Shown here: one piece after another, positions 1 to 64,000 of the stretch | How the letters are laid out: every line of letters begins with the position of its first letter | Position numbering within the stretch: the first letter of the stretch is position 1 | Assembly (NCBI RefSeq): GCF_019704315.1 | Contig: NZ_AP024597.1 | Location: forward strand, 310,001-374,000 | Reading direction: 5' to 3' | From: Stygiolobus caldivivus | Lineage (GTDB): Archaea > Thermoproteota > Thermoprotei_A > Sulfolobales > Sulfolobaceae | DNA: 64,000 bases | Notes under the pieces: model-generated | What the model saw: only the letters and a program-made list of their open reading frames with translations | Told to the model about the DNA's origin: nothing | Databases searched by the model: none | Translations under genes and position numbers: made by a program

Positions 1-14
1 TAAAACTTAACTTA

Positions 15-1301
15 TCATAGCATACTATTTCTTACAACTTGCGGATAAAGGAGGTGCCCCCTTAGGTCAAAGAACGACGCCTCAGTTACTTTAACGTCTA
101 CTCTCTTACCTAACTCTACGCTATCCCTAATAACTACTGGGATATAGTTTAACGTCCTACCTATCACTGAGCCTTTCCTACCCATTTCGGTAGTTATCAC
201 ATTAGAAATTGAACCCACATACTCTTTATGAACCTCATAGGCTAACTCTTCATATAACTTATTGGCCTCCTGCATCCTAGCCTTTTTTACCGGGTCTGGT
301 ACTTGTTTCATCGACGCACTCCTAGTATTTGGCCTTATAGAATACATAGCCAAATGAATCCTCTCAAATTTTAGTTCCCTCATAAGTTGTAACGTGTTAT
401 TAAATGCCTCTTCGTCCTCCCCCGGGTGGCCCACAATTATATCAGTAGTCACATTTATTACCGGTATTTTACTCCTAATCTCCATCACCATTTCCTTATA
501 TTCGTCTACACTGTACTTCCTATTCATGAGCCTTAGAACACGGTCGTCTCCACTTTGGACCGGTAAATGAATGAACTTAAACACCTTGTTGTTTTTAAGG
601 ACTTCTATTAACTCGTCAAGGCTCCTCATGGCTTGTTCAGGTGTCATCATACCTATCCTTATCATGAAGTCCCCTTCTATCTCAACGACCTTATTCACTA
701 AGTCGGACAGTCTTATACCCCCTAAATCAAGACCATAAGCCGCTGAGTCTTGGGCCGTAAGCTCTACCTCCACAGCACCCTTCTTAACTGCTTCTCTTAC
801 AGCCTCTACGATTAAGTGAGGAGGATAGCTCCTAAGTTTCCTCCTTGCTAGTTTAGTTATACAGAAACTGCAATCTCCAGCACAGCCGTCAGCTATTGGG
901 ATTATAGCAATTCTACCTTCAAATACCTTGGGAGTGAATAGTGGCTTCTCCCCTTCTAAGTATATTTTTCTCTCTTTAGATTCAACTACTTCAGTTATTT
1001 TCTCTACGGTCTGAGGTCCTAGGAGAGACGCTTCTGGGGCTATTGACATAACTGTTGCGGGTTCGGCTCCGGCTAAACAGCCTGCTACTACTAACTTTTT
1101 ATTAGATTTTTTAAGTTCCCTAATTCGCTGTTTCATCCTCTCTTCCGTTTCTAACCTCACAGCACAAGTATTGAGGACGATTACATCAGCATCCTCAGCG
1201 TCTTTTACTATTTCATGGCCCCTTTCGCTTAACATACTCATCATTATATATGTGTCCCCCTTATTCAGAGCACATCCATAAGTCTCAATGTAAACCCTCA
1301 C
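15..1301 (-). CDS. tRNA N6-threonylcarbamoyladenosine (t6A37) methylthiotransferase, archaeal MtaB/CDKAL1 type
   Basis: This 428-residue protein has the full layout of the radical-SAM methylthiotransferases. The N-terminal UPF0004 domain has cluster cysteines at Cys10 (YGCALNKGD), Cys46 (NTCAVR) and Cys75 (AGCLAG). The radical-SAM CxxxCxxC is at Cys140, Cys144 and Cys147, and a TRAM-like tail starts near residue 365. The family inserts sulfur and methylates t6A at position 37 of ANN-decoding tRNAs to make ms2t6A. The start is a GTG 46 bp from the divergent aIF2-beta start, and a TATA box lies about 20 bp upstream. The assignment to the t6A rather than i6A branch rests on archaeal family knowledge, not on a residue seen here. 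Confidence 0.9.
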   Translation of the reverse strand: MRVYIETYGCALNKGDTYIMMSMLSERGHEIVKDAEDADVIVLNTCAVRLETEERMKQRIRELKKSNKKLVVAGCLAGAEPATVMSIAPEASLLGPQTVEKITEVVESKERKIYLEGEKPLFTPKVFEGRIAIIPIADGCAGDCSFCITKLARRKLRSYPPHLIVEAVREAVKKGAVEVELTAQDSAAYGLDLGGIRLSDLVNKVVEIEGDFMIRIGMMTPEQAMRSLDELIEVLKNNKVFKFIHLPVQSGDDRVLRLMNRKYSVDEYKEMVMEIRSKIPVINVTTDIIVGHPGEDEEAFNNTLQLMRELKFERIHLAMYSIRPNTRSASMKQVPDPVKKARMQEANKLYEELAYEVHKEYVGSISNVITTEMGRKGSVIGRTLNYIPVVIRDSVELGKRVDVKVTEASFFDLRGHLLYPQVVRNSML

Positions 1302-1308
1302 TCTTAAT

Positions 1309-1349
1309 CACAAGTAATATAAACCTTAGAGTTCTTAAGATTACTTGTG
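1309..1349. promoter_or_regulatory. Compact divergent promoter with inverted repeat
   Basis: Only 45 bp separate two GTG starts (1301 minus, 1347 plus). A single TATAAAC element at about 1318-1324 reads as TATAAA on the plus strand and TTTATA on the minus strand, at near-leaderless distance from both starts. Flanking it is a perfect 10-bp inverted repeat, CACAAGTAAT at 1309-1318 and ATTACTTGTG at 1340-1349. The right arm covers the aIF2-beta start codon. A shared bidirectional core promoter with a possible operator is an inference. Confidence 0.5.
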
Positions 1350-1775
1350 GATTCACATCAGACAGGTAAAGAGTATGAGGCTCTGCTAGATAGATTATAC
1401 AAGAAATTGCCAGAAAAAGACATGAGCGTTAGCGGGCAAACTCTACCTAACTTAATAATCTTACATATAGGTACTACTACTATAATTAGGAATTTCTCTG
1501 AGTATTGTGATAGGATAAGGAGGGATAATAAGATCTGTATGAGGTATCTGCTTAAGGAATTGGGTGCCCCAGGCTCAATAAACGAAAACGGTCAACTCGT
1601 AATACAAGGAAAATTCGCTTCAGCAGTAGTGAGCGCACTTATGGATAGGTTCTTAAGAAGTTATGTCCAGTGCAGTACGTGTAAGAGTTTAGATACGGTG
1701 CTCAAAATAGACAAGAAGATATGGTATATCTCTTGCCTCGCTTGCGGTGCCCAAACGCCGGTGAAACCTATATGA
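1347..1775 (+). CDS. eif2b: Translation initiation factor aIF2 subunit beta
   Basis: At 142 residues it is the usual size for archaeal aIF2-beta. The central alpha-beta domain (about 25-103) carries the family signature around MRYLLKELGAPGSI. A C-terminal zinc ribbon uses Cys109, Cys112, Cys130 and Cys133. The protein is part of the heterotrimeric aIF2 that brings initiator Met-tRNA to the ribosome. The GTG start lies about 26 bp after a TATA box, which fits a leaderless transcript. It is first in a tightly packed five-gene information-processing operon, and its TGA overlaps the next ATG (ATGA at 1772-1775). Confidence 0.95.
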   Translation: MDSHQTGKEYEALLDRLYKKLPEKDMSVSGQTLPNLIILHIGTTTIIRNFSEYCDRIRRDNKICMRYLLKELGAPGSINENGQLVIQGKFASAVVSALMDRFLRSYVQCSTCKSLDTVLKIDKKIWYISCLACGAQTPVKPI

Positions 1776-2071
1776 AAAGAGTTATTTTAAACGTGATAAG
1801 GGAGCAAGGTTATGTTTTTGTAAATGTTTGTGAACCGGATTTATTAGGCAAGGTCTTTAAAAAAGGAGATATTTCCCTTGCAGTAAACAGGGAGTTCTAT
1901 GCTGGAGAAGAGGTAAGCCTAGACTTTGCATTTACTCTGTTTGAAGAAGCCAATGTAGTAAGCCTGGTAGGCAGGGAAATTGTAGATGAGGCAATTAAAA
2001 GAGGATATGTTGCTAAAGATGGTGTATTGGAGATAGAAGGAGTTAAATTCGCACAAGTCTATAACATGTAA
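1772..2071 (+). CDS. DUF424 family protein
   Basis: This small archaeal protein (about 99 residues) matches the DUF424 pattern: an N-terminal strand (MKRVILNVIREQG), a CEPDLLGKVF stretch and a closing GREIVDEAIKRG helix. I chose the ATG at 1772 because it gives an ATGA overlap with the aIF2-beta stop. A longer reading from 1721 would only add residues overlapping aIF2-beta that do not look like the family. DUF424 genes commonly sit beside aIF2-beta in archaea, so a translation-related role is plausible, but no function is established by anything visible here. Confidence 0.8.
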   Translation: MKRVILNVIREQGYVFVNVCEPDLLGKVFKKGDISLAVNREFYAGEEVSLDFAFTLFEEANVVSLVGREIVDEAIKRGYVAKDGVLEIEGVKFAQVYNM

Positions 2072-2072
2072 G

Positions 2073-2783
2073 ATGGCTAGGTTTTGTGTTAGATGCGGAA
2101 AAGAGAACGTGGAGCTTATAGGACCTCTTTGTGTTGACTGTTATTTAGAGACCAAAGAGTTGGTAGAAACCCCTAAGGAGATAAGCGGAAAAGTATGTAA
2201 AATTTGCGGTTCGATATGGGCTGAGGGAAAGTGGGTAAAGCAGAAGGACATAACGATCTCCCCGGTAGAGTCTGTGATATATAGAGAACTTGGAAGGAAA
2301 GTAAAATTTGACCCGAGTGTTGAGGAGTTCAACTACGACATAGTGAACCAGTACTCTGACCCGAACGGGCATTCTTTCGTCGATATCCAGGTTAAAGGGA
2401 GAGTAAAAGGGAAGGAATTTAGAGTTATACGGACGGTCAGCCTCAGGATCGATAGAGTTGTATGCCCCGATTGTATAAAGAAGAAATCACGTTATTATGA
2501 AGCTATAATACAGCTAAGGAGCAAAGGGGATAAAGTACTGTCCCCTGAGAAAAAGAGCGTTTTTGAGTCCTTTCTAGACAGAGAAGCCATAGATAGCATA
2601 TCGGATATCGCCGAAGGAAAGGAAGGAGTAGACTATTACTTTATAAAGAAAAGTGTAGCGAGAAGGGTAGTATCAACTTTTACTTCAAGTGTCAAAGACG
2701 TGAAAGTGGTCGAGACTTATCAGGACGAGACAATAAAAAACGGTAAAAAGTTCGCAAAACTTGTGATATCAGTAAGAGTATGA
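2073..2783 (+). CDS. NMD3-related ribosomal protein (archaeal NMD3-like)
   Basis: The N-terminus has the NMD3 zinc-finger pattern: Cys5/Cys8 (FCVRCGK), Cys20/Cys23, then Cys42/Cys45 (VCKICG) and Cys131/Cys134 (CPDC). Eukaryotic NMD3 is the export adaptor and late assembly factor of the large ribosomal subunit. Archaeal forms are shorter and lack the nuclear-export tail, as here (236 residues). A role in 50S subunit maturation is inferred from homology and from its place between translation genes. The start follows the DUF424 stop by one base, and the stop overlaps the RNase HII start. Confidence 0.85.
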   Translation: MARFCVRCGKENVELIGPLCVDCYLETKELVETPKEISGKVCKICGSIWAEGKWVKQKDITISPVESVIYRELGRKVKFDPSVEEFNYDIVNQYSDPNGHSFVDIQVKGRVKGKEFRVIRTVSLRIDRVVCPDCIKKKSRYYEAIIQLRSKGDKVLSPEKKSVFESFLDREAIDSISDIAEGKEGVDYYFIKKSVARRVVSTFTSSVKDVKVVETYQDETIKNGKKFAKLVISVRV

Positions 2784-3412
2784 TCCTTTTAGGGATAGAC
2801 GAGGCCGGAAGGGGTTCGATAATAGGACCGATGATAGTAGCCGGAGTTATAGTTGAGGACCACAAAGCCGACCTCTTAGCCAAACTGGGCGTAAAAGATA
2901 GTAAGAAACTGACTAGGAGAAAGAGAGAAGAACTGTTTAAACTGATTGCGTACTACAGCGTGAGCGTGATAGTAGTTAAAGTACTCCCCCAAGACATAGA
3001 CAGGGAGAACTTAAACGAGTTGACATACGATAGCGTAATAAAGATCATCCAGCTATCGCTGCCTTACAGGCCATCAAAGATCACCGTAGACAAGGTAGGT
3101 AAGGAAGAAAGGGTTATTGAGTTTATAAAGGAAATTGGGAGTGAAGCAAATGTAGTCCATAACGCTGACGTGCTCTTCCCCGAATGTAGTGCAGCTAGTA
3201 TTGTAGCTAAGGTAATCAGAGATAAAGTCACCGATACGTTAAAAGAGATTTATGGAGATTTCGGTAGCGGTTACCCCGGTGACAGTAAAACAATATCGTG
3301 GATAAAGAGCACGTATTCCAGAGCTGATAAACCGCCACCTATAATAAGGAGGTCGTGGAAAATTTTACAAGAGATAGCCCCTAATTATTATATTAGTAAA
3401 CATGGTCACTAA
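2780..3412 (+). CDS. rnhB: Ribonuclease HII
   Basis: The signature GIDEAGRGSIIGPM near the N-terminus supplies the catalytic Asp7-Glu8 pair. Further acidic residues follow at Asp104 (TVDKVG) and Asp130 (HNADVLFPECSAASIVAKV, typical of the HII family). The enzyme cuts the RNA strand of RNA-DNA hybrids and removes single ribonucleotides from DNA. The length of 210 residues is normal for archaea. ATG at 2780 overlaps the previous TGA (ATGA), and the last codons overlap the next gene by 11 bp, so the genes are translationally coupled. Confidence 0.95.
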   Translation: MILLGIDEAGRGSIIGPMIVAGVIVEDHKADLLAKLGVKDSKKLTRRKREELFKLIAYYSVSVIVVKVLPQDIDRENLNELTYDSVIKIIQLSLPYRPSKITVDKVGKEERVIEFIKEIGSEANVVHNADVLFPECSAASIVAKVIRDKVTDTLKEIYGDFGSGYPGDSKTISWIKSTYSRADKPPPIIRRSWKILQEIAPNYYISKHGH

Positions 3413-4478
3413 CTTACCAGCTGAGGCTAAAGCCAAATGGATAAAGTATATGGACGCAAAAACAACAGAGGACAAGATCAAAGCTTTACAAGAATTTCTA
3501 AGCGCAGTCCCCAAGCACAAAGGTACTGAAAACCTAGTATATTGGGCTAAAAGACGACTTGCTGAATTGAAAGAAGAGGCACAGCTCGAAAAAAGGAAGT
3601 CCTCATCGCTGGGTAAAGGCCTTCAGTTCTTCGTAGAAAAGGAAGGCGCGGGGCAAGTAGTGATTATAGGCGATAATGACCTTAAAAATACACTGATGAA
3701 AAAACTGACCAACGTGAAAAACGACCCTGAAGACTTACCAGTACCGGGCATGATGAACTACTTAGACGTCCAGATCCAGTTAATAAACACGCCCCCATTA
3801 ATTTTCGAGGCAAGGAGTTTGATAGGTAGGATCTTAGGCTTGGCAAAAAACGCTGACGAGTTATTAATAGTAGTTAGGGATAAACAGACTTTCGACAATA
3901 TAAAGTCATACCTTGAATCCAACGGGATAACATTAAGGAAACCTAGAGGAAAAATCGTGATTGATAGGGTCAGACAAGGGAATACGGGGATAAGGATTGT
4001 GCTCATGGGGAAGTTAGTCAACACTACTGAGGCAGAGGTAAGGAAATACCTTGAAGGCTTCGGTATAAAGAACGCCTTAGTAAAGGTTTTCGGAGAGGTG
4101 TCGCTTGACGATGTAGAAAGAGAAGTATTCCAAACTACCATATACAAACCATCAGTGACTGTAACCCTTGAAGACTTTAGTGATCCGGACACTATTGTCG
4201 TCAATTGGAATAACATAGATAAACTGAAGGAGAGTATATTTAAGGCCCTTGATGTTATAAGAGTTTATACTAAGGAGCCTGGCTCTAAACCTTCGGGAGA
4301 ACCCTTAGTAGTGAAAAGAGGGTCTACAGTAATAGACGTAGCAAGAAAACTCCACAATGAATTTGCAGAACAGTTTAAATATGCTAAGATATGGGGTAAA
4401 TCCGCGAAATTCCCTGGACAAAAAGTAGGAGCAGACCATGTATTGGAAGACGGAGACGTAGTAGAAATACATACCTAA
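3402..4478 (+). CDS. TGS-domain protein with degenerate OBG/DRG-like GTPase domain
   Basis: The order is a helical charged N-terminus (1-75), a G-domain-like region (about 83-280) and a C-terminal TGS domain (about 283-357, ending VLEDGDVVEIHT). This order resembles archaeal DRG/OBG-type GTPases. The nucleotide-binding loop is eroded: the position of the invariant GKS/T reads K95-N96-T97 in GDNDLKNTLM, and no DxxG or NKxD motif is evident. It may therefore no longer bind GTP in the usual way. It is the last gene of the aIF2-beta operon, overlapping rnhB by 11 bp, which suggests a ribosome- or RNA-linked job. The exact function is unknown. Confidence 0.7.
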   Translation: MVTNLPAEAKAKWIKYMDAKTTEDKIKALQEFLSAVPKHKGTENLVYWAKRRLAELKEEAQLEKRKSSSLGKGLQFFVEKEGAGQVVIIGDNDLKNTLMKKLTNVKNDPEDLPVPGMMNYLDVQIQLINTPPLIFEARSLIGRILGLAKNADELLIVVRDKQTFDNIKSYLESNGITLRKPRGKIVIDRVRQGNTGIRIVLMGKLVNTTEAEVRKYLEGFGIKNALVKVFGEVSLDDVEREVFQTTIYKPSVTVTLEDFSDPDTIVVNWNNIDKLKESIFKALDVIRVYTKEPGSKPSGEPLVVKRGSTVIDVARKLHNEFAEQFKYAKIWGKSAKFPGQKVGADHVLEDGDVVEIHT

Positions 4479-4579
4479 TAATAAGATAAAAACCTTCCAC
4501 AGACATATTACTTAACGTCAATTTTTAAGTCTTTTATGAATAATCAGAAGTAGTTATTTGCTTGAGTTTACTATAAAAA

Positions 4580-4588
4580 GTTTATATG
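4580..4588 (+). promoter_or_regulatory. TATA box of the GspF/GspE pair
   Basis: GTTTATATG lies with its centre 28 bp before the ATG at 4612. This matches Sulfolobales promoters with very short or no leader. It separates the pilus-type genes from the upstream operon, whose last stop is at 4478. Confidence 0.5.
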
Positions 4589-4611
4589 CTAACATAATAT
4601 AAATTATTCCA

Positions 4612-6507
4612 ATGGCAATATCTATTGGCAAGAAAAAATCTAAAAAAGGGAGTGCATCACCAACACCCAAGTCTAACTATAGTCAGATTGACCTTATGTT
4701 TTATAAGTCATCCTTAGCTAAATCCTTAGCTAAATCATTTGAGAAAAAACTTAAGCAAGCAGGCCTGCCTGATGACCCTAGAGTTCTGGCTTCAAGATTA
4801 TTGTTCTTTATGATAGTCGCTTTGGTAGCAATGGTAGCTTTATGGGTAATAGGGATTATAGGGATTAGGGACTTTGTCTTAACCCGTGAGCCTAAATATG
4901 CAGTATTCGGAATAATGGGGTTCATATTCGGTACTATTATCCCACCTGTTACCTATCTAGTATTCAACCTTAATATCTCGCAGAAGATTGATAGCAGGAG
5001 AATTGGGATCGAGGCTGAAACTCCGGCCTTTGCTGCACTCTTCCTAGTCTTCTTGAGGTCTGGGCTATCTCCTAAGATACTCTTTGAGAACATAAGTAAG
5101 ACTAAGGCTTTTTCCTACATTAACGGGGTTTCCAAGTACATAGTAAAAAGGATGAACTATTTGGGGGAAAGTGTAGAGAGGGCGGTAGATAGCTCAATAA
5201 GAGTAGTACCTTCTAAGCTCTATGAGGAACTGATGAGTACTTATATTACGGCTATAGTAAGCGGGGCACCGGTTTACGAGACAATGTCTACGAAAGTAAA
5301 AGATATCATAAAACGAATTGAACTGTTGGCTACGGTAGCTGCAGATAGGCTGTCTGGGGTCGGAGAAGGGTATGTAACGTGGCTAGCATCAGGTTTTATA
5401 ACAATTTATCTGATACTAATCCTTGAATCAGTATTCACATTACTACAGCTTCTACCCCTACCAATAATCGGGATCTTGGTAGTGGTATTTGTTCCTATGG
5501 TCAACGTATTGTTCATATTCGCTGTTGACTCTTTGCAGTTCAAGTTCCCCGAAAAGCCCCTGAAGGCTGACAAACTGTTCTTAGAAATGATACCAGTAGG
5601 GTTCATACTAGGGATAATCCTAATGATAGCCTTAGAGCCCCTAATGGCTAGGATATTCCACTATCCACTGATCGCACCTCAGTTCCTGGTAGTCGACATG
5701 TTTACCCTATCGGGAACCACTTACGCAGTGCCCGCTACTGTCGTAGGGCTTACTTTGGGCTTTATAATCGCACTAGTCCCGCCCACAATAATGGCCCAGA
5801 GGGAATTAAATGAGGGGACAGGGTATGACATATATGTGGTAAGGCTATTAAGGGCTATAGGAGAAGGGGTTAGGGCTGGACTTTCTCCTGAGACGATAAT
5901 CAAGAACCTGAAAGAAAACAAAGAAATGGGTAAGTTACAGTCTGTTCTGAGGAGGCTTTATGCGTATATACGTCTAGGTATGCCAGTTAAAGACGCCTTC
6001 AGAAAAGCATCACAAAATATAATTGATTTCCCGACGAAGGTTGCCTTTAATTCATTAGCTGATATGGTCGAGATAGGTAGCTTGACTCCCGAGTCAGTTG
6101 AGATACTGGCTGACCAGTTGGACTCACAGATCAGGATAAGGAATGAGTACTACTCCAAGATCAAAGTCCTACTATACATGCCATATATAGGGTCAATCCT
6201 AGCCTTGATCACCTCGGTCATATTATCCAGTGCTATACTATCCCTTATAAGCACTGGCGGATATGCGTTCACTTATGGGCCCTTAGCTGTAGCTACAGCA
6301 TTAGTCCCTAAAGCCATATACATGACAGCCCTCTCATCAGTGTTTAATTCTATGCTCGCCGGCCTATTAGTAGGAAAGCTGGCTAGGGGAAGGATTGCCA
6401 ATGGGTATAAGCACGCAATAATATTGTTAGTTATAACAATGGTCCTACTGATAATGACCTTACTATTACACTTCTCGTTTGTATCAAGCCAGGCACCGAC
6501 CTTATGA
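4612..6507 (+). CDS. Type II secretion/type IV pilus-type assembly membrane protein (GspF/TadC-like, duplicated F domain)
   Basis: This 631-residue polytopic protein has two cytoplasmic T2SSF-like segments (about 140-260 and 410-535). Hydrophobic segments lie near residues 63-85, 98-120, 258-305, 322-345, 368-392, 535-560 and 600-628. The tandem F layout is typical of archaeal pilus and archaellum platforms. The family anchors the pilin-assembly ATPase in the membrane. The next gene encodes that ATPase 28 bp downstream, so they form one two-gene transcript. No class III signal peptide (pilin-like) gene was found nearby. The system (adhesive pilus, Ups, Bas or archaellum-like) cannot be decided from these two genes. 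Confidence 0.85.
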   Translation: MAISIGKKKSKKGSASPTPKSNYSQIDLMFYKSSLAKSLAKSFEKKLKQAGLPDDPRVLASRLLFFMIVALVAMVALWVIGIIGIRDFVLTREPKYAVFGIMGFIFGTIIPPVTYLVFNLNISQKIDSRRIGIEAETPAFAALFLVFLRSGLSPKILFENISKTKAFSYINGVSKYIVKRMNYLGESVERAVDSSIRVVPSKLYEELMSTYITAIVSGAPVYETMSTKVKDIIKRIELLATVAADRLSGVGEGYVTWLASGFITIYLILILESVFTLLQLLPLPIIGILVVVFVPMVNVLFIFAVDSLQFKFPEKPLKADKLFLEMIPVGFILGIILMIALEPLMARIFHYPLIAPQFLVVDMFTLSGTTYAVPATVVGLTLGFIIALVPPTIMAQRELNEGTGYDIYVVRLLRAIGEGVRAGLSPETIIKNLKENKEMGKLQSVLRRLYAYIRLGMPVKDAFRKASQNIIDFPTKVAFNSLADMVEIGSLTPESVEILADQLDSQIRIRNEYYSKIKVLLYMPYIGSILALITSVILSSAILSLISTGGYAFTYGPLAVATALVPKAIYMTALSSVFNSMLAGLLVGKLARGRIANGYKHAIILLVITMVLLIMTLLLHFSFVSSQAPTL

Positions 6508-6535
6508 AAACTTATATAGAAGGAAAGGGATAGAT

Positions 6536-8278
6536 ATGGTAATGAGTTCACAAAAATTGAAGATAAAACTACCCAAGATATCTACTAACAATAAAAACAA
6601 GAATGTCAGAGCTGAAGAAGTAGATTTACCATTTTCGCTTTATCCCCTCTTTATCCCCGTGCAGACGATAGAGGGAGAAGTTTTTTCTCAGTACGAGATA
6701 GACTTATCCAATATTATCCCAGAGGACATAGCAAATGACTTTAGCCAAAACAGGATAGAACTATCTATTGCTAAGCCGAACGTCTTCATTACATACGACG
6801 AGGAAAAGGGTATTTATAAGTATAACTTAATTGAGCCCCTAATGGACGTGAACACCTTCAACATCTACCTAACTTTAATCGATGAAGTCGAGAGGAGCCT
6901 GCTAGCAGATACCGACCATGTGCCCTTAGGCAAAATCTTGGTCGATCTAAGCTCTAAGAGACCGGAACTTAAGGTATTCCAAGGAAGAGTAGGTGAACTC
7001 AACGTACTCTCAACACCATTCAAAGTAGCTTTGTACTACTTACTAAGAAATATGTTCGGTTATAACATACTGACCCCCTTGTTATTAGACCATAATATTG
7101 AGGATATTTCGTCAAGCGGACTTAATTTACCGATATACGTATACCATAGACAGTTCGAATACACACCGACAAACATCGTAATCACCAAACAGATGAACTT
7201 GTTTGGAAAAATTATCGATGGTGAACAGCTGCTCGATGAACTTGTTTTAAGGTTTATCTCGTTAGCCAATAAGACAATTTCAGTAGCTACACCCATAGCA
7301 GACGGTATATTACCTAAAGGAGATAGAATAGCGGCGACGTTTAGAAGAGAGGTATCAGCTAACGGTTCATCTTTCGTCATAAGAAGGTTTTCGGAAAGCC
7401 CTATAACTATTTTAGACCTTATAAACAGCAAGGTCCTATCCCCAGAAGCTGCTGCTTACTTATGGTATGCCATAGATATGAAACTCTCTTTCATGGTCAT
7501 AGGAGTGACTGGAGCAGGAAAGACCACAGTGCTGAACGCTATTTTGAACTTAGTCAAGGAGTCCATGAAGATAGTGTCAATTGAAGATATACCTGAAATA
7601 AGATTGGCCCAAGATAACTGGGTCCAATTATATGCGAGACCTGCATACGGTGGGCTCGGTAAGGAAGTAGGTTTAATGGACTTACTGAAGCTATCATTAA
7701 GATACAGGCCTGATATAATAGTAGTCGGAGAGATCAGAGGTGAAGAAGCTTACGTTTTGTTCCAAGCTATATCTACTGGGCACGGTGGTGCAACGACCTT
7801 CCACGCGTACGACGCTGAAAGCGCAGTTAAAAGGTTAATGAATGAACCCTTAAACATCCCCTCAGAGTGGATACCTATGATGAACATCATTGTGACAGTA
7901 AGGAGGTTGCCAGTATATGTCGGTGACAAAATATTGTTGAGGAGGAGAGCTGTCTCAATAAACGAGATCGTCTCCTACAACGACCTAAGGCAGAGCGTGA
8001 GATGGGATCCCAACACTGACACTCACATATTAGACTATAACGCTGCCATGGTCTTAAGGTCTAGAATTGAAGAGTCTGGTAAAAACTTTGATGATGCTAA
8101 GGCAGAGATAGAGAGGAGAGCCACGTTCCTGAAGATGATGGCAAGTACTAGACAAATAGTGCAGAGCAGAGACAGCTACAAGATATTGAAGAAGTACATA
8201 ATTAAATACTCACTGAGACCAGAAGAGGCAATGAGAGAAATACAAATGATGGCAGGAGTTAAACAAGTGACTCAATAA
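6536..8278 (+). CDS. Type II/IV secretion system ATPase (GspE/VirB11-like)
   Basis: A hexameric secretion ATPase that powers assembly of pilus-like filaments on the cytoplasmic face. Walker A is GVTGAGKTT near residue 323, the Asp box lies around SIEDIPEIRL, Walker B is PDIIVVGEIRGEEA, and a His-box stretch STGHGGATTFHAY follows. I place the start at ATG 6536 (MVMSSQ), preceded by the purine-rich GGAAAGGGA. A TTG at 6479 lies inside gspF and would add an unlikely N-terminus; ATG 6542 is also possible. It pairs with the preceding membrane protein. The last 20 bp overlap the convergent GT2 gene. Confidence 0.9.
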   Translation: MVMSSQKLKIKLPKISTNNKNKNVRAEEVDLPFSLYPLFIPVQTIEGEVFSQYEIDLSNIIPEDIANDFSQNRIELSIAKPNVFITYDEEKGIYKYNLIEPLMDVNTFNIYLTLIDEVERSLLADTDHVPLGKILVDLSSKRPELKVFQGRVGELNVLSTPFKVALYYLLRNMFGYNILTPLLLDHNIEDISSSGLNLPIYVYHRQFEYTPTNIVITKQMNLFGKIIDGEQLLDELVLRFISLANKTISVATPIADGILPKGDRIAATFRREVSANGSSFVIRRFSESPITILDLINSKVLSPEAAAYLWYAIDMKLSFMVIGVTGAGKTTVLNAILNLVKESMKIVSIEDIPEIRLAQDNWVQLYARPAYGGLGKEVGLMDLLKLSLRYRPDIIVVGEIRGEEAYVLFQAISTGHGGATTFHAYDAESAVKRLMNEPLNIPSEWIPMMNIIVTVRRLPVYVGDKILLRRRAVSINEIVSYNDLRQSVRWDPNTDTHILDYNAAMVLRSRIEESGKNFDDAKAEIERRATFLKMMASTRQIVQSRDSYKILKKYIIKYSLRPEEAMREIQMMAGVKQVTQ

Positions 8279-9566
8279 CTCCTAACCCCAGTAATACAAT
8301 ACATGATAACCAATACGAAAATACTGCGTTTATAAAGGAGAGAAGGAAAATAGGTATTATTTTTAAAAAGTTAATTTTTCTAGTATCATCCTCACCTCTC
8401 TCTTCTTTCTTTTCCTTAGGGGTAACCCTCCATTTATAAGGGATCCTGAAAAGCCCCCTTGAATAACCGGCTACTGAAGCGTTTAGTATGGTGAGTACTA
8501 CTCTTAGGTCGCCTTCTTTCTGTCCCAGAACCAGTGCATATATAACGGTAGAAATACCGTAGACGAGAAGAGGAGTTAGGAGTAAAAGTTGATCCAGCTC
8601 AAGTAGGAACTCGAGACCGTTAAACACTATGAGCGTGAGTAAAAATAGAGGATATAATCCCCACTGCTGTGCGTAGATAAACCCTTCTAAACCGCTTATA
8701 CCCTTTCTCACCATTTTCGCGGAAAGTAAAAATATCTGTGATGAACCGTAAGACCACCTCTCTATCTGCTTGTATAGGTCGTATAGAGTATATGGAGCCT
8801 TTGAATAAACAATTATGTCCTCAAAGAACACTACTTTCACGTCTTTGAGGAACAGCCTTATCCCCAACTCCAAATCCTCAGCTATTGCACCTTCCTTCCA
8901 CCCGCCAACACTTAATAATACACTCTTACGGATAGAGAAAGCGGATCCGTTAGGAAAAATAGGGAGGTTCAGAAAATACCTGCCCTTAAACAGAGCTAAC
9001 ATGACCTTTTCTGTGAACTCTTTATAATACCTCTGTAGTGTGGTCTCGTCGGAGTAAATTCTTATTCTAAGTGCAGAAGCTAGATAAGATTTCTCGTTCA
9101 ACTTTTGGAAAAAACCTTTTCCTACTCTCGCATCGGCATCAAGGAAGACAAGGTAATCTCCTTTAGCTAAGTTAACCGCAAAATTCAGTGCTCCTGCTTT
9201 TCCCCCCTTGGGGCTCTCCCTCCTGACTACCCTGAAATTAGCAGGTAAGGTTACCGCACTGAATACCTCTTTAAAATAGCTCTCAGTGTCATCGGAAACT
9301 ATTATTACCTCGTACTTGTCATAGTCTATCGAAGCCAAGTTGTTTATTAGCTCCTTAATTGTTTCTTTTCCCTCATTTCTAACTGCAACTATTATCGAGT
9401 AAAATCTTTCGTTTTTTTCTCGCCACGTATCTCTGAACTGAGTACGCGTTCCGACCTTATAATAATAAGCTTGGAGTATATTCCAGACCGAAGGGGCTAC
9501 GGAAAAGAGGGCTAAGAGGACAATTAAAAAGTCTTTAAAGGGGTTTACTATGGTAAAAAACTCCAT
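8259..9566 (-). CDS. Membrane glycosyltransferase family 2, processive (cellulose/hyaluronan synthase-like)
   Basis: An N-terminal membrane segment (about 12-32) is followed by a GT-A domain with SDDT at 91-94, DAD at 143-145, the ED catalytic pair at 230-231 and QIERW at 267-271, then several C-terminal membrane segments. The D, DxD, ED, QxxRW set is the hallmark of processive GT2 enzymes that make and extrude polymers such as cellulose, chitin or hyaluronan. The gene is last in the moaDE-thiDN-HD-ppa operon, two bases after the pyrophosphatase stop. That link may be biochemical, since sugar-nucleotide formation releases pyrophosphate. The donor and product are unknown. Confidence 0.85.
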   Translation of the reverse strand: MEFFTIVNPFKDFLIVLLALFSVAPSVWNILQAYYYKVGTRTQFRDTWREKNERFYSIIVAVRNEGKETIKELINNLASIDYDKYEVIIVSDDTESYFKEVFSAVTLPANFRVVRRESPKGGKAGALNFAVNLAKGDYLVFLDADARVGKGFFQKLNEKSYLASALRIRIYSDETTLQRYYKEFTEKVMLALFKGRYFLNLPIFPNGSAFSIRKSVLLSVGGWKEGAIAEDLELGIRLFLKDVKVVFFEDIIVYSKAPYTLYDLYKQIERWSYGSSQIFLLSAKMVRKGISGLEGFIYAQQWGLYPLFLLTLIVFNGLEFLLELDQLLLLTPLLVYGISTVIYALVLGQKEGDLRVVLTILNASVAGYSRGLFRIPYKWRVTPKEKKEERGEDDTRKINFLKIIPIFLLSFINAVFSYWLSCIVLLGLGVIESLV

Positions 9567-9568
9567 AT

Positions 9569-10087
9569 TTATTTTCCTGAGGCCCTTTTAATAGCCCCGC
9601 TGATCCTCGCTTTAGCCTCGTTGGCTGACCCCCAACCTGAAACTTTGACCCATTTACCGGGCTCTAGTTCCTTATAGTGCTCGAAGAAGTGCATGATTTT
9701 GTTTTTCACCGCTTCGGGTAGGTCGATAATGTCCCTCACATTAGAGTAACTCGGGTCTATTTTGTCCTTAGGAACAGCTATTATCTTTGCATCCTCTCCC
9801 TCTTCGTCTCTCATGTAGAGCATGCCTATTGGCCTAGCTTCAATTGCCGTACCGGGTAAAATAGGGTATGACGTTATCACTAACACATCTATTGGGTCCC
9901 CGTCTTCTTCTAAAGTACCAGGCACGAAGCCGTAGTTAAAGGGATATACCATAGACGTGTATAAGACCCTATCTACCTTTACTACTTCTTCTTCTTCGTC
10001 ATATTCGTATTTTATATTAGACCCCATTGGTATTTCAATTAGAACATTTACCTCCTCGGGGGCTTTTTTACCTGGTCCCATTTTCAT
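9569..10087 (-). CDS. ppa: Inorganic pyrophosphatase, family I
   Basis: It hydrolyses PPi to two phosphates in the cytoplasm, pulling biosynthetic reactions forward. The family I signature [10 protein letters not shown] is at 61-70 with the metal-binding Asp62, Asp64 and Asp67. The upstream [12 protein letters not shown] segment and the length of 172 residues are standard. The ATG at 10087 is preceded by GTGAG, a Shine-Dalgarno-like element; a second ATG follows two codons later. The gene sits between the HD protein and the GT2 gene on one transcript. Confidence 0.95.
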
Positions 10088-10112
10088 AGTCTCTCACTAT
10101 AAAAAAGAAGAG

Positions 10113-10658
10113 CTACTTAATTAAATCGTTTATTAGAAAATTGATCACATCTTCAATCAAATTGAAAGGAAACTTTTTCTTAACTTCCTCAAGTACTTTC
10201 AGATAACTGTTCAATATTTCTCCCACATCATATCCCTGCTTTAGGTACCTCTTAGCTTGAAGATAAGTAGAGAGCATCTCACTGAACTTGGCTACCTGCC
10301 CCTCAAGGCTTTTACCTTTATACTCTTCGAAGAGCTCCTCTCCTAAACCAAGTTCCTTAATCGCCTCTAATTCGATCTCTTCTTTCTGGGGTAACTTGTC
10401 CGAAGCCCACTTGGGTAAGTCCCCTAACAAAGTCTCTCCTATGTCGTGGAATACAGCTATCGTAACTGCCTTTTCAGGGCTGAGTTCTACCCCTTTTTCT
10501 AAGATCTTCTTGGACAAATAATATGCTATAACTCCTGCTTCCCAGCTATGTTGAGCTACTGTCTCCCCTACAGCAGGAGGTACTCCCCTCTGCATCCAAC
10601 CCGTACGCACCAGACTCTTACCGCCGGCGAGGATCCTCTCGAGGTCTACCTCATTCAT
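10113..10658 (-). CDS. HD-domain phosphohydrolase (YfbR/HDDC2-like 5'-deoxynucleotidase type)
   Basis: The 181-residue protein carries the compact HD pattern of the HDDC2/YfbR family: TGWMQRGVP, then GETVAQHSWEAG with His37, His71-Asp72 with Glu75 (AVFHDIGETLLGD). Relatives are metal-dependent 5'-nucleotidases acting on (deoxy)nucleoside monophosphates. Substrate specificity here is inferred only at family level. The start ATG overlaps the ThiDN stop (ATGA) and is preceded by GTGAGAGG, so translation is probably coupled. Confidence 0.8.
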   Translation of the reverse strand: MNEVDLERILAGGKSLVRTGWMQRGVPPAVGETVAQHSWEAGVIAYYLSKKILEKGVELSPEKAVTIAVFHDIGETLLGDLPKWASDKLPQKEEIELEAIKELGLGEELFEEYKGKSLEGQVAKFSEMLSTYLQAKRYLKQGYDVGEILNSYLKVLEEVKKKFPFNLIEDVINFLINDLIK

Positions 10659-12004
10659 AGCCTCTCACTCAGGTACTTTAACGTATTTATCATTTCATCT
10701 ATTGAACTAGTCCAGAGCCTGATCATCGCCTCTTTACCCTTTACACCCCTATCGAAAATGACGTTCGGGATACTGCCGTAAGTATTATGCACAAACGTAA
10801 CTAACCATTGCATACTCTTACCTTCAATATGTGAGCTGGGCTCAAGCTCCCTATTGACTTCTATTACATCATAACCTGTTTCTTTCAATAACCTAACTGC
10901 ATCGTCACTGAAACGGATGTTTATAAGTACCCTAGCTTTGTTATTATAGCCCAAGATAGTAAGCAAAAGACGTGCGGTATGAGTAGGTTTCCCAAAGACT
11001 ACCGGTAGCCCTACTCTGACCCTGTTGTCCCAGTTCCTTACTATCCTATCCCTGAATACTGCAATATCCTCTAAACCTTTCACATACTCCGGCTGGATTG
11101 CATGAGCTAGGTTGGACTGAACCTCAGGGATTAGCTTGTAAAACCCGTCCCACTTTTCTACTGTCTCAGCGAACTTTTCCATTTCGTTAATTACATCATA
11201 TCTCATTGCTTTTACCAACGTTGGACTAACCGGGTCAATGGGCCCTATACCTCTTCCTATTTCTAACCCGTAGCGTATTGAACTTTGCAAAAGGTCTCTG
11301 GCGGTCCTGAATGAGGAAATTATGTCCTCACCTTTTGCTAAGCCTGCAGAAATTGCAGTAGCGAATACGCTACCGGTCCCGTGAGTATTCTTATTGGAAG
11401 TTACCCTCTCGTAGCCTATCTGGTGGTATTCATCCCTTATACTGTCATATAGTACGTCTACGCTGTATTTCCCTTCTAAGTGTCCGCCTTTAATTATGAC
11501 ATAAGGGATGCCGAAATTCTTCGATATCAGTTTGCTCACCACCTTAACGTCTTCAATACTCCTTATCTTGAGGCCCGATAGAAGCGAAGCTTCTAATGCA
11601 TTAGGAGTTAACACAGTGGTCCTCGGTAAAATAGTCCTCTTATACTCGTCTATATCTTTGATTAGTGGCGTCCCGTCTTTTGCATAGATCACGGGGTCAG
11701 TAACCAGCGGTATGGCTGAAGGTAAAGAGTCTACAAGTATCTGGAATTGCTCTTTAGTATAAATCATGCCCAACTTCGCCGACCTTATATCAAAGTCTGA
11801 AAAGAGAGCGTCTAATTGGCTTTTCAGCACGTCCTGAGGTAACGGGTAGACCCTTGAAATACCCCGTGTATTTTGGGCAGTAATAGCTGTTAGGGCTCCT
11901 ACACCATGTATTCCTAATATTTCATAGACCTTAATATCGGTCTCGAGACCTGCTCCGTTCCCGCTGTCGAGACCTGCGACGCTAAGGGCTACCGCCTTGT
12001 TCAT
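10655..12004 (-). CDS. thiDN: Bifunctional ThiD-ThiN: HMP/HMP-phosphate kinase and thiamine-phosphate synthase
   Basis: Residues 1-260 are a ribokinase-type ThiD domain. It starts VAGLDSGNGAGLETDIK, has TPNALEASLL, and a GTGSVFATAISAG anion-hole motif near 212. Residues about 270-449 are the ThiN domain, which in archaea replaces ThiE and joins HMP-PP to the thiazole phosphate. The fusion thus covers two consecutive steps of thiamine-phosphate synthesis. GTGAGGAG precedes the ATG. The start lies 23 bp inside the end of the MoaD-MoaE gene, which indicates a common transcript. Confidence 0.92.
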   Translation of the reverse strand: MNKAVALSVAGLDSGNGAGLETDIKVYEILGIHGVGALTAITAQNTRGISRVYPLPQDVLKSQLDALFSDFDIRSAKLGMIYTKEQFQILVDSLPSAIPLVTDPVIYAKDGTPLIKDIDEYKRTILPRTTVLTPNALEASLLSGLKIRSIEDVKVVSKLISKNFGIPYVIIKGGHLEGKYSVDVLYDSIRDEYHQIGYERVTSNKNTHGTGSVFATAISAGLAKGEDIISSFRTARDLLQSSIRYGLEIGRGIGPIDPVSPTLVKAMRYDVINEMEKFAETVEKWDGFYKLIPEVQSNLAHAIQPEYVKGLEDIAVFRDRIVRNWDNRVRVGLPVVFGKPTHTARLLLTILGYNNKARVLINIRFSDDAVRLLKETGYDVIEVNRELEPSSHIEGKSMQWLVTFVHNTYGSIPNVIFDRGVKGKEAMIRLWTSSIDEMINTLKYLSERL

Positions 12005-12689
12005 TTCTCCTCACTCTCGTGTTACCTGCTACCACCCAAAATTGCCCGTCGTCTCTCACCTCAAGTTTCCATATGCCGGTTGAGTGTTTAACCATTTCAA
12101 CTGCTTCTTCTACAGCGTTAATGGTGTCTTTTCTACCCCTACCTAATGCCATTACCAAAAACACGTCTTCCCCAGGTTTGAGGTCGTCTATTACGTGGAT
12201 GATCTTCATCTTTACTAGGTCTTTATACTTCTCTTTTAGAGTGGAAATTATCTCCTCGAACCTCTTTTTCGTATATTCCTCATATGCTTGGTACTTTAGT
12301 TCATAGACTTTATGTCCTTCAACTATTCCTTTTACTATACCTAAATACACTACCATTGAGCCGACTTGTTCGTCCGCTTCGTTCCTAAATTCCCTTATTT
12401 CTTCAAGTATGTCTAACCTCTTACCTATTTTGAGTTCTCCCCCAGCTGGTGGCGGAAATATGGCTATTTCATCGCCGTCGTTTATCTCTTCTTTCTTTCT
12501 ACCATTGACCAAGACTGAGACCTTTATATTACCCAGACCTTCTCTTAAGATTTTTCCAAATTCTTTCCCATACTTGTCCTCCAGTTGGGACTTAAGGCAG
12601 TCCACATCTTTACAGTTGGTTTCTACAACCTCTGACTCTTTTCCAGTATAGTCTTGGAGGAAAGCGAAATACTTAACTGTAACTTTCAT
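11982..12689 (-). CDS. Fused molybdopterin synthase, MoaD-MoaE
   Basis: Residues 1-84 form a ubiquitin-like MoaD domain ending in FPPPAGG (Gly83-Gly84). A MoaE domain follows (about 95-225) with GMVxYLGxV-like GSMVVYLGIVKG and the C-terminal IWKLEVRDDGQFWV. Molybdopterin synthase transfers sulfur from the thiocarboxylated C-terminal Gly of MoaD onto precursor Z. Here that glycine is internal, so the protein presumably must be cut after Gly84. The fused mycobacterial MoaX is known to be processed in this way. GAGGT precedes the ATG at 12689. It is first in the five-gene minus-strand operon. Confidence 0.88.
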   Translation of the reverse strand: MKVTVKYFAFLQDYTGKESEVVETNCKDVDCLKSQLEDKYGKEFGKILREGLGNIKVSVLVNGRKKEEINDGDEIAIFPPPAGGELKIGKRLDILEEIREFRNEADEQVGSMVVYLGIVKGIVEGHKVYELKYQAYEEYTKKRFEEIISTLKEKYKDLVKMKIIHVIDDLKPGEDVFLVMALGRGRKDTINAVEEAVEMVKHSTGIWKLEVRDDGQFWVVAGNTRVRRNEQGGSP

Positions 12690-12725
12690 TTACCTCAATC
12701 CTCTTTTTATATACAAGAGTTTTAT

Positions 12726-13187
12726 GTGGACGATGAGTTTTTAAATTATCTACTAGGTAATGAAACTTCTAGGAAAAAATTTACTTATAATTTCGGGGAA
12801 GAACGCAACTCTGAGTTGATGAAAAAACTAGACGAAATAGAGACTATGATAAGGCAATTAGTAAAGGCCGTACCATATGACGAGAGAAAAAACAATAGTC
12901 CAACTGTACTCTGTGAACAGATACTCAGGAACGAGTACGTAATCGTAGAAAGCGAAAAGGTTAACAAGAACCTCCATCCATTGTTATTTATTTTATCCCT
13001 TGATGATAATAAGGTACTCGTAAGTTTTAAAGATACAATAGACCTCTTACAACTGTTATTTGAGAAGTATGGAGATAAAATAGAGGATAAGCTACCTAAA
13101 AGGCTTCTCCCCTTATTCTTGCTCCTACGTAAGATGGGGTTAATATACTTTGACCACGAGTCTAAGAGTTATAAGTTTATTAAATGA
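12726..13187 (+). CDS. Conserved-looking hypothetical protein, alpha-helical
   Basis: I do not recognise the family. From GTG 12726 (MDDEFLNYLLGNE) the product is about 153 residues, mostly charged helix. It has a possible coiled segment (SELMKKLDEIETMIRQLV) and a C-terminal helix-turn-helix-like end (KRLLPLFLLLRKMGLIYFD). I preferred GTG 12726 over upstream starts because a CTTTTTATATAC TATA element lies about 20 bp before it and because a start at 12654 would run through the moaDE start. It is divergent from the molybdopterin operon by 36 bp. A regulatory or DNA-binding role is only a guess from the shape. Confidence 0.6.
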   Translation: MDDEFLNYLLGNETSRKKFTYNFGEERNSELMKKLDEIETMIRQLVKAVPYDERKNNSPTVLCEQILRNEYVIVESEKVNKNLHPLLFILSLDDNKVLVSFKDTIDLLQLLFEKYGDKIEDKLPKRLLPLFLLLRKMGLIYFDHESKSYKFIK

Positions 13188-13524
13188 ATTCCTCACACAC
13201 TAAACGACCCACGTTACATCATGTGTCATGCCCTTTTCATAATAAATGCGAGGGTGGTATTCTAACAGTTGCCTTTCCGTGGAGCTATTAACTCGCATAA
13301 CCTACAAGCCTGATTCCCTAATATCGACAAACTCGCAAGGTTAACGTGATCCTTTCGGAAACGTAATAACGCAATAATTATTGTTAATAATAATATAATT
13401 GTTGTATAGGCAAATTATTCAAAAAATATGGAGGAAATACATCGTAAAGCTTGGGCCTTTACCTAAAGCCACTTTAGCATATAACCAAATTAATAACCTT
13501 TTAAAGTAATAATATCTCTGGTGA
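13188..13524. other. Intergenic region, no confident gene
   Basis: The 337-bp stretch holds one short minus-strand reading frame (13200-13298, 32 codons, ATG start) without recognisable similarity or visible promoter. It also holds AT-rich DNA near 13370-13420, and at 13499-13506 a TTTTAAAG element that probably serves as the TATA box of the CoA-binding gene. No tRNA-like or strong repeat structure is seen. Confidence 0.4.
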
Positions 13525-13995
13525 ATAGGGATCAGTAACCAACCCGAAGAAAGTGTAATTGAAGAGGTCTTAAGGAATTATAAAAATATAGCTACAGTAG
13601 GTTTCTCTAAAGACCCTTCTAAACCTTCTCACCAAGTCCCTAAGTTCCTAATGTCGAAAGGTTATAACGTGATCCCGGTTAACCCGACCGTGAGTGAGGT
13701 ACTAGGGAGGAAAAGTTACAAGAGTGTTCTTGATATCCCCGATAGAATAGATGTAGTAGAAGTTTTCAGACCGTCTCAGGACGTGCCCAAAATAATTGAT
13801 GAAGTCCTACAGAGATTAAAAGAAAAGGGGGACGTAAAGGTCATATGGTTACAAGAGGGGATAAGGAACGATGAAGCGGCTGAAAAAGCAAGGAAAGCTG
13901 GCTTAATAGTGATTCAAGATAGGTGTATGTATAAAGAGTACATGAAGAAAATTGAAGGAAATCCCCATCCTCCACCGGTAAGTCAGGTAGGTTGA
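13525..13995 (+). CDS. CoA-binding domain protein (YccU-like), start codon not canonical
   Basis: The frame encodes a Rossmann CoA-binding fold: NIATVGFSKDPSKPSHQVPKF, then GYNVIPVNPTVSEVLGRK, then VIWLQEGIRNDEAAEKA, typical for about 140-residue succinyl-CoA synthetase alpha-like CoA-binding proteins. The first ATG (13651) would delete the first strand and the nucleotide loop. Upstream the frame is open back to a TGA at 13522, but contains no ATG, GTG or TTG. A GTG at 13521 lies in another frame, and dropping one G of GGG at 13528-13530 would join it to this frame. It is either a rare ATA/ATC start or a one-base insertion. The coordinate given is the first codon of the open frame. The 3' end overlaps the next gene by 13 bp tail to tail. 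Confidence 0.65.
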   Translation: MGISNQPEESVIEEVLRNYKNIATVGFSKDPSKPSHQVPKFLMSKGYNVIPVNPTVSEVLGRKSYKSVLDIPDRIDVVEVFRPSQDVPKIIDEVLQRLKEKGDVKVIWLQEGIRNDEAAEKARKAGLIVIQDRCMYKEYMKKIEGNPHPPPVSQVG

Positions 13996-14558
13996 AGTAT
14001 TGTAACGACTTTATACTGTGGGTCTTTTAACTGATAATCGTCCTTAACGAAGGTTTGGAAAAATGTAAGTGGTGGGAACTCGGGGTTATCACAGTCAATT
14101 AAGGATAAGTCGTTTCCGACTACTACTATGTGTTCCCAATCGTCAAGTCTTAGCATTTTCTTGAGGTTACGAATTGATGTTAACACTTCTTCCTTTTTCT
14201 TTTCCCTTGCAATATCAGGACCATAGAAGAAGACCTCAGAATCTGTAAGAGGGATCTCCTCGTGTAATCTTGCACCTTTAAAAGTAATAGTGGTACTGTT
14301 ATCGCATATACACGTGCCTTTAGATATGGGGTCTCTCGTGAGTACGTTAATCCTCATAACTATATCGTTTAAGCCTAATTCTTCACACCTCTCTTTTAAG
14401 AGCTTTAACATTGCAAGAGAAAAGATGTAGTATAGTTCACCTTGTAAGTTAACTGGGTAGGCTAATAGTTCAGCATATTCTTCTGATATTTTAGCTTTTG
14501 GGATTAACCCACACTCTCCCTTCACTGTGGTTAGGGACTTCAAAATAACTAATTTCAT
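13983..14558 (-). CDS. Hypothetical protein, 191 residues
   Basis: I do not recognise this family. It is soluble, without signal peptide or membrane segments, and begins MKLVILKSLTTVKGECGLIP. Two cysteines close together (CICDNSTT, near residue 82) and a hydrophobic strand EHIVVVGNDLSLIDCDNP near 140 are the main features. Length and composition are those of a real protein, with codon use like its neighbours. It converges on the CoA-binding gene with a 13-bp overlap of the 3' ends. Confidence 0.6.
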   Translation of the reverse strand: MKLVILKSLTTVKGECGLIPKAKISEEYAELLAYPVNLQGELYYIFSLAMLKLLKERCEELGLNDIVMRINVLTRDPISKGTCICDNSTTITFKGARLHEEIPLTDSEVFFYGPDIAREKKKEEVLTSIRNLKKMLRLDDWEHIVVVGNDLSLIDCDNPEFPPLTFFQTFVKDDYQLKDPQYKVVTILQPT

Positions 14559-14696
14559 TAAATAATGATCGCTGAGTTATTGATTTAAACATGACTTACA
14601 TTTTATTATTAATAATTGTATTTTACGCTTTAATTAATGTTATCATTAAAACAAAAAATTTATAAACTTATATAACAAAATTAACATGTGAGATAA

Positions 14697-14888
14697 ATGA
14701 GAAAAGGCGTAAAATTGTGCGGGTGTAGTAGTATAATAGGTTTGGGTGCGTTCCTTTTCGCGGGGGGCTTAGCTGGGGTAGTGAAAATAGCCTCCCCCGA
14801 ATTCCCTTTATATGTTGGTATGTTATTGATGCTTATAGGGACTTTGAGCAGTTCGGTAACTATAGCACCAGACAAAAGTGAAGAATAA
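14697..14888 (+). CDS. Small membrane protein, 63 residues
   Basis: It is a short product with two hydrophobic segments (about 9-30 and 36-54) joined by a short polar turn, and a Cys-Gly-Cys near the N-terminus. A clear TATA element (AATTTATAAACTTA, about 14655-14668) stands upstream at a distance that gives a short leader, and the frame is intact. This supports a real small gene of unknown role. It stands alone between convergent and surface-protein genes. Confidence 0.5.
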   Translation: MRKGVKLCGCSSIIGLGAFLFAGGLAGVVKIASPEFPLYVGMLLMLIGTLSSSVTIAPDKSEE

Positions 14889-14986
14889 AGACAAAAAGAC
14901 GGTTTTTGAGAAAAATAATAAATTTTTTAATTGTAGTTGACAAAATTGTGAGAAGCTTTATTTAAAGGTTTATTATAATAATTACG

Positions 14987-16678
14987 ATGCGTGCTTTATT
15001 AGTTGTTTTCCTCCTTATAACAGTCTTCATAACTGTACCATTCGCACACCTATCTTCGGCCCAACTCGTTAGCACTCAGCCAAAACCCGTAGGTCTGGTG
15101 TCTTATGGCATATGTCAAGATGGAAAAAACATTACGTATAACATAACTACTCAACAGATCATAGGGTATTTCAAAATACTTTCCCTCAAGGCTTTAAATT
15201 TGACCTCAACTTATCCCTATTACGCTAGTTTACAACTAGGTGGCACAGTACTGACACCTCACGGGATAGAGTGGGTACAAGAAAGTTTAGTATTCAACAC
15301 ACAAAATAATACTTTCTTCGTAGCGTCATATAATAACGGTGAACAAACTGTAAATTCCACTGTAATCTATTATACCTTACCTCTTGCAGGTTACCTGATA
15401 ATTTCGCTTATCAACAACTCTCCCTATACCCTCGTTAAATTTCAGTACGTTATAATACAGAACGGGTCTAGGTCACTCCCTCCACGAGTGATTACTCCTA
15501 TTACGGCAAAAATCCAAGGGAACGCTGAATTCATAGTGAATTACTATTTAAAGGGGAATGTAGAACTGGTCTTTGGCGGGTATAACTCAGTTACTAATTT
15601 TACTTCACTTTATTCCCAGCTGGCACTGTTTTATAACGAGAGCGGTCTAAGACCTTTTCCTTCGCTCTATAACTACGGTACTAATGCCACTGGGTCCTCA
15701 TCAGACCTTTTCACTATCCTCGGGTCTAACGATAACATAGTAGTAGCTGTGGGAAGCCCTAATTACGGTCTTATAACAAGTGACTACCAACCCCCAAAAG
15801 TCCCGTTAACATTTATAAACCAGTCTATTATTGTCAACGGTGTAGGGCTGTATAAGAACCAGTTATTTTACATAACGTCTCCCTATAACGTTACATTTCC
15901 TACAACCTTAAAGGTCGGAGAAAACGTTTTCCTCTACCTAGAAAAAGTAGACGTGGAAAACGAGGTTATCCCAAATAACGTTATTTTTCAGGTTTACAAC
16001 TTCACAGGTTACTACGACGAAAAGGTTATCTTTTCCTTACTCTATCCTAATTTCTCAATTGTAGGCTATAACTTGAGTATCAACTCGATAGTCACATTAC
16101 CCAACATAATTAACATAAGTAATAATGAAAGGTACGTTTTAACCAAACCTATTAATATCAGCGTTAACACGTCTATGCCCCTACTTGTAAACGTAAGCGG
16201 GCTCTACATTCCCCAGTATCTAGTAGAGATCGAATACCCTAACGGGAGTGTGATTACAAATTGGTTTGATAAGGGATCCGTGGTCACTCTTCCAAAATAC
16301 ATTTACGTTAGTCCCACCGAAAGGTATACCCTAGTAGGGCAAGACTACATTTACATTAATTCCTCCAATAAGGTGATTGCTCCTTACCAGACGGAATATA
16401 AAGTTTACTTAAATTACGGTAGCTTCTCTGTGACTTACTGGGTTAAAAATGGAGGGACAGTGAGCTTAAACGCATTTGTGCCCCCCTTTTACGAAGGAAA
16501 ATGGGAGGGAACCTATAATGCACCTGTCGGTGCTAAGGTAGTCGTAAACCAATACATACAAGAAACGCTCGTCCTTCGTCCTAATATACCCCTTATCTCA
16601 GTATTAGTTCTGATCTTAGTGTTGGTCTTTTTGGGAGGTCTGTTTTGGTGGAGAGTAAAAAAGGTGGCTAAGCAATAA
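14987..16678 (+). CDS. Thermopsin-like (peptidase A5-like) cell-surface protein
   Basis: A signal peptide (1-25, ending SSAQ) precedes a region resembling thermopsins: PKPVGLVSYGIC, IIGYFKILSLKA, YASLQLGG and IEWVQESLVFNTQNNT. Thermopsins are acid proteases secreted by Sulfolobales. Many Asn-X-Ser/Thr sites suggest heavy N-glycosylation. Beyond about residue 345 two or more repeat units follow (IPQYLVEIEYPNGSVITNWF...). A C-terminal membrane anchor (about 534-557) with basic end WWRVKKVAKQ closes the 563-residue chain. The same repeat type occurs in the protein at 21.8-23.6 kb. Protease activity is uncertain, since I cannot assign catalytic residues. Confidence 0.7.
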   Translation: MRALLVVFLLITVFITVPFAHLSSAQLVSTQPKPVGLVSYGICQDGKNITYNITTQQIIGYFKILSLKALNLTSTYPYYASLQLGGTVLTPHGIEWVQESLVFNTQNNTFFVASYNNGEQTVNSTVIYYTLPLAGYLIISLINNSPYTLVKFQYVIIQNGSRSLPPRVITPITAKIQGNAEFIVNYYLKGNVELVFGGYNSVTNFTSLYSQLALFYNESGLRPFPSLYNYGTNATGSSSDLFTILGSNDNIVVAVGSPNYGLITSDYQPPKVPLTFINQSIIVNGVGLYKNQLFYITSPYNVTFPTTLKVGENVFLYLEKVDVENEVIPNNVIFQVYNFTGYYDEKVIFSLLYPNFSIVGYNLSINSIVTLPNIINISNNERYVLTKPINISVNTSMPLLVNVSGLYIPQYLVEIEYPNGSVITNWFDKGSVVTLPKYIYVSPTERYTLVGQDYIYINSSNKVIAPYQTEYKVYLNYGSFSVTYWVKNGGTVSLNAFVPPFYEGKWEGTYNAPVGAKVVVNQYIQETLVLRPNIPLISVLVLILVLVFLGGLFWWRVKKVAKQ

Positions 16679-16686
16679 GGATAAAA

Positions 16687-16705
16687 CTTTTTCTTCTCTA
16701 TTTAT
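16687..16705 (+). terminator. T-rich terminator after the thermopsin-like gene
   Basis: A run CTTTTTCTTCTC lies 8-20 bp after the stop at 16678, before a convergent gene. T-rich tracts without a strong hairpin are the usual termination signal in Sulfolobales. Confidence 0.35.
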
Positions 16706-16725
16706 TTAAAGAAATTATTTACAGA

Positions 16726-18129
16726 TTAACTCTTAATTTTCACTACTGCGGTTAAGATAGATAATAACATTGAGACCAGAATAAACACCGAGGATACTAA
16801 AAACGCATAGTGAAGTCCTTGAGTAAACACTACCATCGTCTTACTGTCTAACGCATCAGTCCCCAGGAATATCTCAAATGCGACATATCTGGGGACCGAG
16901 ACCGAAGCTACAGTTATACTTATTACGTAACTCAATACTGTGCCAATACTACTAAAAGTCCTCGCTAAGCCTGAAACGGCTCCGTAGTACTCTCTAGGTG
17001 CGCTAAACATTATTGCAGTGTTATTAGAGGGCCAGAATAAAGAAGAACCTATACCAGTTATTATAGATATCGCTGAGACCAAATAAGGCGAAGAATAGGG
17101 GGTCAGGAAAATGAAATACAGTATTAATGATATCAGAGTACCTGTCAACCCTATGGACGCTAATAGCCCAGGTTTTGTCTTCTCCGTCCTCTTGCCTACT
17201 ATCGGAGATAATATGCTCGCTACCACATAACCTGGGATTAGGATCAGAGACGCGTACAACGGAGAGAGGCCTTTTACGCCCTGAAGGTACATTATCAGTA
17301 AGAAAGTTAGGGAAAGCCCTCCTATACCTTGGAAGAGTAACGCATATAACGAGTAGCTTAACAACCTTATTTTTAGTAACTTGAGGTTAACAATAGGCCT
17401 TTCAACCTTCATCTCATTCAGCACGAATAGCGGTAAGAGCCCTAACCCGACCGCCACGTACAGGATGTTACTCAGATCTAGTCCTTCTCCCGCAATGTCT
17501 ATAAGACCGTAAGACACTAGCATCAATATTAGACCGAGGATGATACTCCCAGTGATATCAAGCTTACTCTTGGTGGGGTTAATATCTCTGATTTCCCTCA
17601 GTCCTACTGCGACAGCAAATATACCTATAGGCACATTAATGAAAAATATATATTGCCATCCCAGCAGTGTAGTTAAGATCCCGCCTAATACTATGCCTAC
17701 TAATGCTCCTATGTTCCACCCTAAAGCAGTTAACCCATAGGCTCTACCTCTGTTGCTCGGAGGAAATAAGTCCGCGATAAGTGCAGTGCCATTAGCCGAA
17801 ATTAAGCTTCCCCCTAGAGCTTGGATGACCCTGAAGGCAATCAATAGGTAAACATTATTTGAAAGGCCACAAAGTGCCGAGGCTACGGTGAATAAAGCAA
17901 AGCCGATATTATATATCCTTGACCTCCCTATTATATCACCTATCCTTCCCGCTTGTGTAGAAATAACGGCCTGAACTAATAAATAGGATAGTAAAACCCA
18001 TATCGATGTGTATAAATCAGTTTTAAAGTATAACGTGATTGTAGGCAAGGCCAAGAGCACTATTGTAGTATCTACAGCTGCCATTAAGGTCCCAAGTACT
18101 ATAACAGTAAGTACCAAGTTTTGACGCAT
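16726..18129 (-). CDS. MFS transporter, DHA2 (14-TM, EmrB/QacA) family
   Basis: The 467-residue polytopic protein fits a 14-helix drug:H+ antiporter. It starts LVLTVIVLGTLMAAVDTTIVLLALPTI with the D1 motif Asp (AAVDTTIV). It has motif A QAGRIGDIIGR near 61 and the motif C-like GWNIGALVGIVLGGIL near 135. It would export a hydrophobic or organic compound with proton influx, and the substrate is unknown. A TATA box (18147-18162) about 25 bp before the ATG indicates a leaderless transcript. A palindrome just upstream of it may be an operator. Confidence 0.88.
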   Translation of the reverse strand: MRQNLVLTVIVLGTLMAAVDTTIVLLALPTITLYFKTDLYTSIWVLLSYLLVQAVISTQAGRIGDIIGRSRIYNIGFALFTVASALCGLSNNVYLLIAFRVIQALGGSLISANGTALIADLFPPSNRGRAYGLTALGWNIGALVGIVLGGILTTLLGWQYIFFINVPIGIFAVAVGLREIRDINPTKSKLDITGSIILGLILMLVSYGLIDIAGEGLDLSNILYVAVGLGLLPLFVLNEMKVERPIVNLKLLKIRLLSYSLYALLFQGIGGLSLTFLLIMYLQGVKGLSPLYASLILIPGYVVASILSPIVGKRTEKTKPGLLASIGLTGTLISLILYFIFLTPYSSPYLVSAISIITGIGSSLFWPSNNTAIMFSAPREYYGAVSGLARTFSSIGTVLSYVISITVASVSVPRYVAFEIFLGTDALDSKTMVVFTQGLHYAFLVSSVFILVSMLLSILTAVVKIKS

Positions 18130-18146
18130 AGACTGTTCATAGCCGA

Positions 18147-18186
18147 ACTAATATATAAAGGTTATTAAAGAACATTAGTCAAATGT
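18147..18186 (-). promoter_or_regulatory. Promoter and possible operator of the MFS gene
   Basis: On the minus strand CCTTTATATATTAG provides a strong TATA box centred about 25 bp from the start. Immediately upstream, at 18172-18186, is ACATT-AGTCA-AATGT, a 15-bp inverted repeat with 5-bp perfect arms. Its size and place resemble sites bound by MarR-type dimers that control archaeal drug exporters. No regulator gene is adjacent. Confidence 0.4.
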
Positions 18187-18628
18187 CCTTAATGTAGACA
18201 TGGTATCATTAATTAACCAGTGTTATATAGACGCACAGCGGATTATAAGGTGAGGTTCTTACTTATGTATAACCAGAGTAAAGGAAAAAAATAAACCCAT
18301 TTAGTATTAACTTCCGCTCTACTTGGACGCCCTATTTATACTCGCTAAGAGTTTAAAGGGTCGTCCCCTCTACGATATACCAAGCGGTTTTAGAGGATCC
18401 GTAACGCTTTAGGCTTATGATGGAATAACAATTATGAGGGATTAAATAGAGTGAAACCTAATGTAGGGATTGAGTAAACTAAGAGATTTTACTCTTTATC
18501 GGGAAAATACTGGTCGCAGATACATTTAACTACTAAAACTCTATATGTTACCCCGTGAGAGTTAATTGGTAAAAATTCTTATTAATCCTTGTTGGGTAAA
18601 ATTATCTTGAAGGAAAGGCTTCGGGAAT
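18187..18628. other. Intergenic region without recognisable gene
   Basis: Reading frames are short and interrupted in all phases. The only structure noted is a small GAGATTTTACTC stem near 18484. An AAGGAAAGG purine tract just before 18629 may serve as ribosome site for the GNAT gene. Confidence 0.3.
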
Positions 18629-19072
18629 ATGGGTATAGAAGATTTGATATCTAAGTCTCTTTCTTCCTACGATACATATTACGCCCTAAAAAACATAAAT
18701 TCTTCGAAAATATTGACGATAAAGATAAAAGGAAATCCTGTAGGCTTCGCTGAACTGAAAAAGAAGAAAGATATAGGTGGGATTTTTTATGTAGGTGTAT
18801 TACCAGAGTATAGAGGAAAAGGTATCGGTAAAACATTAGTGAAAAAAGCAGAAGACTACTTTAAATCAAAAGGGGTTTCTCTGGTCGTTGCATCAACAAA
18901 GAGTACCAACCTTTCAGCTATTGATATGTTTAAGGCATTGGACTATAAGTTTATGAAAAAAAGAGAAGTTAAACACGAAATAATAATGCTCCTAGACGCC
19001 ACTGAAGACGACCTAATAGTGTGTAAGGAAATAGAAAAAGGTAGTTCTTGCAAAGAGATAAAAAAGAACTGA
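18629..19072 (+). CDS. GNAT-family N-acetyltransferase
   Basis: The acetyl-CoA binding motif A is clear: GGIFYVGVLPEYRGKGIGKTLVKKAEDYF, with the Q/RxxGxG/A element RGKGIG. It is followed by motif B-like TNLSAIDMFKALDYKFMKKRE. Such proteins move an acetyl group from acetyl-CoA to an amine, either protein N-termini or lysines or a small molecule. At 147 residues it is a single-domain member. A Cys pair occurs in the hydrophilic tail (VCKEIEKGSSCKEIKKN). The gene converges on the aminopropyltransferase 12 bp away, and no substrate can be named. Confidence 0.85.
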   Translation: MGIEDLISKSLSSYDTYYALKNINSSKILTIKIKGNPVGFAELKKKKDIGGIFYVGVLPEYRGKGIGKTLVKKAEDYFKSKGVSLVVASTKSTNLSAIDMFKALDYKFMKKREVKHEIIMLLDATEDDLIVCKEIEKGSSCKEIKKN

Positions 19073-19084
19073 CCACCACTTTGA

Positions 19085-19972
19085 TTATTCCTCTAGAATG
19101 TTTAAAGGATTAGACAAGGTAGCTACGGTTTTTTCGCCCTCTATTAGTCCTCTTATATCCTTAGGCAAGAAAAACATGTTTTTGTGAGTAATTTCATCGT
19201 AATACTTAAGTTCACCTTTGACCCTTCCGATCCTATTTTTCACGTCTAAGTTCCTAATATTAAACTTATCTGAACAGAATATAAAAGCCCAGACTGTATC
19301 AAACGAAGGGATAAACGACAGACCCACTGAGACGTATCTGTATACCTCTGTGAGGGTTTTAGTCAGTCTCGAAAACGAATGGGGAGACTGATATGGTGAG
19401 GTACCTTGAGTCACCATTACGTCTTTAACCAACCTCTTTACTTCTTTGTAAAACTCTAGTGTATAGAGGTTCCTCGACTGCGAAGTCCCAGTAGGGTCTG
19501 TAAGGTCAAGTATTACAACATCAAACGGTTCCCCCGTATACTCTTTCACAAATTTAAAGCCGTCCTGGAATACGAGCTTCACTCTCGGGTCTTTGAAGGA
19601 CCCGTTATGCCAAGACTCTAAATATTTCTCTACTACCTCAATAGCCTTTTTGTCTATGTCAACTGCGACCACTTCTTTTACGTCATATTTTAAGACCTCT
19701 CTTATTGTAGCCCCCTCCCCGGCACCTATTATCAGTACTCTCTTGGGGTCTTCAGAAGCTAACATTGCAGGGTGTACTAACGACTCATGATATATGTACT
19801 CATCTTCTTCGGCTGATTGAATTAATTGGTCTATAATCAGCACTCTACCGAAACTATATGTCTCGGCTATAGTTACGTTCTGTATCCCTTCAACGTCAGC
19901 AATTAAATTCTTTATCGCATGTGCGTGGTATGAGCTAGATGACTGTTCGTCGATATACCAAAACGTCTTCAT
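19085..19972 (-). CDS. speE: Polyamine aminopropyltransferase (spermidine synthase family)
   Basis: The protein transfers an aminopropyl group from decarboxylated SAM to a polyamine. The N-terminal beta domain has SSSSYHAHAI and GRVLIIDQLIQSAEEDEYIYHE. The Rossmann domain has VLIIGAGEGATIREVLKY near 81, VVAVDIDKKAIE, and the active-site loop VVILDLTDPTGTSQSRNLYT near 153-170. In Sulfolobales the acceptor may be agmatine, putrescine or spermidine; the residues seen do not decide this. Long polyamines stabilise nucleic acids in hyperthermophiles. It is a single gene, convergent with the GNAT gene. Confidence 0.88.
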   Translation of the reverse strand: MKTFWYIDEQSSSSYHAHAIKNLIADVEGIQNVTIAETYSFGRVLIIDQLIQSAEEDEYIYHESLVHPAMLASEDPKRVLIIGAGEGATIREVLKYDVKEVVAVDIDKKAIEVVEKYLESWHNGSFKDPRVKLVFQDGFKFVKEYTGEPFDVVILDLTDPTGTSQSRNLYTLEFYKEVKRLVKDVMVTQGTSPYQSPHSFSRLTKTLTEVYRYVSVGLSFIPSFDTVWAFIFCSDKFNIRNLDVKNRIGRVKGELKYYDEITHKNMFFLPKDIRGLIEGEKTVATLSNPLNILEE

Positions 19973-20134
19973 AACTATTATGAATATTTGTAAATTTTAA
20001 TAATCTACTATTATAATCTACCACGAGTTTAATTTACCTACTGCTAAAAAAGGAGCCCAGTGTAGTGAAAGGTGATAACTCTAAATTAAAATAGGGACTT
20101 TATCTAAAATAAGTTTGGCGCAAAGGATTTTCCA

Positions 20135-20746
20135 TTAACTAATAACCTTCTTAGCGAGTTCCATAGAACCTATTATAAGGCTCCTTATAGTATTTTCATC
20201 TATAACCTTATTCCTATATGTAAGGCTCAATAATATTTTAGGTTGTTCAATGAGTGGCTCTACGATTATTTCCTTGTAATTTATACTCTCTGGCGAGATC
20301 TCGGAACCGCCTTCCACTATTCTAAAGCCCATTAGTTTAGGCGAGGTAAATAGGTCTGTTTTGATTTCAGGTGGGATATCAAGGAGTCTTAGTTTTCCGT
20401 CCTCAACAGCCTTGAACGAAAATTCAAAGCCGATTAAGTCCTTCTCAAAAATTTTTAGGTAATTATCCTTAAATTCATTAAACACGTCGATTATGGTTTC
20501 ATCATTTATTGGGGGCTTAAAAGATACCGATACAAAACAGATTTTACCCCTATTAAGGAGCGATGTATTGTTTCCTTTTATGTTATTGAAGATCAATAAA
20601 TCTTGGAATTTTGTCTTAGTCGCAAGGAAGTTTAACAACAGGTTAACTAAGTCTTTATCTACTAGACCGGCGTTTATTAACTTACCTACATCTTCATTAA
20701 CAAACCTTCTGTTAAGAATCCCGCTTATACTTGCTGAAGTTATCAT
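20135..20746 (-). CDS. Hypothetical protein, 203 residues
   Basis: I do not recognise it. It is soluble, rich in alternating strand and helix, with no signal peptide or membrane segment. The tail contains KILLSLTYRNKVIDENTIRSLIIGSMELAKKVIS, like an alpha-beta domain. Its composition fits a real gene and the frame is clean. It is flanked by intergenic DNA on both sides, so context gives no hint. Confidence 0.55.
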   Translation of the reverse strand: MITSASISGILNRRFVNEDVGKLINAGLVDKDLVNLLLNFLATKTKFQDLLIFNNIKGNNTSLLNRGKICFVSVSFKPPINDETIIDVFNEFKDNYLKIFEKDLIGFEFSFKAVEDGKLRLLDIPPEIKTDLFTSPKLMGFRIVEGGSEISPESINYKEIIVEPLIEQPKILLSLTYRNKVIDENTIRSLIIGSMELAKKVIS

Positions 20747-21263
20747 GCTTATTTAATTTTACTTTCGAATTATAAGGTTAGTGCATAACAGCAGAGAGTA
20801 CGGGCATGGTACCGTTATTAACCTATTTGTATAACCGGTATTACCTTAGGCGAAAAACTTGTAACTAAGTAAGACTCGTCTTTCTTACGGTAGTCGTTAC
20901 GCTATTAAATACTGCAGGCCTCTGTGAGGGGCATTTGCACAAGGATCTCGGTAAGTATTTCTTCAATGACGCTTCGTATCGCCACAAGGAGGTTTTGAGA
21001 GTATATGCTTAGAGCATGAGGAGGGCTATTTCTTAGGGATTTGTAAACAAGCAAACACTTTAAAAAGCCAGATGTGCCTACGGTTTTTATTTTAGCAATA
21101 ATCTTTTTATAATGGAATACAAGAGGTGTGTTAGAGAGAAAAACTCTCCTGAGTTTATAGCTCCAAAGTCCTATAAAATATAATAATTTGAACTTATCGC
21201 TGATTACCTTAATGAAATAAAATATTTAATTTATGAAGTCCAAATAATAACATATGAATAGTC
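20747..21263. other. Intergenic region, possibly holding a decayed reading frame
   Basis: Around 20938-21030 one frame reads KDLGKYFFNDASYRHKEV and then LRVYA before repeated stops, which hints at an old gene remnant, possibly of a mobile element, but I cannot name it. A GAGAG-AAAA-CTCTC stem-loop lies at 21133-21148. Composition turns markedly AT-rich after about 21180, where the glycan island begins. Confidence 0.3.
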
Positions 21264-21788
21264 ATGTTTGATGAATTTGCACTGGAAACGCTTATAATTC
21301 CGTTCTCTATTTCCCTTACATTAACATATGTTAGTTATTCTTACTATAGTAAAAATAAAGAACTAATCTACTCTACATATATTAATTCCAAGATTTCGTA
21401 CTTAAGACAAATACTAAAATTATCTGAATATGTAGGATATGTCTCTGAACAATCAATAGAAATATGGAACAAGATTATATCAGGTGATATAAGTGACAAT
21501 AAAGGAAAGGAGACTATGATAACCTTAGCTAACTTTTTGGATAGGCTTACACTAGTAAATTTAGTTTATGAAAAAGAGGAATTTATGAGAAAAATTTTAA
21601 CTTACTTATCTGCTGTAAATAGTTCTACATTTTTAATTGGCATTATTAGCATTATTTTTGTTACTTCTAATTTAAATTTAATATTTACAGCCTTAATGAG
21701 TTCAATCAGTATTTTAATGATTTTTGTGTGGTACTTCTGGAAAAAATACATAGATAAGATTATTAATTTTAAGAAAATATATGAATAA
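21264..21788 (+). CDS. Hypothetical membrane protein, 174 residues
   Basis: The family is unknown. There is one hydrophobic segment at about 9-27 and a pair of segments at about 118-160 ending in a basic tail (WKKYIDKIINFKKIYE), with a charged helical middle part of about 85 residues in between. Codon use is very AT-rich, unlike the genes before 20 kb and like the island that follows. It converges on the surface-protein gene at 21846. Confidence 0.55.
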   Translation: MFDEFALETLIIPFSISLTLTYVSYSYYSKNKELIYSTYINSKISYLRQILKLSEYVGYVSEQSIEIWNKIISGDISDNKGKETMITLANFLDRLTLVNLVYEKEEFMRKILTYLSAVNSSTFLIGIISIIFVTSNLNLIFTALMSSISILMIFVWYFWKKYIDKIINFKKIYE

Positions 21789-21845
21789 AATAGAAACTCT
21801 GCTTTTTATATAAATTTTTTGCATAAAGTTCTATATAAACTAATA

Positions 21846-23570
21846 CTATTTAGATGTAGTATTATTCTTTAACCTCTGTATAAATAGGATAGTTGCTATA
21901 GATACTGCAACGATTAAAATAATTGCTATAAGCAAATCAGGATTGTTAGTTATTACATTTATTTGTACTGATTGGTTAATAGGGTTATAAACTACATCTT
22001 CACTGATTGGCTTTATAACGTACAGAGTTGTAGAATTTTTAGGACTAATCTCAAAAATAGTTCCGTCAAACTCATAAACAGACGGTATCTGAAATGTACT
22101 ATTTGAAGGTTCCCATAATTTCACATTATAAATGATGGTGTTTGTATTACCATAATATGCAGTAATGTTAATCATGTACTCGAGTATATAATAATCATTA
22201 ATATTGACGGGAGAGTTTAAATCCGAAATATTATAAGTATTAATTTTTATCATGTATATTCTCTCATTATTTGTAATATAGTAGACCTTATAAATAAATA
22301 TATTTAAGGACTTATTATACCAACCAGTAGTTAAGGTCTGATTTTCACCATTGATGTAGGCAGGAATAGGTAAAGATACTTGAATGAGGTACTGCTTAGT
22401 ATAATTTAGAACGTTAAAGTTTGGCTTATCAAATGTTTGGTTGAATACTAGTGCCCTACTCACGTTATTGAAGTAATAATATTGAACCGGAACATTGACG
22501 TCAGTACCGTTATCGACCCAGAATATAGAGGCCGAGGAGACCGTACCATTAGACAGTTTGACCGTAACTTTAAAAGGAAAAGTAATCAAGTACTGTAATA
22601 CTTCTTTATCGTCTATTATTAGGGGTGACTGAATCTCATTATAGCCAGTAACGTTACCTATTATTTGGATTCTATAATCGTTAATTAGCGGTATTACGTT
22701 AGGAATATAAATCTTGTCACTCTGATTATACCACCCTGAGCTTAGAGTTTCGTTCTTACCGTTCACTAATGCAGAAATAGGTTTCACAACTTTTATAAAG
22801 TACTGCGTGACCTGAGTATCGTTAATTATAAGTGGTTTGGAAAGAGAGATCTGGCCGATAAAGTTTCCGTAAGTGTAGAGCCTAGTTAGATTATTAATGT
22901 AAATGTAACGCGGTATTGTTATGTTCGTATGGAAATCATACCAATTTGGTTGAATTAGAGAATACTTACCATTAATATAACCGAAGACTGGTTCTGTAAG
23001 GTTAACATAATATTCTACTTTGTATAAGAAAACAACGTTCAAAGGCGAATTAACTACGAAGGAGTTTTCTATTGTTCTATTCACTAAAGATTCTAAAAGA
23101 ACATATCTTGTCAAACCTTTTTGGTAATAATAATTGGAGGGGATAGTTATTTTTTCACTTTTATTGTACCATCCTGAAGATATAGGAGCAGGGACAATAC
23201 TGCTTACATTTACATAGTATTGCTGAATATAATCCGGTTCGACTATAGTAGGACCTATTAGATCCGTGTAAAATGTAAACGATGATTGATTTATCAGTGT
23301 ACCATTAATGTAAACTCCCATTAGATATATTCTAGATGAAGAGGTGGCGTTAAGAACTGGTTCAAAAGATAAGTCTACTACAGGCGTTGTCACTTGATAC
23401 TTGCCAGGTGGGACTAGATTTCCGTTTAGATAAAAGGGATAATTAGATATTATTTCAACGGGATTTATCACTGATGCATGATAGAGTGTGGAAGATAAAG
23501 GAATAATGATAAATAGAATAAAAAGGAGCAGTAGCCCACGGTTGTTTAGATTACCTACTGTAATTTTCAT
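21846..23570 (-). CDS. Surface protein built of about 90-residue repeats, membrane anchored
   Basis: An N-terminal signal segment (about 12-32), at least five tandem modules and a C-terminal membrane anchor (about 547-566) make up 574 residues. Each module has the pattern QY-hydrophobic strand-PxxA/GxxNG-GWYN-xxxIxIP-xxxxNxxRxxxIG-xSPLxIxD. Clear copies start near QYYVNVSSIVPAPI, EYYVNLTEPVFGYI, QYFIKVVKPISALV, QYLITFPFKVTVKL and QYLIQVSLPIPAYI. Dozens of NxS/T sequons point to a heavily glycosylated exterior. The thermopsin-like protein at 15-16.7 kb has the same module type. The role is unknown: an adhesin, stalk or cell-wall component is possible. It has its own upstream gap of 224 bp. Confidence 0.7.
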   Translation of the reverse strand: MKITVGNLNNRGLLLLFILFIIIPLSSTLYHASVINPVEIISNYPFYLNGNLVPPGKYQVTTPVVDLSFEPVLNATSSSRIYLMGVYINGTLINQSSFTFYTDLIGPTIVEPDYIQQYYVNVSSIVPAPISSGWYNKSEKITIPSNYYYQKGLTRYVLLESLVNRTIENSFVVNSPLNVVFLYKVEYYVNLTEPVFGYINGKYSLIQPNWYDFHTNITIPRYIYINNLTRLYTYGNFIGQISLSKPLIINDTQVTQYFIKVVKPISALVNGKNETLSSGWYNQSDKIYIPNVIPLINDYRIQIIGNVTGYNEIQSPLIIDDKEVLQYLITFPFKVTVKLSNGTVSSASIFWVDNGTDVNVPVQYYYFNNVSRALVFNQTFDKPNFNVLNYTKQYLIQVSLPIPAYINGENQTLTTGWYNKSLNIFIYKVYYITNNERIYMIKINTYNISDLNSPVNINDYYILEYMINITAYYGNTNTIIYNVKLWEPSNSTFQIPSVYEFDGTIFEISPKNSTTLYVIKPISEDVVYNPINQSVQINVITNNPDLLIAIILIVAVSIATILFIQRLKNNTTSK

Positions 23571-23794
23571 TTAGGTATTTGAGTAAGCTAAAAGTCATAT
23601 TAAACTTTTCCCATATATTTTATTTGTCGGAATAGGAAAAAAATTTAGAATACAGATACTATCTACTTACTTTAAATATAATAGACAGCTATAATTTTCT
23701 ATTATTCATAAACTATTAATATATTAAAATTATTCAAATAACAATTAAATTAATAGACCTCTACAATCAACTTTTTACAGTAAGATGTCTGAAA

Positions 23795-24448
23795 TTACAG
23801 TTTGCTAATAATACCTTTCACATAATCAAACTCTGTATTATGATAAACGATAATAATTGTTGAATTATCACCTAGAATAGAAGCTATAAATTCCTCATTA
23901 TCAAAAGCAGTGATAAACTTATTAATGAAGATATAAGGTGATGAAATAACTATAAGCTTTCCATTAGATACTTTAAGACAAGATACCAGAACTTGGTTAC
24001 TAAATTTGATCATTGGATTTCCTCCGATAATAGGGTGGGGATAAGGAAATAATAGGGTCCAATTTTTATATGAGAAGAGTAAGTAATCAGTGTCCATATA
24101 ATAATGAGTATTGCTTGTAATAATTATGTTACCGAATATTATAGGTAAGTTAAATTTTTTAAAGACTGTATTAAGTAAAGTATAATTCCCAGCTATGACG
24201 ACCGTCTTGCCTTCCTCTAAGAATCCTAGAATATTCAGCGAAGATAACTGTTTAAGATTTGGATAAAAGACTAGTAGAAGGACCGTGTTAGAGTTAGAAA
24301 TATTATGCACAATACTGAATAAGATAGATAGCCCTAATGGACCTTTATTATAAGGAGAAAATTGATTATTATCTGGTACTAGATACAATATAGATACCGA
24401 TAATATTAAAATTATCAGAATTAATGGAACTAGTTTCATCGTCTTCAC
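23795..24448 (-). CDS. Membrane-anchored DUF4350-like protein
   Basis: One N-terminal membrane segment (about 6-25) is followed by an extracytoplasmic domain. GPLGLSILFSIVHN, then TVLLLVFYPNLKQLSSLNILGFLEEGKTVVIAGNY resembles DUF4350, a GATase-like fold. DUF4350 often occurs with MoxR/DUF58/DUF4129 or transglutaminase sets in other prokaryotes, which are not seen here. ATG at 24448 overlaps the stop of the 613-residue gene (4 bp). The assignment is by pattern and should be taken as moderate. It is the last gene of the operon starting at 29147. Confidence 0.5.
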   Translation of the reverse strand: MKTMKLVPLILIILILSVSILYLVPDNNQFSPYNKGPLGLSILFSIVHNISNSNTVLLLVFYPNLKQLSSLNILGFLEEGKTVVIAGNYTLLNTVFKKFNLPIIFGNIIITSNTHYYMDTDYLLFSYKNWTLLFPYPHPIIGGNPMIKFSNQVLVSCLKVSNGKLIVISSPYIFINKFITAFDNEEFIASILGDNSTIIIVYHNTEFDYVKGIISKL

Positions 24449-26286
24449 CTAACCTTTAACTCTACTAGTTTAGTGTCTTTCCTCCTTTCCCTCCTATTCT
24501 TCTTCCTTATCTTCCTTAGTATATACAATAACATCACAGCTCCTAAAGGTATTATAAATGCTAAAGGGTTATAAATGGTAGTATAGGTACTCGCAACCTT
24601 TTTATAATAATAGTATTGAGGGTCACTTTCTACATATATTACTTGTTTACCATAAATTACGGTAAGCTTAGGCTTGATATGTACTGAAAAATAACCTTCA
24701 TTGTTTGTAATCGCTTCATATCTCTGGTTCCCTACAAATACGAATACCTTAATACCAGGTATCCCGCTACCGTTATATGCTGTAAGCCTCCCGCTTACCG
24801 TAAGTAGAGAAGGTATTATCCATTTGGACGAAGTATCAACAGTTAAGAACGAGTTATATAATCTAGGAATAAAGGAAATTTTTAACTGAGAAGGAGTTTC
24901 TATACCTTTAGGTAATAGGGTTAGGTTTAACGTATACGATGTATTTGTCAAATTATAAGGTAAGGGATAGGTTATTGTAAAGTTGCCAGATACTGTATAG
25001 ATTTTACTTTGATTATATAAATTTGCAATTAGTGTTCTATCAAGACCACTTGCATAGCCTTTTATAATTAAATACCCTCCCGGCTTTATTTCGCTGGTGC
25101 TAAGTATTTTAGCTATGAAGAGCGATTTTTGGAGATTAGAATGTAGTATGAAGGTAGAAATATTAGGTAAATAAACACTATTGCCTGAGTAAATGATCGT
25201 AAATGTCACATTTAATAAATATTTATTTAGAGTGAAATTAAAGGAAAATGTGTTGTTAATTACCGGTAAATGCAAAGAATAATTAAGATAATTAACTATT
25301 ACCGTTCCGTTTACTTCACCATAATAATTGACGGGTATTATTTCTCCTTTTATTGCATTTGTCTTATTAAAAAATAATATTTTGTTCTCTAGGTTTATAT
25401 AAATCGGAATATGGGAAGTATTGGGAAGGCTTGAAATTAAGTTATTAATAGTAGCTAGATTATTAATTATTTCATTTGCTTTAGTATAATTTGACTCTAG
25501 CTCAACTAGAAATTGTTGGTAGATTTTATCTAATGAAAAACGGGCTAAATATCTTGATGTATACTGTATCTTATTGTAGTATGTAGTAAGGTTCTCAAAA
25601 ATTTTTAATTCTTCAATGTATTGTTTATGAGAGTTCTCTATATATCCATGTTTAAGAGTCTGATAATAAATGTCACTTAAATTCTCTAAGTTCTTAAGAC
25701 AACTAGTAAAATTAAGTATTAAACTTCTTAGTTCAATGGACTGGTTTTGTAGATTAGAAGGTAATTCGACCTGGTATTGGAATGAAGAATTACGAAGCAG
25801 ATTCATATAATCGTAAAATAGAGGAGTAGTGTCCACTCGCGGATTTACAATATACTGTAGATTAGAAGAATATCCGGCTTGATTCAGTATGACCCCGCCG
25901 GTTATAGAGATAATTATTATCGATACTAATATAAAAGATAAAACCTCAGGTATTAGGACTAATTTATAATACCTTATAGCATAGAGGAATAGATAGGGAA
26001 TACCACCGACAAGTAATATATAGGCAGCTAAGTTATAAAACGACGAGTAAAGCAAAAGATGTAAAATTTCGATCAGACTACCAGAAATAAAAAGAATAAG
26101 AAGAACTAAGCTGAAATAAAGTTCGATTAGAGTGCTCTTTTTAGATAAATAGTAATAAACAATTGTAACCGAAATAATTATTGCGGCGATCTCCAGTAGA
26201 TGATATGAGAACATTAGCATTAGAGAATAAGCTATATTATCATGAAAATAAAGTTTTCGAAAACACATCTGTGTACCAGAATTCAT
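24445..26286 (-). CDS. Large membrane protein with coiled-coil and Ig-like/regulatory extracellular domains
   Basis: I do not recognise the family as a whole. About five N-terminal hydrophobic segments (25-160) lead to an extracellular helical part (about 175-290, LESNYTKANEIINNLATINN). Two or three beta-sandwich domains follow. One of them, near 490-560, looks like a carboxypeptidase-regulatory/Ig-like fold (GRLTAYNGSGIPGIKVFVF then NNEGYFSVHI). A final membrane segment (about 570-588) and a very basic cytoplasmic end (RKIRKKNRRERRKD) close it. Many sequons are present. It is coupled to the DUF4350-like gene and to the 229-residue gene 5 bp upstream. The three may form one envelope complex, possibly for handling an extracellular polymer. 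Confidence 0.6.
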   Translation of the reverse strand: MNSGTQMCFRKLYFHDNIAYSLMLMFSYHLLEIAAIIISVTIVYYYLSKKSTLIELYFSLVLLILFISGSLIEILHLLLYSSFYNLAAYILLVGGIPYLFLYAIRYYKLVLIPEVLSFILVSIIIISITGGVILNQAGYSSNLQYIVNPRVDTTPLFYDYMNLLRNSSFQYQVELPSNLQNQSIELRSLILNFTSCLKNLENLSDIYYQTLKHGYIENSHKQYIEELKIFENLTTYYNKIQYTSRYLARFSLDKIYQQFLVELESNYTKANEIINNLATINNLISSLPNTSHIPIYINLENKILFFNKTNAIKGEIIPVNYYGEVNGTVIVNYLNYSLHLPVINNTFSFNFTLNKYLLNVTFTIIYSGNSVYLPNISTFILHSNLQKSLFIAKILSTSEIKPGGYLIIKGYASGLDRTLIANLYNQSKIYTVSGNFTITYPLPYNLTNTSYTLNLTLLPKGIETPSQLKISFIPRLYNSFLTVDTSSKWIIPSLLTVSGRLTAYNGSGIPGIKVFVFVGNQRYEAITNNEGYFSVHIKPKLTVIYGKQVIYVESDPQYYYYKKVASTYTTIYNPLAFIIPLGAVMLLYILRKIRKKNRRERRKDTKLVELKVR

Positions 26287-26291
26287 GGTAA

Positions 26292-26981
26292 TTATTCTAC
26301 ACCGACTTTTACTTGTAGATCATTACCCACCATTTTTTCATCTTCAATAAAACTTATTTTATTATATTTTTCAGCGATTATAGATGCTAAAATTACTCCC
26401 TGAATATATCCCATTATTCCGTAGTATTTGTCAGGATCTGGGTTTTTCAATGTTACTAAGAAATCTTTCTCGGCAACTTTAGTTACCTTCACGTCCTGAG
26501 AAAAGTCATATAACTCTACTAGCGCCTTTCTCAGCAAAAACTCATCACTCTCAACAAATGTAATCCCCCTCTTTTTCATCTCCTTTATAATGAATGATGC
26601 AGGTGTTTCAATAAATATTCCCACTGAACCATCGTCAAAAACTGTGACTAAATCCCCAGCTATGTACTTTATCTTTATGGGGTACTTATTAGTCATCAGG
26701 AGACCATTAGCTCCCATAGATGATGGTGTGAACAATCTATAGTACTTTTCTCCGCCATAATACCTATAGATTTTTTCTAAATTCATATTAAACGTATCTA
26801 CGAGGAGATCTAGTTTTGAGTCCTTTGGATTTACAATATTCACTGAAAACGCTGACAGACCAACTAGGGTCATACCTAATCCAAGTATTGTAAATGGAGG
26901 ATAGTAAACTATAAACTGGTTTAGTACAATTAATACTATTCCTAAAGCGATTATATAGCTCCAAATAATATTATTATTCAT
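26292..26981 (-). CDS. Hypothetical membrane protein with cytoplasmic alpha-beta domain
   Basis: Two N-terminal hydrophobic segments (about 8-24 and 30-48) precede a 175-residue domain. The domain ends IQGVILASIIAEKYNKISFIEDEKMVGNDLQVKVGVE, loosely like the closing part of V4R-type small-ligand domains; that similarity is only a shape impression. It overlaps the upstream GT4 gene by 8 bp and precedes the 613-residue gene by 5 bp, so it is surely co-transcribed with both. Function unknown. Confidence 0.55.
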   Translation of the reverse strand: MNNNIIWSYIIALGIVLIVLNQFIVYYPPFTILGLGMTLVGLSAFSVNIVNPKDSKLDLLVDTFNMNLEKIYRYYGGEKYYRLFTPSSMGANGLLMTNKYPIKIKYIAGDLVTVFDDGSVGIFIETPASFIIKEMKKRGITFVESDEFLLRKALVELYDFSQDVKVTKVAEKDFLVTLKNPDPDKYYGIMGYIQGVILASIIAEKYNKISFIEDEKMVGNDLQVKVGVE

Positions 26982-28095
26982 TCTTCAGTTTATTGTAAAT
27001 TCCGTCTAATAAGCTTATTACCTTGTCCCAGCCCATGACTTCCTTTTTACCCTCTTCTCCCAACTTTCTAGCGAGTTCTTTATCATTTATGATCTTATTT
27101 ATAGCAAATGCCAAATCCTTAGGATCATTAGGTTTAACCAGTATACCATTAATACCGTTCCTAATCCTATAAGTAAGACTACCTACACTAGATGCCACTA
27201 CGGCTTTACCCCTGCTCCACGCCTCGCTTAAAACTAAAGAGAAGGCTTCAACATAATCAGAAATACTGGGGATTACCACGACACTTGAGCCGTCAATTGC
27301 GCTTATTTTCTCTTCTTCACTTAAATATCCTAGAAAGATACATTTTTCACCTACTCCTTTTTTGCGAGATAATAGCTTATAATACTCCACGTTACCGGGT
27401 CCAATAAATACTACTTTTGTGTTCAAAAATCTACAACTCTCTATAAGAATATCTACTCCTTTTAGCTTATGTAACCTTCCTATATATAGAATATAATCTT
27501 CCCCCTTTAGTTTCTCTTTTTTAAAATTTTCACTATAGGGAAAATTAAAGTAAAGTTCGTCAATTCCGTCTGGAACCAAATAAGGATCCTTATTGTACTT
27601 CTCTCTTAGAATCTTTCTATCTCTCTCATTCTTCACTATTAACGCGTCACTTAGAGTTAAAACTTTAGAGATAGTATATCTTGAATAGAAGTGTGACAAG
27701 GTTCTGATAATTTTATTAGGATGATCCTTTAGAGAGTCTACAGCCATTAACGTGAAAACCTTTTTTGCTTTAAACCTACTAGAATTCTCTAGCAATTTAA
27801 TAGAGAAGAGAGAGTTTTGAGAATGAAAATGTATAATGTTAGATTTAGCCAGGATTTCATCGTGTCCTAAGGGGTAAGTTAAGTCAGGCATGTTAAAAAA
27901 TCTGAGGCTTCTTATCTGCTTTACAGTAAACTCTTGACCTCTTATTTGCCCAGAATTTTTGTCAGAAGTAACGACGTAGACTTCATATTTTTTTGCTTGT
28001 CTCCTAGCAGTCTCATATATTACCTTTTCTATCCCGCCGACTACTGGGTAAAACGTATGGGTTACATGGGTTAGTATTTCTTTTGCTTTTTCCAA
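26974..28095 (-). CDS. Glycosyltransferase, GT4 (GT-B fold)
   Basis: The N-terminal Rossmann half shows THTFYPVVGGIEKVIYETAR, the glycine-rich acceptor loop of GT4 enzymes. The C-terminal donor half has YILYIGRLHKLKGVDILIES and an E-x7-E element in EAFSLVLSEAWSRGKAVVAS. It moves a sugar from an NDP-sugar to a membrane glycolipid on the cytoplasmic side. Donor and acceptor are unknown. The gene overlaps the upstream GT2 by 25 bp and the next membrane gene by 8 bp. Confidence 0.88.
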   Translation of the reverse strand: MEKAKEILTHVTHTFYPVVGGIEKVIYETARRQAKKYEVYVVTSDKNSGQIRGQEFTVKQIRSLRFFNMPDLTYPLGHDEILAKSNIIHFHSQNSLFSIKLLENSSRFKAKKVFTLMAVDSLKDHPNKIIRTLSHFYSRYTISKVLTLSDALIVKNERDRKILREKYNKDPYLVPDGIDELYFNFPYSENFKKEKLKGEDYILYIGRLHKLKGVDILIESCRFLNTKVVFIGPGNVEYYKLLSRKKGVGEKCIFLGYLSEEEKISAIDGSSVVVIPSISDYVEAFSLVLSEAWSRGKAVVASSVGSLTYRIRNGINGILVKPNDPKDLAFAINKIINDKELARKLGEEGKKEVMGWDKVISLLDGIYNKLKNE

Positions 28096-29147
28096 GCCAG
28101 TACCTCACCTCTCATAGCATATAGCTGGGAAAGAATGAGAAAGAACTGATTACTTAACCAAGCCCTTAGAAGCTTATTAATGGGAGGTAGAAAGAGCCCT
28201 ACTAATGCCAGAGCTATAAGAACTGCAAAGAGAACCAGGTTTGATAATCCTATAAATACCAGACCTAAAATCAATAGCCAAGGGTTAATTAGGTGGAGAA
28301 AAGTTTCTTCCAAGAATATTTTCCTGAACTTAGCGTTATTGCTCTTTATCACTTTACCTAAAAATCTTATAAAGTGCCTTATAAGATGAGAACCTCTCCT
28401 GATTTTCCATGAAAAGTAATCAAACCCCTTAGGTACTATCTCGGTAGCGATTACCTTGTCGCTACATATTGCCCTATATCCCTTTAATGAGACCAAAGTG
28501 GCAATAGTACTGTCGTCTGCACCCGCATTAGGTATTTCCTCGGGTTTTAATACATCTTTTCTGAATGCTGTAAATTCTCCGTGAAATATAGGTGTCGAGT
28601 ATATCGAAGATTCACCTAGCCTTATTATATTATAAAAATCTCTATAGTTATTCTCTAACTGCGTTGTAGCTTTTTTAATACAGCTTACTGCTCCTACATT
28701 ACCTCTAAGGATTTTCACCGCATCTATTACAGAACCTTCCCAAAAGGCATCAGCGTCGGTTATTATAACAATATTGTTAGACGCACTTTTTATACCTTCT
28801 CGTACTGCATATATTTTACCCCTTCTTTTATCCTCTCTGATTAACCTTACGTTTTTTAGATTAAGGGTAGCTATTTCCTTTTGTATTTCCTCATATGTAC
28901 CATCTGTACTGGAATCAACTATTATAATTTCCAATTTGTCTAATGAATAATTGTCTAATACATTGCGTAGTTTTCTCCTTATATTATCCCGTTCATTATA
29001 AGTAGGTATTATAACCGAAATTGACGGATGAATGTCTTCATCGCCTTGGGGTAAATTGCAGCAGTGCTTTTTGATATAGCTATAATAGTACGCAGGTTCA
29101 GCGAAGTGAAAAGCCAGTAACCCTAATCCTAAGTATTCTAGTAGCAT
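28071..29147 (-). CDS. Membrane glycosyltransferase family 2
   Basis: A hydrophobic N-terminus is followed by the GT-A domain: VIIPTYNERDNIRRKL, IIVDSSTDGT, and the DxD motif TDADAFW. A GADDSTIA acidic motif comes next, then RRGSHLIRHF before two to three C-terminal membrane segments (about 272-322). This layout fits chain-extending or lipid-linked GT2 enzymes. It heads a five-gene operon running down to 23795, with a TATA-like AGTTTAATATTTAAG about 30 bp before the ATG. Product unknown. Confidence 0.85.
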   Translation of the reverse strand: MLLEYLGLGLLAFHFAEPAYYYSYIKKHCCNLPQGDEDIHPSISVIIPTYNERDNIRRKLRNVLDNYSLDKLEIIIVDSSTDGTYEEIQKEIATLNLKNVRLIREDKRRGKIYAVREGIKSASNNIVIITDADAFWEGSVIDAVKILRGNVGAVSCIKKATTQLENNYRDFYNIIRLGESSIYSTPIFHGEFTAFRKDVLKPEEIPNAGADDSTIATLVSLKGYRAICSDKVIATEIVPKGFDYFSWKIRRGSHLIRHFIRFLGKVIKSNNAKFRKIFLEETFLHLINPWLLILGLVFIGLSNLVLFAVLIALALVGLFLPPINKLLRAWLSNQFFLILSQLYAMRGEVLAWKKQKKY

Positions 29148-29405
29148 ATCTTTTAGTCTACCTTATACTAGCTTAAATATTAAACTTTCTTCCTTTATTG
29201 AGAGAAATGATAACTTATGGCAGAAGAATATGTAGAATCTATATGTCTTAAAAGGCGTAAATAGAGTAGAAAATAGTGTAATGAACTATATTTTATAACA
29301 CTCCTTTAGTAGATCTATTTATGATATAATAAGATATATAACATAATATAGTTCTACGGAAAGTTTGAAAACGAATGTCATCTATAATTTAACTTGTCAT
29401 ATGTT

Positions 29406-30550
29406 ATGAACGGCACCTCAGTTTTTCTCTTAATTCCCTCTTTAGCACGCACTAGCGAGTCTAAAGTAGCTTTAGCTTTCATGAAATTGTTTAAAGAATA
29501 CGGTGTATCTGACTAACTGGCGTGTGTTTTAAAATCCAAGATTTATCGGACGAATCACTAAGTAAGGATTATCCAGAATATTTTAGAATCATAAAGAACA
29601 GAAATATAAAATTGATAAATGGATCAGTATTCTCTGGGATTGTAGATAGTATAGTGTTGAAAATCATTAAGAATTTAAAACACATAGATCTATTGGTTAA
29701 CCTTTATTATACTGAAATACAATTGGGACTTGATCTCTCCTACATACGTGATCTATCCTTCGTTTATATTCACTAACAGAGATAGTATAAGGAATAACTA
29801 TAAGTTAATAGCAAAAGCTTATTTCGATATAAATTATAAAATATTAACTAAAATTGTAAAAGCGAAAAGATTAATATGTAGCTCCAAATACATAAGGAAT
29901 GTAGCTAAGAGTACAATAGATCAAGAATGCGACGTTGTATATCCACCTATACTAGAAGACGAACTAGACCTCAACTCTGATTACGAGAAAGAAAACCTTG
30001 TAGTAGGAGTCGGGAAATTTGTAGAACCTAAACATTGGGATGAATTTATAGAAATAGCTAAAAAAGTAAAAGAAAAAAGAAGCGATGTAGAGTTTAAAAT
30101 AATAGGCGGACTGAACGAGGCTCGTTCGTCTATGCCTTATTTCAGAAAACTTCAAGAATTATCAAAGGGTAAAGTAGAGTTATTGACAGACGTATCAGAG
30201 AAGGAAAAGTGGGATATACTGAAAAGAGCTAAGGTCGTACTTCATTGCATGAGGAATGATAACGTAAGAATGATAACGTAAGTCTAGGGGTAGCCAAGGC
30301 GATGTCTGTAGGAGCTGCCCCAGTAGTCTATAAGTCTACCGGATCGTGGATGGACATAGTAGACGAAGGAAAATTAGATTTTGCATATGAAAACATAGAA
30401 CAAGGTGCCAAATACGTACTAGATTTAATAGAAAATTATGACTTATACTATAAAATGAAAACTCTATCTCTGAATAAGGCAAGAGAATTTACGTATTCTA
30501 CATTTAAATCTAAAGTTATTCCCGTTATTGATTCTTTGCTTAATAAATAA
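29406..30550 (+). pseudogene. Broken GT4 glycosyltransferase gene
   Basis: Pieces of one GT-B protein are spread over three frames. The start MNGTSVFLLIPSLARTSESK ends at TAA 29514. The next piece (about 29516-29730) reads LSDESLSKDYPEYFRIIK. From about 29730 a third frame reads ISPTYVIYPSFIFTNRDSI and then the donor half (NLVVGVGKFVEPKHWDEFIE). At 30255-30282 a 14-bp tandem duplication shifts the frame and creates a stop. Removing one copy restores CMRNDNVSLGVAKAMSVG and the rest up to 30550. At least three lesions mean the gene is dead. It is otherwise similar in type to its GT4 neighbours. Confidence 0.85.
30255..30282 (+). repeat. 14-bp tandem duplication that causes a frameshift
   Basis: AATGATAACGTAAG occurs twice without spacer (30255-30268 and 30269-30282) inside the broken GT4 gene. 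A 14-bp insertion shifts the frame; deleting one copy joins the two flanking frames cleanly. It looks like replication slippage. Confidence 0.9.
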
Positions 30551-30646
30551 ATCCGTATATTTTTATTTCATTCTTTCACTTTATTCACTTTAATCTACTA
30601 GCCGGAGAGAAACTTAATAAAGTAGAATTTATAGCATTTAGAGTAA

Positions 30647-31852
30647 ATGAGAGTACATATTATATCAGAAACTCCGCAGCGGGGTACATTTGCTACAGTA
30701 TTACTACTTCATAAAATGCTAATAGAACATGGTATAACTTCAGAGCTATACACTACTTTCAAATCAGATTACAAGACTTTACCTGAACCGCCCAAAAGTA
30801 GAATCTTTGGGTATGAAAAAATGGTAAATGAAAGTAATTATGCTAAAAAAATCCTGGATATAATTTCTCCAGATCCAAAGGAATCTATAATACATTTGGC
30901 AAACGCTATGCACGGGATTCTGCCAGAGAGCAAAAGGAGAGGTGTCAAATCGGTAATCAATATTCAGTACTGGTGGCCTACTTGTTATTTTAATTCTATG
31001 GACTGCGGGGACTGTGACTGCAAGACCTTGTCTAAACTATCTAGGTCAATAAAACAAAAGAAGTCTGGAATAAGAGCTAGCCTCTCCTATATCGAAGCAT
31101 TTTATGCAAGACGTAAATTAGAGTGGATTAAGAAAAATTTGGTAGAAGCAGATATATTATTAGCGGTAAGTAATATAGTAAAGGATATCTTAGTACAAAG
31201 AGGGTACCCAGAGGATAAAATAAGAATTATAAACATCAACGGGTTACATCCCGATATCCCGTACGTACCCTATGAACCATCAGAGAAAGACTTTATCTTT
31301 GCATACCTCAGCTATCCCGACGAAGGGAAAGGAGTATTCCAGCTCATAAACGCCATAAATATTGCTGCACGAAAGAATCCCAATATAAAATTGAAAATCC
31401 CAGGCGGGTTGGAGGAACCTAAGGTAGTAGAGCTTGTAGATAAGTTAGGGATAAGAGATAAAGTGATCCTGACAAAAAGGCTACCTTACGAACAATACGT
31501 TAAAGAGTTACCGAACATACTAAAAGATGTAGATTTCATAGTAGTGCCTACTTTAGTCCCTGATACTTGGGGAAGAGTAGTAACAGAATCTATGCTATCC
31601 GGAAGGCCAGTCATAGTGACTAAGGGAAATGGAGGATTAGTAGAACAAGTTACAGATAAGGTGGACGGCTTTCATGTAAACGTATACGACTTAAATGAAT
31701 TTGCTGAATCGCTTTTCAAAATATCTCAATTAGATAAAGAAACGGTCAGGAAAATGGGACTTAAGGCAAGGGAGGATATCTTATTAAAATATGATAATGA
31801 AAAAATACTTAGCCAAATAATTTCTTTATATAGGGAATTATTAGAAAAGTGA
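30647..31852 (+). CDS. Glycosyltransferase, GT4 (GT-B fold), with cysteine-rich insert
   Basis: The 401-residue protein has a GT-B layout. The N-terminal half contains YWWPTCYFNSMDCGDCDCKT (about residues 108-127), a cysteine cluster at a place where some GT4 enzymes carry a possible metal site. The C-terminal half contains FAYLSYPDEGKGVFQLINA and the donor-binding DTWGRVVTESMLSGRPVIVTKGNG. It would add a sugar in glycan assembly; donor unknown. The last 44 bp overlap the opposing GT2 gene tail to tail. The next upstream gene on this strand is the broken GT4. Confidence 0.86.
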   Translation: MRVHIISETPQRGTFATVLLLHKMLIEHGITSELYTTFKSDYKTLPEPPKSRIFGYEKMVNESNYAKKILDIISPDPKESIIHLANAMHGILPESKRRGVKSVINIQYWWPTCYFNSMDCGDCDCKTLSKLSRSIKQKKSGIRASLSYIEAFYARRKLEWIKKNLVEADILLAVSNIVKDILVQRGYPEDKIRIININGLHPDIPYVPYEPSEKDFIFAYLSYPDEGKGVFQLINAINIAARKNPNIKLKIPGGLEEPKVVELVDKLGIRDKVILTKRLPYEQYVKELPNILKDVDFIVVPTLVPDTWGRVVTESMLSGRPVIVTKGNGGLVEQVTDKVDGFHVNVYDLNEFAESLFKISQLDKETVRKMGLKAREDILLKYDNEKILSQIISLYRELLEK

Positions 31853-32972
31853 AAAACCCTCCTAAGACTGAAAATCCACTGATTAAATTCCATAACGGAT
31901 AGAATAAGAAGACCAATAAAGATACTTTTACGTCTTTGAGTTCCCTAAAGGAAATGATCGTGTTGCTAAGTGCTCTATATAAAATAACTACCCCACCATA
32001 TGCTAGAAATAGTAATGGATGAAAAATAAGGTATCCTATTAACGCACTTATGCTACCGAGTAGCAGTTTCTTAGCTCTTATCAAGTATTTATTCTTGCGA
32101 TAAAAATTAGGCTGTTCGAGCTTAAACGAGATAATGGAGAGGACTACCAATAAAAATACAAGAGGCAGGAAAAGGCTGGGCAGCAAGATCGAAAGGGCAA
32201 ACATTAAAAGGCCTACTGCAAACATCATGTTATCTAAATTAGGTAAATATCCGTATCTCTTCATGATCACTGATGAGGGGTATCCGTATTGCCAGGCTTT
32301 TTTAATATGGCCCTTTAACGACCTTTGATATGAGGACAGTAAATGTTCTACATGAACTTTAGCGTTAAGGACTATTTTATAACCTGCCCTTTTAACACGC
32401 TCTGAATAGTCTATATCATGCATTCCGTACTTGTACGTGTTATCTGGATATCCTACTTTCTCTATTACTTTTCTTTTAATCATATCATTGTTTAGTCCAG
32501 TATACATTACTTCTTGTACTCCTAGATCTACTTTTGTATCATGCCAACCTAAGATGTAAATATACGAAAAGGCTTTGTTTATAATACTGTTTAATTTCCT
32601 TACGGGTGTTACAAAAAGCGATGACGCTATTCCAACCTCGTCTTTCTCCATTACTTTTACCATTTCGCTTAACCAGTTACTCTCTCCTAACACTAGATCA
32701 TCATGTAAAATTAGGACCAGATCTCCAGACGCCTTCGAAATCCCTTCATTTATGGCACCTGCATGTCCCAATTTATGTTCATACTTAAAGTACTTTATAT
32801 TAGCCTTATTTTGTTCGGAAAACTTTTTCACGATCTCCTCTGTTTTGTCTTCAGAACCATTATCTATTATAATGATTTCGAATTCTTTAAAATCTTGCGA
32901 TATAATACTATTTAGAACTTTTTCAATAGTGTCTTCCGCATTAGACGTAGGAATAATAATGCTAACGAACAT
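31809..32972 (-). CDS. Membrane glycosyltransferase family 2
   Basis: GT-A domain: SIIIPTSNAEDTIEKVLNSI, IIIDNGSEDKTEEIV, HKLGHAGAINEGI, the metal-binding LHDDLVLGESNW in place of DxD, and HDIDYSERVKRAGYKI as the catalytic acidic motif. Hydrophobic segments follow near 245-285 and 320-385, with QRSLKGHIKKAWQYGY before the first. This is typical of membrane-bound GT2 that act on lipid-linked glycans. It is divergent from the GT4 at 33031 with a shared 58-bp promoter region, and overlaps the preceding GT4 gene at the 3' ends. Confidence 0.85.
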   Translation of the reverse strand: MFVSIIIPTSNAEDTIEKVLNSIISQDFKEFEIIIIDNGSEDKTEEIVKKFSEQNKANIKYFKYEHKLGHAGAINEGISKASGDLVLILHDDLVLGESNWLSEMVKVMEKDEVGIASSLFVTPVRKLNSIINKAFSYIYILGWHDTKVDLGVQEVMYTGLNNDMIKRKVIEKVGYPDNTYKYGMHDIDYSERVKRAGYKIVLNAKVHVEHLLSSYQRSLKGHIKKAWQYGYPSSVIMKRYGYLPNLDNMMFAVGLLMFALSILLPSLFLPLVFLLVVLSIISFKLEQPNFYRKNKYLIRAKKLLLGSISALIGYLIFHPLLFLAYGGVVILYRALSNTIISFRELKDVKVSLLVFLFYPLWNLISGFSVLGGFFTFLIIPYIKKLFG

Positions 32973-33030
32973 AAGCTATTATACAATAATCGTATAAAGC
33001 TTTTATATTTATTTTAGCTTAAGGTACTCA
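32973..33030. promoter_or_regulatory. 58-bp divergent promoter region
   Basis: On the plus strand GCTTTTATATTTAT (about 32997-33010) lies about 27 bp before ATG 33031. On the minus strand GCTTTATACG (complement of 32989-32998) lies about 22 bp before ATG 32972. The two TATA elements abut, so the two glycosyltransferase genes are probably transcribed leaderless from back-to-back promoters. Confidence 0.5.
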
Positions 33031-34146
33031 ATGCAAGTAACGCTTATACCATCTACTGATAAGCCATGGGATGGAATAGAAGTATATTCCTACGAACTTG
33101 CTAAAAGACTAAGCAAAAGGAATATAAAAGTGATAGGAATTAGGGTCGGAATTAAAGACGATGTGAAATATGTTAATCAAAATTTCAAATTGATAACGGC
33201 TGGAACACCAAACTACACTAAAGGATTAGGATACTATTATAGAGTTTTTAGAGCTATTACCAAAAACTATAGAGAAATAAACTCTTCAGAGATAATACAC
33301 GCAATAGGAGGTTATTACTCTGCTATTGAATTCATACCTTTTAAAGGGCGTAAAATCGTTACAATAATAGGTGCTAGTAGTCTAAGAGAAAAGAAAAAGA
33401 GCAAGAGGATCATTAGAACAATATACTCAAGTCTAATTTACAAGTTTGCTAAAAAATATATAGTCCCTAATGAATTTATATATAAAGAGGTCAAAGAACA
33501 TTACCACGTTAATAATTTGGAGATTATCCCATTGGGGGTTGATATAGAGGGACTAACTGTCTCTGAAAGAAAAGACGTTCTAAAAGAAAAACTAGGATTC
33601 GAACCAGATGACATAGTTATTTTATACCTCGGGCAATTAGTTCATGGTAAAAGACTGCCTGAACTATTAACCGCGTTTAAAAAAGTCTCAGAGAAAATCA
33701 GTAATGCTAAACTGGTATTAGTAGCTTGGGGATACCTCAAAGACCAGTTGATGGAATTAGCAACTTCGCTAAACATCAAAGATAGGGTAATATTCAAAAA
33801 ACCTGTGCCTTATTGTGAAAGAAAATACGTTTATGGTGCTGCTGACGTGCTGACAATGATCGGGGATTCGTTCGGAGACGGAGGTGTTAGTAGTGCTGTC
33901 CTTGATGGCTTAGGGAGTGGGTTACCAATCATAGTCGCTAGGGGAAGCCCTAATATACTTGTAGTTAAAGACGGGTTTAACGGTTTTGTAGTAAATCCTT
34001 CGAATCCTGAGGAAATAGCATTAGCTATTATGAAAGCCGTAGAAAACAGGGAATATTTAGGTAAAAACTCAAAATATATTGCTAAGGAGCTTGATTGGGA
34101 CTTAATAGCCGAAAAAATACTCAAAGTTTATAAAGAAATCTACTAG
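33031..34146 (+). CDS. Glycosyltransferase, GT4 (GT-B fold)
   Basis: It opens QVTLIPSTDKPWDGIEVYSYELAKRL, which is the GT4 acceptor loop with WDGIE in place of the common GGxE. The donor half has IVILYLGQLVHGKRLPELLTAF and VSSAVLDGLGSGLPIIVARG, where the first Glu of the usual E-x7-E element is replaced and reads Asp in the second position. That may mean altered donor use. The 371-residue length is normal. The stop codon overlaps the opposing stop of the GT-C-like gene by 4 bp (CTAG palindrome). Confidence 0.85.
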   Translation: MQVTLIPSTDKPWDGIEVYSYELAKRLSKRNIKVIGIRVGIKDDVKYVNQNFKLITAGTPNYTKGLGYYYRVFRAITKNYREINSSEIIHAIGGYYSAIEFIPFKGRKIVTIIGASSLREKKKSKRIIRTIYSSLIYKFAKKYIVPNEFIYKEVKEHYHVNNLEIIPLGVDIEGLTVSERKDVLKEKLGFEPDDIVILYLGQLVHGKRLPELLTAFKKVSEKISNAKLVLVAWGYLKDQLMELATSLNIKDRVIFKKPVPYCERKYVYGAADVLTMIGDSFGDGGVSSAVLDGLGSGLPIIVARGSPNILVVKDGFNGFVVNPSNPEEIALAIMKAVENREYLGKNSKYIAKELDWDLIAEKILKVYKEIY

Positions 34147-35837
34147 TATTTCAAAGCAACTATCATTTCTCCTGAATTTAGGATAATTGACTTATTCTGT
34201 ATAACACTGTTATAGTATTTTTCATAACTATTCACCGTGGGCCCGCTAAAGTAATATATAAGAGTTGCAATGTAAGGTCCAGTATATTCGATGTCCTTAG
34301 GAAGTAGGTTATAGGGCGGAACCATCTGGCCGTGGTATTCGTTTACTACTTCGCAGAACTCATAAGTGGATACAGATGGTATACCATACTTACCTAGTAA
34401 CGCCCCACCGTAAAATGCGGCAGGAGGAGAATGCTCTGATGTTGCTATCATTGCATAACCGAGCACTGATAAAGGTATATCCAAAATTAGAAATATCATA
34501 AATATTAAACTCAAGGTTTTTCTATTGGCTAGACTCAGAACAAGAATTACGGTATAGAATACCATTGCTTGAGGTATCATTCTAGTTAACACATTGCTTA
34601 CATTATTTGTTAGCCCTACTATACTCTGCATTAATATTAAGGAAGAACCTAGAACAAAAAGGAGCCACAGTTCACTATTTGTTCTTTTCCTGATTAACTT
34701 GTATAAAAATATCATTAATGGCATGGAAAGGAATATCAGACCTTGTAGTAACTTACTGGCAACGGAGACGAAATGATATGGAGACGGCGGTATGAAAGTA
34801 TACACCAACTTACTTGTTGGAAGGACTAGATTTTTGGTAGCTTGGGGTAAAAATATAGATTCTATCACATTTATTAAGTTGTTCAATAAAAAGTGGTCTC
34901 CACCTAATGCACCGCTTGCAAGAGGATTAAAGAAAGTCCAGTATACATACACCATTGCCGTTAGCAGAGCTGTATACCCTATATAGCGTATATTGAATTT
35001 TCCTATTTTCTTTATAAAGACTAAGGTCGCAATATCTATGGTTATTGCACTGGCGAACGTAGCTATATCTGTAAGTCCTGTTAGAGCTGAAAGAACTATA
35101 AGTAAAGGAATGAACCTAAACCCGCCTCTCTTCACTATTAGGGCAAAAAGCAAAAAGATGGGTAATAGAAGGTTATACGACATTAGCTGAGGAGACCATT
35201 CTGCCACGTAAAAAGGCATTGAAGATAATATAAGTACTAACCCACCTATTTCAGACATAGGAGAAGATAAGAACTGTCTGATTACCTCGTAACCTATTAT
35301 AAATTGAAAGATAGGATATATCATTGGACCTAGATAGATGAAGTATTCTAGAGGAGTTAAGCCAGAGAAGATAAATGCATAAGCTCCGTAGATAAAACCG
35401 AACGGATAATACGCTTGATATGTAGCGGGATTAAGCAGTGTAGTATGTTTAATCAGGAGTAATATTACTTCTGAGGAATGACCTAGTTCATCTCTAGAAA
35501 GTATAAATACAGGGTTAATAAAGTAAAAAACAAAGTATGTATTAAACATTATCAGCACAAATTGTATTCCGTATAAGATAGAATATTGTCTTTTACTCAT
35601 TAATTTATAGTTCCTTATAGTGAATATCATTGAAAGAATTAAGATAACTTCACTAATCCAATATGAGGGCGGTAACTCCTGAGTAAGACCTAGGGGATAT
35701 TTCAATAAATCATAATTATTAATTGCAATTTTCAGGATATTATAGATGATCAACTCTAATGACGCAGTTAACAAGACTGTGGGTAGTATAAGGGGTAAAT
35801 TAGAAATAGGACTTATTTTTGTAGTTACCTTACTCAT
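34143..35837 (-). CDS. Polytopic membrane protein, GT-C glycosyltransferase-like
   Basis: It has 564 residues with about a dozen hydrophobic segments and a short extracytoplasmic tail (about 480-564, VNEYHGQMVPPYNLLP). After the second or third segment a loop reads FILSRDELGHSSE with Asp116-Glu117 and His120. This resembles the acidic first-loop motif of GT-C (GT39/PMT-like) enzymes that use lipid-phosphate sugars outside the membrane. The family cannot be assigned firmly; polymerase or ligase (Wzy/WaaL-like) is an alternative. It closes a cluster with an 80-residue membrane protein and DUF1616-like genes. Confidence 0.6.
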   Translation of the reverse strand: MSKVTTKISPISNLPLILPTVLLTASLELIIYNILKIAINNYDLLKYPLGLTQELPPSYWISEVILILSMIFTIRNYKLMSKRQYSILYGIQFVLIMFNTYFVFYFINPVFILSRDELGHSSEVILLLIKHTTLLNPATYQAYYPFGFIYGAYAFIFSGLTPLEYFIYLGPMIYPIFQFIIGYEVIRQFLSSPMSEIGGLVLILSSMPFYVAEWSPQLMSYNLLLPIFLLFALIVKRGGFRFIPLLIVLSALTGLTDIATFASAITIDIATLVFIKKIGKFNIRYIGYTALLTAMVYVYWTFFNPLASGALGGDHFLLNNLINVIESIFLPQATKNLVLPTSKLVYTFIPPSPYHFVSVASKLLQGLIFLSMPLMIFLYKLIRKRTNSELWLLFVLGSSLILMQSIVGLTNNVSNVLTRMIPQAMVFYTVILVLSLANRKTLSLIFMIFLILDIPLSVLGYAMIATSEHSPPAAFYGGALLGKYGIPSVSTYEFCEVVNEYHGQMVPPYNLLPKDIEYTGPYIATLIYYFSGPTVNSYEKYYNSVIQNKSIILNSGEMIVALKY

Positions 35838-35846
35838 TTACATCAC

Positions 35847-36089
35847 CTAAATTATACCTATAAACTGGAAGAAATAATATAAAGAAAGTACGACGAGAAA
35901 TCCGTTCAAACCTATGATAATATAGTTAGCGGGTTTTGGAAAAGGATAAAATAATAACTCTACTAAAATACTGCCTATTGTAAAAAGGATCAGATATATC
36001 CTTATTTCTGTTAAACCACTCGCACTTAAGATAGTTGAAATAATAGTATATACGATAGCTAACGCTACCGGATAATATTTGTAATTCAT
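35847..36089 (-). CDS. Small membrane protein, 80 residues
   Basis: It consists of nearly only hydrophobic segments (about 7-24, 28-48 and 55-78) with a short PFPKPAN turn. It lies 6 bp after the DUF1616-like gene stop and 9 bp before the GT-C-like gene, so it is co-transcribed and may be an accessory subunit. No family recognised. Confidence 0.6.
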   Translation of the reverse strand: MNYKYYPVALAIVYTIISTILSASGLTEIRIYLILFTIGSILVELLFYPFPKPANYIIIGLNGFLVVLSLYYFFQFIGII

Positions 36090-36095
36090 ATAGCC

Positions 36096-36608
36096 TCACC
36101 CTCTTATAGTAGCATAAATTGCAAATAATTCTGTTATTATTATTCCAGATACTAAAATTGTTAATTGATCAAGACCTATAGTAAAATTGAGTAATAGGCC
36201 CACTAAGACAATAATAGCAAAACTAATACCTAATGATAGACCGAATTTGCTCAGATTGTTAAGTTCACCTATATCGTCTTTATAGAGCGAGAGAAGTAAA
36301 GAATATCCGGGTAGGAACGTAATATACGGAAAACCTATTAGCATACGAATGATCATGAAAGAGTCGGATGGATATAGTAGAGTTAGAAGAAGTAATACTG
36401 ATAAAATGTGGACCATTACTAGACTGAATTTAAAACCACCTTTGGTCTTATAGTTCTCTCTTATTATTTTTATTGCTTCTTCCTTAGAATAACCTTGTTT
36501 AATAAGTTCCTCAACTGCCTCTTCCACCGTCAATCCTATAAGCTCTTTGGTTATACTTTGAGTCATTACTATAAGCGAGTTGTTTAGATGGTATATAATC
36601 TTTTCCAA
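36096..36608 (-). CDS. DUF1616-like membrane protein, N-terminal half only
   Basis: A cytoplasmic helical start (EEAVEELIKQGYSKEEAIKI, similar to a UBA-like or SHOCT-like helical module) leads to four hydrophobic segments. They carry IIRMLIGFPYITFLPGYSLLLSLYKDD, the DUF1616 signature, and NLSKFGLSLGISFAIIVLVGLLLNF. Complete DUF1616 proteins continue with an extracytoplasmic beta domain, which is missing here and found in the gene upstream (36842-37513). ATG at 36566 (MTQSITKE) is an alternative start. DUF1616 genes often stand near surface-polysaccharide loci; the function is unknown. Confidence 0.65.
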   Translation of the reverse strand: MEKIIYHLNNSLIVMTQSITKELIGLTVEEAVEELIKQGYSKEEAIKIIRENYKTKGGFKFSLVMVHILSVLLLLTLLYPSDSFMIIRMLIGFPYITFLPGYSLLLSLYKDDIGELNNLSKFGLSLGISFAIIVLVGLLLNFTIGLDQLTILVSGIIITELFAIYATIRG

Positions 36609-36841
36609 AACAATATGTCGCCAATATAAAAATGTAGATAAACTATATAGACAATATAATTTAAAATTATATTAGACCTACATAAATATCATTACTTAAC
36701 ATCCGTTTTATGTGAAAAAACCTTATAATACTGCGTTTAAATCTCTCTTATATTAATATCCTTTCTAGTAATTTACTTAATATTAGTTATTTTGAAGAAA
36801 TCTGGTAGTTACCTTATATTCTTATAATTCCTATTTTCAAT

Positions 36842-37513
36842 TTATAAAGACACATTAACTAGTAATTGTGTGAATACTCCAGTATACCTAAAAGAAGATG
36901 AAGAGATATCATAATAGTATAGAAAGAACTGAACCTTATACTGTCCTTGATCCTTTATGGAAAAAGGTATCAATTGCTCCCATTCACCTTTATATTGGAC
37001 AATATTATAGTATGTGCCTATAGTAATATTGCTCGATGAGTTAACAAGGTAAACCTTAATCATGAATAACTCTGGTTTTCCCTCATAATTTTTTACCAAA
37101 ACAATTACACTCGTATTTTCTCCCGGAATCAGACTCGTAGGATAGTTTCCTAGCGAGCCTTGAGCATTAAGTAGTAACATGATGGGGAATTGCTCTTTAG
37201 GCTGTACTTGGAGTACATAATACCCAAATGAGAAAAGACCGGCTAAAATTATCAGTCCTAGAAAAATACCGAGAAACATACTTGTATTACTATTCTTTTT
37301 AACGGACATAATTTTAGATCTTTTGTGGATGGAATACCATAAATTATTGTAAAAGTTTGTTATTTTATCTCTATATATAAGCACTACCATAGCGAAAATA
37401 GGCGGGATTAAGAACACTAAGTAGAAAAAATCATGGATAAGTTGGTATTGATGCTCATAAGCATAATATACTTCTTTATACTGTTGTATTAACTGCTGTA
37501 GATTTTGCTCCAT
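36842..37513 (-). CDS. Membrane protein carrying the DUF1616 C-terminal extracytoplasmic domain
   Basis: There are two membrane segments (about 28-47 and 79-101) with a basic loop between them. A beta-rich domain of about 115 residues follows. IMLLLNAQGSLGNYPTSLIPGENTSVIVLVKNYEGKPELFMIKVYL is the pattern of the C-terminal half of DUF1616 proteins. It overlaps the upstream GT2 gene by 38 bp and is separated by 233 bp from the gene with the matching N-terminal half. The two may work as one split unit, interacting with the glycan outside the membrane. Confidence 0.6.
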   Translation of the reverse strand: MEQNLQQLIQQYKEVYYAYEHQYQLIHDFFYLVFLIPPIFAMVVLIYRDKITNFYNNLWYSIHKRSKIMSVKKNSNTSMFLGIFLGLIILAGLFSFGYYVLQVQPKEQFPIMLLLNAQGSLGNYPTSLIPGENTSVIVLVKNYEGKPELFMIKVYLVNSSSNITIGTYYNIVQYKGEWEQLIPFSIKDQGQYKVQFFLYYYDISSSSFRYTGVFTQLLVNVSL

Positions 37514-38462
37514 CTTTACTCACTCTTGGCTTTTTAAATAAAAAGCTGATCGAATAACTTACTATTGATATATATATCATAAATGGCGAGAGAATAGTAT
37601 ATTTTGAAAATTTATATTGGCTACAAGTTTCCTTATTTACCTTAAGGTAAAGTCCTAGATAAGATAATAGCAATATAAGACTAAGAATAATGAAGTAATG
37701 TAGAAATATAGCTATGGCAATTACAATAACGCTTAGTAGAAATATAGCGACACGGCTTATTGAATCTTTTATTATCCACTTCTCACCCGTATAATAGTTA
37801 TAAAGTTTTGCACCTTCAGCAGCTTCCATGTTCTGCTTAACGTAAGCCCTGATACTCTCTCTGTGGAAATGATATATCTTGTCTTCATAATTAACATAAT
37901 AAGTATAACCTGCCCTCTTAAGTTTGAATAGTAGTTCATCCTCTTGCATATAGTTCATGTTCTCGTTGAAACCACCAACTTTTAGTACAGCGTCTCTTCT
38001 ATAAATAGCTCCATTTGCAGTTGTAAACCCTTTGCATAGGTATGTGTCTATAACTTTTTGAATAAATTTAGATTCCGGTGGAGAAAAAACTTTCGTAAAT
38101 ACGACTCCTACTTTATTATCTTTTTCCATTATATTTACGGCATTTCTAACCCAACCTGGGGTCGCTATCATTGCATCGCTATCCAAGAAAGCAACGTACT
38201 TCCCTCTGGCTTCTAATATGCCCCTATTGTATGCTACCCCTCTTCCCCTTCTACTTTCGATGATTATTCTAATGTTGTATTTTGACGTAAATCGTTTCAC
38301 AATATCTAGTGTTCCGTCGGTCGAATTTCCATCAACTACTATAATTTCGAAGTTGCTATAGTCAAGTTTATCGATAGACATAAGTGTATTCTCAATTGTT
38401 TTAGCTGAGTTTAGTGTCGGGATTACAATAGTAACCAATGGTTCTACGTTTCTGTCATTCAT
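37476..38462 (-). CDS. Membrane glycosyltransferase family 2
   Basis: The GT-A motifs are in order: TIVIPTLNSAKTIENTLMSI, IVVDGNSTDGTLDIV, GRGVAYNRGILEA, the DxD-type FLDSDAMIATPGW, and MQEDELLFKLKRAGYTY. C-terminal hydrophobic segments lie near 232-275 and 293-308. It is first in the cluster that runs to 34143 and is divergent from the GT4 at 38570. Sugar donor and acceptor unknown. Confidence 0.86.
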   Translation of the reverse strand: MNDRNVEPLVTIVIPTLNSAKTIENTLMSIDKLDYSNFEIIVVDGNSTDGTLDIVKRFTSKYNIRIIIESRRGRGVAYNRGILEARGKYVAFLDSDAMIATPGWVRNAVNIMEKDNKVGVVFTKVFSPPESKFIQKVIDTYLCKGFTTANGAIYRRDAVLKVGGFNENMNYMQEDELLFKLKRAGYTYYVNYEDKIYHFHRESIRAYVKQNMEAAEGAKLYNYYTGEKWIIKDSISRVAIFLLSVIVIAIAIFLHYFIILSLILLLSYLGLYLKVNKETCSQYKFSKYTILSPFMIYISIVSYSISFLFKKPRVSKDGAKSTAVNTTV

Positions 38463-38569
38463 ATTTCATATATTTAGATTTTAATAAGACGAAATATTTA
38501 TCCATATCGCTCAACCTCTTCAAGTTTCATGAAGATTTATATTCCAAACATTTTATAGTATCACCGTCG

Positions 38570-39706
38570 ATGATTAAAACACTTTATATTAACATAGGCG
38601 AACCCTCCCTTTCTGGTGCGACATCAACCATTGTTGAGCTCATTAAAAGATCGGAAAATTTCTCGATCAAGTTTGGGATCATAGAATTTTTAGGAAAAGG
38701 AGAAAGGGGACTTGTCGAAAATTACCCAGAATTAAAGGAACACTTAATCTATTATGAACTTATAAGAAAAAACTATGATCCTAAGACATTATTTGGTAAA
38801 AGCTATAGATTTTTATATAAATCAATCGCTTTAAGATCAATCGTCAGTAAAGTAGGTAAAGACTTTGATTTAATAGTAGGATATAGCTACAGAAGTAAAT
38901 CAGTTAATTTAATTTTCGCAGAGCCTTTCATCCAATTTCCCTTATATAAGTTTTTATTGTCTCTAATAAAAATGTCTAATCCAATAGAAGGAACAGTGTG
39001 GTTTATAAATACTCTTAATTATTATTCTAGAATTAAAAAATCAGGGAAAAATATCTGCGCGGGCTCCATATTAAAGGATAAACTGGAAAAGGATTATGGA
39101 GTAACATGTATCCCATTAGAGCCACCTGCAGGCGTAGATATAGACCAGATTAGAAGAGCGACAGAGTCTGCAACTACTAAATATGATGCAATCCATGTGG
39201 CTAGACTCGGGTATATGAAAGGAACGCCGGATACAATCTATGTAATGAGAAAGTTAAAAGAATTAGGATATAACTCATTCGCCTTAATTGGTCCACAAGA
39301 TTACCGTTTTAACCTTAACGACTACCTTAACGATACTGATAATATAGAATATTTAGGTAAAATAGAGGACAAATATAAGCTCTATAATTTAATGAGTTCT
39401 TCGAAGATCATGATCTACCCAACCTATATCGATTCATTTGGGATCGTCGTTGCCGAAACCTTAGCATCTGGCACTCCTGTCGTGACTTATAATATTCCAG
39501 CAATGCAAAAGTATTTTGGAGACTGCGAAGCGGTAAAATTAGCTGAAATAGGCAATAAGGAAGATCTATTGCGGAAAGCATTAATCTTACTTAATGACTA
39601 TGAATACTACAAGAAAGTTGCTGTAGATTGCGGTACTAGATATTCATGGGATAATGTAGCATATTCATTTTCCCAGATCGTAAAAAATATTCTAAATTAT
39701 AATTAG
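38570..39706 (+). CDS. Glycosyltransferase, GT4 (GT-B fold)
   Basis: From ATG 38570 (MIKTLYINIGEPSLSGATS) the product has 378 residues. I chose this start because TTTTATAG at about 38551-38558 is a TATA box about 15-20 bp before it and because codons upstream of it (open to 38438) do not resemble the family. Key parts are the acceptor loop SGATSTIVELIKR, the donor half DAIHVARLGYMKGTPDTIYV, and DSFGIVVAETLASGTPVVTY with the E-x7-E-like element. It is followed by a hairpin terminator. Confidence 0.84.
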   Translation: MIKTLYINIGEPSLSGATSTIVELIKRSENFSIKFGIIEFLGKGERGLVENYPELKEHLIYYELIRKNYDPKTLFGKSYRFLYKSIALRSIVSKVGKDFDLIVGYSYRSKSVNLIFAEPFIQFPLYKFLLSLIKMSNPIEGTVWFINTLNYYSRIKKSGKNICAGSILKDKLEKDYGVTCIPLEPPAGVDIDQIRRATESATTKYDAIHVARLGYMKGTPDTIYVMRKLKELGYNSFALIGPQDYRFNLNDYLNDTDNIEYLGKIEDKYKLYNLMSSSKIMIYPTYIDSFGIVVAETLASGTPVVTYNIPAMQKYFGDCEAVKLAEIGNKEDLLRKALILLNDYEYYKKVAVDCGTRYSWDNVAYSFSQIVKNILNYN

Positions 39707-39779
39707 AGATTTATTATAAATTAAACGATTTTAATACCCTAAAATCACTTAACCCATACACGCAAACTAGTATAACCAT

Positions 39780-39806
39780 TAGCGGCTAATTCCGCTATTT
39801 ATTTTC
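39780..39806 (+). terminator. Hairpin terminator after the GT4 gene
   Basis: TAGCGG-CTAATT-CCGCTA (39780-39797) forms a perfect 6-bp stem with a 6-base loop and is followed by TTTATTTTC. It stands 74 bp after the stop at 39706 and before a pseudogene. Confidence 0.4.
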
Positions 39807-39945
39807 GTCGATTAAATAACCTTGATATATTGGTATATTAATTACTTTATAGCTTATATTTTGGTATATAGATACTATAGCCAATGGTTTTCCTAAAGTA
39901 TAATAATAACCGCGAAGAATGAGTCGCCAGTAATAGGAAATGTAA

Positions 39946-40752
39946 TTAATAAAGAACGTAATTGAAGAAATTAATAAAGCAGATATGGATTATGAACTAA
40001 TCTTGGTTGATAACTACAGCAAAGATAATACGTATGGCATTATGCAAAAGTTTGCTGGAGATAATGTAAGGGTGTTTAGGTATAAGGGAAGGAAAGGAGC
40101 TGCAAGGAATTTTGGGCTCCAACAGTCCAGTGGTAACTATGTTACGGAGTTGGATTCAGATCAAATGTATAATAACTTTGAGATATTTTTAGGAGATTAT
40201 TTTAGAAAATACTCTTCTTTTGGAGTTAAAATAGGTAGAAGCTCGTTTCCAATTATAGCGCCAAGACATCTTCTAATTGAAGTTGGAGGATGGAGAAATT
40301 TCCAGTTCACTGAAGATTGGGATTTATAGTTTAGGTTAACAGATAATTGTAAATATCTATATTTACCAGGGTACAAGAACATATTCGGGGAACATATAAG
40401 GACGTATAAAAATGGTTAGCCTTTCTTTTTTAAAATAACACAGACAATACTAAAGTATAGGGACTTATATTCTGTTGGATTACCCGTTAATTTAACAGAT
40501 GAGAAATCTAAAATTTTATATCATATTGGAAAAATACTATACTATATTAACGGAGAGAAAAGAATTACTTACAATTGCGTTGAATATATCCAAAGGCCTT
40601 TAGAGCCCTATACTGGATGGGGTGTTAATTGGGATCTACAATTTCACTATAATCTAATGAAATATGAAGAAGATATGTGCAATAATAAAGAAATATTTTC
40701 TGAGACTCTATCGTTGATGACAAACTATTTTCAAAAAAGTAAATATGTTTAA
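39946..40752 (+). pseudogene. Broken GT2 glycosyltransferase with two in-frame TAG codons
   Basis: One frame stays open from 39946 to 40752 except for TAG at 40327 and at 40417 (counted from the frame). It encodes NVIEEINKADMDYELILVDN, YSKDNT, RKGAARNFGLQQSSGNYV, LDSDQMYNN and VGGWRNFQFTEDWDL. After the stop the family pattern simply goes on (FRLTDNCKYLYLPGYKNIF). The N-terminal strand is missing: upstream is a TAA in frame and a partial match in another frame (SPVIGNVINKE). The first stop sits where Tyr or another aromatic is usual after EDWDL, so a point mutation is likely. I judge it a pseudogene. Confidence 0.75.
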
Positions 40753-41127
40753 AACGTGATAAAAACGGTATTAGGTCGTTTTATTTACCACTTAATTTAC
40801 AAGCTTAGAAACCGAATAAAAATGTTCTATCAACTATTACCTGATAGACTTTAAAGTCAAAAGTCAGCATGGTTTTCTTGGTATCTGAGAATTCAATTTA
40901 ATATCATTAGCTTACTTTACCTTATATACTATAAAAAAGTATATTGATTATTAAAAAATTTAATCTCGTACATAGAGATTAACGTTAAGTATGGCATGAT
41001 TAACAAGAACTAAATTTTAAATTTATTTTTTGAATCTTACATCTGATATAGTATTTGTTATATCCAATTATTTTATATAACTTAAAGTTTATATAATTAA
41101 AATTGGTTTAGAATATAGTTATTAATC
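40753..41127. other. Intergenic AT-rich region with promoter of the next GT4 gene
   Basis: No coding frame or RNA gene is recognised. AGTTTATATAATT at about 41086-41098 is a TATA box for the gene at 41128, giving a short leader. Confidence 0.4.
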
Positions 41128-42240
41128 ATGAATGACGAAAATAATGTAGCTGTAACTTTTGTTATGTGGGGACTAGGTGGATCAGGAGGAGAACTGCTGA
41201 TATACAAATTAGCGAATAGGCTTTTAAAAGATGGAATTTCTGTAGCTTTTGCTTCTATTGTAGGGTATGGATATAAGGAGAAAGAGCTAAGAAACTTTAA
41301 TACATATGTAAGAATTCAACCTAAATTGCAGAGAATTTATTTCTCTCTGCAATATATACTAGAACATAAGGGAGTATTTACATTTCCTTTGCTAAAGCTT
41401 CTCTTTTTTATTAACACTCAAAATTTAAGTAAAATTGTAAGAGAAACAGGTGGAAAAAGGATCATAGCGACTTCTTTTTACACAGCAAAAGCTGCCCATA
41501 AGTGTGGTGGAAGGTATCACCTTGTTCAAGATACTTTTGAGATGTTTGCTAATGGTCCTGCGGCGAAATTTCGAAAATATGAGATGGAAAAAGCATTTTC
41601 ATTACCCCTGACCAAGCTATGTGTTTCTAAGTATTTAATGGAAGAAGTCTATAAATATTCAAAAGATGTTATCTATATCGGTAATTTTATCTCGGACTCG
41701 TTTCATGAATGCCAAGCTGATATGCCATCAAATAGGAAACGTATAATTCTAACAATAGCTAGACCAGGGTATAATAAGGGTTTTGATATATTTGTTAAAG
41801 CTATGAACGAACTCCTAAAAAAGAGAAACGATTTTGAGATTCACGTAATAAACCATAAGGACTCACCCTTACCAATTCCCTTCAAGTATGTAGGACATGG
41901 AAGAGTGAGCGAAAAAGAGTTAATAAAATTGTATTCTTCAGCTTACATATTTGTTTTTCCGTCTAGAGCTGAAGGTCTAGGTCTACCGCCGTTAGAGGCA
42001 ATGGCGTGTAAAACCCCAGTAGTGTTAACCGATAATGGAGGAAGCAGAGAATATGCTATTAATAGATATAACTCTATTATAGTTCCTAGAGAAGATTACA
42101 AAGGACTAGCTAACGCAGTATCAGAACTTCTTGATAATCCCGAGCTAGCCGATTATCTAGCAAAGAATGGAATAAATACTGTTAAGAATTACAGATTTAG
42201 CGATTTTTATTGTAGGTTTAGAAAGGCAGTTGAACTTTGA
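41128..42240 (+). CDS. Glycosyltransferase, GT4 (GT-B fold)
   Basis: The start shows FVMWGLGGSGGELLIYKLANRL, an acceptor loop with doubled glycines. The donor half has IILTIARPGYNKGFDIFVKAM, KYVGHGRVSEKELIKLYSSAYIFVFPS and EGLGLPPLEAMACKTPVVLT with a full E-x7-E motif. It transfers a sugar from an NDP-sugar to a glycan intermediate on the cytoplasmic side. It is the first of three plus-strand genes ending with the flippase. Confidence 0.88.
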   Translation: MNDENNVAVTFVMWGLGGSGGELLIYKLANRLLKDGISVAFASIVGYGYKEKELRNFNTYVRIQPKLQRIYFSLQYILEHKGVFTFPLLKLLFFINTQNLSKIVRETGGKRIIATSFYTAKAAHKCGGRYHLVQDTFEMFANGPAAKFRKYEMEKAFSLPLTKLCVSKYLMEEVYKYSKDVIYIGNFISDSFHECQADMPSNRKRIILTIARPGYNKGFDIFVKAMNELLKKRNDFEIHVINHKDSPLPIPFKYVGHGRVSEKELIKLYSSAYIFVFPSRAEGLGLPPLEAMACKTPVVLTDNGGSREYAINRYNSIIVPREDYKGLANAVSELLDNPELADYLAKNGINTVKNYRFSDFYCRFRKAVEL

Positions 42241-42333
42241 TTTACTATAGAATTAAAGTTGGTTTATTATCTGAAATAGTTTTTTAACACTTAATTTTTA
42301 TAAGTTACTATATCTAAAGCTAAGTACAAGATT

Positions 42334-43440
42334 ATGAAAGTAGCATTATTCGCTTATGCTGGAGTAGATAGGAGTTGGAGTCTAGGTAGACTTACATACT
42401 TATTTTATACCGGACTTAATAGCCTCGGAGTAGATACATATTTGGTTTCCAAATACAATATAAACCAATCTGGGTTAAAATATATTAAGATAAAAAGATA
42501 TCCCAAAATAGGTAAAAAAGACATTCTCACTGATGTATTTTCTACGTATTCTACGGTAAAGAAACTTAAACCCAACGTTTATCATCTACTATATCCTCAT
42601 GTATCATCACTCCTTTCATTACCTTTCCCTTCATCTTACTCCAAAGTTCTTACAATTCATGATCTGAAACCATTAATAGTCAAAGAATTTCTTGATAGAA
42701 AAGAAAAAACAAATATATCAATTTTGAAGTTTTCGCTAATGTTTATCGATAGAGTAATAGCTATTTCTCGCTCAACAAAAGAGCAAATAGTTCAACTCCT
42801 AGGGGTTGATGAAGATAAAGTAAGCGTAGTTTACAACCCTTTAGATCCTATTTTTAGAAAATTAAACGAAGACGAAATAGTTGATATAAGACAAAAATAT
42901 GGTAAATTTATCTTTAATCTCTCCCGCTTTGATAAGCTAAAAAATCCAGTAAACTTGATTAAATCATTTAAATATATAGCTTCTTGTGATGATAACATAA
43001 GACTTCTTATCGTAGGCGCTTTCTGGCACTACGGTAAAAGTTTAATTGAGAACGAATTAGGTAAATATAAGGATAGAGTGGATATAATAGAGAGAATTGA
43101 AAATGAGACCTTGGTAAAAATATATAATGCAAGTGAAGCATTTCTATTTCCTTCAATTTATGAAGGATTTGGTATGCCTATAATCGAAGCCATGGCATGC
43201 GGAACACCAGTAATAACTTCTAATAGATGGTCTATGAAAGAGCTGGCTGAGGGGGTAGGAGAGTTAGTCGAACCCGAAGACCCTGTAGACATCGCTGAGA
43301 AGACATGTAAAGTAATTAGTGATAAGGGCTATCGTGATCAGCTGGTGAAGAAAGGACTGGAAAAGGCTAAACAGTTTAACTATTTGGATCTTTCGAAAGA
43401 ACTTTTAAATGTATACGAGATAACGGTAGGTAAAAAATAA
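42334..43440 (+). CDS. Glycosyltransferase, GT4 (GT-B fold)
   Basis: It has 368 residues. The N-terminal half has KVALFAYAGVDRSWSLGRLTYLFY and VLTIHDLKPLIVKEF. The donor half has FIFNLSRFDKLKNPVNLIKSF and EGFGMPIIEAMACGTPVITSN with E-x7-E, close to the mannosyl- or rhamnosyl-type GT4 enzymes. TTTTTATAAGTTAC near 42295-42308 is a probable TATA box. The TAA shares its last base with the ATG of the flippase gene (TAATG), so translation is coupled. Confidence 0.88.
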   Translation: MKVALFAYAGVDRSWSLGRLTYLFYTGLNSLGVDTYLVSKYNINQSGLKYIKIKRYPKIGKKDILTDVFSTYSTVKKLKPNVYHLLYPHVSSLLSLPFPSSYSKVLTIHDLKPLIVKEFLDRKEKTNISILKFSLMFIDRVIAISRSTKEQIVQLLGVDEDKVSVVYNPLDPIFRKLNEDEIVDIRQKYGKFIFNLSRFDKLKNPVNLIKSFKYIASCDDNIRLLIVGAFWHYGKSLIENELGKYKDRVDIIERIENETLVKIYNASEAFLFPSIYEGFGMPIIEAMACGTPVITSNRWSMKELAEGVGELVEPEDPVDIAEKTCKVISDKGYRDQLVKKGLEKAKQFNYLDLSKELLNVYEITVGKK

Positions 43441-44966
43441 TGTCAGATGAATTAGAGAAATTTGGGAAGAATCTCCTCAATAACTATGTAAACTTATTGC
43501 AAGGTAGGTTCATTTCTCACGCGATAGGTGCTATAGGTAGCTTCCTTGTTATAAGGATATTACAGCCCCAACTTTACGGGGAACTCTCTATAGCGATGAG
43601 CTTCGTATACTTATTAAACATTGTAGGTAATTTGGGCGTGAATACTGCAGTTACTAAGTTTGTAGCTAAGTATAAGGTGGAGAGAATAGAGAATGCATAT
43701 AAGGTCATATCTTCTGGAATGCTTTTTGACATAATATTCGGAGCAAGTTTATCGTTAATTGCATACTTCATATCCCCTTTATTTTTATTATATGTTTACA
43801 ACAAGCCTGAAGTAATTCCATACGCCAAGTTTGCTAGTCTGTATCTGATCTTCTATTGGTCTTTTAGCTCTGTATTCTCAGGGCTTTTAGGATTAGAACT
43901 TACTAAAGATAATAGTAAACTGTGGATAATACATTATTCATCACAAACATTTTTCAGTATAAGCCTAGCTCTAATCTGGGATAAAATATATGGGGTAATA
44001 TTAGGTTATGCTTTAGGATACGGCGCTGCCACAATTTACGGAGTTTTTCTGCTCATAAAACACCGCGTTTTAAACAGAACCACATTACCCTCTTTACTGT
44101 TTATAAAGGAAATGATAAAGTTTGGATTGCCTTTAATAGTGCCGTCGATTCTAAGCAACGTAGGAGGTGCCTACACAAATTCCATAATAAATCGTTTTTT
44201 AAGTATTATAGAACTGTCGAATATTAATGCAACTTCAAAAATAGGATATGTATTTGACACAATACTTAACCCTCTAAGTTATGCCATACAACCTATCTTA
44301 GCCAAAATAGATTACTCTCAAAGAGAAAGAATGGTAAACGTAATTAATGAACTTACTAAAGTAAACAGCATATCTCAAATTCCTTTAGTGTTTTTTGTAA
44401 TAGGATTCTCGTACTCCATAATTGATATAATAGCGGGGCCCTCTTATACTTTAGCACCTCGTTACTTACAATTTTCTATGATATCACCTATTATTACCAC
44501 ACTTGTAGGTTTTCCTATACTAAATTCTGTCATACTATTTAGAGGAGATTCCAAGACAGTGTCTAAAATATCGTCCATAAATACTGTCTTCTATGCGATT
44601 TTATTAAGTGTTCTAATACCTTTATTAGGACCACTAGGATATTTTTTAAGTAGTTGGATTAGTTGGATTCCAGGCTATATTGTGGCGCTAATAAATGTAA
44701 AATCACTCTATCCTAATTATAAATTTCCCATTGGGACTATTTCGAGGATATACTTAATTCCGTCATTACTTTTCCTACCTTTTGTATTCATTCCTGTTCA
44801 TTTGCCTTACTTGATCGTGGTCGGGTTAGGACTACTCTTTATTAATTATAAACTGTACTATAAAATAGGCCTTATCAGTAAAGGTGAAGCAAAACTATTA
44901 ATCACAAGCATAGATAATTCTGGGCTCAGAGTAATTTCACCTTTAGTTAAGTTCATTCTATCCTAA
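43440..44966 (+). CDS. Wzx-like oligosaccharide flippase (MATE/MVF superfamily)
   Basis: The 508-residue polytopic protein with about 14 hydrophobic segments begins FGKNLLNNYVNLLQGRFISHAIGAIGSFLVIRILQPQLYGELSIAMSF-like, the classical polysaccharide-exporter start with a conserved LxPxxYG turn (RILQPQLYG). Such proteins turn lipid-linked glycans from the cytoplasmic to the outer face. It is coupled to the GT4 gene in front. It is the only flippase in the island, so it probably serves the glycan made by the surrounding transferases. The 3' end overlaps the opposing GT4 by 9 bp. Confidence 0.85.
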   Translation: MSDELEKFGKNLLNNYVNLLQGRFISHAIGAIGSFLVIRILQPQLYGELSIAMSFVYLLNIVGNLGVNTAVTKFVAKYKVERIENAYKVISSGMLFDIIFGASLSLIAYFISPLFLLYVYNKPEVIPYAKFASLYLIFYWSFSSVFSGLLGLELTKDNSKLWIIHYSSQTFFSISLALIWDKIYGVILGYALGYGAATIYGVFLLIKHRVLNRTTLPSLLFIKEMIKFGLPLIVPSILSNVGGAYTNSIINRFLSIIELSNINATSKIGYVFDTILNPLSYAIQPILAKIDYSQRERMVNVINELTKVNSISQIPLVFFVIGFSYSIIDIIAGPSYTLAPRYLQFSMISPIITTLVGFPILNSVILFRGDSKTVSKISSINTVFYAILLSVLIPLLGPLGYFLSSWISWIPGYIVALINVKSLYPNYKFPIGTISRIYLIPSLLFLPFVFIPVHLPYLIVVGLGLLFINYKLYYKIGLISKGEAKLLITSIDNSGLRVISPLVKFILS

Positions 44967-46040
44967 AATTTCCTTATAAAGTTCTAAATAGCTGGGTAAG
45001 ATCTTACTCCACCTAAAGTTTTCAGCCCAATCTCTTGCCCCTTTACTTAACTTATTATAAATGTCTTCATCATTAGCAATGGTAACAAGCACTTTAGCCA
45101 AAGACTCAGGATTATTCTCCGCCTTTAGACTAGCTATATTAGGTGGGGCAGCATAAAGTTGACCGCCTTCACCTATAATGACAGTAGGTTTTCCCATAGC
45201 CTCAGCCTCTACTAAAGTCAGTCCGAAGCCTTCATATGGACTTGGATTTACTAAGAACTTGCATTTTCTTAATAACTCTATTTTTTCTTCTTCCGAAACT
45301 TCTCCCTTATAATCTACATTAAGGTTATAGCGTTTTGAGTATTCAATAACTTTCCTTGCTAACCCGTTATCCGGACCAGCTAGAACTAGTTTATCTTTCA
45401 AGCCGGATATCTTGTATGCTTTTATTAAAGTCATTATATTTTTCTCTCTGCTTATCCTTCCCAAATAAAGAATGTAATCTCCTCTCTCACTATTTAAGTT
45501 ATAATATTTATCATCTATTCCGTTAGGAATTAGATATGATGTAACGCCGAATTTTTCTTCTAAAAATTTTTGTTCGTGAGGTGTCATGGATACGACTTTG
45601 TAATTTTTAAACGTAGAACCCATGAACGTATCTATAATCTTATAGTATATATACGTCACAACCCCTACTTGTGAAGGGAGATAAAATGGAGAATGAGGTT
45701 GCAAGATCTTCCTATATTTTTCCTTAGCCAATTGGAAAACGTGAGGGTGACGCCATACATGAACATGAACTATATCTGGCTTTAAAGACCTCAAAGCTTC
45801 TTTTAATTTAGGAGAATAACTTCCATGACTCCAGCTGAAACTTACTGGAAGCCTCATAACAATTACTTTATTTACTTCATCTTTTTCTGAAAATACATTT
45901 TTAGAAAGTCTGTCCCTATTATAAGTTACCACATAAGTTTCAACCCCGTTTTGAACCATATACTCGGCTACTCTTTTTACTACGCTTTCGACACCGCCTT
46001 TCACCGGGTGGTAAAATGGAGAGACGTAAACTACCTTCAA
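44958..46040 (-). CDS. Glycosyltransferase, GT4 (GT-B fold)
   Basis: VVYVSPFYHPVKGGVESVVKRVAEYM is a textbook GT4 N-terminus. DYILYLGRISREKNIMTLIKAY and EGFGLTLVEAEAMGKPTVIIGEGG form the donor site. It resembles the transferase at 26974 in overall plan (HPVKGGVE against YPVVGGIE). The gene is transcribed alone against its neighbours, and 253 bp to the next plus-strand gene hold both promoters. Confidence 0.88.
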   Translation of the reverse strand: MKVVYVSPFYHPVKGGVESVVKRVAEYMVQNGVETYVVTYNRDRLSKNVFSEKDEVNKVIVMRLPVSFSWSHGSYSPKLKEALRSLKPDIVHVHVWRHPHVFQLAKEKYRKILQPHSPFYLPSQVGVVTYIYYKIIDTFMGSTFKNYKVVSMTPHEQKFLEEKFGVTSYLIPNGIDDKYYNLNSERGDYILYLGRISREKNIMTLIKAYKISGLKDKLVLAGPDNGLARKVIEYSKRYNLNVDYKGEVSEEEKIELLRKCKFLVNPSPYEGFGLTLVEAEAMGKPTVIIGEGGQLYAAPPNIASLKAENNPESLAKVLVTIANDEDIYNKLSKGARDWAENFRWSKILPSYLELYKEILG

Positions 46041-46293
46041 GATCTTGTCTAATTTAACTATCCAGTTTATAAATCTTCTTATTTATTTACTAAATTCGAT
46101 ATTTTTACTCCAAGGAGAGTAACTAGCTCTGACTACAGAGTAGTTGATAAAAATCTATATATTTTTGCAGTAAATTAGCCTACTAATAAAATCCGACAGT
46201 TTAACGTAATCTACGCCCATCACTATCTTTAATACTTTACGTTCAACAAAAACTTATTTATTAGGTATTCAAAATTTTATACTCAAGAATAAG

Positions 46294-47205
46294 ATGGATG
46301 AAATAACAATAGTTATTATCAATTATAATGGCCTTGAACTATTAAAAAAATATTTGCGTTCCGTTCTAGACACAGATTATCCGAATAAAGAAGTGGTAGT
46401 AGTAGACAACGGATCTAAGGATGGTAGCGTAGAATATTTAAAAAGCCTAGGTGTAAGGGTAATCCCTCTCGATAAGAATTATGGACCAGCGTATGCTAGA
46501 AATGTAGCGATTAAAACATTTAAGACAAAATATATGGCTTTTTTAGACAATGACGTATATACTCCAAAAGACTGGTTATTACCATTATATGAGGTCATTT
46601 CTAGTGATGAAAGAGTAGCTGCATGCCAGAGCCTATATACAGACTGGCCCTACGGAGAAGAACCCAGAGAAATACCGTGGTTCTCTACTGCAGCAGCTCT
46701 AACCAGGAGGGATTACATAGAAAAAGTAGGAGGTTTTGATGATTACTTGTTCTTTTATTGGGAAGACGCAGATTTGTCATGGAGATTGTACAGGGCTGGA
46801 TACAAAGTTCTTATGGTACCTAAATCAAAAGTGCTTCATGAAGTTCACGGCACTTTCAAAAAACTTCCATCGCCTTTTACATCATACCTTTTAATGAGAA
46901 ACCAATTATTGTTACTCCTCTCTTACTATAACACTGAAGAGTTACTCACACTATTTCCTTTTATCCTAACTGCTCGATTTATATCCGCCTTTAGACCCCC
47001 AAACCGAAAAGCTAAGTTAAAAGGTATCTTTTCTGCCCTGGCTAATATTAACTATGTAATAAATAAGAGAAAACAGATTAGGGAAATAGAAAAGGTAAAA
47101 GAAAACACTTTCCTTAATCTATTGGGAGACGAAATCTTTGGATATCCAGAGATGAAATCTATTAGAGAAGCCATATCTAAAAGAGTAGTGCAAAGAATTA
47201 GGTAA
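46294..47205 (+). CDS. Glycosyltransferase family 2 (rhamnosyltransferase-like)
   Basis: It is a soluble GT-A protein of 303 residues: TIVIINYNGLELLKKYLRSVL, VVVDNGSKDGSVEYLK, NYGPAYARNVAIK, the metal motif FLDNDVYTPKDW, and FYWEDADLSWRLYRAGYKV. This arrangement is close to dTDP-rhamnosyl-type GT2 enzymes, although the donor is not proven. It is followed 6 bp later by another GT2 with the same plan, and the two look like diverged tandem relatives. TATA-like AAACTTATTTATTA lies near 46249-46262. Confidence 0.86.
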   Translation: MDEITIVIINYNGLELLKKYLRSVLDTDYPNKEVVVVDNGSKDGSVEYLKSLGVRVIPLDKNYGPAYARNVAIKTFKTKYMAFLDNDVYTPKDWLLPLYEVISSDERVAACQSLYTDWPYGEEPREIPWFSTAAALTRRDYIEKVGGFDDYLFFYWEDADLSWRLYRAGYKVLMVPKSKVLHEVHGTFKKLPSPFTSYLLMRNQLLLLLSYYNTEELLTLFPFILTARFISAFRPPNRKAKLKGIFSALANINYVINKRKQIREIEKVKENTFLNLLGDEIFGYPEMKSIREAISKRVVQRIR

Positions 47206-47211
47206 TAGAAT

Positions 47212-48153
47212 ATGGTATCACTAAGTATTATAGTTGTAAACGTAAAAGGAAAAGATAAATTTCCCAAGCTATACGAGTCGTTATTAAAATCCAGGTTTAA
47301 GGACTTTGAAGTGATAGTGATTGACATCATCGATAACGGCTTTAATGACATTAGATTTAGGAATGTAAAAATAGAAAAAGATAGAGGACTAGCATATTGT
47401 AGAAATATCGGAGTAAAATATTCAATGGGTAAATTCTTATTATTTCTAGATAATGACACAGAAATAATGCCAGATACACTAGAAAAGTTTATGTCGTATA
47501 TATCTGAGAGACCTAATGAAATAGTACAGTTAAAATTAGTGAGAGAAGACGGTACTTTAGACGCTACCGGGGGGCTGATAGATAATTTAGCCTATCCTCA
47601 TGAACTCAACAGAGGATTAAGTGAAAATAGCGTAAACGAGATAATCGAAGTGCTATACGCTAAAGGCGCTGCGATAGGAATGAGCAGAGATGTATTCAAT
47701 TTAGTTGGTGGATACGACGAGGAATACTTCTACGGTTATGATGAAACAGATCTTTGCTTTAGGGCATGGAAAAGAGGTATAAGAGTCGTCTTTTACCCCT
47801 TCGCAAAAGTAATTCACCACGAGCACGGATCTTTTTCTTTAGATGAAAAGAAAAGATTATATAGGCTAACATACTTCTTGGAAAGCAGAAGAATCTATTT
47901 TTTTCTAAAGAATTTTTCTTCGGCATACGTTATTAAGAATTATCCTAAGCTGGCCATCGTTTTTGTTGGCAGTATATTTTTAGACATCTTGAAAAGAAAA
48001 GATCCAATAGCAGCTAAGGCAAAGATAAAGGCATCAATATGGGTCTTATCTAGGATCCCTCTGCTAATCAAGAAAAGATTATCGGAAAGGCCTAGTAAGG
48101 TTATATACGACGAGAGCTACCTAATAAGTAAGGGGCTAATTAAAAAACATTAA
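47212..48153 (+). CDS. Glycosyltransferase family 2
   Basis: It has GT-A motifs LSIIVVNVKGKDKFPKLYESL, DRGLAYCRNIGVKYS, FLDNDTEIMPDTL and FYGYDETDLCFRAWKRGIRVVF. The usual NDGSxD loop is short and altered (IDIIDNGFNDI), which may change donor binding. The 313 residues have no strong membrane segment. It is coupled to the GT2 in front (6-bp gap) with the same general plan, so both may act in sequence on one glycan. Confidence 0.84.
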   Translation: MVSLSIIVVNVKGKDKFPKLYESLLKSRFKDFEVIVIDIIDNGFNDIRFRNVKIEKDRGLAYCRNIGVKYSMGKFLLFLDNDTEIMPDTLEKFMSYISERPNEIVQLKLVREDGTLDATGGLIDNLAYPHELNRGLSENSVNEIIEVLYAKGAAIGMSRDVFNLVGGYDEEYFYGYDETDLCFRAWKRGIRVVFYPFAKVIHHEHGSFSLDEKKRLYRLTYFLESRRIYFFLKNFSSAYVIKNYPKLAIVFVGSIFLDILKRKDPIAAKAKIKASIWVLSRIPLLIKKRLSERPSKVIYDESYLISKGLIKKH

Positions 48154-48358
48154 AATGATATCTGTTGTCTTCCTAAATGACAGTTCTGGCTATAGGAAAT
48201 AGCATATAATAGAGTCCTGTAGTTCTTTATATTTTTAGCGTACTAACCCAATATATCTCCCGCGTGAATCTGTTTATTCTAAATTACTAATAAAGAGCAT
48301 CTAATTTAGATCTTAGTCAGAATCAAATTAATAGCTGATTATTGTTAATTAGTTAGTA

Positions 48359-49351
48359 ATGCAAATAATGATATCCGTAATAACAGTAGATTTTAGAAGA
48401 CAGAAATACATAATAGATGCAGTCACTTCAGCATTAAACCAGACTTTAAACAGATCAGAATATGAAATAATAGTAGCTAAGGCCTATAATAATGACTATA
48501 TAGATAAGTTCCTTGAAGAAAATGGAGTAATATCAGTAACTGAAGTTAAACCATTAAATAGATCGTTTATAGCGAAGGCCATAGACATAGCTAAAGGTGA
48601 AATTTTATGCTTTCTGGACGACGATGATCTTTTCTTGAGCGAAAAGTTGGAAACTGTACTTAATTACTTTAGTAAGTATGAAAATCTAGGCTATATTAAG
48701 CACGCAAATTACGGATTTATAAATAATGATATCCCTACTCGGATTCCAAAGGAAAAGAATTACAATGAAATATATATTAAAAATTGTGAGAAAAAGAAGA
48801 AATTTACAGAACTTATGAGATATCAACCAGACGGAAATAGCAGTTCAATTTGCATAAGAAGAGATGCTATAACTAAATACTCTAATCTACTTCGTGAGAT
48901 TAACTACGGAATCGATTCATTTTATTTCTACTCTGCTTTAGCCTCTGAATATGATTTATTGGTTACACCCAAAATTCTTGCACTCAGAAGATATCATTCT
49001 GAGAATACTACGGCTATTTTCCCTACAGATTTTGAATCATGGCTTGAGAAAAGAAAGAAATTCGTGCAAGGCTATATTAGTTCCCTAGAAATAATAAGAA
49101 AGAAAATAGCCGATCAGAAACCTTTCTCAGACTATTTAGCTAGGCAAATTTCACTGCATAGGATATACCTGAGTATGTTACCTGGATCTGAAGTTAAGCC
49201 TAAGTTTGTGGATTATATAGAATGGATAAAGATGTATAAAAAAGATATAAAGGGGTGGATTGCAGCTCTCGTTACAATAAGTTCGGAGAATATTAAAATG
49301 AAATATATTATGAGACAATACGAGAAAGAGTTAAGAAGTGTAAATAGTTAA
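48359..49351 (+). CDS. Glycosyltransferase family 2 (GT-A), divergent
   Basis: The N-terminal half is a GT-A domain: ISVITVDFRRQKYIIDAVTSAL, EYEIIVAKAYNNDYIDKFL, and the acidic motif CFLDDDDLFLSEKLETVL. A conserved-looking YQPDGNSSSICIRRDAI segment follows. The C-terminal 100 residues are helical (LEKRKKFVQGYISSLEIIRKKIADQ) and may bind partners. ATG 48359 is used here; ATG 48368 (MISVIT) is also possible. Its donor is unknown. Confidence 0.8.
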   Translation: MQIMISVITVDFRRQKYIIDAVTSALNQTLNRSEYEIIVAKAYNNDYIDKFLEENGVISVTEVKPLNRSFIAKAIDIAKGEILCFLDDDDLFLSEKLETVLNYFSKYENLGYIKHANYGFINNDIPTRIPKEKNYNEIYIKNCEKKKKFTELMRYQPDGNSSSICIRRDAITKYSNLLREINYGIDSFYFYSALASEYDLLVTPKILALRRYHSENTTAIFPTDFESWLEKRKKFVQGYISSLEIIRKKIADQKPFSDYLARQISLHRIYLSMLPGSEVKPKFVDYIEWIKMYKKDIKGWIAALVTISSENIKMKYIMRQYEKELRSVNS

Positions 49352-49440
49352 TCTTTTTCAGAATCTATCTACAATGTTAATAGTCTTGCTTTAGGCAGAA
49401 AATATTTTAAAATGTATTTTTATTGAACTACTAGATAGGA

Positions 49441-50487
49441 TTGCAAAAAATACGGTTTATAATGATGGACAGTATCTACCCCCAAAGGGGAGGTATACAT
49501 GAGCAAGTTTACTTAAACTTAAGAGAATTACAAAGAAGAAATATAGATGCAAAAATAATATCTTACTCTGAAAGGAGAGCTGAAGAGCCAGGGAAAAAGC
49601 TACTATGGCTCAGACAACTCTCTCCGTTCTTTTTAAAGAAGATAATTAAGGAGGATCCTAATATTATAATCTCAGAGACTGCATGGCCTATTCTTCCAAG
49701 CCTTATATCATCAAAACTTTCCGGAGCCAAATGTATATTACACCTTCACTCGTTAGAATCTATACAAGATGTAGGTTTGACTAAAATAGGAAAAAGAATT
49801 ATAAGGATTTTTGAAGGTCTTTCAAAAAAATGCGATGCAATTCTAGTACCTTCGAAAGTAGAGTTAAATCTATTGAGAGGACAGGGTATAGATAAAGAGA
49901 AAATTTTCGTTTATCCTAACGTAATTGACGTTGAAGCCTTTAACTCCTATAAACCGGCCCAATTAAATCACCCTGCTGTAGTATTCGTAGGGGGAATGGG
50001 TTATCCGCCTAATAGAGAAGCAGCACAAATGATTACTAAGATAGCCGAAATTGTTAATAGAAAATTGAATGGTAAGAATAAAGTTAACTTTTATCTAGTA
50101 GGACCTTCTCCTCCACCCGTCTCTCCTCCGGTATACGCTACAGGCTATGTGGAGTCCACTGTACCGTATATACTAGGGGCCGATATTTGCGTAGCGCCAA
50201 TAAAGAGAGGCGGAGGAGTAAAGTTGAAAGTCTTGGAGTACATGGCTTCAGGTAAGCCTATAATAGCAACGAAGAAGGCTATAGAAGGTATTGATGATAT
50301 TTGTTATGTTAATGCGGAAACAGAGGAAGAGTTTGCTGAAAAGATAATTAGTATTATTAATGACGATAACGAGATTGAGAGGTTTAAAGCTAATAAAGAA
50401 ATAGTTGCTAAGAACCACTCTCCTAAAACAGCTATAGATTTACTCCTTAAAATAATAGATGATCTCAATAGGGGCAAGCTACGCTAA
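49441..50487 (+). CDS. Glycosyltransferase, GT4-like (GT-B fold)
   Basis: A TTG start gives 348 residues. RFIMMDSIYPQRGGIHEQVYLNLREL is the acceptor loop and AVVFVGGMGYPPNREAAQMI opens the donor half. RGGGVKLKVLEYMASGKPIIATKKA is the donor-site element, with Lys-Leu-Lys as in the GT4 subgroup carrying GGG(V/I)KxK. SETAWPILPSLISSKLSG in the N-terminal half is another family feature. The next in-frame ATG (residue 7) would be an alternative start. Confidence 0.83.
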   Translation: MQKIRFIMMDSIYPQRGGIHEQVYLNLRELQRRNIDAKIISYSERRAEEPGKKLLWLRQLSPFFLKKIIKEDPNIIISETAWPILPSLISSKLSGAKCILHLHSLESIQDVGLTKIGKRIIRIFEGLSKKCDAILVPSKVELNLLRGQGIDKEKIFVYPNVIDVEAFNSYKPAQLNHPAVVFVGGMGYPPNREAAQMITKIAEIVNRKLNGKNKVNFYLVGPSPPPVSPPVYATGYVESTVPYILGADICVAPIKRGGGVKLKVLEYMASGKPIIATKKAIEGIDDICYVNAETEEEFAEKIISIINDDNEIERFKANKEIVAKNHSPKTAIDLLLKIIDDLNRGKLR

Positions 50488-50854
50488 ATACTACTATTAC
50501 TTGGTTGATAATTCTATTGCTTAAATTAATTGTAGTTAGTAATGATAGATATCTAGATGAATTTTTCTTTCTGGCAATATTTTTATATTTAATAGCTATA
50601 GCAATATTTAATTTATTTGAATCAGATTAATCTAACTCCCTTTTTATTCTACTGTGGTAACCTATTTATTACTATTTCAAAGATACATTTTAGAGTATTA
50701 ATTTGACATAGTCTTTTATTTATCACGACAATTTCAATTAGTTTAAATTGGTTATAATCTATTAGATCTAATTAGTCAGCCTTAGTATTAGATAGTAATT
50801 GATAAAGAGAGAAGTTTATATATCACATCCTGATAGTAATACAAAGAGAAGCTA
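50488..50854. other. Intergenic AT-rich region
   Basis: No gene is recognised. AGTTTATATATCA at about 50813-50825 is a TATA box for the GT2 at 50855, with a leader of roughly 10 bases. Confidence 0.4.
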
Positions 50855-51799
50855 ATGTCAACAGAAAATAGCAATAACAACATAGTAGGAAAGGAAATTA
50901 AAAAAGAGAATATAAATGATCTAGTAACTGTAGTTTTATGCACTTTAAATGAGGAGGAAGCAATCGGTAAAGTTATTGACGACTTAAAGAAGGAAGGGTT
51001 TAATAACATATTAGTTATTGACGGTTACTCGACTGATAAAACTGCTGAAATAGCTGAGTCTAAAGGCGCTAGAGTTATCTATCAGCACTGGGAGGGTAAG
51101 ACGGGTGCAGTTAAGACGGCACTCGATTATGTGGATACACCTTTTGTAGCATTTCTTGACGCTGATGGCAGTTATCCTCCTTCGGAACTTCATAAATTAC
51201 TAGCACATGCACAGAAACACGTAGAAGTAATTGGAAAAAGGTCAGAAAAGAATATATCATTTATTCATAGAATAGGGAATAGAATAATAAATAGACTATT
51301 CCAATTCTTATTCTCAGCTGATGTAGGAGATGTTTTATCAGGAATGTATGTTCTGAACACTAATATAGCTAAGACATTAAGCCTAAGTTCAAAGAGATTC
51401 GAAGTGGAAGTAGAAATAGCTTCACAGATGGTAAGAAAAGGTAAGGTAACCTACGTACCAATAAGATATGAAAAGAGGATAGGTAAATCAAAGTTAAACG
51501 GGTTCAAAGACGGATTAAAGATAGTACTACATATGCTGAAGTTGGCATGGATTTATAATCCGTTTTTAGTATACTCACTAATAATTTCTCTACTTATAAT
51601 ACCAGGTTTAGCCACTATGGGATATGTTATGCTAGAGTATATGTTACGCGGGATTTTCCACAGTGGATATGCTCTAATGGGCGTAATGTTTATCCTTCTT
51701 GGAATAAATGGATTCTTTATGGCGGGACTTGCATCTCAGCTTAATAAAATACAGATTGAAATAGAGAATAAATACCATAAAAATAGTAGTAATATATAA
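50855..51799 (+). CDS. Dolichyl-phosphate-sugar synthase-like GT2 with two membrane segments
   Basis: The GT-A domain resembles DPM1-type enzymes: VTVVLCTLNEEEAIGKVIDDL, LVIDGYSTDKTAEIA, HWEGKTGAVKTALDY, and FLDADGSYPPSELHKLL. A VGDVLSGMYVLN stretch and KRIGKSKLNGFKDGLKIV, typical of polyprenol-phosphate hexose synthases, follow. Two C-terminal membrane segments (about 232-258 and 268-292) anchor it. It probably loads a sugar onto dolichyl phosphate, giving the donor a GT-C enzyme would use outside the membrane, such as the one at 34143. Which sugar is not visible. Confidence 0.84.
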   Translation: MSTENSNNNIVGKEIKKENINDLVTVVLCTLNEEEAIGKVIDDLKKEGFNNILVIDGYSTDKTAEIAESKGARVIYQHWEGKTGAVKTALDYVDTPFVAFLDADGSYPPSELHKLLAHAQKHVEVIGKRSEKNISFIHRIGNRIINRLFQFLFSADVGDVLSGMYVLNTNIAKTLSLSSKRFEVEVEIASQMVRKGKVTYVPIRYEKRIGKSKLNGFKDGLKIVLHMLKLAWIYNPFLVYSLIISLLIIPGLATMGYVMLEYMLRGIFHSGYALMGVMFILLGINGFFMAGLASQLNKIQIEIENKYHKNSSNI

Positions 51800-52380
51800 T
51801 ATATTTTTAAGCCTTATATTTTATATTCACTTATATAATAATTAAAACTTTTAAAGTTATACCATCAGAACAGAAAAAATCTCTTCAAAAGAAAAATTTA
51901 AAATTTATTAAGATTAATATTTTCTTACAATTCAGTAAAAAATCTGCGTATATAAGTTTTCATCTAACGCTAGAATGTGGACATAATGTCATCATTAGGG
52001 TATAAATTTATTAATTAATGAAAGCCTCTATAGAGAGAAGATGCTAAGAAAAGGTTTTATATGTCCTAATGTGAATATAGAATATAAACACCATAGTGAT
52101 GACACTACGATGAAGTTAATTTATAAATAAACACATAATAAGATTATATGTATTGCAAGTGGCATTTTACGCAAAATCATCACGTCTGATATGTTTTACT
52201 GTCATAGATATTTGATACTATACACTTCATGATCAAGACTTGAAACTCTAAAAAATTTAACATAAAATAGGTATAAGTACGACCATAAGTGTTTAGGGTA
52301 ATATATAACCACCAGGGTTTTCAATAAATGGTATTGCGGAGTACTACTATTAATCATATATATAGAAGTTATTAGACTTT
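51800..52380. other. Intergenic AT-rich region
   Basis: All six frames are heavily interrupted. A GTGATGA near 52096 has no matching CTGA at box C/D spacing, so I do not call an sRNA. It leads into the decayed TnpB element. Confidence 0.3.
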
Positions 52381-52385
52381 CTCAT

Positions 52386-52402
52386 CGCTCTAAATAGAGG
52401 CG
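52386..52402. repeat. Hairpin at the end of the decayed IS605-type element
   Basis: CGCTCTA-AA-TAGAGGCG forms a near-perfect stem just beyond the 3' end of the tnpB remnant. Terminal hairpins are recognised ends in IS200/IS605 elements, so this may mark the old right end. Confidence 0.4.
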
Positions 52403-52412
52403 GTTTCCCTCA

Positions 52413-53236
52413 TTAATTCGGGCTAACATTTCTCATCTGAGGGCAGTCTAGAAGCTCAGAGAACCTCCTTTCACTCAAGTTCATGACAGCGATAACGTCC
52501 CTATCATTCTCGTAACTGCATTAACACGGAAAACCGATGACGAGAAACTTCCCTCATCATCCTCTTAGGACATTTTCCTTGAAGGCCTCAGGCTAAAGAC
52601 TTCCGCTCATAAACCTCATCGAGACGCTTAGAGATCCAAACATAATGGGAATCATCTTTACCCACTACGACTTCATTCGTGTTTATGTGCATGACTACAC
52701 ACCCTTTCGGCTCAACTTTCTCTCTCTCCTCCTCAAAAGTGACCTTGAGGAAAGCACACCCGTCCTTGATGACTAGTCTACCTCCTTCATCTTCCAGCCC
52801 AAGTGCTCCTTAAGGTTCACCGGGTAGCCTAGGATTAGGAGTTCACCGACACCAGCAATCCTAGCACTCGTCCCCTCTAAGTCCACGTTATAACTTAACC
52901 TAGATGTTAGCCAGATTTACGTTTTATACACTCTAGGGAAACCGACCTCTTCTCGGGTTTATTATACCAACCCTTGTAGATTGATAATACATCACGATAA
53001 CAGTCCTCAGCTATCTTTGAAGGAAGCTTGTACTCACTCCTTAACTCGTAGTATAACTCCTCGTGGACTTTTCCGATAACTCAGCTCATATTAGGGTCCT
53101 TAACGTTCTCTCTCAACCAAAATAAGACCCACCTTAACGCTTTCACATAGTTATTAACAAGTACTAGGAGGGAGTCTGATAAACCAATCTTCATAGAAAC
53201 TGTGGCTCTGATTAGTTTTTCCCCTCCTAGCCATTG
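52413..53236 (-). pseudogene. Decayed IS605/IS1341-type tnpB
   Basis: On the minus strand the N-terminal part reads [19 protein letters not shown], then [19 protein letters not shown], then (after a TGA) IGKVHEELYYELRSEYKLPS and KIAEDCYRDVLSIYKGWYN. These are clear marks of archaeal TnpB, an RNA-guided nuclease encoded by these elements. Later, in other frames, come GVGELLILGYPVNLKEHLGW, VTFEEEREKVEPKGCVVMHI and, after a large internal loss of the RuvC core, [14 protein letters not shown]. There are several stops and frameshifts and at least one deletion. No tnpA remnant was found upstream, so it was probably a tnpB-only element. Confidence 0.8.
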
Positions 53237-53450
53237 AATTATCGTTAGAAAAAAGGCGTATTTAAATGTTCATCATCCTAGCCCTAAAAAGGCGAGACTT
53301 TTTTTATATAAGGTAATTTAACGTCCGACCGTATAACATACAGCAGCTATCATAACTCATTCGTTCTTGACGCACATTAGCACAGATTCAGTTCTTTAAA
53401 CTTCTTCGCAGCTATCACAAAAATTACTATGACTATTAAATATATAGTAG

Positions 53451-54221
53451 TTAAGTTACGAGCTTTCTTATTGATTCAATATAATTATCTATTGTACCTA
53501 AATCGTAAACTATATCTACTTTTATTGCCTTAAACTTCTTACCTTTTCTTATTAGACCTTTTATGCCGTCAGTCAGTTGGAGTTCATCATTATACTTAAC
53601 TTGTTTTAATTCACCAAAGATATCCTTGTCAAAAATATAGTACGGAACTATAACTAAATTAGATTTGGGTTCCTTTGGCTTTTCTTCAACATCGATAACA
53701 AATCCTTCATCATCAACAACTACTACACCATAAGGTCTTGGATCCCGGACAGTGGTAACTAAAAATGAATTAACAACCATAGAAGATATAGGTATTGTAG
53801 ATAGAATAGTATCCGCAGCAACTACTAGAAATTCTCCCTGGACGAAGGGTTCTGCCCTTAACACCGCGTCACCAAAACCTCTAGGTTCTGGCTGGTTAAC
53901 AAAGGCTATTCTACTATCCTCTATTTTCCGATAAAATTGCCTTAAGTAATCTGCTTGGTTTACCTTACCCTTAGATTCGAGATAATTAATAAAGTCGTAG
54001 TCAGGCGTAAAGTGATCCTCAATAACTCTCTTACCTCTTCCGACTACTATTATGAAATCCCTTATTCCGATATCGTATAGTTGCTCAAAAATAATTTGAA
54101 TTATAGGCTTAAATTGCCCCTTAAAGGGAATAGGAAACATTTCCTTAGGAATTTCTTTAGATGCAGGAAGCAATCTAGTTCCAAGACCAGCTGCAGTAAT
54201 TACTGCATGAATATTAATCAC
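53451..54221 (-). CDS. galU: UTP-glucose-1-phosphate uridylyltransferase
   Basis: The signature AVITAAGLGTRLLPASKEIP near the N-terminus with Lys26 (KEMFPI) is that of nucleotidylyltransferases of the GalU type. VNQPEPRGFGDAVLRAEPF and VVAADTIL follow, and VDVEEKPKEPKS is typical of GalU. It makes UDP-glucose from UTP and glucose 1-phosphate and releases PPi. The 256-residue length is on the short side for GalU but normal for archaeal forms. It overlaps the Ugd gene by 8 bp and is the last gene of the UDP-sugar operon. Confidence 0.87.
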   Translation of the reverse strand: MINIHAVITAAGLGTRLLPASKEIPKEMFPIPFKGQFKPIIQIIFEQLYDIGIRDFIIVVGRGKRVIEDHFTPDYDFINYLESKGKVNQADYLRQFYRKIEDSRIAFVNQPEPRGFGDAVLRAEPFVQGEFLVVAADTILSTIPISSMVVNSFLVTTVRDPRPYGVVVVDDEGFVIDVEEKPKEPKSNLVIVPYYIFDKDIFGELKQVKYNDELQLTDGIKGLIRKGKKFKAIKVDIVYDLGTIDNYIESIRKLVT

Positions 54222-55443
54222 CCCTATATAGTCCTATTGCCCTGAACTTCTTTCTTGACATCTTGTTGGGGTCAAGGACTCTTCTTCCATCTAGCACAGC
54301 CTTATCTTGAAGCATTTGTTCTATTCCTCTGAACTCCTCCCACTCTGTAGCTATTATCACGCCATCTGCCACCTTTACACACTCTTCTTTACTGCCCACC
54401 ATTTTTACTAAAGATGTTTTAGCCTTGGGATCGTATGCCAAGACATTTGCCCCCTCATCAGACAATAGTTTAGCGATTTTTAGTCCTACACTTTCCCTAG
54501 TATCATCCGTATTGGGCTTAAAAGCAATGCCTAAAATACAGACTGTTTTACTATTAAGACCACCTAATAGCTCTTTCATTATCTTTACTGCCCTTTTAGG
54601 CCTTTCTTCGTTAACTTTTATAGTAGCTTCTATAATCTTTAACTCCTCTCCCAGCTCTCTAGCAAATGACACAAAGGCTAGAGTATCCTTGGGAAAACAT
54701 GAACCCCCGTAACCTAAGCCAGCATTTAAGAAATAAGGGGCTATCCTCTTATCTAGTCCTATAGCCTTAGCAATAGTATTGACATCACAGTTGGGTATCA
54801 CCTCACATAGGTTTGCAATTTCATTGATAAATGAAATTTTAGTCGCTAAGAAAGAGTTAGCAGCGTACTTGATCATTTCAGCTTCTTCAATGGAAGTCCT
54901 TAAAACAGTACTCTTTGTAAATGACCATAAGTTCTCGATCATATCTCCTGAGGCTTTATTGTCGCTCCCGATCACTATTCTGTCTGGCTTGGCGGTGTCT
55001 ACCACAGCGTTTCCTTCCCTTAGAAACTCCGGGTTAGACACTACTTCCCTTTCTACTATCTGTTTTACTTTTCTACTTGTACCGGGGACTACAGTACTTT
55101 TAACGACTACAATAGTATCTCTCTTAAGATAAGGTTTCATAGCCTTAGCAGCGTCTAAGACATAACCTATATAGTTTTTCCCTTCTACAGTAGGGGTGGC
55201 AACTGTAATAAAAACAACGTCCGCCTCCTTTAACATTGAATAATCCGTGGTAAATGTAAATCTCTCTTTATTTTTTTGGAGAAGTTCGTCTAAACCTGGT
55301 TCATAGATGGGGGAACGATTACACTGCAGACCTTTAACCTTATTTTGGTCGATGTCAACTCCGACTATTTCATGCCCTTGATCTGCTAGCACTGCGCCCG
55401 TAACTAATCCTACAACACCTAAGCCCACAATACCTATCTTCAT
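54214..55443 (-). CDS. ugd: UDP-glucose 6-dehydrogenase
   Basis: It oxidises UDP-glucose to UDP-glucuronate with two NAD+. The N-terminal NAD-binding motif is GIVGLGVVGLVTGAVLADQGH. SPIYEPGLDELL, VVVKSTVVPGT and NPEFLREGNAV are family blocks. The catalytic Cys249 lies in GYGGSCFPKD, and the C-terminal domain has LGIAFKPNTDDTRES. At 409 residues it is normal in length. ATG overlaps the UXS stop (4 bp), so the three UDP-sugar genes are translated together. Confidence 0.93.
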   Translation of the reverse strand: MKIGIVGLGVVGLVTGAVLADQGHEIVGVDIDQNKVKGLQCNRSPIYEPGLDELLQKNKERFTFTTDYSMLKEADVVFITVATPTVEGKNYIGYVLDAAKAMKPYLKRDTIVVVKSTVVPGTSRKVKQIVEREVVSNPEFLREGNAVVDTAKPDRIVIGSDNKASGDMIENLWSFTKSTVLRTSIEEAEMIKYAANSFLATKISFINEIANLCEVIPNCDVNTIAKAIGLDKRIAPYFLNAGLGYGGSCFPKDTLAFVSFARELGEELKIIEATIKVNEERPKRAVKIMKELLGGLNSKTVCILGIAFKPNTDDTRESVGLKIAKLLSDEGANVLAYDPKAKTSLVKMVGSKEECVKVADGVIIATEWEEFRGIEQMLQDKAVLDGRRVLDPNKMSRKKFRAIGLYRGD

Positions 55444-56366
55444 TGTAATACACCCTTAAACCAGTTAATAGTAAGTTTTAACCCTTCCTCGAGAGATACT
55501 TGTGGATACCAGTCTAGTTTCTCTTTAGCCCTAGTTATATCTGCCGCTCTTCTAGGTGGATCATCGGGTCTAGGGGGAAGGAATTTTATTTTGGATTTAC
55601 TATCGGTGAGCTTTATTATCATTTTAGCTAAATCAACGATTTTTGTTTCTTTGTCGGAACCTATATTAAATACTTCTCCTGCTAATTCGTCTTTGTATAT
55701 TAACTTTTTTGTAGCCTCAACCCAGTCTGATATATATAGAAATGCTCTGGTTTGATTTCCATCTCCGAACACTGTCAGATCCTCTCCTTTCAGTGCTTGG
55801 TAAATAAACCTTGAAACTACTCTACCATATGTTCCATCTTCTCTAAGGCCGGGGCCGTACACGTTAAAAGGCCTCTGAATTCTTGTATCCAGCTTATATT
55901 GCCTATAGTAGGCCATTATCAAGGCTTCTGAGAACCTCTTACTCTCGTCGTAACAACTCCTTATACCTATCGGATTTACATAACCCCAATAGGTCTCTGG
56001 AGTCGGAATTATCGAAGCGGAACCATATACTTCAGATGAAGAAGTATAAACAAACCTTGCGTTACTCTTTCTCGCTATTTCGAGCATTCTATAAGTACCT
56101 AAAGAGTTTGACAAGGCCGTATCTACTGGATGCTGTATATAGTCTTCTGGTGAGGGTCTAGCAGCTAAATGAATAACAATATCGTACTTTTTATCTGTAT
56201 CAAATTCTTCAACTTTTTTCTTAATAAATTCTACATCCCTTCGTATGTCAAAATATTTCGCGGTTGATAGATCATCAACTATTGTTATTTCTTCTCCTTC
56301 TTCCAATAATGCTTTTGTCAGATGAAAACCTAAGAATCCTGCTCCTCCACTTATAAGTATTTTCAT
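55440..56366 (-). CDS. UDP-glucuronate decarboxylase-like SDR (UDP-xylose synthase)
   Basis: This is an extended SDR with SGGAGFLGFHL (NAD site), a TSSSEVYG loop, the YWGYVNPIGIRSCYDESKR block (catalytic Tyr-x3-Lys in YDESK) and IQRPFNVYGPGLREDG, RVVSRFIYQALKGEDLTVFGDG. That set is the pattern of UXS/ArnA-type decarboxylases more than of GalE. The Glu after the Ser run and the Arg in RPFNVYGP match residues used in decarboxylation. It would convert UDP-glucuronate to UDP-xylose (or the 4-keto-pentose). I use ATG 56366 because a TTG two codons upstream is less likely and TATA is 28 bp away. Confidence 0.8.
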   Translation of the reverse strand: MKILISGGAGFLGFHLTKALLEEGEEITIVDDLSTAKYFDIRRDVEFIKKKVEEFDTDKKYDIVIHLAARPSPEDYIQHPVDTALSNSLGTYRMLEIARKSNARFVYTSSSEVYGSASIIPTPETYWGYVNPIGIRSCYDESKRFSEALIMAYYRQYKLDTRIQRPFNVYGPGLREDGTYGRVVSRFIYQALKGEDLTVFGDGNQTRAFLYISDWVEATKKLIYKDELAGEVFNIGSDKETKIVDLAKMIIKLTDSKSKIKFLPPRPDDPPRRAADITRAKEKLDWYPQVSLEEGLKLTINWFKGVLQ

Positions 56367-56390
56367 TAACAATTTCTATCTTTGACAAAA

Positions 56391-56398
56391 TATAAACC
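56391..56398 (-). promoter_or_regulatory. TATA box of the UXS-ugd-galU operon
   Basis: GGTTTATA on the minus strand lies about 28 bp before the ATG at 56366, fitting a leaderless transcript. It is 45 bp from the IS6-type insertion, so the operon keeps its own promoter. Confidence 0.5.
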
Positions 56399-56434
56399 TA
56401 TCTGGTTGTAAAATTGGAGCGTACACTTTTCAAT

Positions 56435-56442
56435 GTTCAAAT
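56435..56442. repeat. Left target-site duplication (8 bp)
   Basis: GTTCAAAT immediately outside the left inverted repeat, repeated exactly at 57308-57315. An 8-bp duplication is usual for IS6-family transposition. Confidence 0.85.
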
Positions 56443-56475
56443 GAGAGTGGACAACAATTTAGTTAATCTGAAATA
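56443..56475. repeat. Left terminal inverted repeat of the IS6-type element
   Basis: It matches the reverse complement of 57275-57307 at 28 of 33 positions, sharing TGG-CAACAATTT and TTAAT-TGAAATA cores. Confidence 0.85.
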
Positions 56476-56554
56476 AATTATATTAAATGTCATTTCTCTA
56501 TTTAAAGATACAAGAAAAACTCCCTTTAAAGAAGAGCTACGTAATACTTTTTTA

Positions 56555-56622
56555 GGGTGAGCACGGGAGTAATACTTGAGGTGAGAACATGGGGACTAGG
56601 TGGAAAGTCCCCGTGCTCACCC
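56555..56622 (+). promoter_or_regulatory. Competing hairpins around the transposase start
   Basis: GGGTGAGCACGGG (56555-56567) is the exact reverse complement of CCCGTGCTCACCC (56610-56622). Between them lie the ribosome site GAGGTGAG and the ATG at 56589. A second stem, GGGGACT (56591-56597) with AGTCCCC (56606-56612), uses part of the same 3' arm. RNA copies could hide the start in one fold, limiting transposase made from read-through transcripts. This is inference from structure only. Confidence 0.5.
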
Positions 56623-57287
56623 AAATAACCCTAATGGGGTATATTAACCTTAACCCGAGGTTTTACCCGAGAGAAACAATAGCTCACGCCCTTGCCGAGT
56701 ACTTAGCAGGGCTCTCCTCATGGAGGACACACCTACCCCACTCAACACTGCTCTACTATTTCAGGAGGTTGAGCTACGTGAAGTACGTCGTCCCCTTGAG
56801 CGGGGGATACGCCATTGACGAGACTGAGGTGAGGGCTGTAAAGGGCGAATACTACTACGTGTGGGTGGTTAGGGACGTTAATACCAAGGCTATACCCTTC
56901 TTCATGGTCACCAGCTTGAGGAGCGGTGTACACGTACTCGTTGTGCTCGCAAGCATGGGTGGGGTCGAAGAGGAGGCGAGGAGGGTATTTAACGTGAGGG
57001 TCGACAAGGTCGTCTACCTGCACGACGGTGCTACAGTATATAACGCTTTCTCGTGGCTTAATGTGGAGCACAAGAGGGTGAAGTTCGGGGAAAGGGATTA
57101 TGCGGAGCAGGGGTTCAGGAGTTTGAAGCATAGGTTGTCGCCCATGGACTCCCACTTCCCTTGGGACGCGAGTAAGTACACGTTGGTGAGGTGGTTGTCT
57201 GTGTTTTTCCTGGTGTATAATGTGCTTTACGCTCCTGTGTATTTGTTAGGCAAGGGGGTGATGATAAATGTAAATATTTCAAATTAA
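56589..57287 (+). CDS. IS6-family transposase
   Basis: The 232-residue DDE transposase carries YAIDETEVRAVKGEYYYVWVV with Asp77, then VVYLHDGATVYNAF with Asp146, then GERDYAEQGFRSLKHRLSPM with Glu173 as candidate catalytic triad. The N-terminus (TRWKVPVLTQ through HSTLLYYFRR) forms the helix-turn-helix DNA-binding part. It moves the surrounding element, usually by replicative cointegration. GAGGTGAG precedes the ATG. The final codons run into the right inverted repeat. The spacing of the second Asp and Glu is shorter than in bacterial IS6. Confidence 0.88.
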   Translation: MGTRWKVPVLTQITLMGYINLNPRFYPRETIAHALAEYLAGLSSWRTHLPHSTLLYYFRRLSYVKYVVPLSGGYAIDETEVRAVKGEYYYVWVVRDVNTKAIPFFMVTSLRSGVHVLVVLASMGGVEEEARRVFNVRVDKVVYLHDGATVYNAFSWLNVEHKRVKFGERDYAEQGFRSLKHRLSPMDSHFPWDASKYTLVRWLSVFFLVYNVLYAPVYLLGKGVMINVNISN

Positions 57288-57307
57288 TGAAATTGTTGAC
57301 CACACTC
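57275..57307. repeat. Right terminal inverted repeat of the IS6-type element
   Basis: Partner of 56443-56475. Its inner part contains the TAA stop of the transposase gene. Confidence 0.85.
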
Positions 57308-57315
57308 GTTCAAAT
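57308..57315. repeat. Right target-site duplication (8 bp)
   Basis: GTTCAAAT immediately outside the right inverted repeat, identical to 56435-56442. Confidence 0.85.
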
Positions 57316-57350
57316 TGTGAGATGGAAAAAGAAGACGAAGTTTTAAACTA

Positions 57351-58385
57351 CTATTTATGCATGATGCTTTCTTGTGGGATTATCACATGCTGTCTGTACA
57401 TTTCTAAGTCACTAATGATCTTCTGCCTAACTTTTGCAGAGAATAAATCCAGCATATAATATCTGTAAGGAACTTCTATGTGAGGAGCGGTGTATATATC
57501 TATAGTCATATTTAAGGTATTAGCGAGTTTTTTAGCTGTCACATAGGCTTCTTTAATCTTCTTAGGTGACGCTAGAGGTTTATTAAGCGTTTTCCTTACA
57601 TATTCTTTAATGTAATTAGAGTAATAAAATAATGGAAGAAATTTCTTAAACTTTGAGTTGGATTTCATTAAGAATAGAAACATAGATGTTATAATGAATT
57701 TATCGCTTAAATCTATTGGAGTATTTGCTCTGCCTTTATGATACCCAGTTTCGATGGGGTAGTATTTTACTGTATAACCGTTAGCATACAGTTCTAACCC
57801 TAGTACGTTAGAATCAAAATATAAAAGAGGAACTTCTCTAAATATGAATCCTCTCTTTCGTGGAAAATCTGCCCTTATTATCATCATAGCTCCAGTTACG
57901 TATGTAACATATGATTCCTTATAGGGATCCTTAACTAAGTGCAGCCTAATTACGGCTCCGTTATCTGCTATAAATCGTCCTGTATCAATTCTATTCTTAT
58001 CTGTTCTAATAATGCCTTGTGCCGCACCTACGTTAGGATCTCTTTCCATTAACTCGACTAAATTCCTCGCCATGTCGCTATTAGGAACAGCGTCTGGGTT
58101 AACAGTTATGAAATATTTTGATTCATTAGAAGAGTATCTAAACGCTAAATTATTCCCGCCGTTAAAATAGGTGTTTTTTTCAGATCTTATTAATTTAAAC
58201 CTATTATCCCCATTTATGAAACCAGATAATATCTTGTAAGTATTGTCCTTAGAAGCGTTATCAACTAAAATTACTTCGTAATCAGGGTAATCTAAGTTTT
58301 TTAGAGCTTTAAGATGTTCAAGAAGAAGATCGCCCTCTTTTTCAGAGTTATAATATACGACGAAAATCGAAATCTTAGGGTGCAT
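57351..58385 (-). CDS. Glycosyltransferase family 2 (rhamnosyltransferase-like)
   Basis: GT-A domain: KISIFVVYYNSEKEGDLLLEHL, VILVDNASKDNTYKIL, TYFNGGNNLAFRYSS, and the metal motif ITVNPDAVPNSDM (NPD type, as in rhamnosyl-type GT2). The later acidic motif is weak (LYFDSNVLGLELYANGYTV). The 344 residues have no membrane segment. A TATA-like element ACCTTAAAATAGG lies about 25 bp before the start. Only about 110 bp of native DNA separated this gene from the UDP-sugar operon before the IS element landed in between, so they may once have been co-transcribed. Confidence 0.83.
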   Translation of the reverse strand: MHPKISIFVVYYNSEKEGDLLLEHLKALKNLDYPDYEVILVDNASKDNTYKILSGFINGDNRFKLIRSEKNTYFNGGNNLAFRYSSNESKYFITVNPDAVPNSDMARNLVELMERDPNVGAAQGIIRTDKNRIDTGRFIADNGAVIRLHLVKDPYKESYVTYVTGAMMIIRADFPRKRGFIFREVPLLYFDSNVLGLELYANGYTVKYYPIETGYHKGRANTPIDLSDKFIITSMFLFLMKSNSKFKKFLPLFYYSNYIKEYVRKTLNKPLASPKKIKEAYVTAKKLANTLNMTIDIYTAPHIEVPYRYYMLDLFSAKVRQKIISDLEMYRQHVIIPQESIMHK

Positions 58386-58501
58386 AAAGAATTTCCCTAT
58401 ATTCCTATTTTAAGGTTTTTCCAGATTTATTCCCATAAAACTACCTATAATTCTATCCGATTGACCTAAAATAAGTGTAGGAAAACGATACTTAATAGAG
58501 T

Positions 58502-58948
58502 TTATATAAGCTTATTCATCAGTTTCCTATTCAGGTAGTTCCTGAACTCAACACTATTTTCGCCATATTTGGTGAGATATGAAAAACACGTTGAACAAAC
58601 TTGTTTATTATTGTACTGGTTTGACGCTGGATCACCGCAAAAATAACACTTATCCCTAGGTATTTGAAGAGGGACAATCTTTGCTCTAGAAATTAACTCA
58701 TCTGCTACGTTCTTATATCTAACAACAGTACCTACTTTGTTTTTAATCTCTTCCTCTACATTTACCGGAGTAACCGTAGGACTCTCGTTAGTAGGAACAT
58801 AGATATGGATTATAGTAATTGGTTCATTGCTTCTCACATATTTAAAGTGAGCGTAATTTTTTCCCTCTTTTTCACTCTTAATTACCTCTACTTTGTTAAG
58901 TTCTACTTCTTCTTCTTTTCCGTCATCATATATAATTCTCACTTTCAT
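58502..58948 (-). CDS. Small protein with C-terminal zinc ribbon
   Basis: It has 148 residues. The N-terminal half is beta-rich (KVRIIYDDGKEEEVELNKV, similar in look to a small beta barrel). The C-terminal part binds zinc through Cys101, Cys104, Cys118 and Cys121 (CYFCGDPASN, then VCSTCF). The family is not recognised; a nucleic-acid or protein interaction role is possible. A TATA element ATTTTTATCTGA lies about 25 bp before the ATG. It stands alone. Confidence 0.6.
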   Translation of the reverse strand: MKVRIIYDDGKEEEVELNKVEVIKSEKEGKNYAHFKYVRSNEPITIIHIYVPTNESPTVTPVNVEEEIKNKVGTVVRYKNVADELISRAKIVPLQIPRDKCYFCGDPASNQYNNKQVCSTCFSYLTKYGENSVEFRNYLNRKLMNKLI

Positions 58949-59767
58949 TACCTAATATTTGAGAAGGTCAGATAAAAATTTTCTCACTATCACGAAATTA
59001 CTAAGTACTAGGTATTACCTAAAATTAATATCTTAAATTAGCCTAATCAAGTGAACCCTGCTATATTCCGAATTAACATAATCTGATGTACTTAATACGT
59101 TATCTTATTTACTTGCATTATAGCAGGAGTCGTAATAGCCTTTATCTCTTTCCTTAAATCAGTATCCCTTGGTTGGAATCTAGTCATCAAAATCCTATCC
59201 TGCGAGAGGTTCAAGTACCTTTTAAGATTTTTCTATTTGTCTTAGCAAGCATAGTATTTTATACTCAGTCAGGTACTAAAGGTCAAGTCTATCGTCGGGG
59301 ATACGTACTTAAAGCTACTGTTACCCGTTATAGGCTGACCGAATATAGCTGCTAATTTTTTGGATAATACGAAAAACTAGTAAGATGGAAAACAATGAAG
59401 TTATAATTTTAATCATATAGAATGTTAACATGTATTTGCTACGAAAACCTGTACCACCTTCCAGTTAAGTCACATTACTTAATTCATTCATATAGGATTA
59501 ATAATATAATAGAAATTTAATACTTGTTGTATTATATATCTTATCTTATATAACAGTTATTGTATAGGTATATCGCGGAAGATTTTAAATATAACGAAAA
59601 AATTTAAGATGTATACCTCATATATACTATTATAAAACGCGATTTTATTAAAAAGTTTTTAACCAGTTAATTTGTATAAAAAATAGAGAGTCTATATTAT
59701 TCCAAATCCTCACGCACATCCAATTAGTGAAATAAAACTTTTTACGAATAGTTAGTAATACTACTTT
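58949..59767. other. Long intergenic region with possible transposase remnant
   Basis: Of the 819 bp only one part (plus strand, 59173-59355) reads as protein-like: PILREVQVPFKIFLFVLASI, then YRRGYVLKATVTRYRLTEYS. This resembles the N-terminal start of some archaeal transposases with SG-rich R-Y-R-x-x-LLKA motifs, but the similarity is weak and the frame ends at a stop. The rest is very AT-rich. AAACTTTTTACGA near 59735-59748 may serve as promoter for the next gene. Confidence 0.35.
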
Positions 59768-61489
59768 ATGAAAAATGGGAAAACGAGGGACTTAAGCAAT
59801 CCTACCCTTACACTGTTTATAATAACCGCATTGCTCTTACTGCCCACGAGTTTGTCTGCAACAGCTCAAATATCAGCCTCATTAAGCGCAACATTTATAG
59901 AAGCCTCACAGAGTAGTATAAGTGGGAAAAACATCTTCTACTTGGTAATAAACGCCCAAGGTAGTACTAGCTTATCTGGGTCGTATACTATAAACTCGAT
60001 TTCAACACAGTTGAGCGGGTACGATATACCTTCTTACTCTCCTGAAAATGGCGTGATAGTGTCAAAACCCTTTGCCTTAAATAATAGTGTCTATTTTATT
60101 TACGCAGCAGGTGTTACTTCTATAAATCCTTCCAGTCCTGCTATTAAGAGTGCGTACCTTGCTTGCGTAAGTTATCAAGATGGGGTTTGGAGTAATTTTC
60201 ACAACATAATTAACAGCGGCTTCACTGAAGCCTTCTGCATATATCAAGGTTATATCTACGCTATATGGTATACTAGTATAACTTCTGACACGCCATACCT
60301 CGTCATTATCACACTAACTGGTCAAGTAGTTTATAACAAGACCTTACCTATTAATAACGTAGTTTCGGTCTCAGTCCTCTCTAAAGACTTAATCACTATA
60401 GCTAATTCCACTAGCAAACTGGCATTACTTCAACTGGGGAGCGGTAGTATATCCTCTGCATCTTTACCGCCTGAGGACATTTTTGTCCTGAACCTGACCG
60501 CGGGAAGTATAGAGCAAGTACCTACTTATCAAGGTTTATATCCTACATCGTTTGACGTAGTTAATAACCAGACTATACTACTAGTATATACGTCCAGCGA
60601 TTATTCCTATCTGGCAGAGTATAACGTAGAAAATAGCAGTGTGTATAACGTTAAAGAACTCCAAGGTACAGCTACAGCTAGTTACTATAGAGGCCTTGTA
60701 GTAGTAAGTTCCATATATAGGAGTGGCCAAGCAGAAGTAACCTACTATAACTATGTCTTTAAACTGAAAGACTGGTCTACGCTCTACACCAGCAGTGGGT
60801 CCACGTCTGCTCCGAGCATTTCCTTGAGTCTGGCTGAAGCCATAGAAGGGACTTCTAACCTATATTTATTTGTAGTCAAGGTCAACGGGCAGATCTCTTC
60901 TCTCTTTCCACCGGCTTACGAAATCTCTTCAACTCCTTCCCTCATATATATCGGAGGAGTCCCTCAACCTTTCACTATAAACGTACAGCAGTTCCACTAT
61001 AGCGGGTATACAGTAGTGGTCTTGACTTGGGCGGAAAAAGTCCCTTCGACTTACTTAGTATTTCTTAATAATACTTTCTTTGGGTCTACCTCTGACACGA
61101 TCTATTACCTTAATATAACCAAGAACGAGACAGTGTTACTTACAGTAGAAGCACAGAACGCTCTCGGGAGTATTAATGAAAGTAAAGTGATTTCAGTTAA
61201 CGTGTATACCTCTGTGACCCATTCGGTAACTACTACATCTTCATCTCCGACTATGACAAGCTCATCAAGACAACCTGAGCCAACACCATCACCGACATAT
61301 ACTCAGACCTATTCTACTAACGCCATTAATGAAACTTCTTCCTCTAGATTAACTAACGTAAGCAAGACAGAGTCTTCAATTATTCCAAGCTCATCTGGTA
61401 TACCTTCCTCAAGTATTTACATAGCTTCATTAGCAATTATAGCCTTAGTCGCTATTATTTTAATAATTCTTCTAAGAGTTAAAAAGTAA
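59768..61489 (+). CDS. Secreted surface protein with Ser/Thr-rich stalk and C-terminal membrane anchor
   Basis: A signal peptide (about 14-35, ending SATAQ) is followed by a beta-rich domain of about 350 residues with repeated aromatic strands (a beta-propeller is possible). A fibronectin III-like domain (about 395-480, PSTYLVFLNNTFFGSTSDTI) comes next. Then there is a Ser/Thr/Pro stalk of about 65 residues (TTTSSSPTMTSSSRQPEPTP) and a membrane anchor (about 549-569) with a basic end. Sequons abound. This is a cell-surface protein of unknown role, in line with S-layer-spanning proteins of Sulfolobales. No enzyme motif is recognised. Confidence 0.65.
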   Translation: MKNGKTRDLSNPTLTLFIITALLLLPTSLSATAQISASLSATFIEASQSSISGKNIFYLVINAQGSTSLSGSYTINSISTQLSGYDIPSYSPENGVIVSKPFALNNSVYFIYAAGVTSINPSSPAIKSAYLACVSYQDGVWSNFHNIINSGFTEAFCIYQGYIYAIWYTSITSDTPYLVIITLTGQVVYNKTLPINNVVSVSVLSKDLITIANSTSKLALLQLGSGSISSASLPPEDIFVLNLTAGSIEQVPTYQGLYPTSFDVVNNQTILLVYTSSDYSYLAEYNVENSSVYNVKELQGTATASYYRGLVVVSSIYRSGQAEVTYYNYVFKLKDWSTLYTSSGSTSAPSISLSLAEAIEGTSNLYLFVVKVNGQISSLFPPAYEISSTPSLIYIGGVPQPFTINVQQFHYSGYTVVVLTWAEKVPSTYLVFLNNTFFGSTSDTIYYLNITKNETVLLTVEAQNALGSINESKVISVNVYTSVTHSVTTTSSSPTMTSSSRQPEPTPSPTYTQTYSTNAINETSSSRLTNVSKTESSIIPSSSGIPSSSIYIASLAIIALVAIILIILLRVKK

Positions 61490-61949
61490 GAAAAGAAAAT
61501 TTTACTCGGTTAGTATTCATTCAAAAAATCATGGTTAGCTGTTCATTACTAGAACACTTACATACTACTTATACTCCATTCTATGTTGAGTCCTTTAGAG
61601 TTCTACACCTTAATCGTATAGTAGTTTAGGGAAATTACCTTACCATAAAAAATAATCGTGTCTAGTCATAAACTTAATGAATATCATTAATTTTACTACT
61701 TATTCTCATCGTTTATTGTAAAAAATTTCAATTAATAAGGATTTCTATCATATATTTTTAACGTAATGTAAAAATATAAAATCCTTTAGCCCCTAACAAA
61801 CTGTAAAAATATATTAGACCTAAGGGTTTTTAGGTAATAAAATGTTGTCGAGTCAACATTTAAATGCCGACTCTAATCCCTTATGACTAAATAGATCAAC
61901 CCATGTGACAGGGTTAGTTCTTGCCTTTTAAGCCTAGAAGGAGTATAAA
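61490..61949. other. Intergenic region with one stem-loop
   Basis: No gene is recognised. AATGTTG-TCGAGT-CAACATT at 61841-61860 forms a 7-bp stem with a 6-base loop. Read on the minus strand it lies about 90 bp after the stop of the next gene and is followed by TTTATT, so it could act as its terminator. Confidence 0.35.
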
Positions 61950-64000
61950 TCACATCACTAACCTGGGTCTGCTCCCTGTTATATGCCACATGCCTATGAA
62001 AGGGATCAGACCTAGCACTAACCTCTTTTTATCCCATACTACTTTCATTAAGACTTCTGCCATAGCTGTATAATAGTTATCCCTTATCCTGCTCACTATT
62101 TCATCCAGACTCTTCCTATCTCCATAAATTGAGGCATTAATCAACTCAACCAATAGTCTTTCAAGAGAATCTAACGGGTTTTTTTCTACAACTTGTTTAG
62201 CTATAACGTTAAAGAAAGGTTGCTTATTATCATAGCCTAAAAGTATTAGACTACCTAGATATATAGCCAGGTCGATAGAAGTCCCTGATATTATTGTTTC
62301 CTCTAGGTTATTATAGAGGATTACGTTAGCTAAGTTACAAACTATATCAATTGCCCCCTTAATATCAGAACTCTTGACTTGTGAGCATAAGCCCCTCAGT
62401 TCCATGGCGTCCCGTAGTATTGTCTTGTACTCATATTTTTCACCCTTAGCAATGCTTTTCATAATTCTAAGTTGGTACATCTTTAAGAGGTCCATACAGT
62501 CCTCATCAACGTATTCACCCTTCTTTACGTTGCTCATTACTTCATTGAACCAGTCGTTACTTAACTTCTCTACCAGCTCGATAGTAGTCTTTACAGACTC
62601 TGACTTGGGGTGAGTTAACAATAATGTATAACCGATTCCTGCATCAAGCCTCCTTTTCAGCGAGGCCAAGTATTTATAAATTACTGCTACATTGGACGTC
62701 GGTATCGTCATCAAAAAGTCCGAGAGAATTAACGCCTCTTCCTTACTAATTTCCACTTCCTTTACTCTGACAGCATTTCTCCTGAATTTCTCGTACAGTA
62801 AAGCCAACTTTACCACGTCTTTATTAGAGAGGGCATAGTCTGCTAATATCCCATATACTAGGGTAGCCTTTAACGGGTCTCGGATTTCTAAACTCTCCAG
62901 ACCCCCTTTCTTGTACTTAACTATTGAAAGCGGGAAAATAGCGTACTCGTCGTTGAGTTGCCTCAGTACCTCTTCTACTTGTTCGTCATCTTCGTCCATA
63001 AGGTAGTAAAATGATACGACTGAAAATAGGTGGGAGAACAGCTTGTTCTCTCTAGCTCTCTTAACTAAATCAGGTATTATACTCTTTATCCAATCAGTCC
63101 TACCTCCTTTAGAAGCGGAAACTGCTATCTGCACGGCAGACTCTACACAGTCTTGCGGGGAGTTCTCATTACTTAGTATAATTTTAATGTCAGATAAGAG
63201 CTTATAAGGGGCTAAAAGCGCGTCTTCGATAACCTCGTCTACCTCACCGCTATTAACCTTGTCCCTGAAGACCGATAATCTCGTCTTTAGTGATAAACAT
63301 GTTTTTTCTACTTCTCCTGCCGTATTTTCCAATAGAACCGGCATCAATTCTTCTAATACTTCCTTAATTAACTTGTTTACTCTTTTCCTAGACACTAAAT
63401 AGTCCTTTAGGTCTCCAAGGTCTGGGAGCTCTGCAAAAGTTAAGTTAACTAAGGAGTAGTAATACAGTTCAATGAGTGACTTTGCTAGTTGAGGAGTCAG
63501 CCGTGACGTTATCACTTCTTTCAATTTATTTTTTATTTTAGGTATCTCTACTGTGTCAATTAGGTCTGTGCCGTATTCGAGACCTATTTTAAACTTTATT
63601 TCGTTCTTAATGGTAGAGAACCACTTGATTACTAGGTCTTTTTCCAGGTCTACTTTCCTCCCGTAGGACTCCAATGCCAAATATCCTAGTTTTTCGGGGA
63701 TCGGTACACCGTAATCTTTTGCTATTTTTAACAATGGGAGATACCAGAGTACTTTATTTGGGTCTGCGTCAAAAATTACGTTAAACATATACTCGAAAAA
63801 ATAGTCGTCGTACGGTGTACCGTTGGAAGTCAATAGAAAACTCAGAGGGGTGTCGGACGACGAGTTATCAAACTTTAAGGCTAGGTTTTTCCTCTCTGCT
63901 AAAGCCGAGATAACCCTATTACCAGGTTTTAATATAAGGCCGCCTTTTATTGATAAGACCCTATATAAGTCATTCGTAAGTACAGCTACTACATTGCTTT
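61950..64000 (-). CDS. Large hypothetical helical-repeat protein, 5' end outside the window
   Basis: The frame is open from the stop at 61950 to the end of the window; a TTG at 63833 is only an internal codon. Upstream of it the sequence goes on in frame as SNVVAVLTNDLYRVLSIKGG, LILKPGNRVISALAERKN and LALKFDNSSSDTPLSFLL, like strands of a beta-propeller. The visible 683 codons are therefore partial. The main part is an all-helical array (VEKTCLSLKTRLSVF, KATLVYGILADYALS), in plan like TPR or armadillo-type scaffolds. The last 20 residues are hydrophobic (LVLGLIPFIGMWHITG). I do not recognise a family. Confidence 0.65.
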   Translation of the reverse strand, partial: SNVVAVLTNDLYRVLSIKGGLILKPGNRVISALAERKNLALKFDNSSSDTPLSFLLTSNGTPYDDYFFEYMFNVIFDADPNKVLWYLPLLKIAKDYGVPIPEKLGYLALESYGRKVDLEKDLVIKWFSTIKNEIKFKIGLEYGTDLIDTVEIPKIKNKLKEVITSRLTPQLAKSLIELYYYSLVNLTFAELPDLGDLKDYLVSRKRVNKLIKEVLEELMPVLLENTAGEVEKTCLSLKTRLSVFRDKVNSGEVDEVIEDALLAPYKLLSDIKIILSNENSPQDCVESAVQIAVSASKGGRTDWIKSIIPDLVKRARENKLFSHLFSVVSFYYLMDEDDEQVEEVLRQLNDEYAIFPLSIVKYKKGGLESLEIRDPLKATLVYGILADYALSNKDVVKLALLYEKFRRNAVRVKEVEISKEEALILSDFLMTIPTSNVAVIYKYLASLKRRLDAGIGYTLLLTHPKSESVKTTIELVEKLSNDWFNEVMSNVKKGEYVDEDCMDLLKMYQLRIMKSIAKGEKYEYKTILRDAMELRGLCSQVKSSDIKGAIDIVCNLANVILYNNLEETIISGTSIDLAIYLGSLILLGYDNKQPFFNVIAKQVVEKNPLDSLERLLVELINASIYGDRKSLDEIVSRIRDNYYTAMAEVLMKVVWDKKRLVLGLIPFIGMWHITGSRPRLVM

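Follow-up and report, generated by a model that had tools for sequence, protein, structure and literature searches.

Organization of the locus

The 64-kb window (the whole stretch of DNA analyzed) contains five adjacent genes in the order GT2, GT4, TM229, IG613, and DUF4350, with overlaps of 25, 8, and 4 bp within the unit and 5 bp separating TM229 from IG613 (Table 1). Coordinates and spacing confirm the initial annotation, which had described five genes overlapping or lying a few bases apart. The open reading frames are not chance occurrences, since orthologs are kept in six further genomes with dN/dS ratios of 0.11 to 0.26 (TM229, 0.106; IG613, 0.257; DUF4350, 0.204; the glycosyltransferases are similar). 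All five genes are under purifying selection. The promoter-like element AAAGTTTAATAT has exactly two exact copies in the window, one before GT2 and the other before REP574, the gene that follows DUF4350.

Table 1. Positions of the genes and promoter-like elements in the window
Feature	Position	Strand	Description and support
REP574	21846..23570	-	Signal/anchor, outside repeats (GWYN motifs), C-terminal helix; conserved gene after DUF4350
AAAGTTTAATAT	23597..23608	-	Promoter-like element 5' of REP574; exact copy
DUF4350 protein	23795..24448	-	217 aa, N-terminal anchor only; PF14258, 3e-8
IG613	24445..26286	-	613-aa Ig-like membrane protein
TM229	26292..26981	-	Two N-terminal helices and predicted cytoplasmic alpha/beta domain
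GT4	26974..28095	-	Glycosyltransferase; PF00534, 3.3e-36; after GT2 in 7/7 holders
GT2	28071..29147	-	Glycosyltransferase, first in unit, two C-terminal membrane helices; PF00535, 8.8e-23
AAAGTTTAATAT	29177..29188	-	Promoter-like (BRE/TATA) element 5' of GT2; exact copy
POLY564	34143..35837	-	Polytopic, conserved RDELGH loop; motif from alignment
S80	35847..36089	-	80-aa three-helix protein; hhalign, 93.1%, E = 3.2e-7
DUF1616, N-terminal half	36096..36608	-	Polytopic; PF07760, 5.7e-13
DUF1616, C-terminal half	36842..37513	-	Ig-like, membrane; PF07760, 5e-15
Second GT2	37476..38462	-	Head of the DUF1616-S80-POLY564 block; PF00535, 2.6e-30; block conserved
Wzx-like flippase	43440..44966	+	Polysacc_synt PF01943, 3.3e-18
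Nucleotidyltransferase, UDP-sugar dehydrogenase, epimerase	53451..56372	-	PF00483, 6.2e-28; PF03721, 9.9e-56; PF01370, 1.5e-54

The initial annotation had read the three other products as a two-helix membrane protein with a soluble domain, a 613-residue membrane protein with coiled and Ig-like parts and a basic tail, and a DUF4350-like protein, and our predictions agree on each. TM229 has no Pfam match; its AF2 model (pLDDT, 87) has a fold weakly resembling YslB, Bet3, and H-NOX. IG613, which has just weak Ig-type Pfam matches, consists of four N-terminal helices, an outside coiled and Ig-like region, one C-terminal helix, and a 20-residue basic tail. Its extra N-terminal helices do not stem from fusion to S80/S84, the small protein (hhalign probability, 0.1 to 0.4%); the cluster carries S80 as a gene of its own. 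The PF14258 match of the DUF4350 protein scores 34.6 bits, above the cutoff of 30.4. REP574 lies downstream of DUF4350 in all seven genomes that hold the unit (referred to here as holders) and overlaps it by 4 bp in one of them (G167). IG613 carries 20 N-glycosylation sequons, all inside residues 131 to 572, compared with 7.8 in shuffled sequences, and REP574 carries 27, compared with 9.2; TM229 has none. This distribution is consistent with the predicted topology of the three proteins.

The unit is part of a polysaccharide cluster of about 36 kb (approximately 21.8 to 58.4 kb of the window) that encodes a Wzx flippase, UDP-sugar enzymes, and no fewer than 14 glycosyltransferases. Also inside the cluster, 7 kb from the membrane trio of TM229, IG613, and the DUF4350 protein, are the DUF1616 halves and S80, the remaining membrane parts of the machine discussed below. 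A 198-residue protein, compared with the DUF1616 C-terminal half as a possible fusion, aligned weakly (hhalign, 19%). POLY564 has no Pfam match and is an unproven candidate for a GT-C-type transferase or polymerase, a guess from its motif; its AF2 model (pLDDT, 48.5) was not used for the fold. The polytopic protein of the G054 and G066 loci was rejected as its ortholog, as the two could not be aligned (1.1%).

Gene order and distribution in Sulfolobaceae

The seven holders (the window genome, designated G000, and six others) were found among 31 Sulfolobaceae genomes. PF14258 reached an E value of 0.001 in only 2 of the 31 and is too insensitive as a presence marker; we therefore used our own profiles. 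The five genes are contiguous in three holders (the window genome, G072, and G167), and in the other four the GT2-GT4-TM229 block lies 17 to 27 kb from IG613-DUF4350, still in one cluster. The expectation that the five genes are kept together therefore holds for the cluster, where all the trio proteins are encoded within one glycosyltransferase cluster in 7/7 holders, but not for a fixed five-gene operon. Likewise, the self-contained system originally proposed is replaced by two conserved blocks inside the larger cluster. The proposed tie between the membrane trio and polysaccharide synthesis stands: besides the shared cluster, the GT2 ortholog occurs in 8 of the 31 genomes, patchily within genera, and DUF1616 occurs in those same 8.

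Relationship to the arCOG01314 operon

A DUF4350-MoxR-DUF58-DUF1616 operon was predicted as a "putative secretion system" (arCOG01314) by Makarova, Galperin, and Koonin in 2015, who leaned to protein secretion (PMC5898192). We found this operon across Thermoproteia, with TM229-S80-IG-DUF4350-MoxR(-DUF58) as the usual order at most MoxR-bearing loci. Using hhalign, TM229 matched the MoxR-bearing set at 98.9% (E = 2.7e-17), with the 2-3-helix protein of that operon as its counterpart; IG613 matched the MoxR-bearing Ig protein (99.6%; E = 3.2e-24), and the DUF4350 protein matched its MoxR-bearing namesake (99.6%; E = 1.9e-24). Mismatched pairs of membrane proteins reached at most 3%. For the small and Ig-like membrane proteins, the comparison was made with members of the operon. 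An HMM made from MoxR-bearing Ig members alone matched IG613 at 3e-11 and the Ig proteins of all seven holders at 3e-11 to 6e-27. The hhalign counterpart of S80 in MoxR-bearing operons is the small protein encoded between the TM229 and Ig genes, and the S80 copies of G146 and G155 gave direct HMM matches (1e-7 and 4e-7).

Judged by these profile comparisons, TM229, IG613, and the DUF4350 protein are reduced homologs of parts of the DUF4350-MoxR-DUF58-DUF1616 system, IG613 being a homolog of the Ig-DUF4129 protein minus the DUF4129-type tail. The trio thus belongs to an operon already predicted in 2015, and the label "undescribed" in the initial annotation does not apply to it; what looks new is an ATPase-less variant of the machine. 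Both types have a DUF4350 outside domain with an anchor, DUF1616/COG4743 (pfam07760) halves, an Ig-like membrane protein, and small 2-3-helix proteins. The window type differs in that it is without the MoxR/GvpN AAA+ ATPase (COG0714), the vWA/DUF58 protein, the DUF4129-type Ig tail, and the DUF4350 C-terminal transmembrane helix and in that its genes are split into blocks within a glycosyltransferase cluster.

Absence of the motor and cytoplasmic tails

The absence of MoxR and DUF58 partners, first noted at the locus, proved true genome-wide: neither the window genome nor the six other holders had a DUF58 (PF01882) match or a strong AAA_3 match indicating MoxR. The best AAA_3 matches in the window genome (E ~ 1e-6) are AAA kinds present in all 31 Sulfolobaceae genomes. 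The cytoplasmic tail of the Ig protein is 20 to 28 residues long in 7/7 holders, compared with 75 to 151 residues in 12/12 proteins of the MoxR-bearing type; DUF4129 was matched in tails of MoxR-bearing Ig proteins at 9.9e-8 and 8.7e-6. Similarly, the DUF4350 protein is 217 to 244 residues long and without a C-terminal helix in all holders, compared with 270 to 335 residues in MoxR-bearing homologs. MoxR, DUF58, the Ig tail, and the DUF4350 C-terminal helix and tail are thus jointly absent from the seven Sulfolobaceae. The missing cytoplasmic parts of the two proteins presumably dock to the MoxR-DUF58 motor.

One genome (G046) retains the tails, with MoxR missing at the locus but present elsewhere; there, the detached MoxR-DUF58 pair is found 2.4 kb from the GT2 ortholog and not beside the membrane parts. 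MoxR was not found in G173 (84% complete), whose short contig has no IG or DUF4350 gene. In G050 and G179, the MoxR-DUF58 pairs are part of a different operon, which has neither IG nor DUF4350, and were rejected as members of the machine.

Glycosyltransferase link and proposed role

In Sulfolobaceae, the membrane genes are not found mostly without glycosyltransferases. Across the wider Thermoproteia, a GT2-family gene lies within 10 kb at 6 of 10 MoxR-bearing-type loci, compared with 1.06 expected (P ~ 2e-4, with genomes taken as independent, any GT2-family gene counted rather than orthologs only, and upper-bound densities for fragmented genomes). GT2 genes of the same subfamily as that of the window occur at MoxR-bearing loci. 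The link is frequent rather than strict, since no GT2-family gene lies that close at 4 of the 10 loci and many GT2 orthologs occur in glycosyltransferase clusters without the machine nearby.

The loss of the MoxR motor and the embedding of the machine in a sugar-polymer cluster suggest that it handles surface polysaccharides, and we read it as a complex that assembles or anchors them, as opposed to the protein secretion role proposed for the arCOG01314 system. The best explanation of the locus as a whole, which we hold to be moderately probable, is two blocks of a surface polysaccharide cluster with a MoxR-less machine acting on the glycan. The GT2-GT4-TM229 and IG613-DUF4350 blocks (the latter followed by REP574) are pieces of that cluster, and TM229, IG613, the DUF4350 protein, the DUF1616 halves, and S80 are by homology the membrane and outside parts of the archaeal DUF4350-MoxR-DUF58-DUF1616 machine. 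The cytoplasmic GT2, GT4, and other transferases would make a lipid-linked glycan, probably from uronic-acid-type UDP sugars, which the Wzx-like protein may flip. On the outer face, the Ig-like, DUF1616, and DUF4350 domains may assemble into a complex that would receive, join, or anchor the glycan beneath or on the S-layer, TM229 providing its cytoplasmic contact. Where present, MoxR-DUF58 would use ATP to remodel the complex via the tails, a step with which the window type would dispense.

We suggest, with considerable reserve, that the deep-rooted archaeal DUF4350-MoxR-DUF58-DUF1616 "secretion system" might really be a surface-polysaccharide assembly machine, of which Sulfolobaceae have a natural ATPase-free form that shed motor and docking tails together. 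If so, this form would show which parts make the polymer-handling core. The recurrent GT2 neighbor offers a concrete candidate substrate class for the machine. From the joint disappearance of the ATPase pair and the two cytoplasmic tails, one can predict the proteins contacted by the MoxR-DUF58 motor, a point that bears on MoxR ATPases generally.

Comparison with other systems and alternative explanations

The window shares many glycosyltransferases, a Wzx-like flippase, and UDP-sugar enzymes with bacterial Wzx/Wzy-type export clusters. No Wzy or Wza/Wzc was recognized among the window genes searched, POLY564 being a possible Wzy polymerase that gave no Pfam match. The Ig/DUF1616/DUF4350 complex differs in being of an archaeal type. 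Bacterial MoxR-DUF58-DUF4129 operons combine the ATPase/vWA pair with a DUF4129-type cytoplasmic domain, as do the MoxR-bearing archaeal relatives, whereas the window type has none of the three. In Sulfolobus acidocaldarius, the saci_1904-saci_1927 region is likewise a large cluster, coding for glycosyltransferases and membrane proteins, and is cited as a candidate for exopolysaccharide synthesis (PMC9549778). The machine is probably absent from this species, since the control genome had no DUF1616 and no DUF58 match.

If the machine secretes proteins, as Makarova et al. proposed, the complex would export S-layer-like or adhesin proteins, such as REP574, and the sugar genes would merely glycosylate the cargo. 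The resemblance of DUF4350 to GldG of the gliding/type IX secretion apparatus and the outward orientation of most parts argue for protein secretion, as does the conservation of the sequon-rich outside protein REP574 beside DUF4350. However, we found no REP574 match at the MoxR-bearing loci read, whereas GT2-family genes recur there, and TM229, with its cytoplasmic domain, belongs to the GT2-GT4 block in all seven holders and is apart from the outside proteins in four; we consider this explanation unlikely. MoxR/VWA pairs act by remodeling a target specific to them (PMC9976466). The machine could instead serve as a chaperone or in quality control for membrane proteins, its target at these loci merely chancing to be a complex of glycosyltransferases or of the flippase, with MoxR-DUF58 acting in a NorQ-NorD-like manner. 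The position of the G046 pair beside a GT2 ortholog fits this idea, but the membrane parts persist under purifying selection in seven genomes without MoxR and must therefore have a role of their own, which makes it improbable. That the trio is a relic, decaying as a passenger in a polysaccharide island after the loss of MoxR-DUF58, is very improbable, as it is intact in 7/7 holders with dN/dS ratios like those of the glycosyltransferases, and the decayed copy that favors this view (at 1.89 Mb in G066; TM229 with two TAG stops and a REP574 fragment) accompanies a second, MoxR-bearing copy elsewhere in the same genome.

Organization of the five-gene unit

The five ORFs that the initial annotation had grouped as an operon are all present on the minus strand where it had placed them (see the table). 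They encode two glycosyltransferases (GT2 and GT4), a two-helix membrane protein (TM229), a 613-aa Ig-like membrane protein (IG613), and a DUF4350 protein. Neighboring ORFs overlap by 25, 8, and 4 bp, with one gap of 5 bp, leaving no noncoding space for internal promoters. The exact string AAAGTTTAATAT has two copies in the window, ~40 bp upstream of GT2 and of the gene for the outside repeat protein REP574. Given this spacing and the placement of the string, the five genes likely form one transcript. They lie within a polysaccharide cluster (about 21.8 to 58.4 kb of the window) that holds at least 14 intact glycosyltransferases by Pfam.

Features of the polysaccharide cluster and its surroundings (window coordinates)
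Feature	Position	Strand	Remarks
GT2	28071-29147	-	Pfam GT2, 8.8e-23
GT4	26974-28095	-	Pfam GT4, 3.3e-36
TM229	26292-26981	-	No Pfam match
IG613	24445-26286	-	Weak Ig-type Pfam matches
DUF4350	23795-24448	-	Pfam DUF4350, 3e-8, above cut-off
REP574	21846-23570		Next conserved gene after the five-gene unit
Wzx-like flippase	43440-44966		In cluster
Nucleotidyltransferase, UDP-sugar dehydrogenase, epimerase	53451-56372		In cluster
DUF1616 in two halves, 80-aa membrane protein, polytopic 564-aa protein	34143-37513		In cluster
Broken GT4	29522-30550	+	ORFs 29522-29776, 29730-30281, 30302-30550
114-aa ORF	39985-40329	+	Matches part of a 282-287-aa protein in G155, G146, and G072
Thermopsin-family protein	14987-16678	+	563 aa; PF05317, 7.8e-18; upstream of cluster

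The broken GT4, whose counterpart is intact in relatives (371 to 373 aa), is a decayed glycosyltransferase adjoining the operon. The 114-aa ORF is probably a second glycosyltransferase remnant.

Relation to a predicted secretion system

In a genome of another family (G054), one operon encodes DUF1616C, DUF1616N, a homologue of TM229, a protein of 84 aa, an Ig protein, DUF4350, MoxR (AAA_3, 3.5e-52), and DUF58, and the GT2 orthologue lies beside it in divergent orientation. The same MoxR-bearing operon is found inside a separate glycosyltransferase cluster in a Sulfolobaceae genome (G066). A class-wide TM229 profile search, combined with neighborhood analysis on mechanical ORF calls, recovered the order TM229-S80-IG-DUF4350-MoxR (S80 being a three-helix protein), usually with DUF58, in further Thermoproteia genera; in some loci the order is rearranged, interrupted by the end of a contig, or split (G046). 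Makarova, Galperin, and Koonin (2015, PMC5898192) predicted this operon as the arCOG01314 system, for which they list DUF4350, MoxR, vWA, Ig-like, pfam07760, and 2-3-helix proteins. Profile-profile comparison paired its proteins with those of the window type (seven Sulfolobaceae genomes with IG613-like genes) for TM229 (98.9%, 2.7e-17), IG (99.6%, 3.2e-24), DUF4350 (99.6%, 1.9e-24), and S80 (93.1%, 3.2e-7), with mismatched pairs at ≤3%. An HMM built from MoxR-bearing Ig proteins alone matched IG613 and its six orthologues (3e-11 to 6e-27). The system is thus not undescribed, contrary to the initial proposal, the same one having been predicted in 2015.

A second MoxR system also occurs in Sulfolobaceae, with a MoxR-DUF58 pair in a different operon (G050, 2347041-2349282, L051; G179, C11, 12170-14448, L052); other membrane proteins are encoded there, and DUF4350 and the Ig protein were not detected in these operons.

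An ATPase-less variant

The reported lack of MoxR and DUF58 extends genome-wide in all seven window-type genomes. The Ig protein tail past the last helix is 20 to 28 aa in all seven, versus 75 to 151 aa in 12 MoxR-bearing-type proteins, several of whose tails match DUF4129 (9.9e-8 and 8.7e-6 above cut-off, others weaker). DUF4350 measures 217 to 244 aa (7/7) versus 270 to 335 aa, and its C-terminal helix is absent from all seven and detected in 10 of the 12. IG613 and its orthologues have three to four N-terminal helices, versus one in MoxR-bearing Ig proteins. G046 keeps both tails, yet MoxR is missing from its locus and was therefore expected elsewhere; this check could have failed, and MoxR was found with DUF58 elsewhere in the genome. 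The window type is a new, ATPase-less variant of the arCOG01314 system, and its proposed role in polysaccharide handling can be tested; no earlier description of it emerged from a limited search of open-access literature.

Among 197 genomes of the order, IG613 is present in 7 (window genome counted) and TM229 in the same seven; besides these, G066 has a decayed TM229 copy and G054 a distant match to it. Between G146 and G155, dN/dS values of 0.106 (TM229), 0.257 (IG613), and 0.204 (DUF4350) show purifying selection on all three genes, and the ATPase-free form is thus in use; the transferases gave 0.165 (GT2) and 0.142 (GT4).

G066 carries a decayed window-type remnant (contig 1, about 1,890,000-1,891,400, L035; TM229 with two TAG stops and a REP574 fragment) 1.7 Mb from its complete MoxR-bearing system. 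One system type looks to have been replaced by the other.

Association with glycosyltransferases

The blocks GT2-GT4-TM229 and IG613-DUF4350-REP574 are each stable in 7/7 neighborhoods. Conservation of all five genes as one unit holds in three genomes, where the blocks are joined; in four they lie 17 to 27 kb apart within one cluster. Of 31 Sulfolobaceae genomes, which are not independent, eight carry the GT2 orthologue, and these eight are precisely the ones with DUF1616. Members of one genus can differ in presence (the window's genus, for example, has a second genome with neither), so this co-occurrence does not stem from shared ancestry alone.

The connection with sugar genes extends beyond the window type. 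A GT2-family gene (PF00535) lies within 10 kb of 6 of the 10 MoxR-bearing-type loci, versus 1.06 expected (P about 2e-4), counting any family member and ignoring phylogeny; the expectation is calculated from how densely GT2 genes occur in these genomes, whose sizes are approximate, and for fragmented genomes the density is an upper bound. The orthologous subfamily itself is close by in G054, G173, G201, and G020, and the detached MoxR-DUF58 pair of G046 is 2.4 kb from a GT2 orthologue. Most of 20 further GT2-orthologue loci fall in glycosyltransferase clusters; at least six have machine parts nearby, among them G041, G007, and G152, which hold most of the machine. From these counts in both directions, the sugar-machine link is frequent, not strict.

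Topology and proposed function

The TM229 model (pLDDT 87; soluble domain at residues 55 to 228) weakly resembles YslB, Bet3-TRAPP, and H-NOX (best E 4.2e-3; TM-scores 0.3 to 0.5) and, to a lesser degree, the bacterial cellulose-synthesis protein BcsD; these likenesses are leads, too weak to claim. N-glycosylation sequons number 20 in IG613 (7.8 in shuffles), all within residues 131 to 572, and 27 in REP574 (9.2 in shuffles), with none in TM229. The Ig, DUF1616, and DUF4350 domains outside the membrane may together make up a complex for receiving, joining, or anchoring a flipped glycan, with TM229 as its putative contact on the cytoplasmic side. Where present, MoxR-DUF58 would remodel this complex via the tails, in a role likened to that of NorQ-NorD, which remodels its target (PMC9976466).

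Follow-up and report, generated by a model that had tools for sequence, protein, structure and literature searches.

The 64,000-nucleotide window of the Stygiolobus caldivivus genome analysed here carries an insertion sequence between a glycosyltransferase gene, GT2x, and three genes, UXS, ugd and galU, whose predicted product is UDP-xylose (Table 1). Did the element cut one operon in two, and which sugar, for which use, would the genes beside it supply? The preliminary description read the locus as a larger transcript that the insertion had broken, with the glycosyltransferase using a UDP-sugar from the pathway. We consider it quite likely that UXS-ugd-galU is instead a self-contained, laterally exchanged UDP-xylose cassette with its own promoter, and that the IS6-group element was inserted later, between two units.

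Table 1. Features of the locus, in window coordinates; enzyme names are predictions.
Feature	Position	Strand	Basis or remark
galU, UTP-glucose-1-phosphate uridylyltransferase, 256 aa	53451..54221	-	GalU 154 bits
DNA-level homology block with the cassette of genome G015, 82.8%	53465..56415	-	promoter and three genes, nothing outside
ugd, UDP-glucose 6-dehydrogenase, 409 aa	54214..55443	-	TuaD 378 bits
UXS, UDP-glucuronate decarboxylase / UDP-xylose synthase, 308 aa	55440..56366	-	sequence, tree, fold, residues
Cassette core promoter, BRE/TATA-like, spanning -35 to -24 relative to the UXS ATG	56390..56401	-	position-conserved
Target-site duplication, left copy GTTCAAAT	56435..56442		8/8 identical to right copy
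Insertion sequence, archaeal IS6 group	56443..57307	+	ISC774-type transposase; size and TIR near ISSto2
Transposase, 232 aa, intact ORF	56589..57287	+	NF033588; E..F...K.R motif
Target-site duplication, right copy GTTCAAAT	57308..57315		8/8 identical to left copy
T5 run just past the GT2x stop, possible terminator	57326..57330	-	sequence
GT2x, family 2 glycosyltransferase, 344 aa	57351..58385	-	PF00535 E 6.5e-24

The element, whose type, place and coordinates had been described correctly, is intact, measures 865 bp and has terminal inverted repeats that agree at 29 of 36 positions. Its transposase passes the NCBIfam model for ISC774-type IS6 transposases (E 8e-90, 299.6 bits; cut-off 200), matches the generic IS6 model weakly, and has an E..F...K.R motif that reads EQGFRSLKHR. 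The arrangement is not a product of chance, because a perfect 8-bp duplication abuts an inverted repeat that encloses a transposase ORF. According to the accessible part of PMC6807381, ISSto2/ISC774 is similar in its length (853 bp for ISSto2), its long inverted repeat (33/34), the size of its transposase (237 aa) and the E..F...K.R and W...F motifs therein, a likeness taken from a published table of sizes and motifs rather than from a letter-by-letter comparison of sequences. In contrast, the target duplication recorded there for ISSto2 is 5 bp long, and the same text doubts that the archaeal elements belong to IS6 proper. The genome has a second full-length copy, 91% identical in DNA, as well as four short matches to the element's ends. 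The left and right ends also stand about 200 bp apart at G000:C1:1566549-1566751, possibly a MITE of this insertion sequence. The element itself is an ordinary insertion of little importance.

GT2x, UXS, ugd and galU are all open frames, and the two gene junctions within the cassette are overlaps of 4 and 8 bp. UXS could start at a TTG at 56372; the ATG used here agrees better with the promoter and with the relatives. Without the element and one copy of the repeat, the GT2x stop and the UXS start would be 111 bp apart on the same strand, close to the first estimate of about 110 bp, and this short spacer favours the view that GT2x-UXS-ugd-galU was once a single operon, split by the element, with GT2x a transferase that uses UDP-xylose. 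The promoter argues against it. When all 12 cassettes were aligned at their ATG (GTG in G009), positions -35 to -33 proved A-rich in every one and a T/A box occupied -29 to -24, bearing out the TATA box ascribed earlier to the three genes; in a retest on nine non-redundant sequences of the 12, one of each near pair having been dropped, the box exceeded every one of 5000 shuffles and likewise every one of 5000 circular shifts. A BRE/TATA about 30 bp before the start codon is spaced as expected for archaeal promoters of leaderless transcripts. Because the position of the box is conserved in 12/12 cassettes, the three genes most likely already formed a separate transcription unit when the element arrived.

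In the closest cassette, that of G015, the same box stands with no element and behind a different upstream gene. The T5 run begins about 20 bp past the GT2x stop, ahead of the insertion point; archaeal transcription terminates at T-runs, and such a run is weak evidence of a terminator in AT-rich DNA. Together, the box in G015 and the run after GT2x place the element, most likely, between two transcription units, and speak against the claim that the insertion cut a larger transcript. We thus rejected operon disruption as the main reading, since cassettes without an element keep the box and the stretch of DNA shared with G015 stops short of the insertion site.

The insertion might matter in another way, by having removed an upstream control site or by bringing sequence that drives or represses the cassette. 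It lies at -76 from the UXS ATG, outside the promoter box and about 40 bp or less from the BRE/TATA. However, the transposase gene is directed away from UXS, nothing of the core promoter is missing, and the DNA homology with G015 stops at -49, before the insertion point, so that we know of no conserved upstream site that the insertion removed. We judge such an effect very unlikely. An upstream activator site or read-through may nevertheless have been lost, the genomes compared, one per species, including no element-free strain of this species. In the order of events that we favour, the element would have entered the spacer upstream of an existing cassette promoter, between two transcription units, making the 8-bp duplication as it did so; it probably cut no operon, and expression of the cassette probably continued.

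Among the sequences of solved structures, that of human UXS1 matched UXS best (250 bits), followed by the next kind, a UDP-glucose 4-epimerase (171 bits). In a tree of 39 rows, with 11 of the 19 SDR loci L018-L036 as the outgroup, all UXS rows and human UXS1 formed a clade of 27 rows (support 100/99), with every GalE-like and dehydratase row outside it. The structure model of UXS (pLDDT 88.7) had human UXS (2b69) as its first fold match (TM 0.92). Residues E112, Y139, K143, R136, R273, N168 and S111 were invariant in 26/26 rows of an alignment built from every other cassette locus but that of G009, whose UXS is split near the 3' end (10 of 11), a single G054 locus, and 14 of 23 loci from a wider contig scan for UXS relatives, which returned no Sulfolobaceae; Y76 was present in at least 90%. 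A GalE structure (4zrm) has neither the Glu nor the equivalent of Arg273.

The accessible part of a 2025 structural paper (PMC12820599) lists Glu120, Tyr147, Lys151, Arg144, Arg277 and Asn176 as signature residues of human UXS. With human and archaeal positions matched by counting on the alignment, all six, as well as Tyr84 and Ser119, are retained here. Differences from human UXS1 (2b69, 4gll), to which identity is about 43%, are a Ser in place of Thr118, found also in the archaeal protein Mth373 according to the same text, and a Pro in place of Ala79. Mth373, a Methanothermobacter UDP-xylose synthase of solved structure, is an archaeal SDR assigned the same reaction; as described in that part of the paper, by which alone we compared it, it differs in having no Tyr84 and a Lys in place of Arg277, and the description mentions no UXS-ugd-galU cassette. 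From the best structural match, the human UXS1 clade and the signature residues, we predict that the SDR is a UDP-xylose synthase; a 4-epimerase or a dehydratase was ruled out by residues, tree and fold. The NCBIfam scan of the protein returned no UXS name above cut-off, the best named matches being other SDRs below cut-off, and the open literature searched yielded no relevant paper on a UDP-xylose synthase or UDP-glucuronate decarboxylase in Sulfolobales. Relatives with 50-57% identity occur at L055 (a Hydrogenothermaceae MAG), L057 and L075 (Thermococcales MAGs), and this presence in thermophilic bacteria and Thermococcales hints at exchange among thermophiles.

The final sugar would be other than xylose if the UXS-like enzyme released a UDP-4-keto-pentose, as ArnA does, or if a 4-epimerase encoded elsewhere made UDP-arabinose. 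In the accessible parts of the literature, UXS enzymes vary in their 4-keto release and a 4-epimerase step is often added to xylose pathways, and there are GalE-like SDRs elsewhere in this genome. Yet the protein belongs to the human UXS1 clade, ArnA-type chains scored below 85 bits against it (250 for human UXS1), and the cassette holds no epimerase or aminotransferase at any of the 11 other loci. We therefore regard a different end product as unlikely.

The two remaining genes are consistent with a route to UDP-xylose. For ugd, TuaD (378 bits) was ahead of AglM (355) and UDP-ManNAc dehydrogenase (190), and for galU, GalU (154 bits) was ahead of RmlA (102), all of these NCBIfam scores being below the equivalog cut-offs. 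AglM and AglF of Haloferax N-glycosylation, a UDP-glucose dehydrogenase and a uridylyltransferase, are of the same classes as ugd and galU (NF041297, 355 bits; NF041313, 120 bits; both below cut-off), although these halophile models score under TuaD and GalU. The complete operon from UDP-glucose to UDP-xylose proposed in the preliminary description is thus present as three open, overlapping genes of predicted activity. Their enzymes would convert glucose-1-phosphate to UDP-glucose, UDP-glucuronate and then UDP-xylose, which would feed a surface glycan built by the adjoining glycosyltransferase cluster.

UXS orthologues (69-91% identity) stand at 11 loci in 9 of the 30 other Sulfolobaceae genomes, with ugd and then galU following in the same order at 11/11, so that 10 of 31 Sulfolobaceae, including this one, bear the cassette. 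Two genomes (G024 and G028) have two cassettes each, and G007 retains decayed pieces of UXS, ugd and galU in cassette order (L110:10018-10986), the ugd piece being short and weak (E 0.027) and counted by its place alone. Co-occurrence of UXS and GT2x was scored in 31 Sulfolobaceae (own genome included) of 61 genomes searched, and that of ugd, GT2a and GT4 in 25 Sulfolobaceae of 41. Orthologues of ugd (E below 1e-100) were present in 7 of these 25 genomes, exactly the seven that hold UXS, and so it appears that Sulfolobaceae make UDP-glucuronate only in the presence of a UXS that can consume it.

The cassette of G015, which belongs to another genus, shares 91% (UXS), 89% (ugd) and 84% (galU) protein identity with the one here, whereas two core proteins of G015 are 73% and 55% identical to those of this genome. 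The congener G001, with 83% and 72% identity in the same two core proteins, has no cassette; the mean amino-acid identity of this species to its congener is 79.4% (PMC8483694). When G015 was held with its own genus, the tree was worse by 102 log-likelihood units and was rejected (AU p 2e-56; 15 rows, with the group chosen after the 39-row tree had been seen). The G015 cassette (L037) is also inverted relative to flanks that it has in common with G028 (L040), of the same genus. Judged from these sequences, the cassette has moved laterally between genera, because the tree rejects vertical descent, the identity exceeds that of core genes, and the DNA homology is limited to the promoter and the genes. 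Across the different genomes, cassettes are inverted, duplicated or decaying in place, and may be swapped.

Does GT2x, then, use the sugar? By profile comparison its nearest solved relatives were chondroitin synthase and a mixed set of GT2 enzymes, with the match confined to roughly its first 120 residues, and its structure model was poor (pLDDT 59.9). Orthologues were found in 5 of 31 Sulfolobaceae (this genome, G012, G007, G018 and, as a broken copy, G003), all five of which have the cassette or, in G007, its remains. The distance to the cassette varies: the two adjoin here, lie 4.2 kb apart in G003 and 26 kb apart in G012, and are on different contigs in G018, and in G007 an intact GT2x lies about 2 kb upstream of the remains on the same strand. 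This restriction to 5/5 genomes and the common order and strand in G003 and G007, 2-4 kb apart, count in favour of the single-operon reading. But none of the 11 other cassettes has GT2x beside it, 6 of the 9 other cassette-bearing genomes have no GT2x at all, and two further glycosyltransferases co-occur with the cassette at least as strongly. Hypergeometric values, uncorrected for relatedness, were 0.027 for GT2x, 0.0004 for GT2a (46294-47205) and 0.002 for GT4 (49441-50487) with intact cassettes only, and 0.0027, 0.001 and 0.00016, respectively, with the G007 remains counted; these remains were found after the first count, and both counts are reported. GT2a follows galU on the same strand in G003 and G012, with gaps of 96 and 130 bp.

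With the conserved promoter box, these results leave little room for one ancestral operon of all four genes. Since the cassette is mobile, its neighbour GT2x is a weak clue to its use, and since GT2a and GT4 co-occur with it as strongly or more so, GT2x as the user of the pathway's sugar is plausible but not favoured. The earlier proposal that the GT2 uses this UDP-sugar is thus weak, and GT2x becomes one of several candidate xylosyltransferases.

Further glycosyltransferase genes lie nearby in the window. A large glycan cluster (21846-51799) has 13 ORFs with Pfam matches of GT2 or GT4 type, some truncated, and includes four more glycosyltransferase-like ORFs at 46294-50487 (GT2a, GT2b, GT2c and GT4, labelled by eye), a flippase-like protein (43440-44966) and an AglJ-like transferase that scores below cut-off (50855-51799). 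At 36096-37513, one ORF matches the first part of DUF1616 and its neighbour the second, as if one gene had been split. Adjoining the 3' end of the cassette are 1.65 kb (51800-53450) with no ORF of at least 80 aa, whose pieces have 33 further matches in the same genome (67-94% identity), beside ordinary genes; this segment looks like a pile of dispersed-repeat remains.

Few archaeal glycans are known to contain pentoses. One, a heptasaccharide of Pyrococcus, has two (PMC2952790, in its accessible part), and xylose is not among the sugars that the accessible part of PMC9549778 names for the exopolysaccharide of S. acidocaldarius. Against this background, a mobile cassette is of modest interest and the insertion beside it of little weight; what is worth keeping is the portability of the cassette and the prediction, open to test, that the Sulfolobaceae bearing it have pentose in their glycans. 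Its presence would predict which members of the family carry xylose or a derived pentose, here 10 of 31 genomes. More tentatively, and with rather less confidence than in the cassette itself, we suggest that Sulfolobaceae may exchange a portable, promoter-carrying UDP-xylose module that alters the sugar alphabet of their surface glycans. Such switching of glycan type, if true, could affect recognition by viruses or kin.
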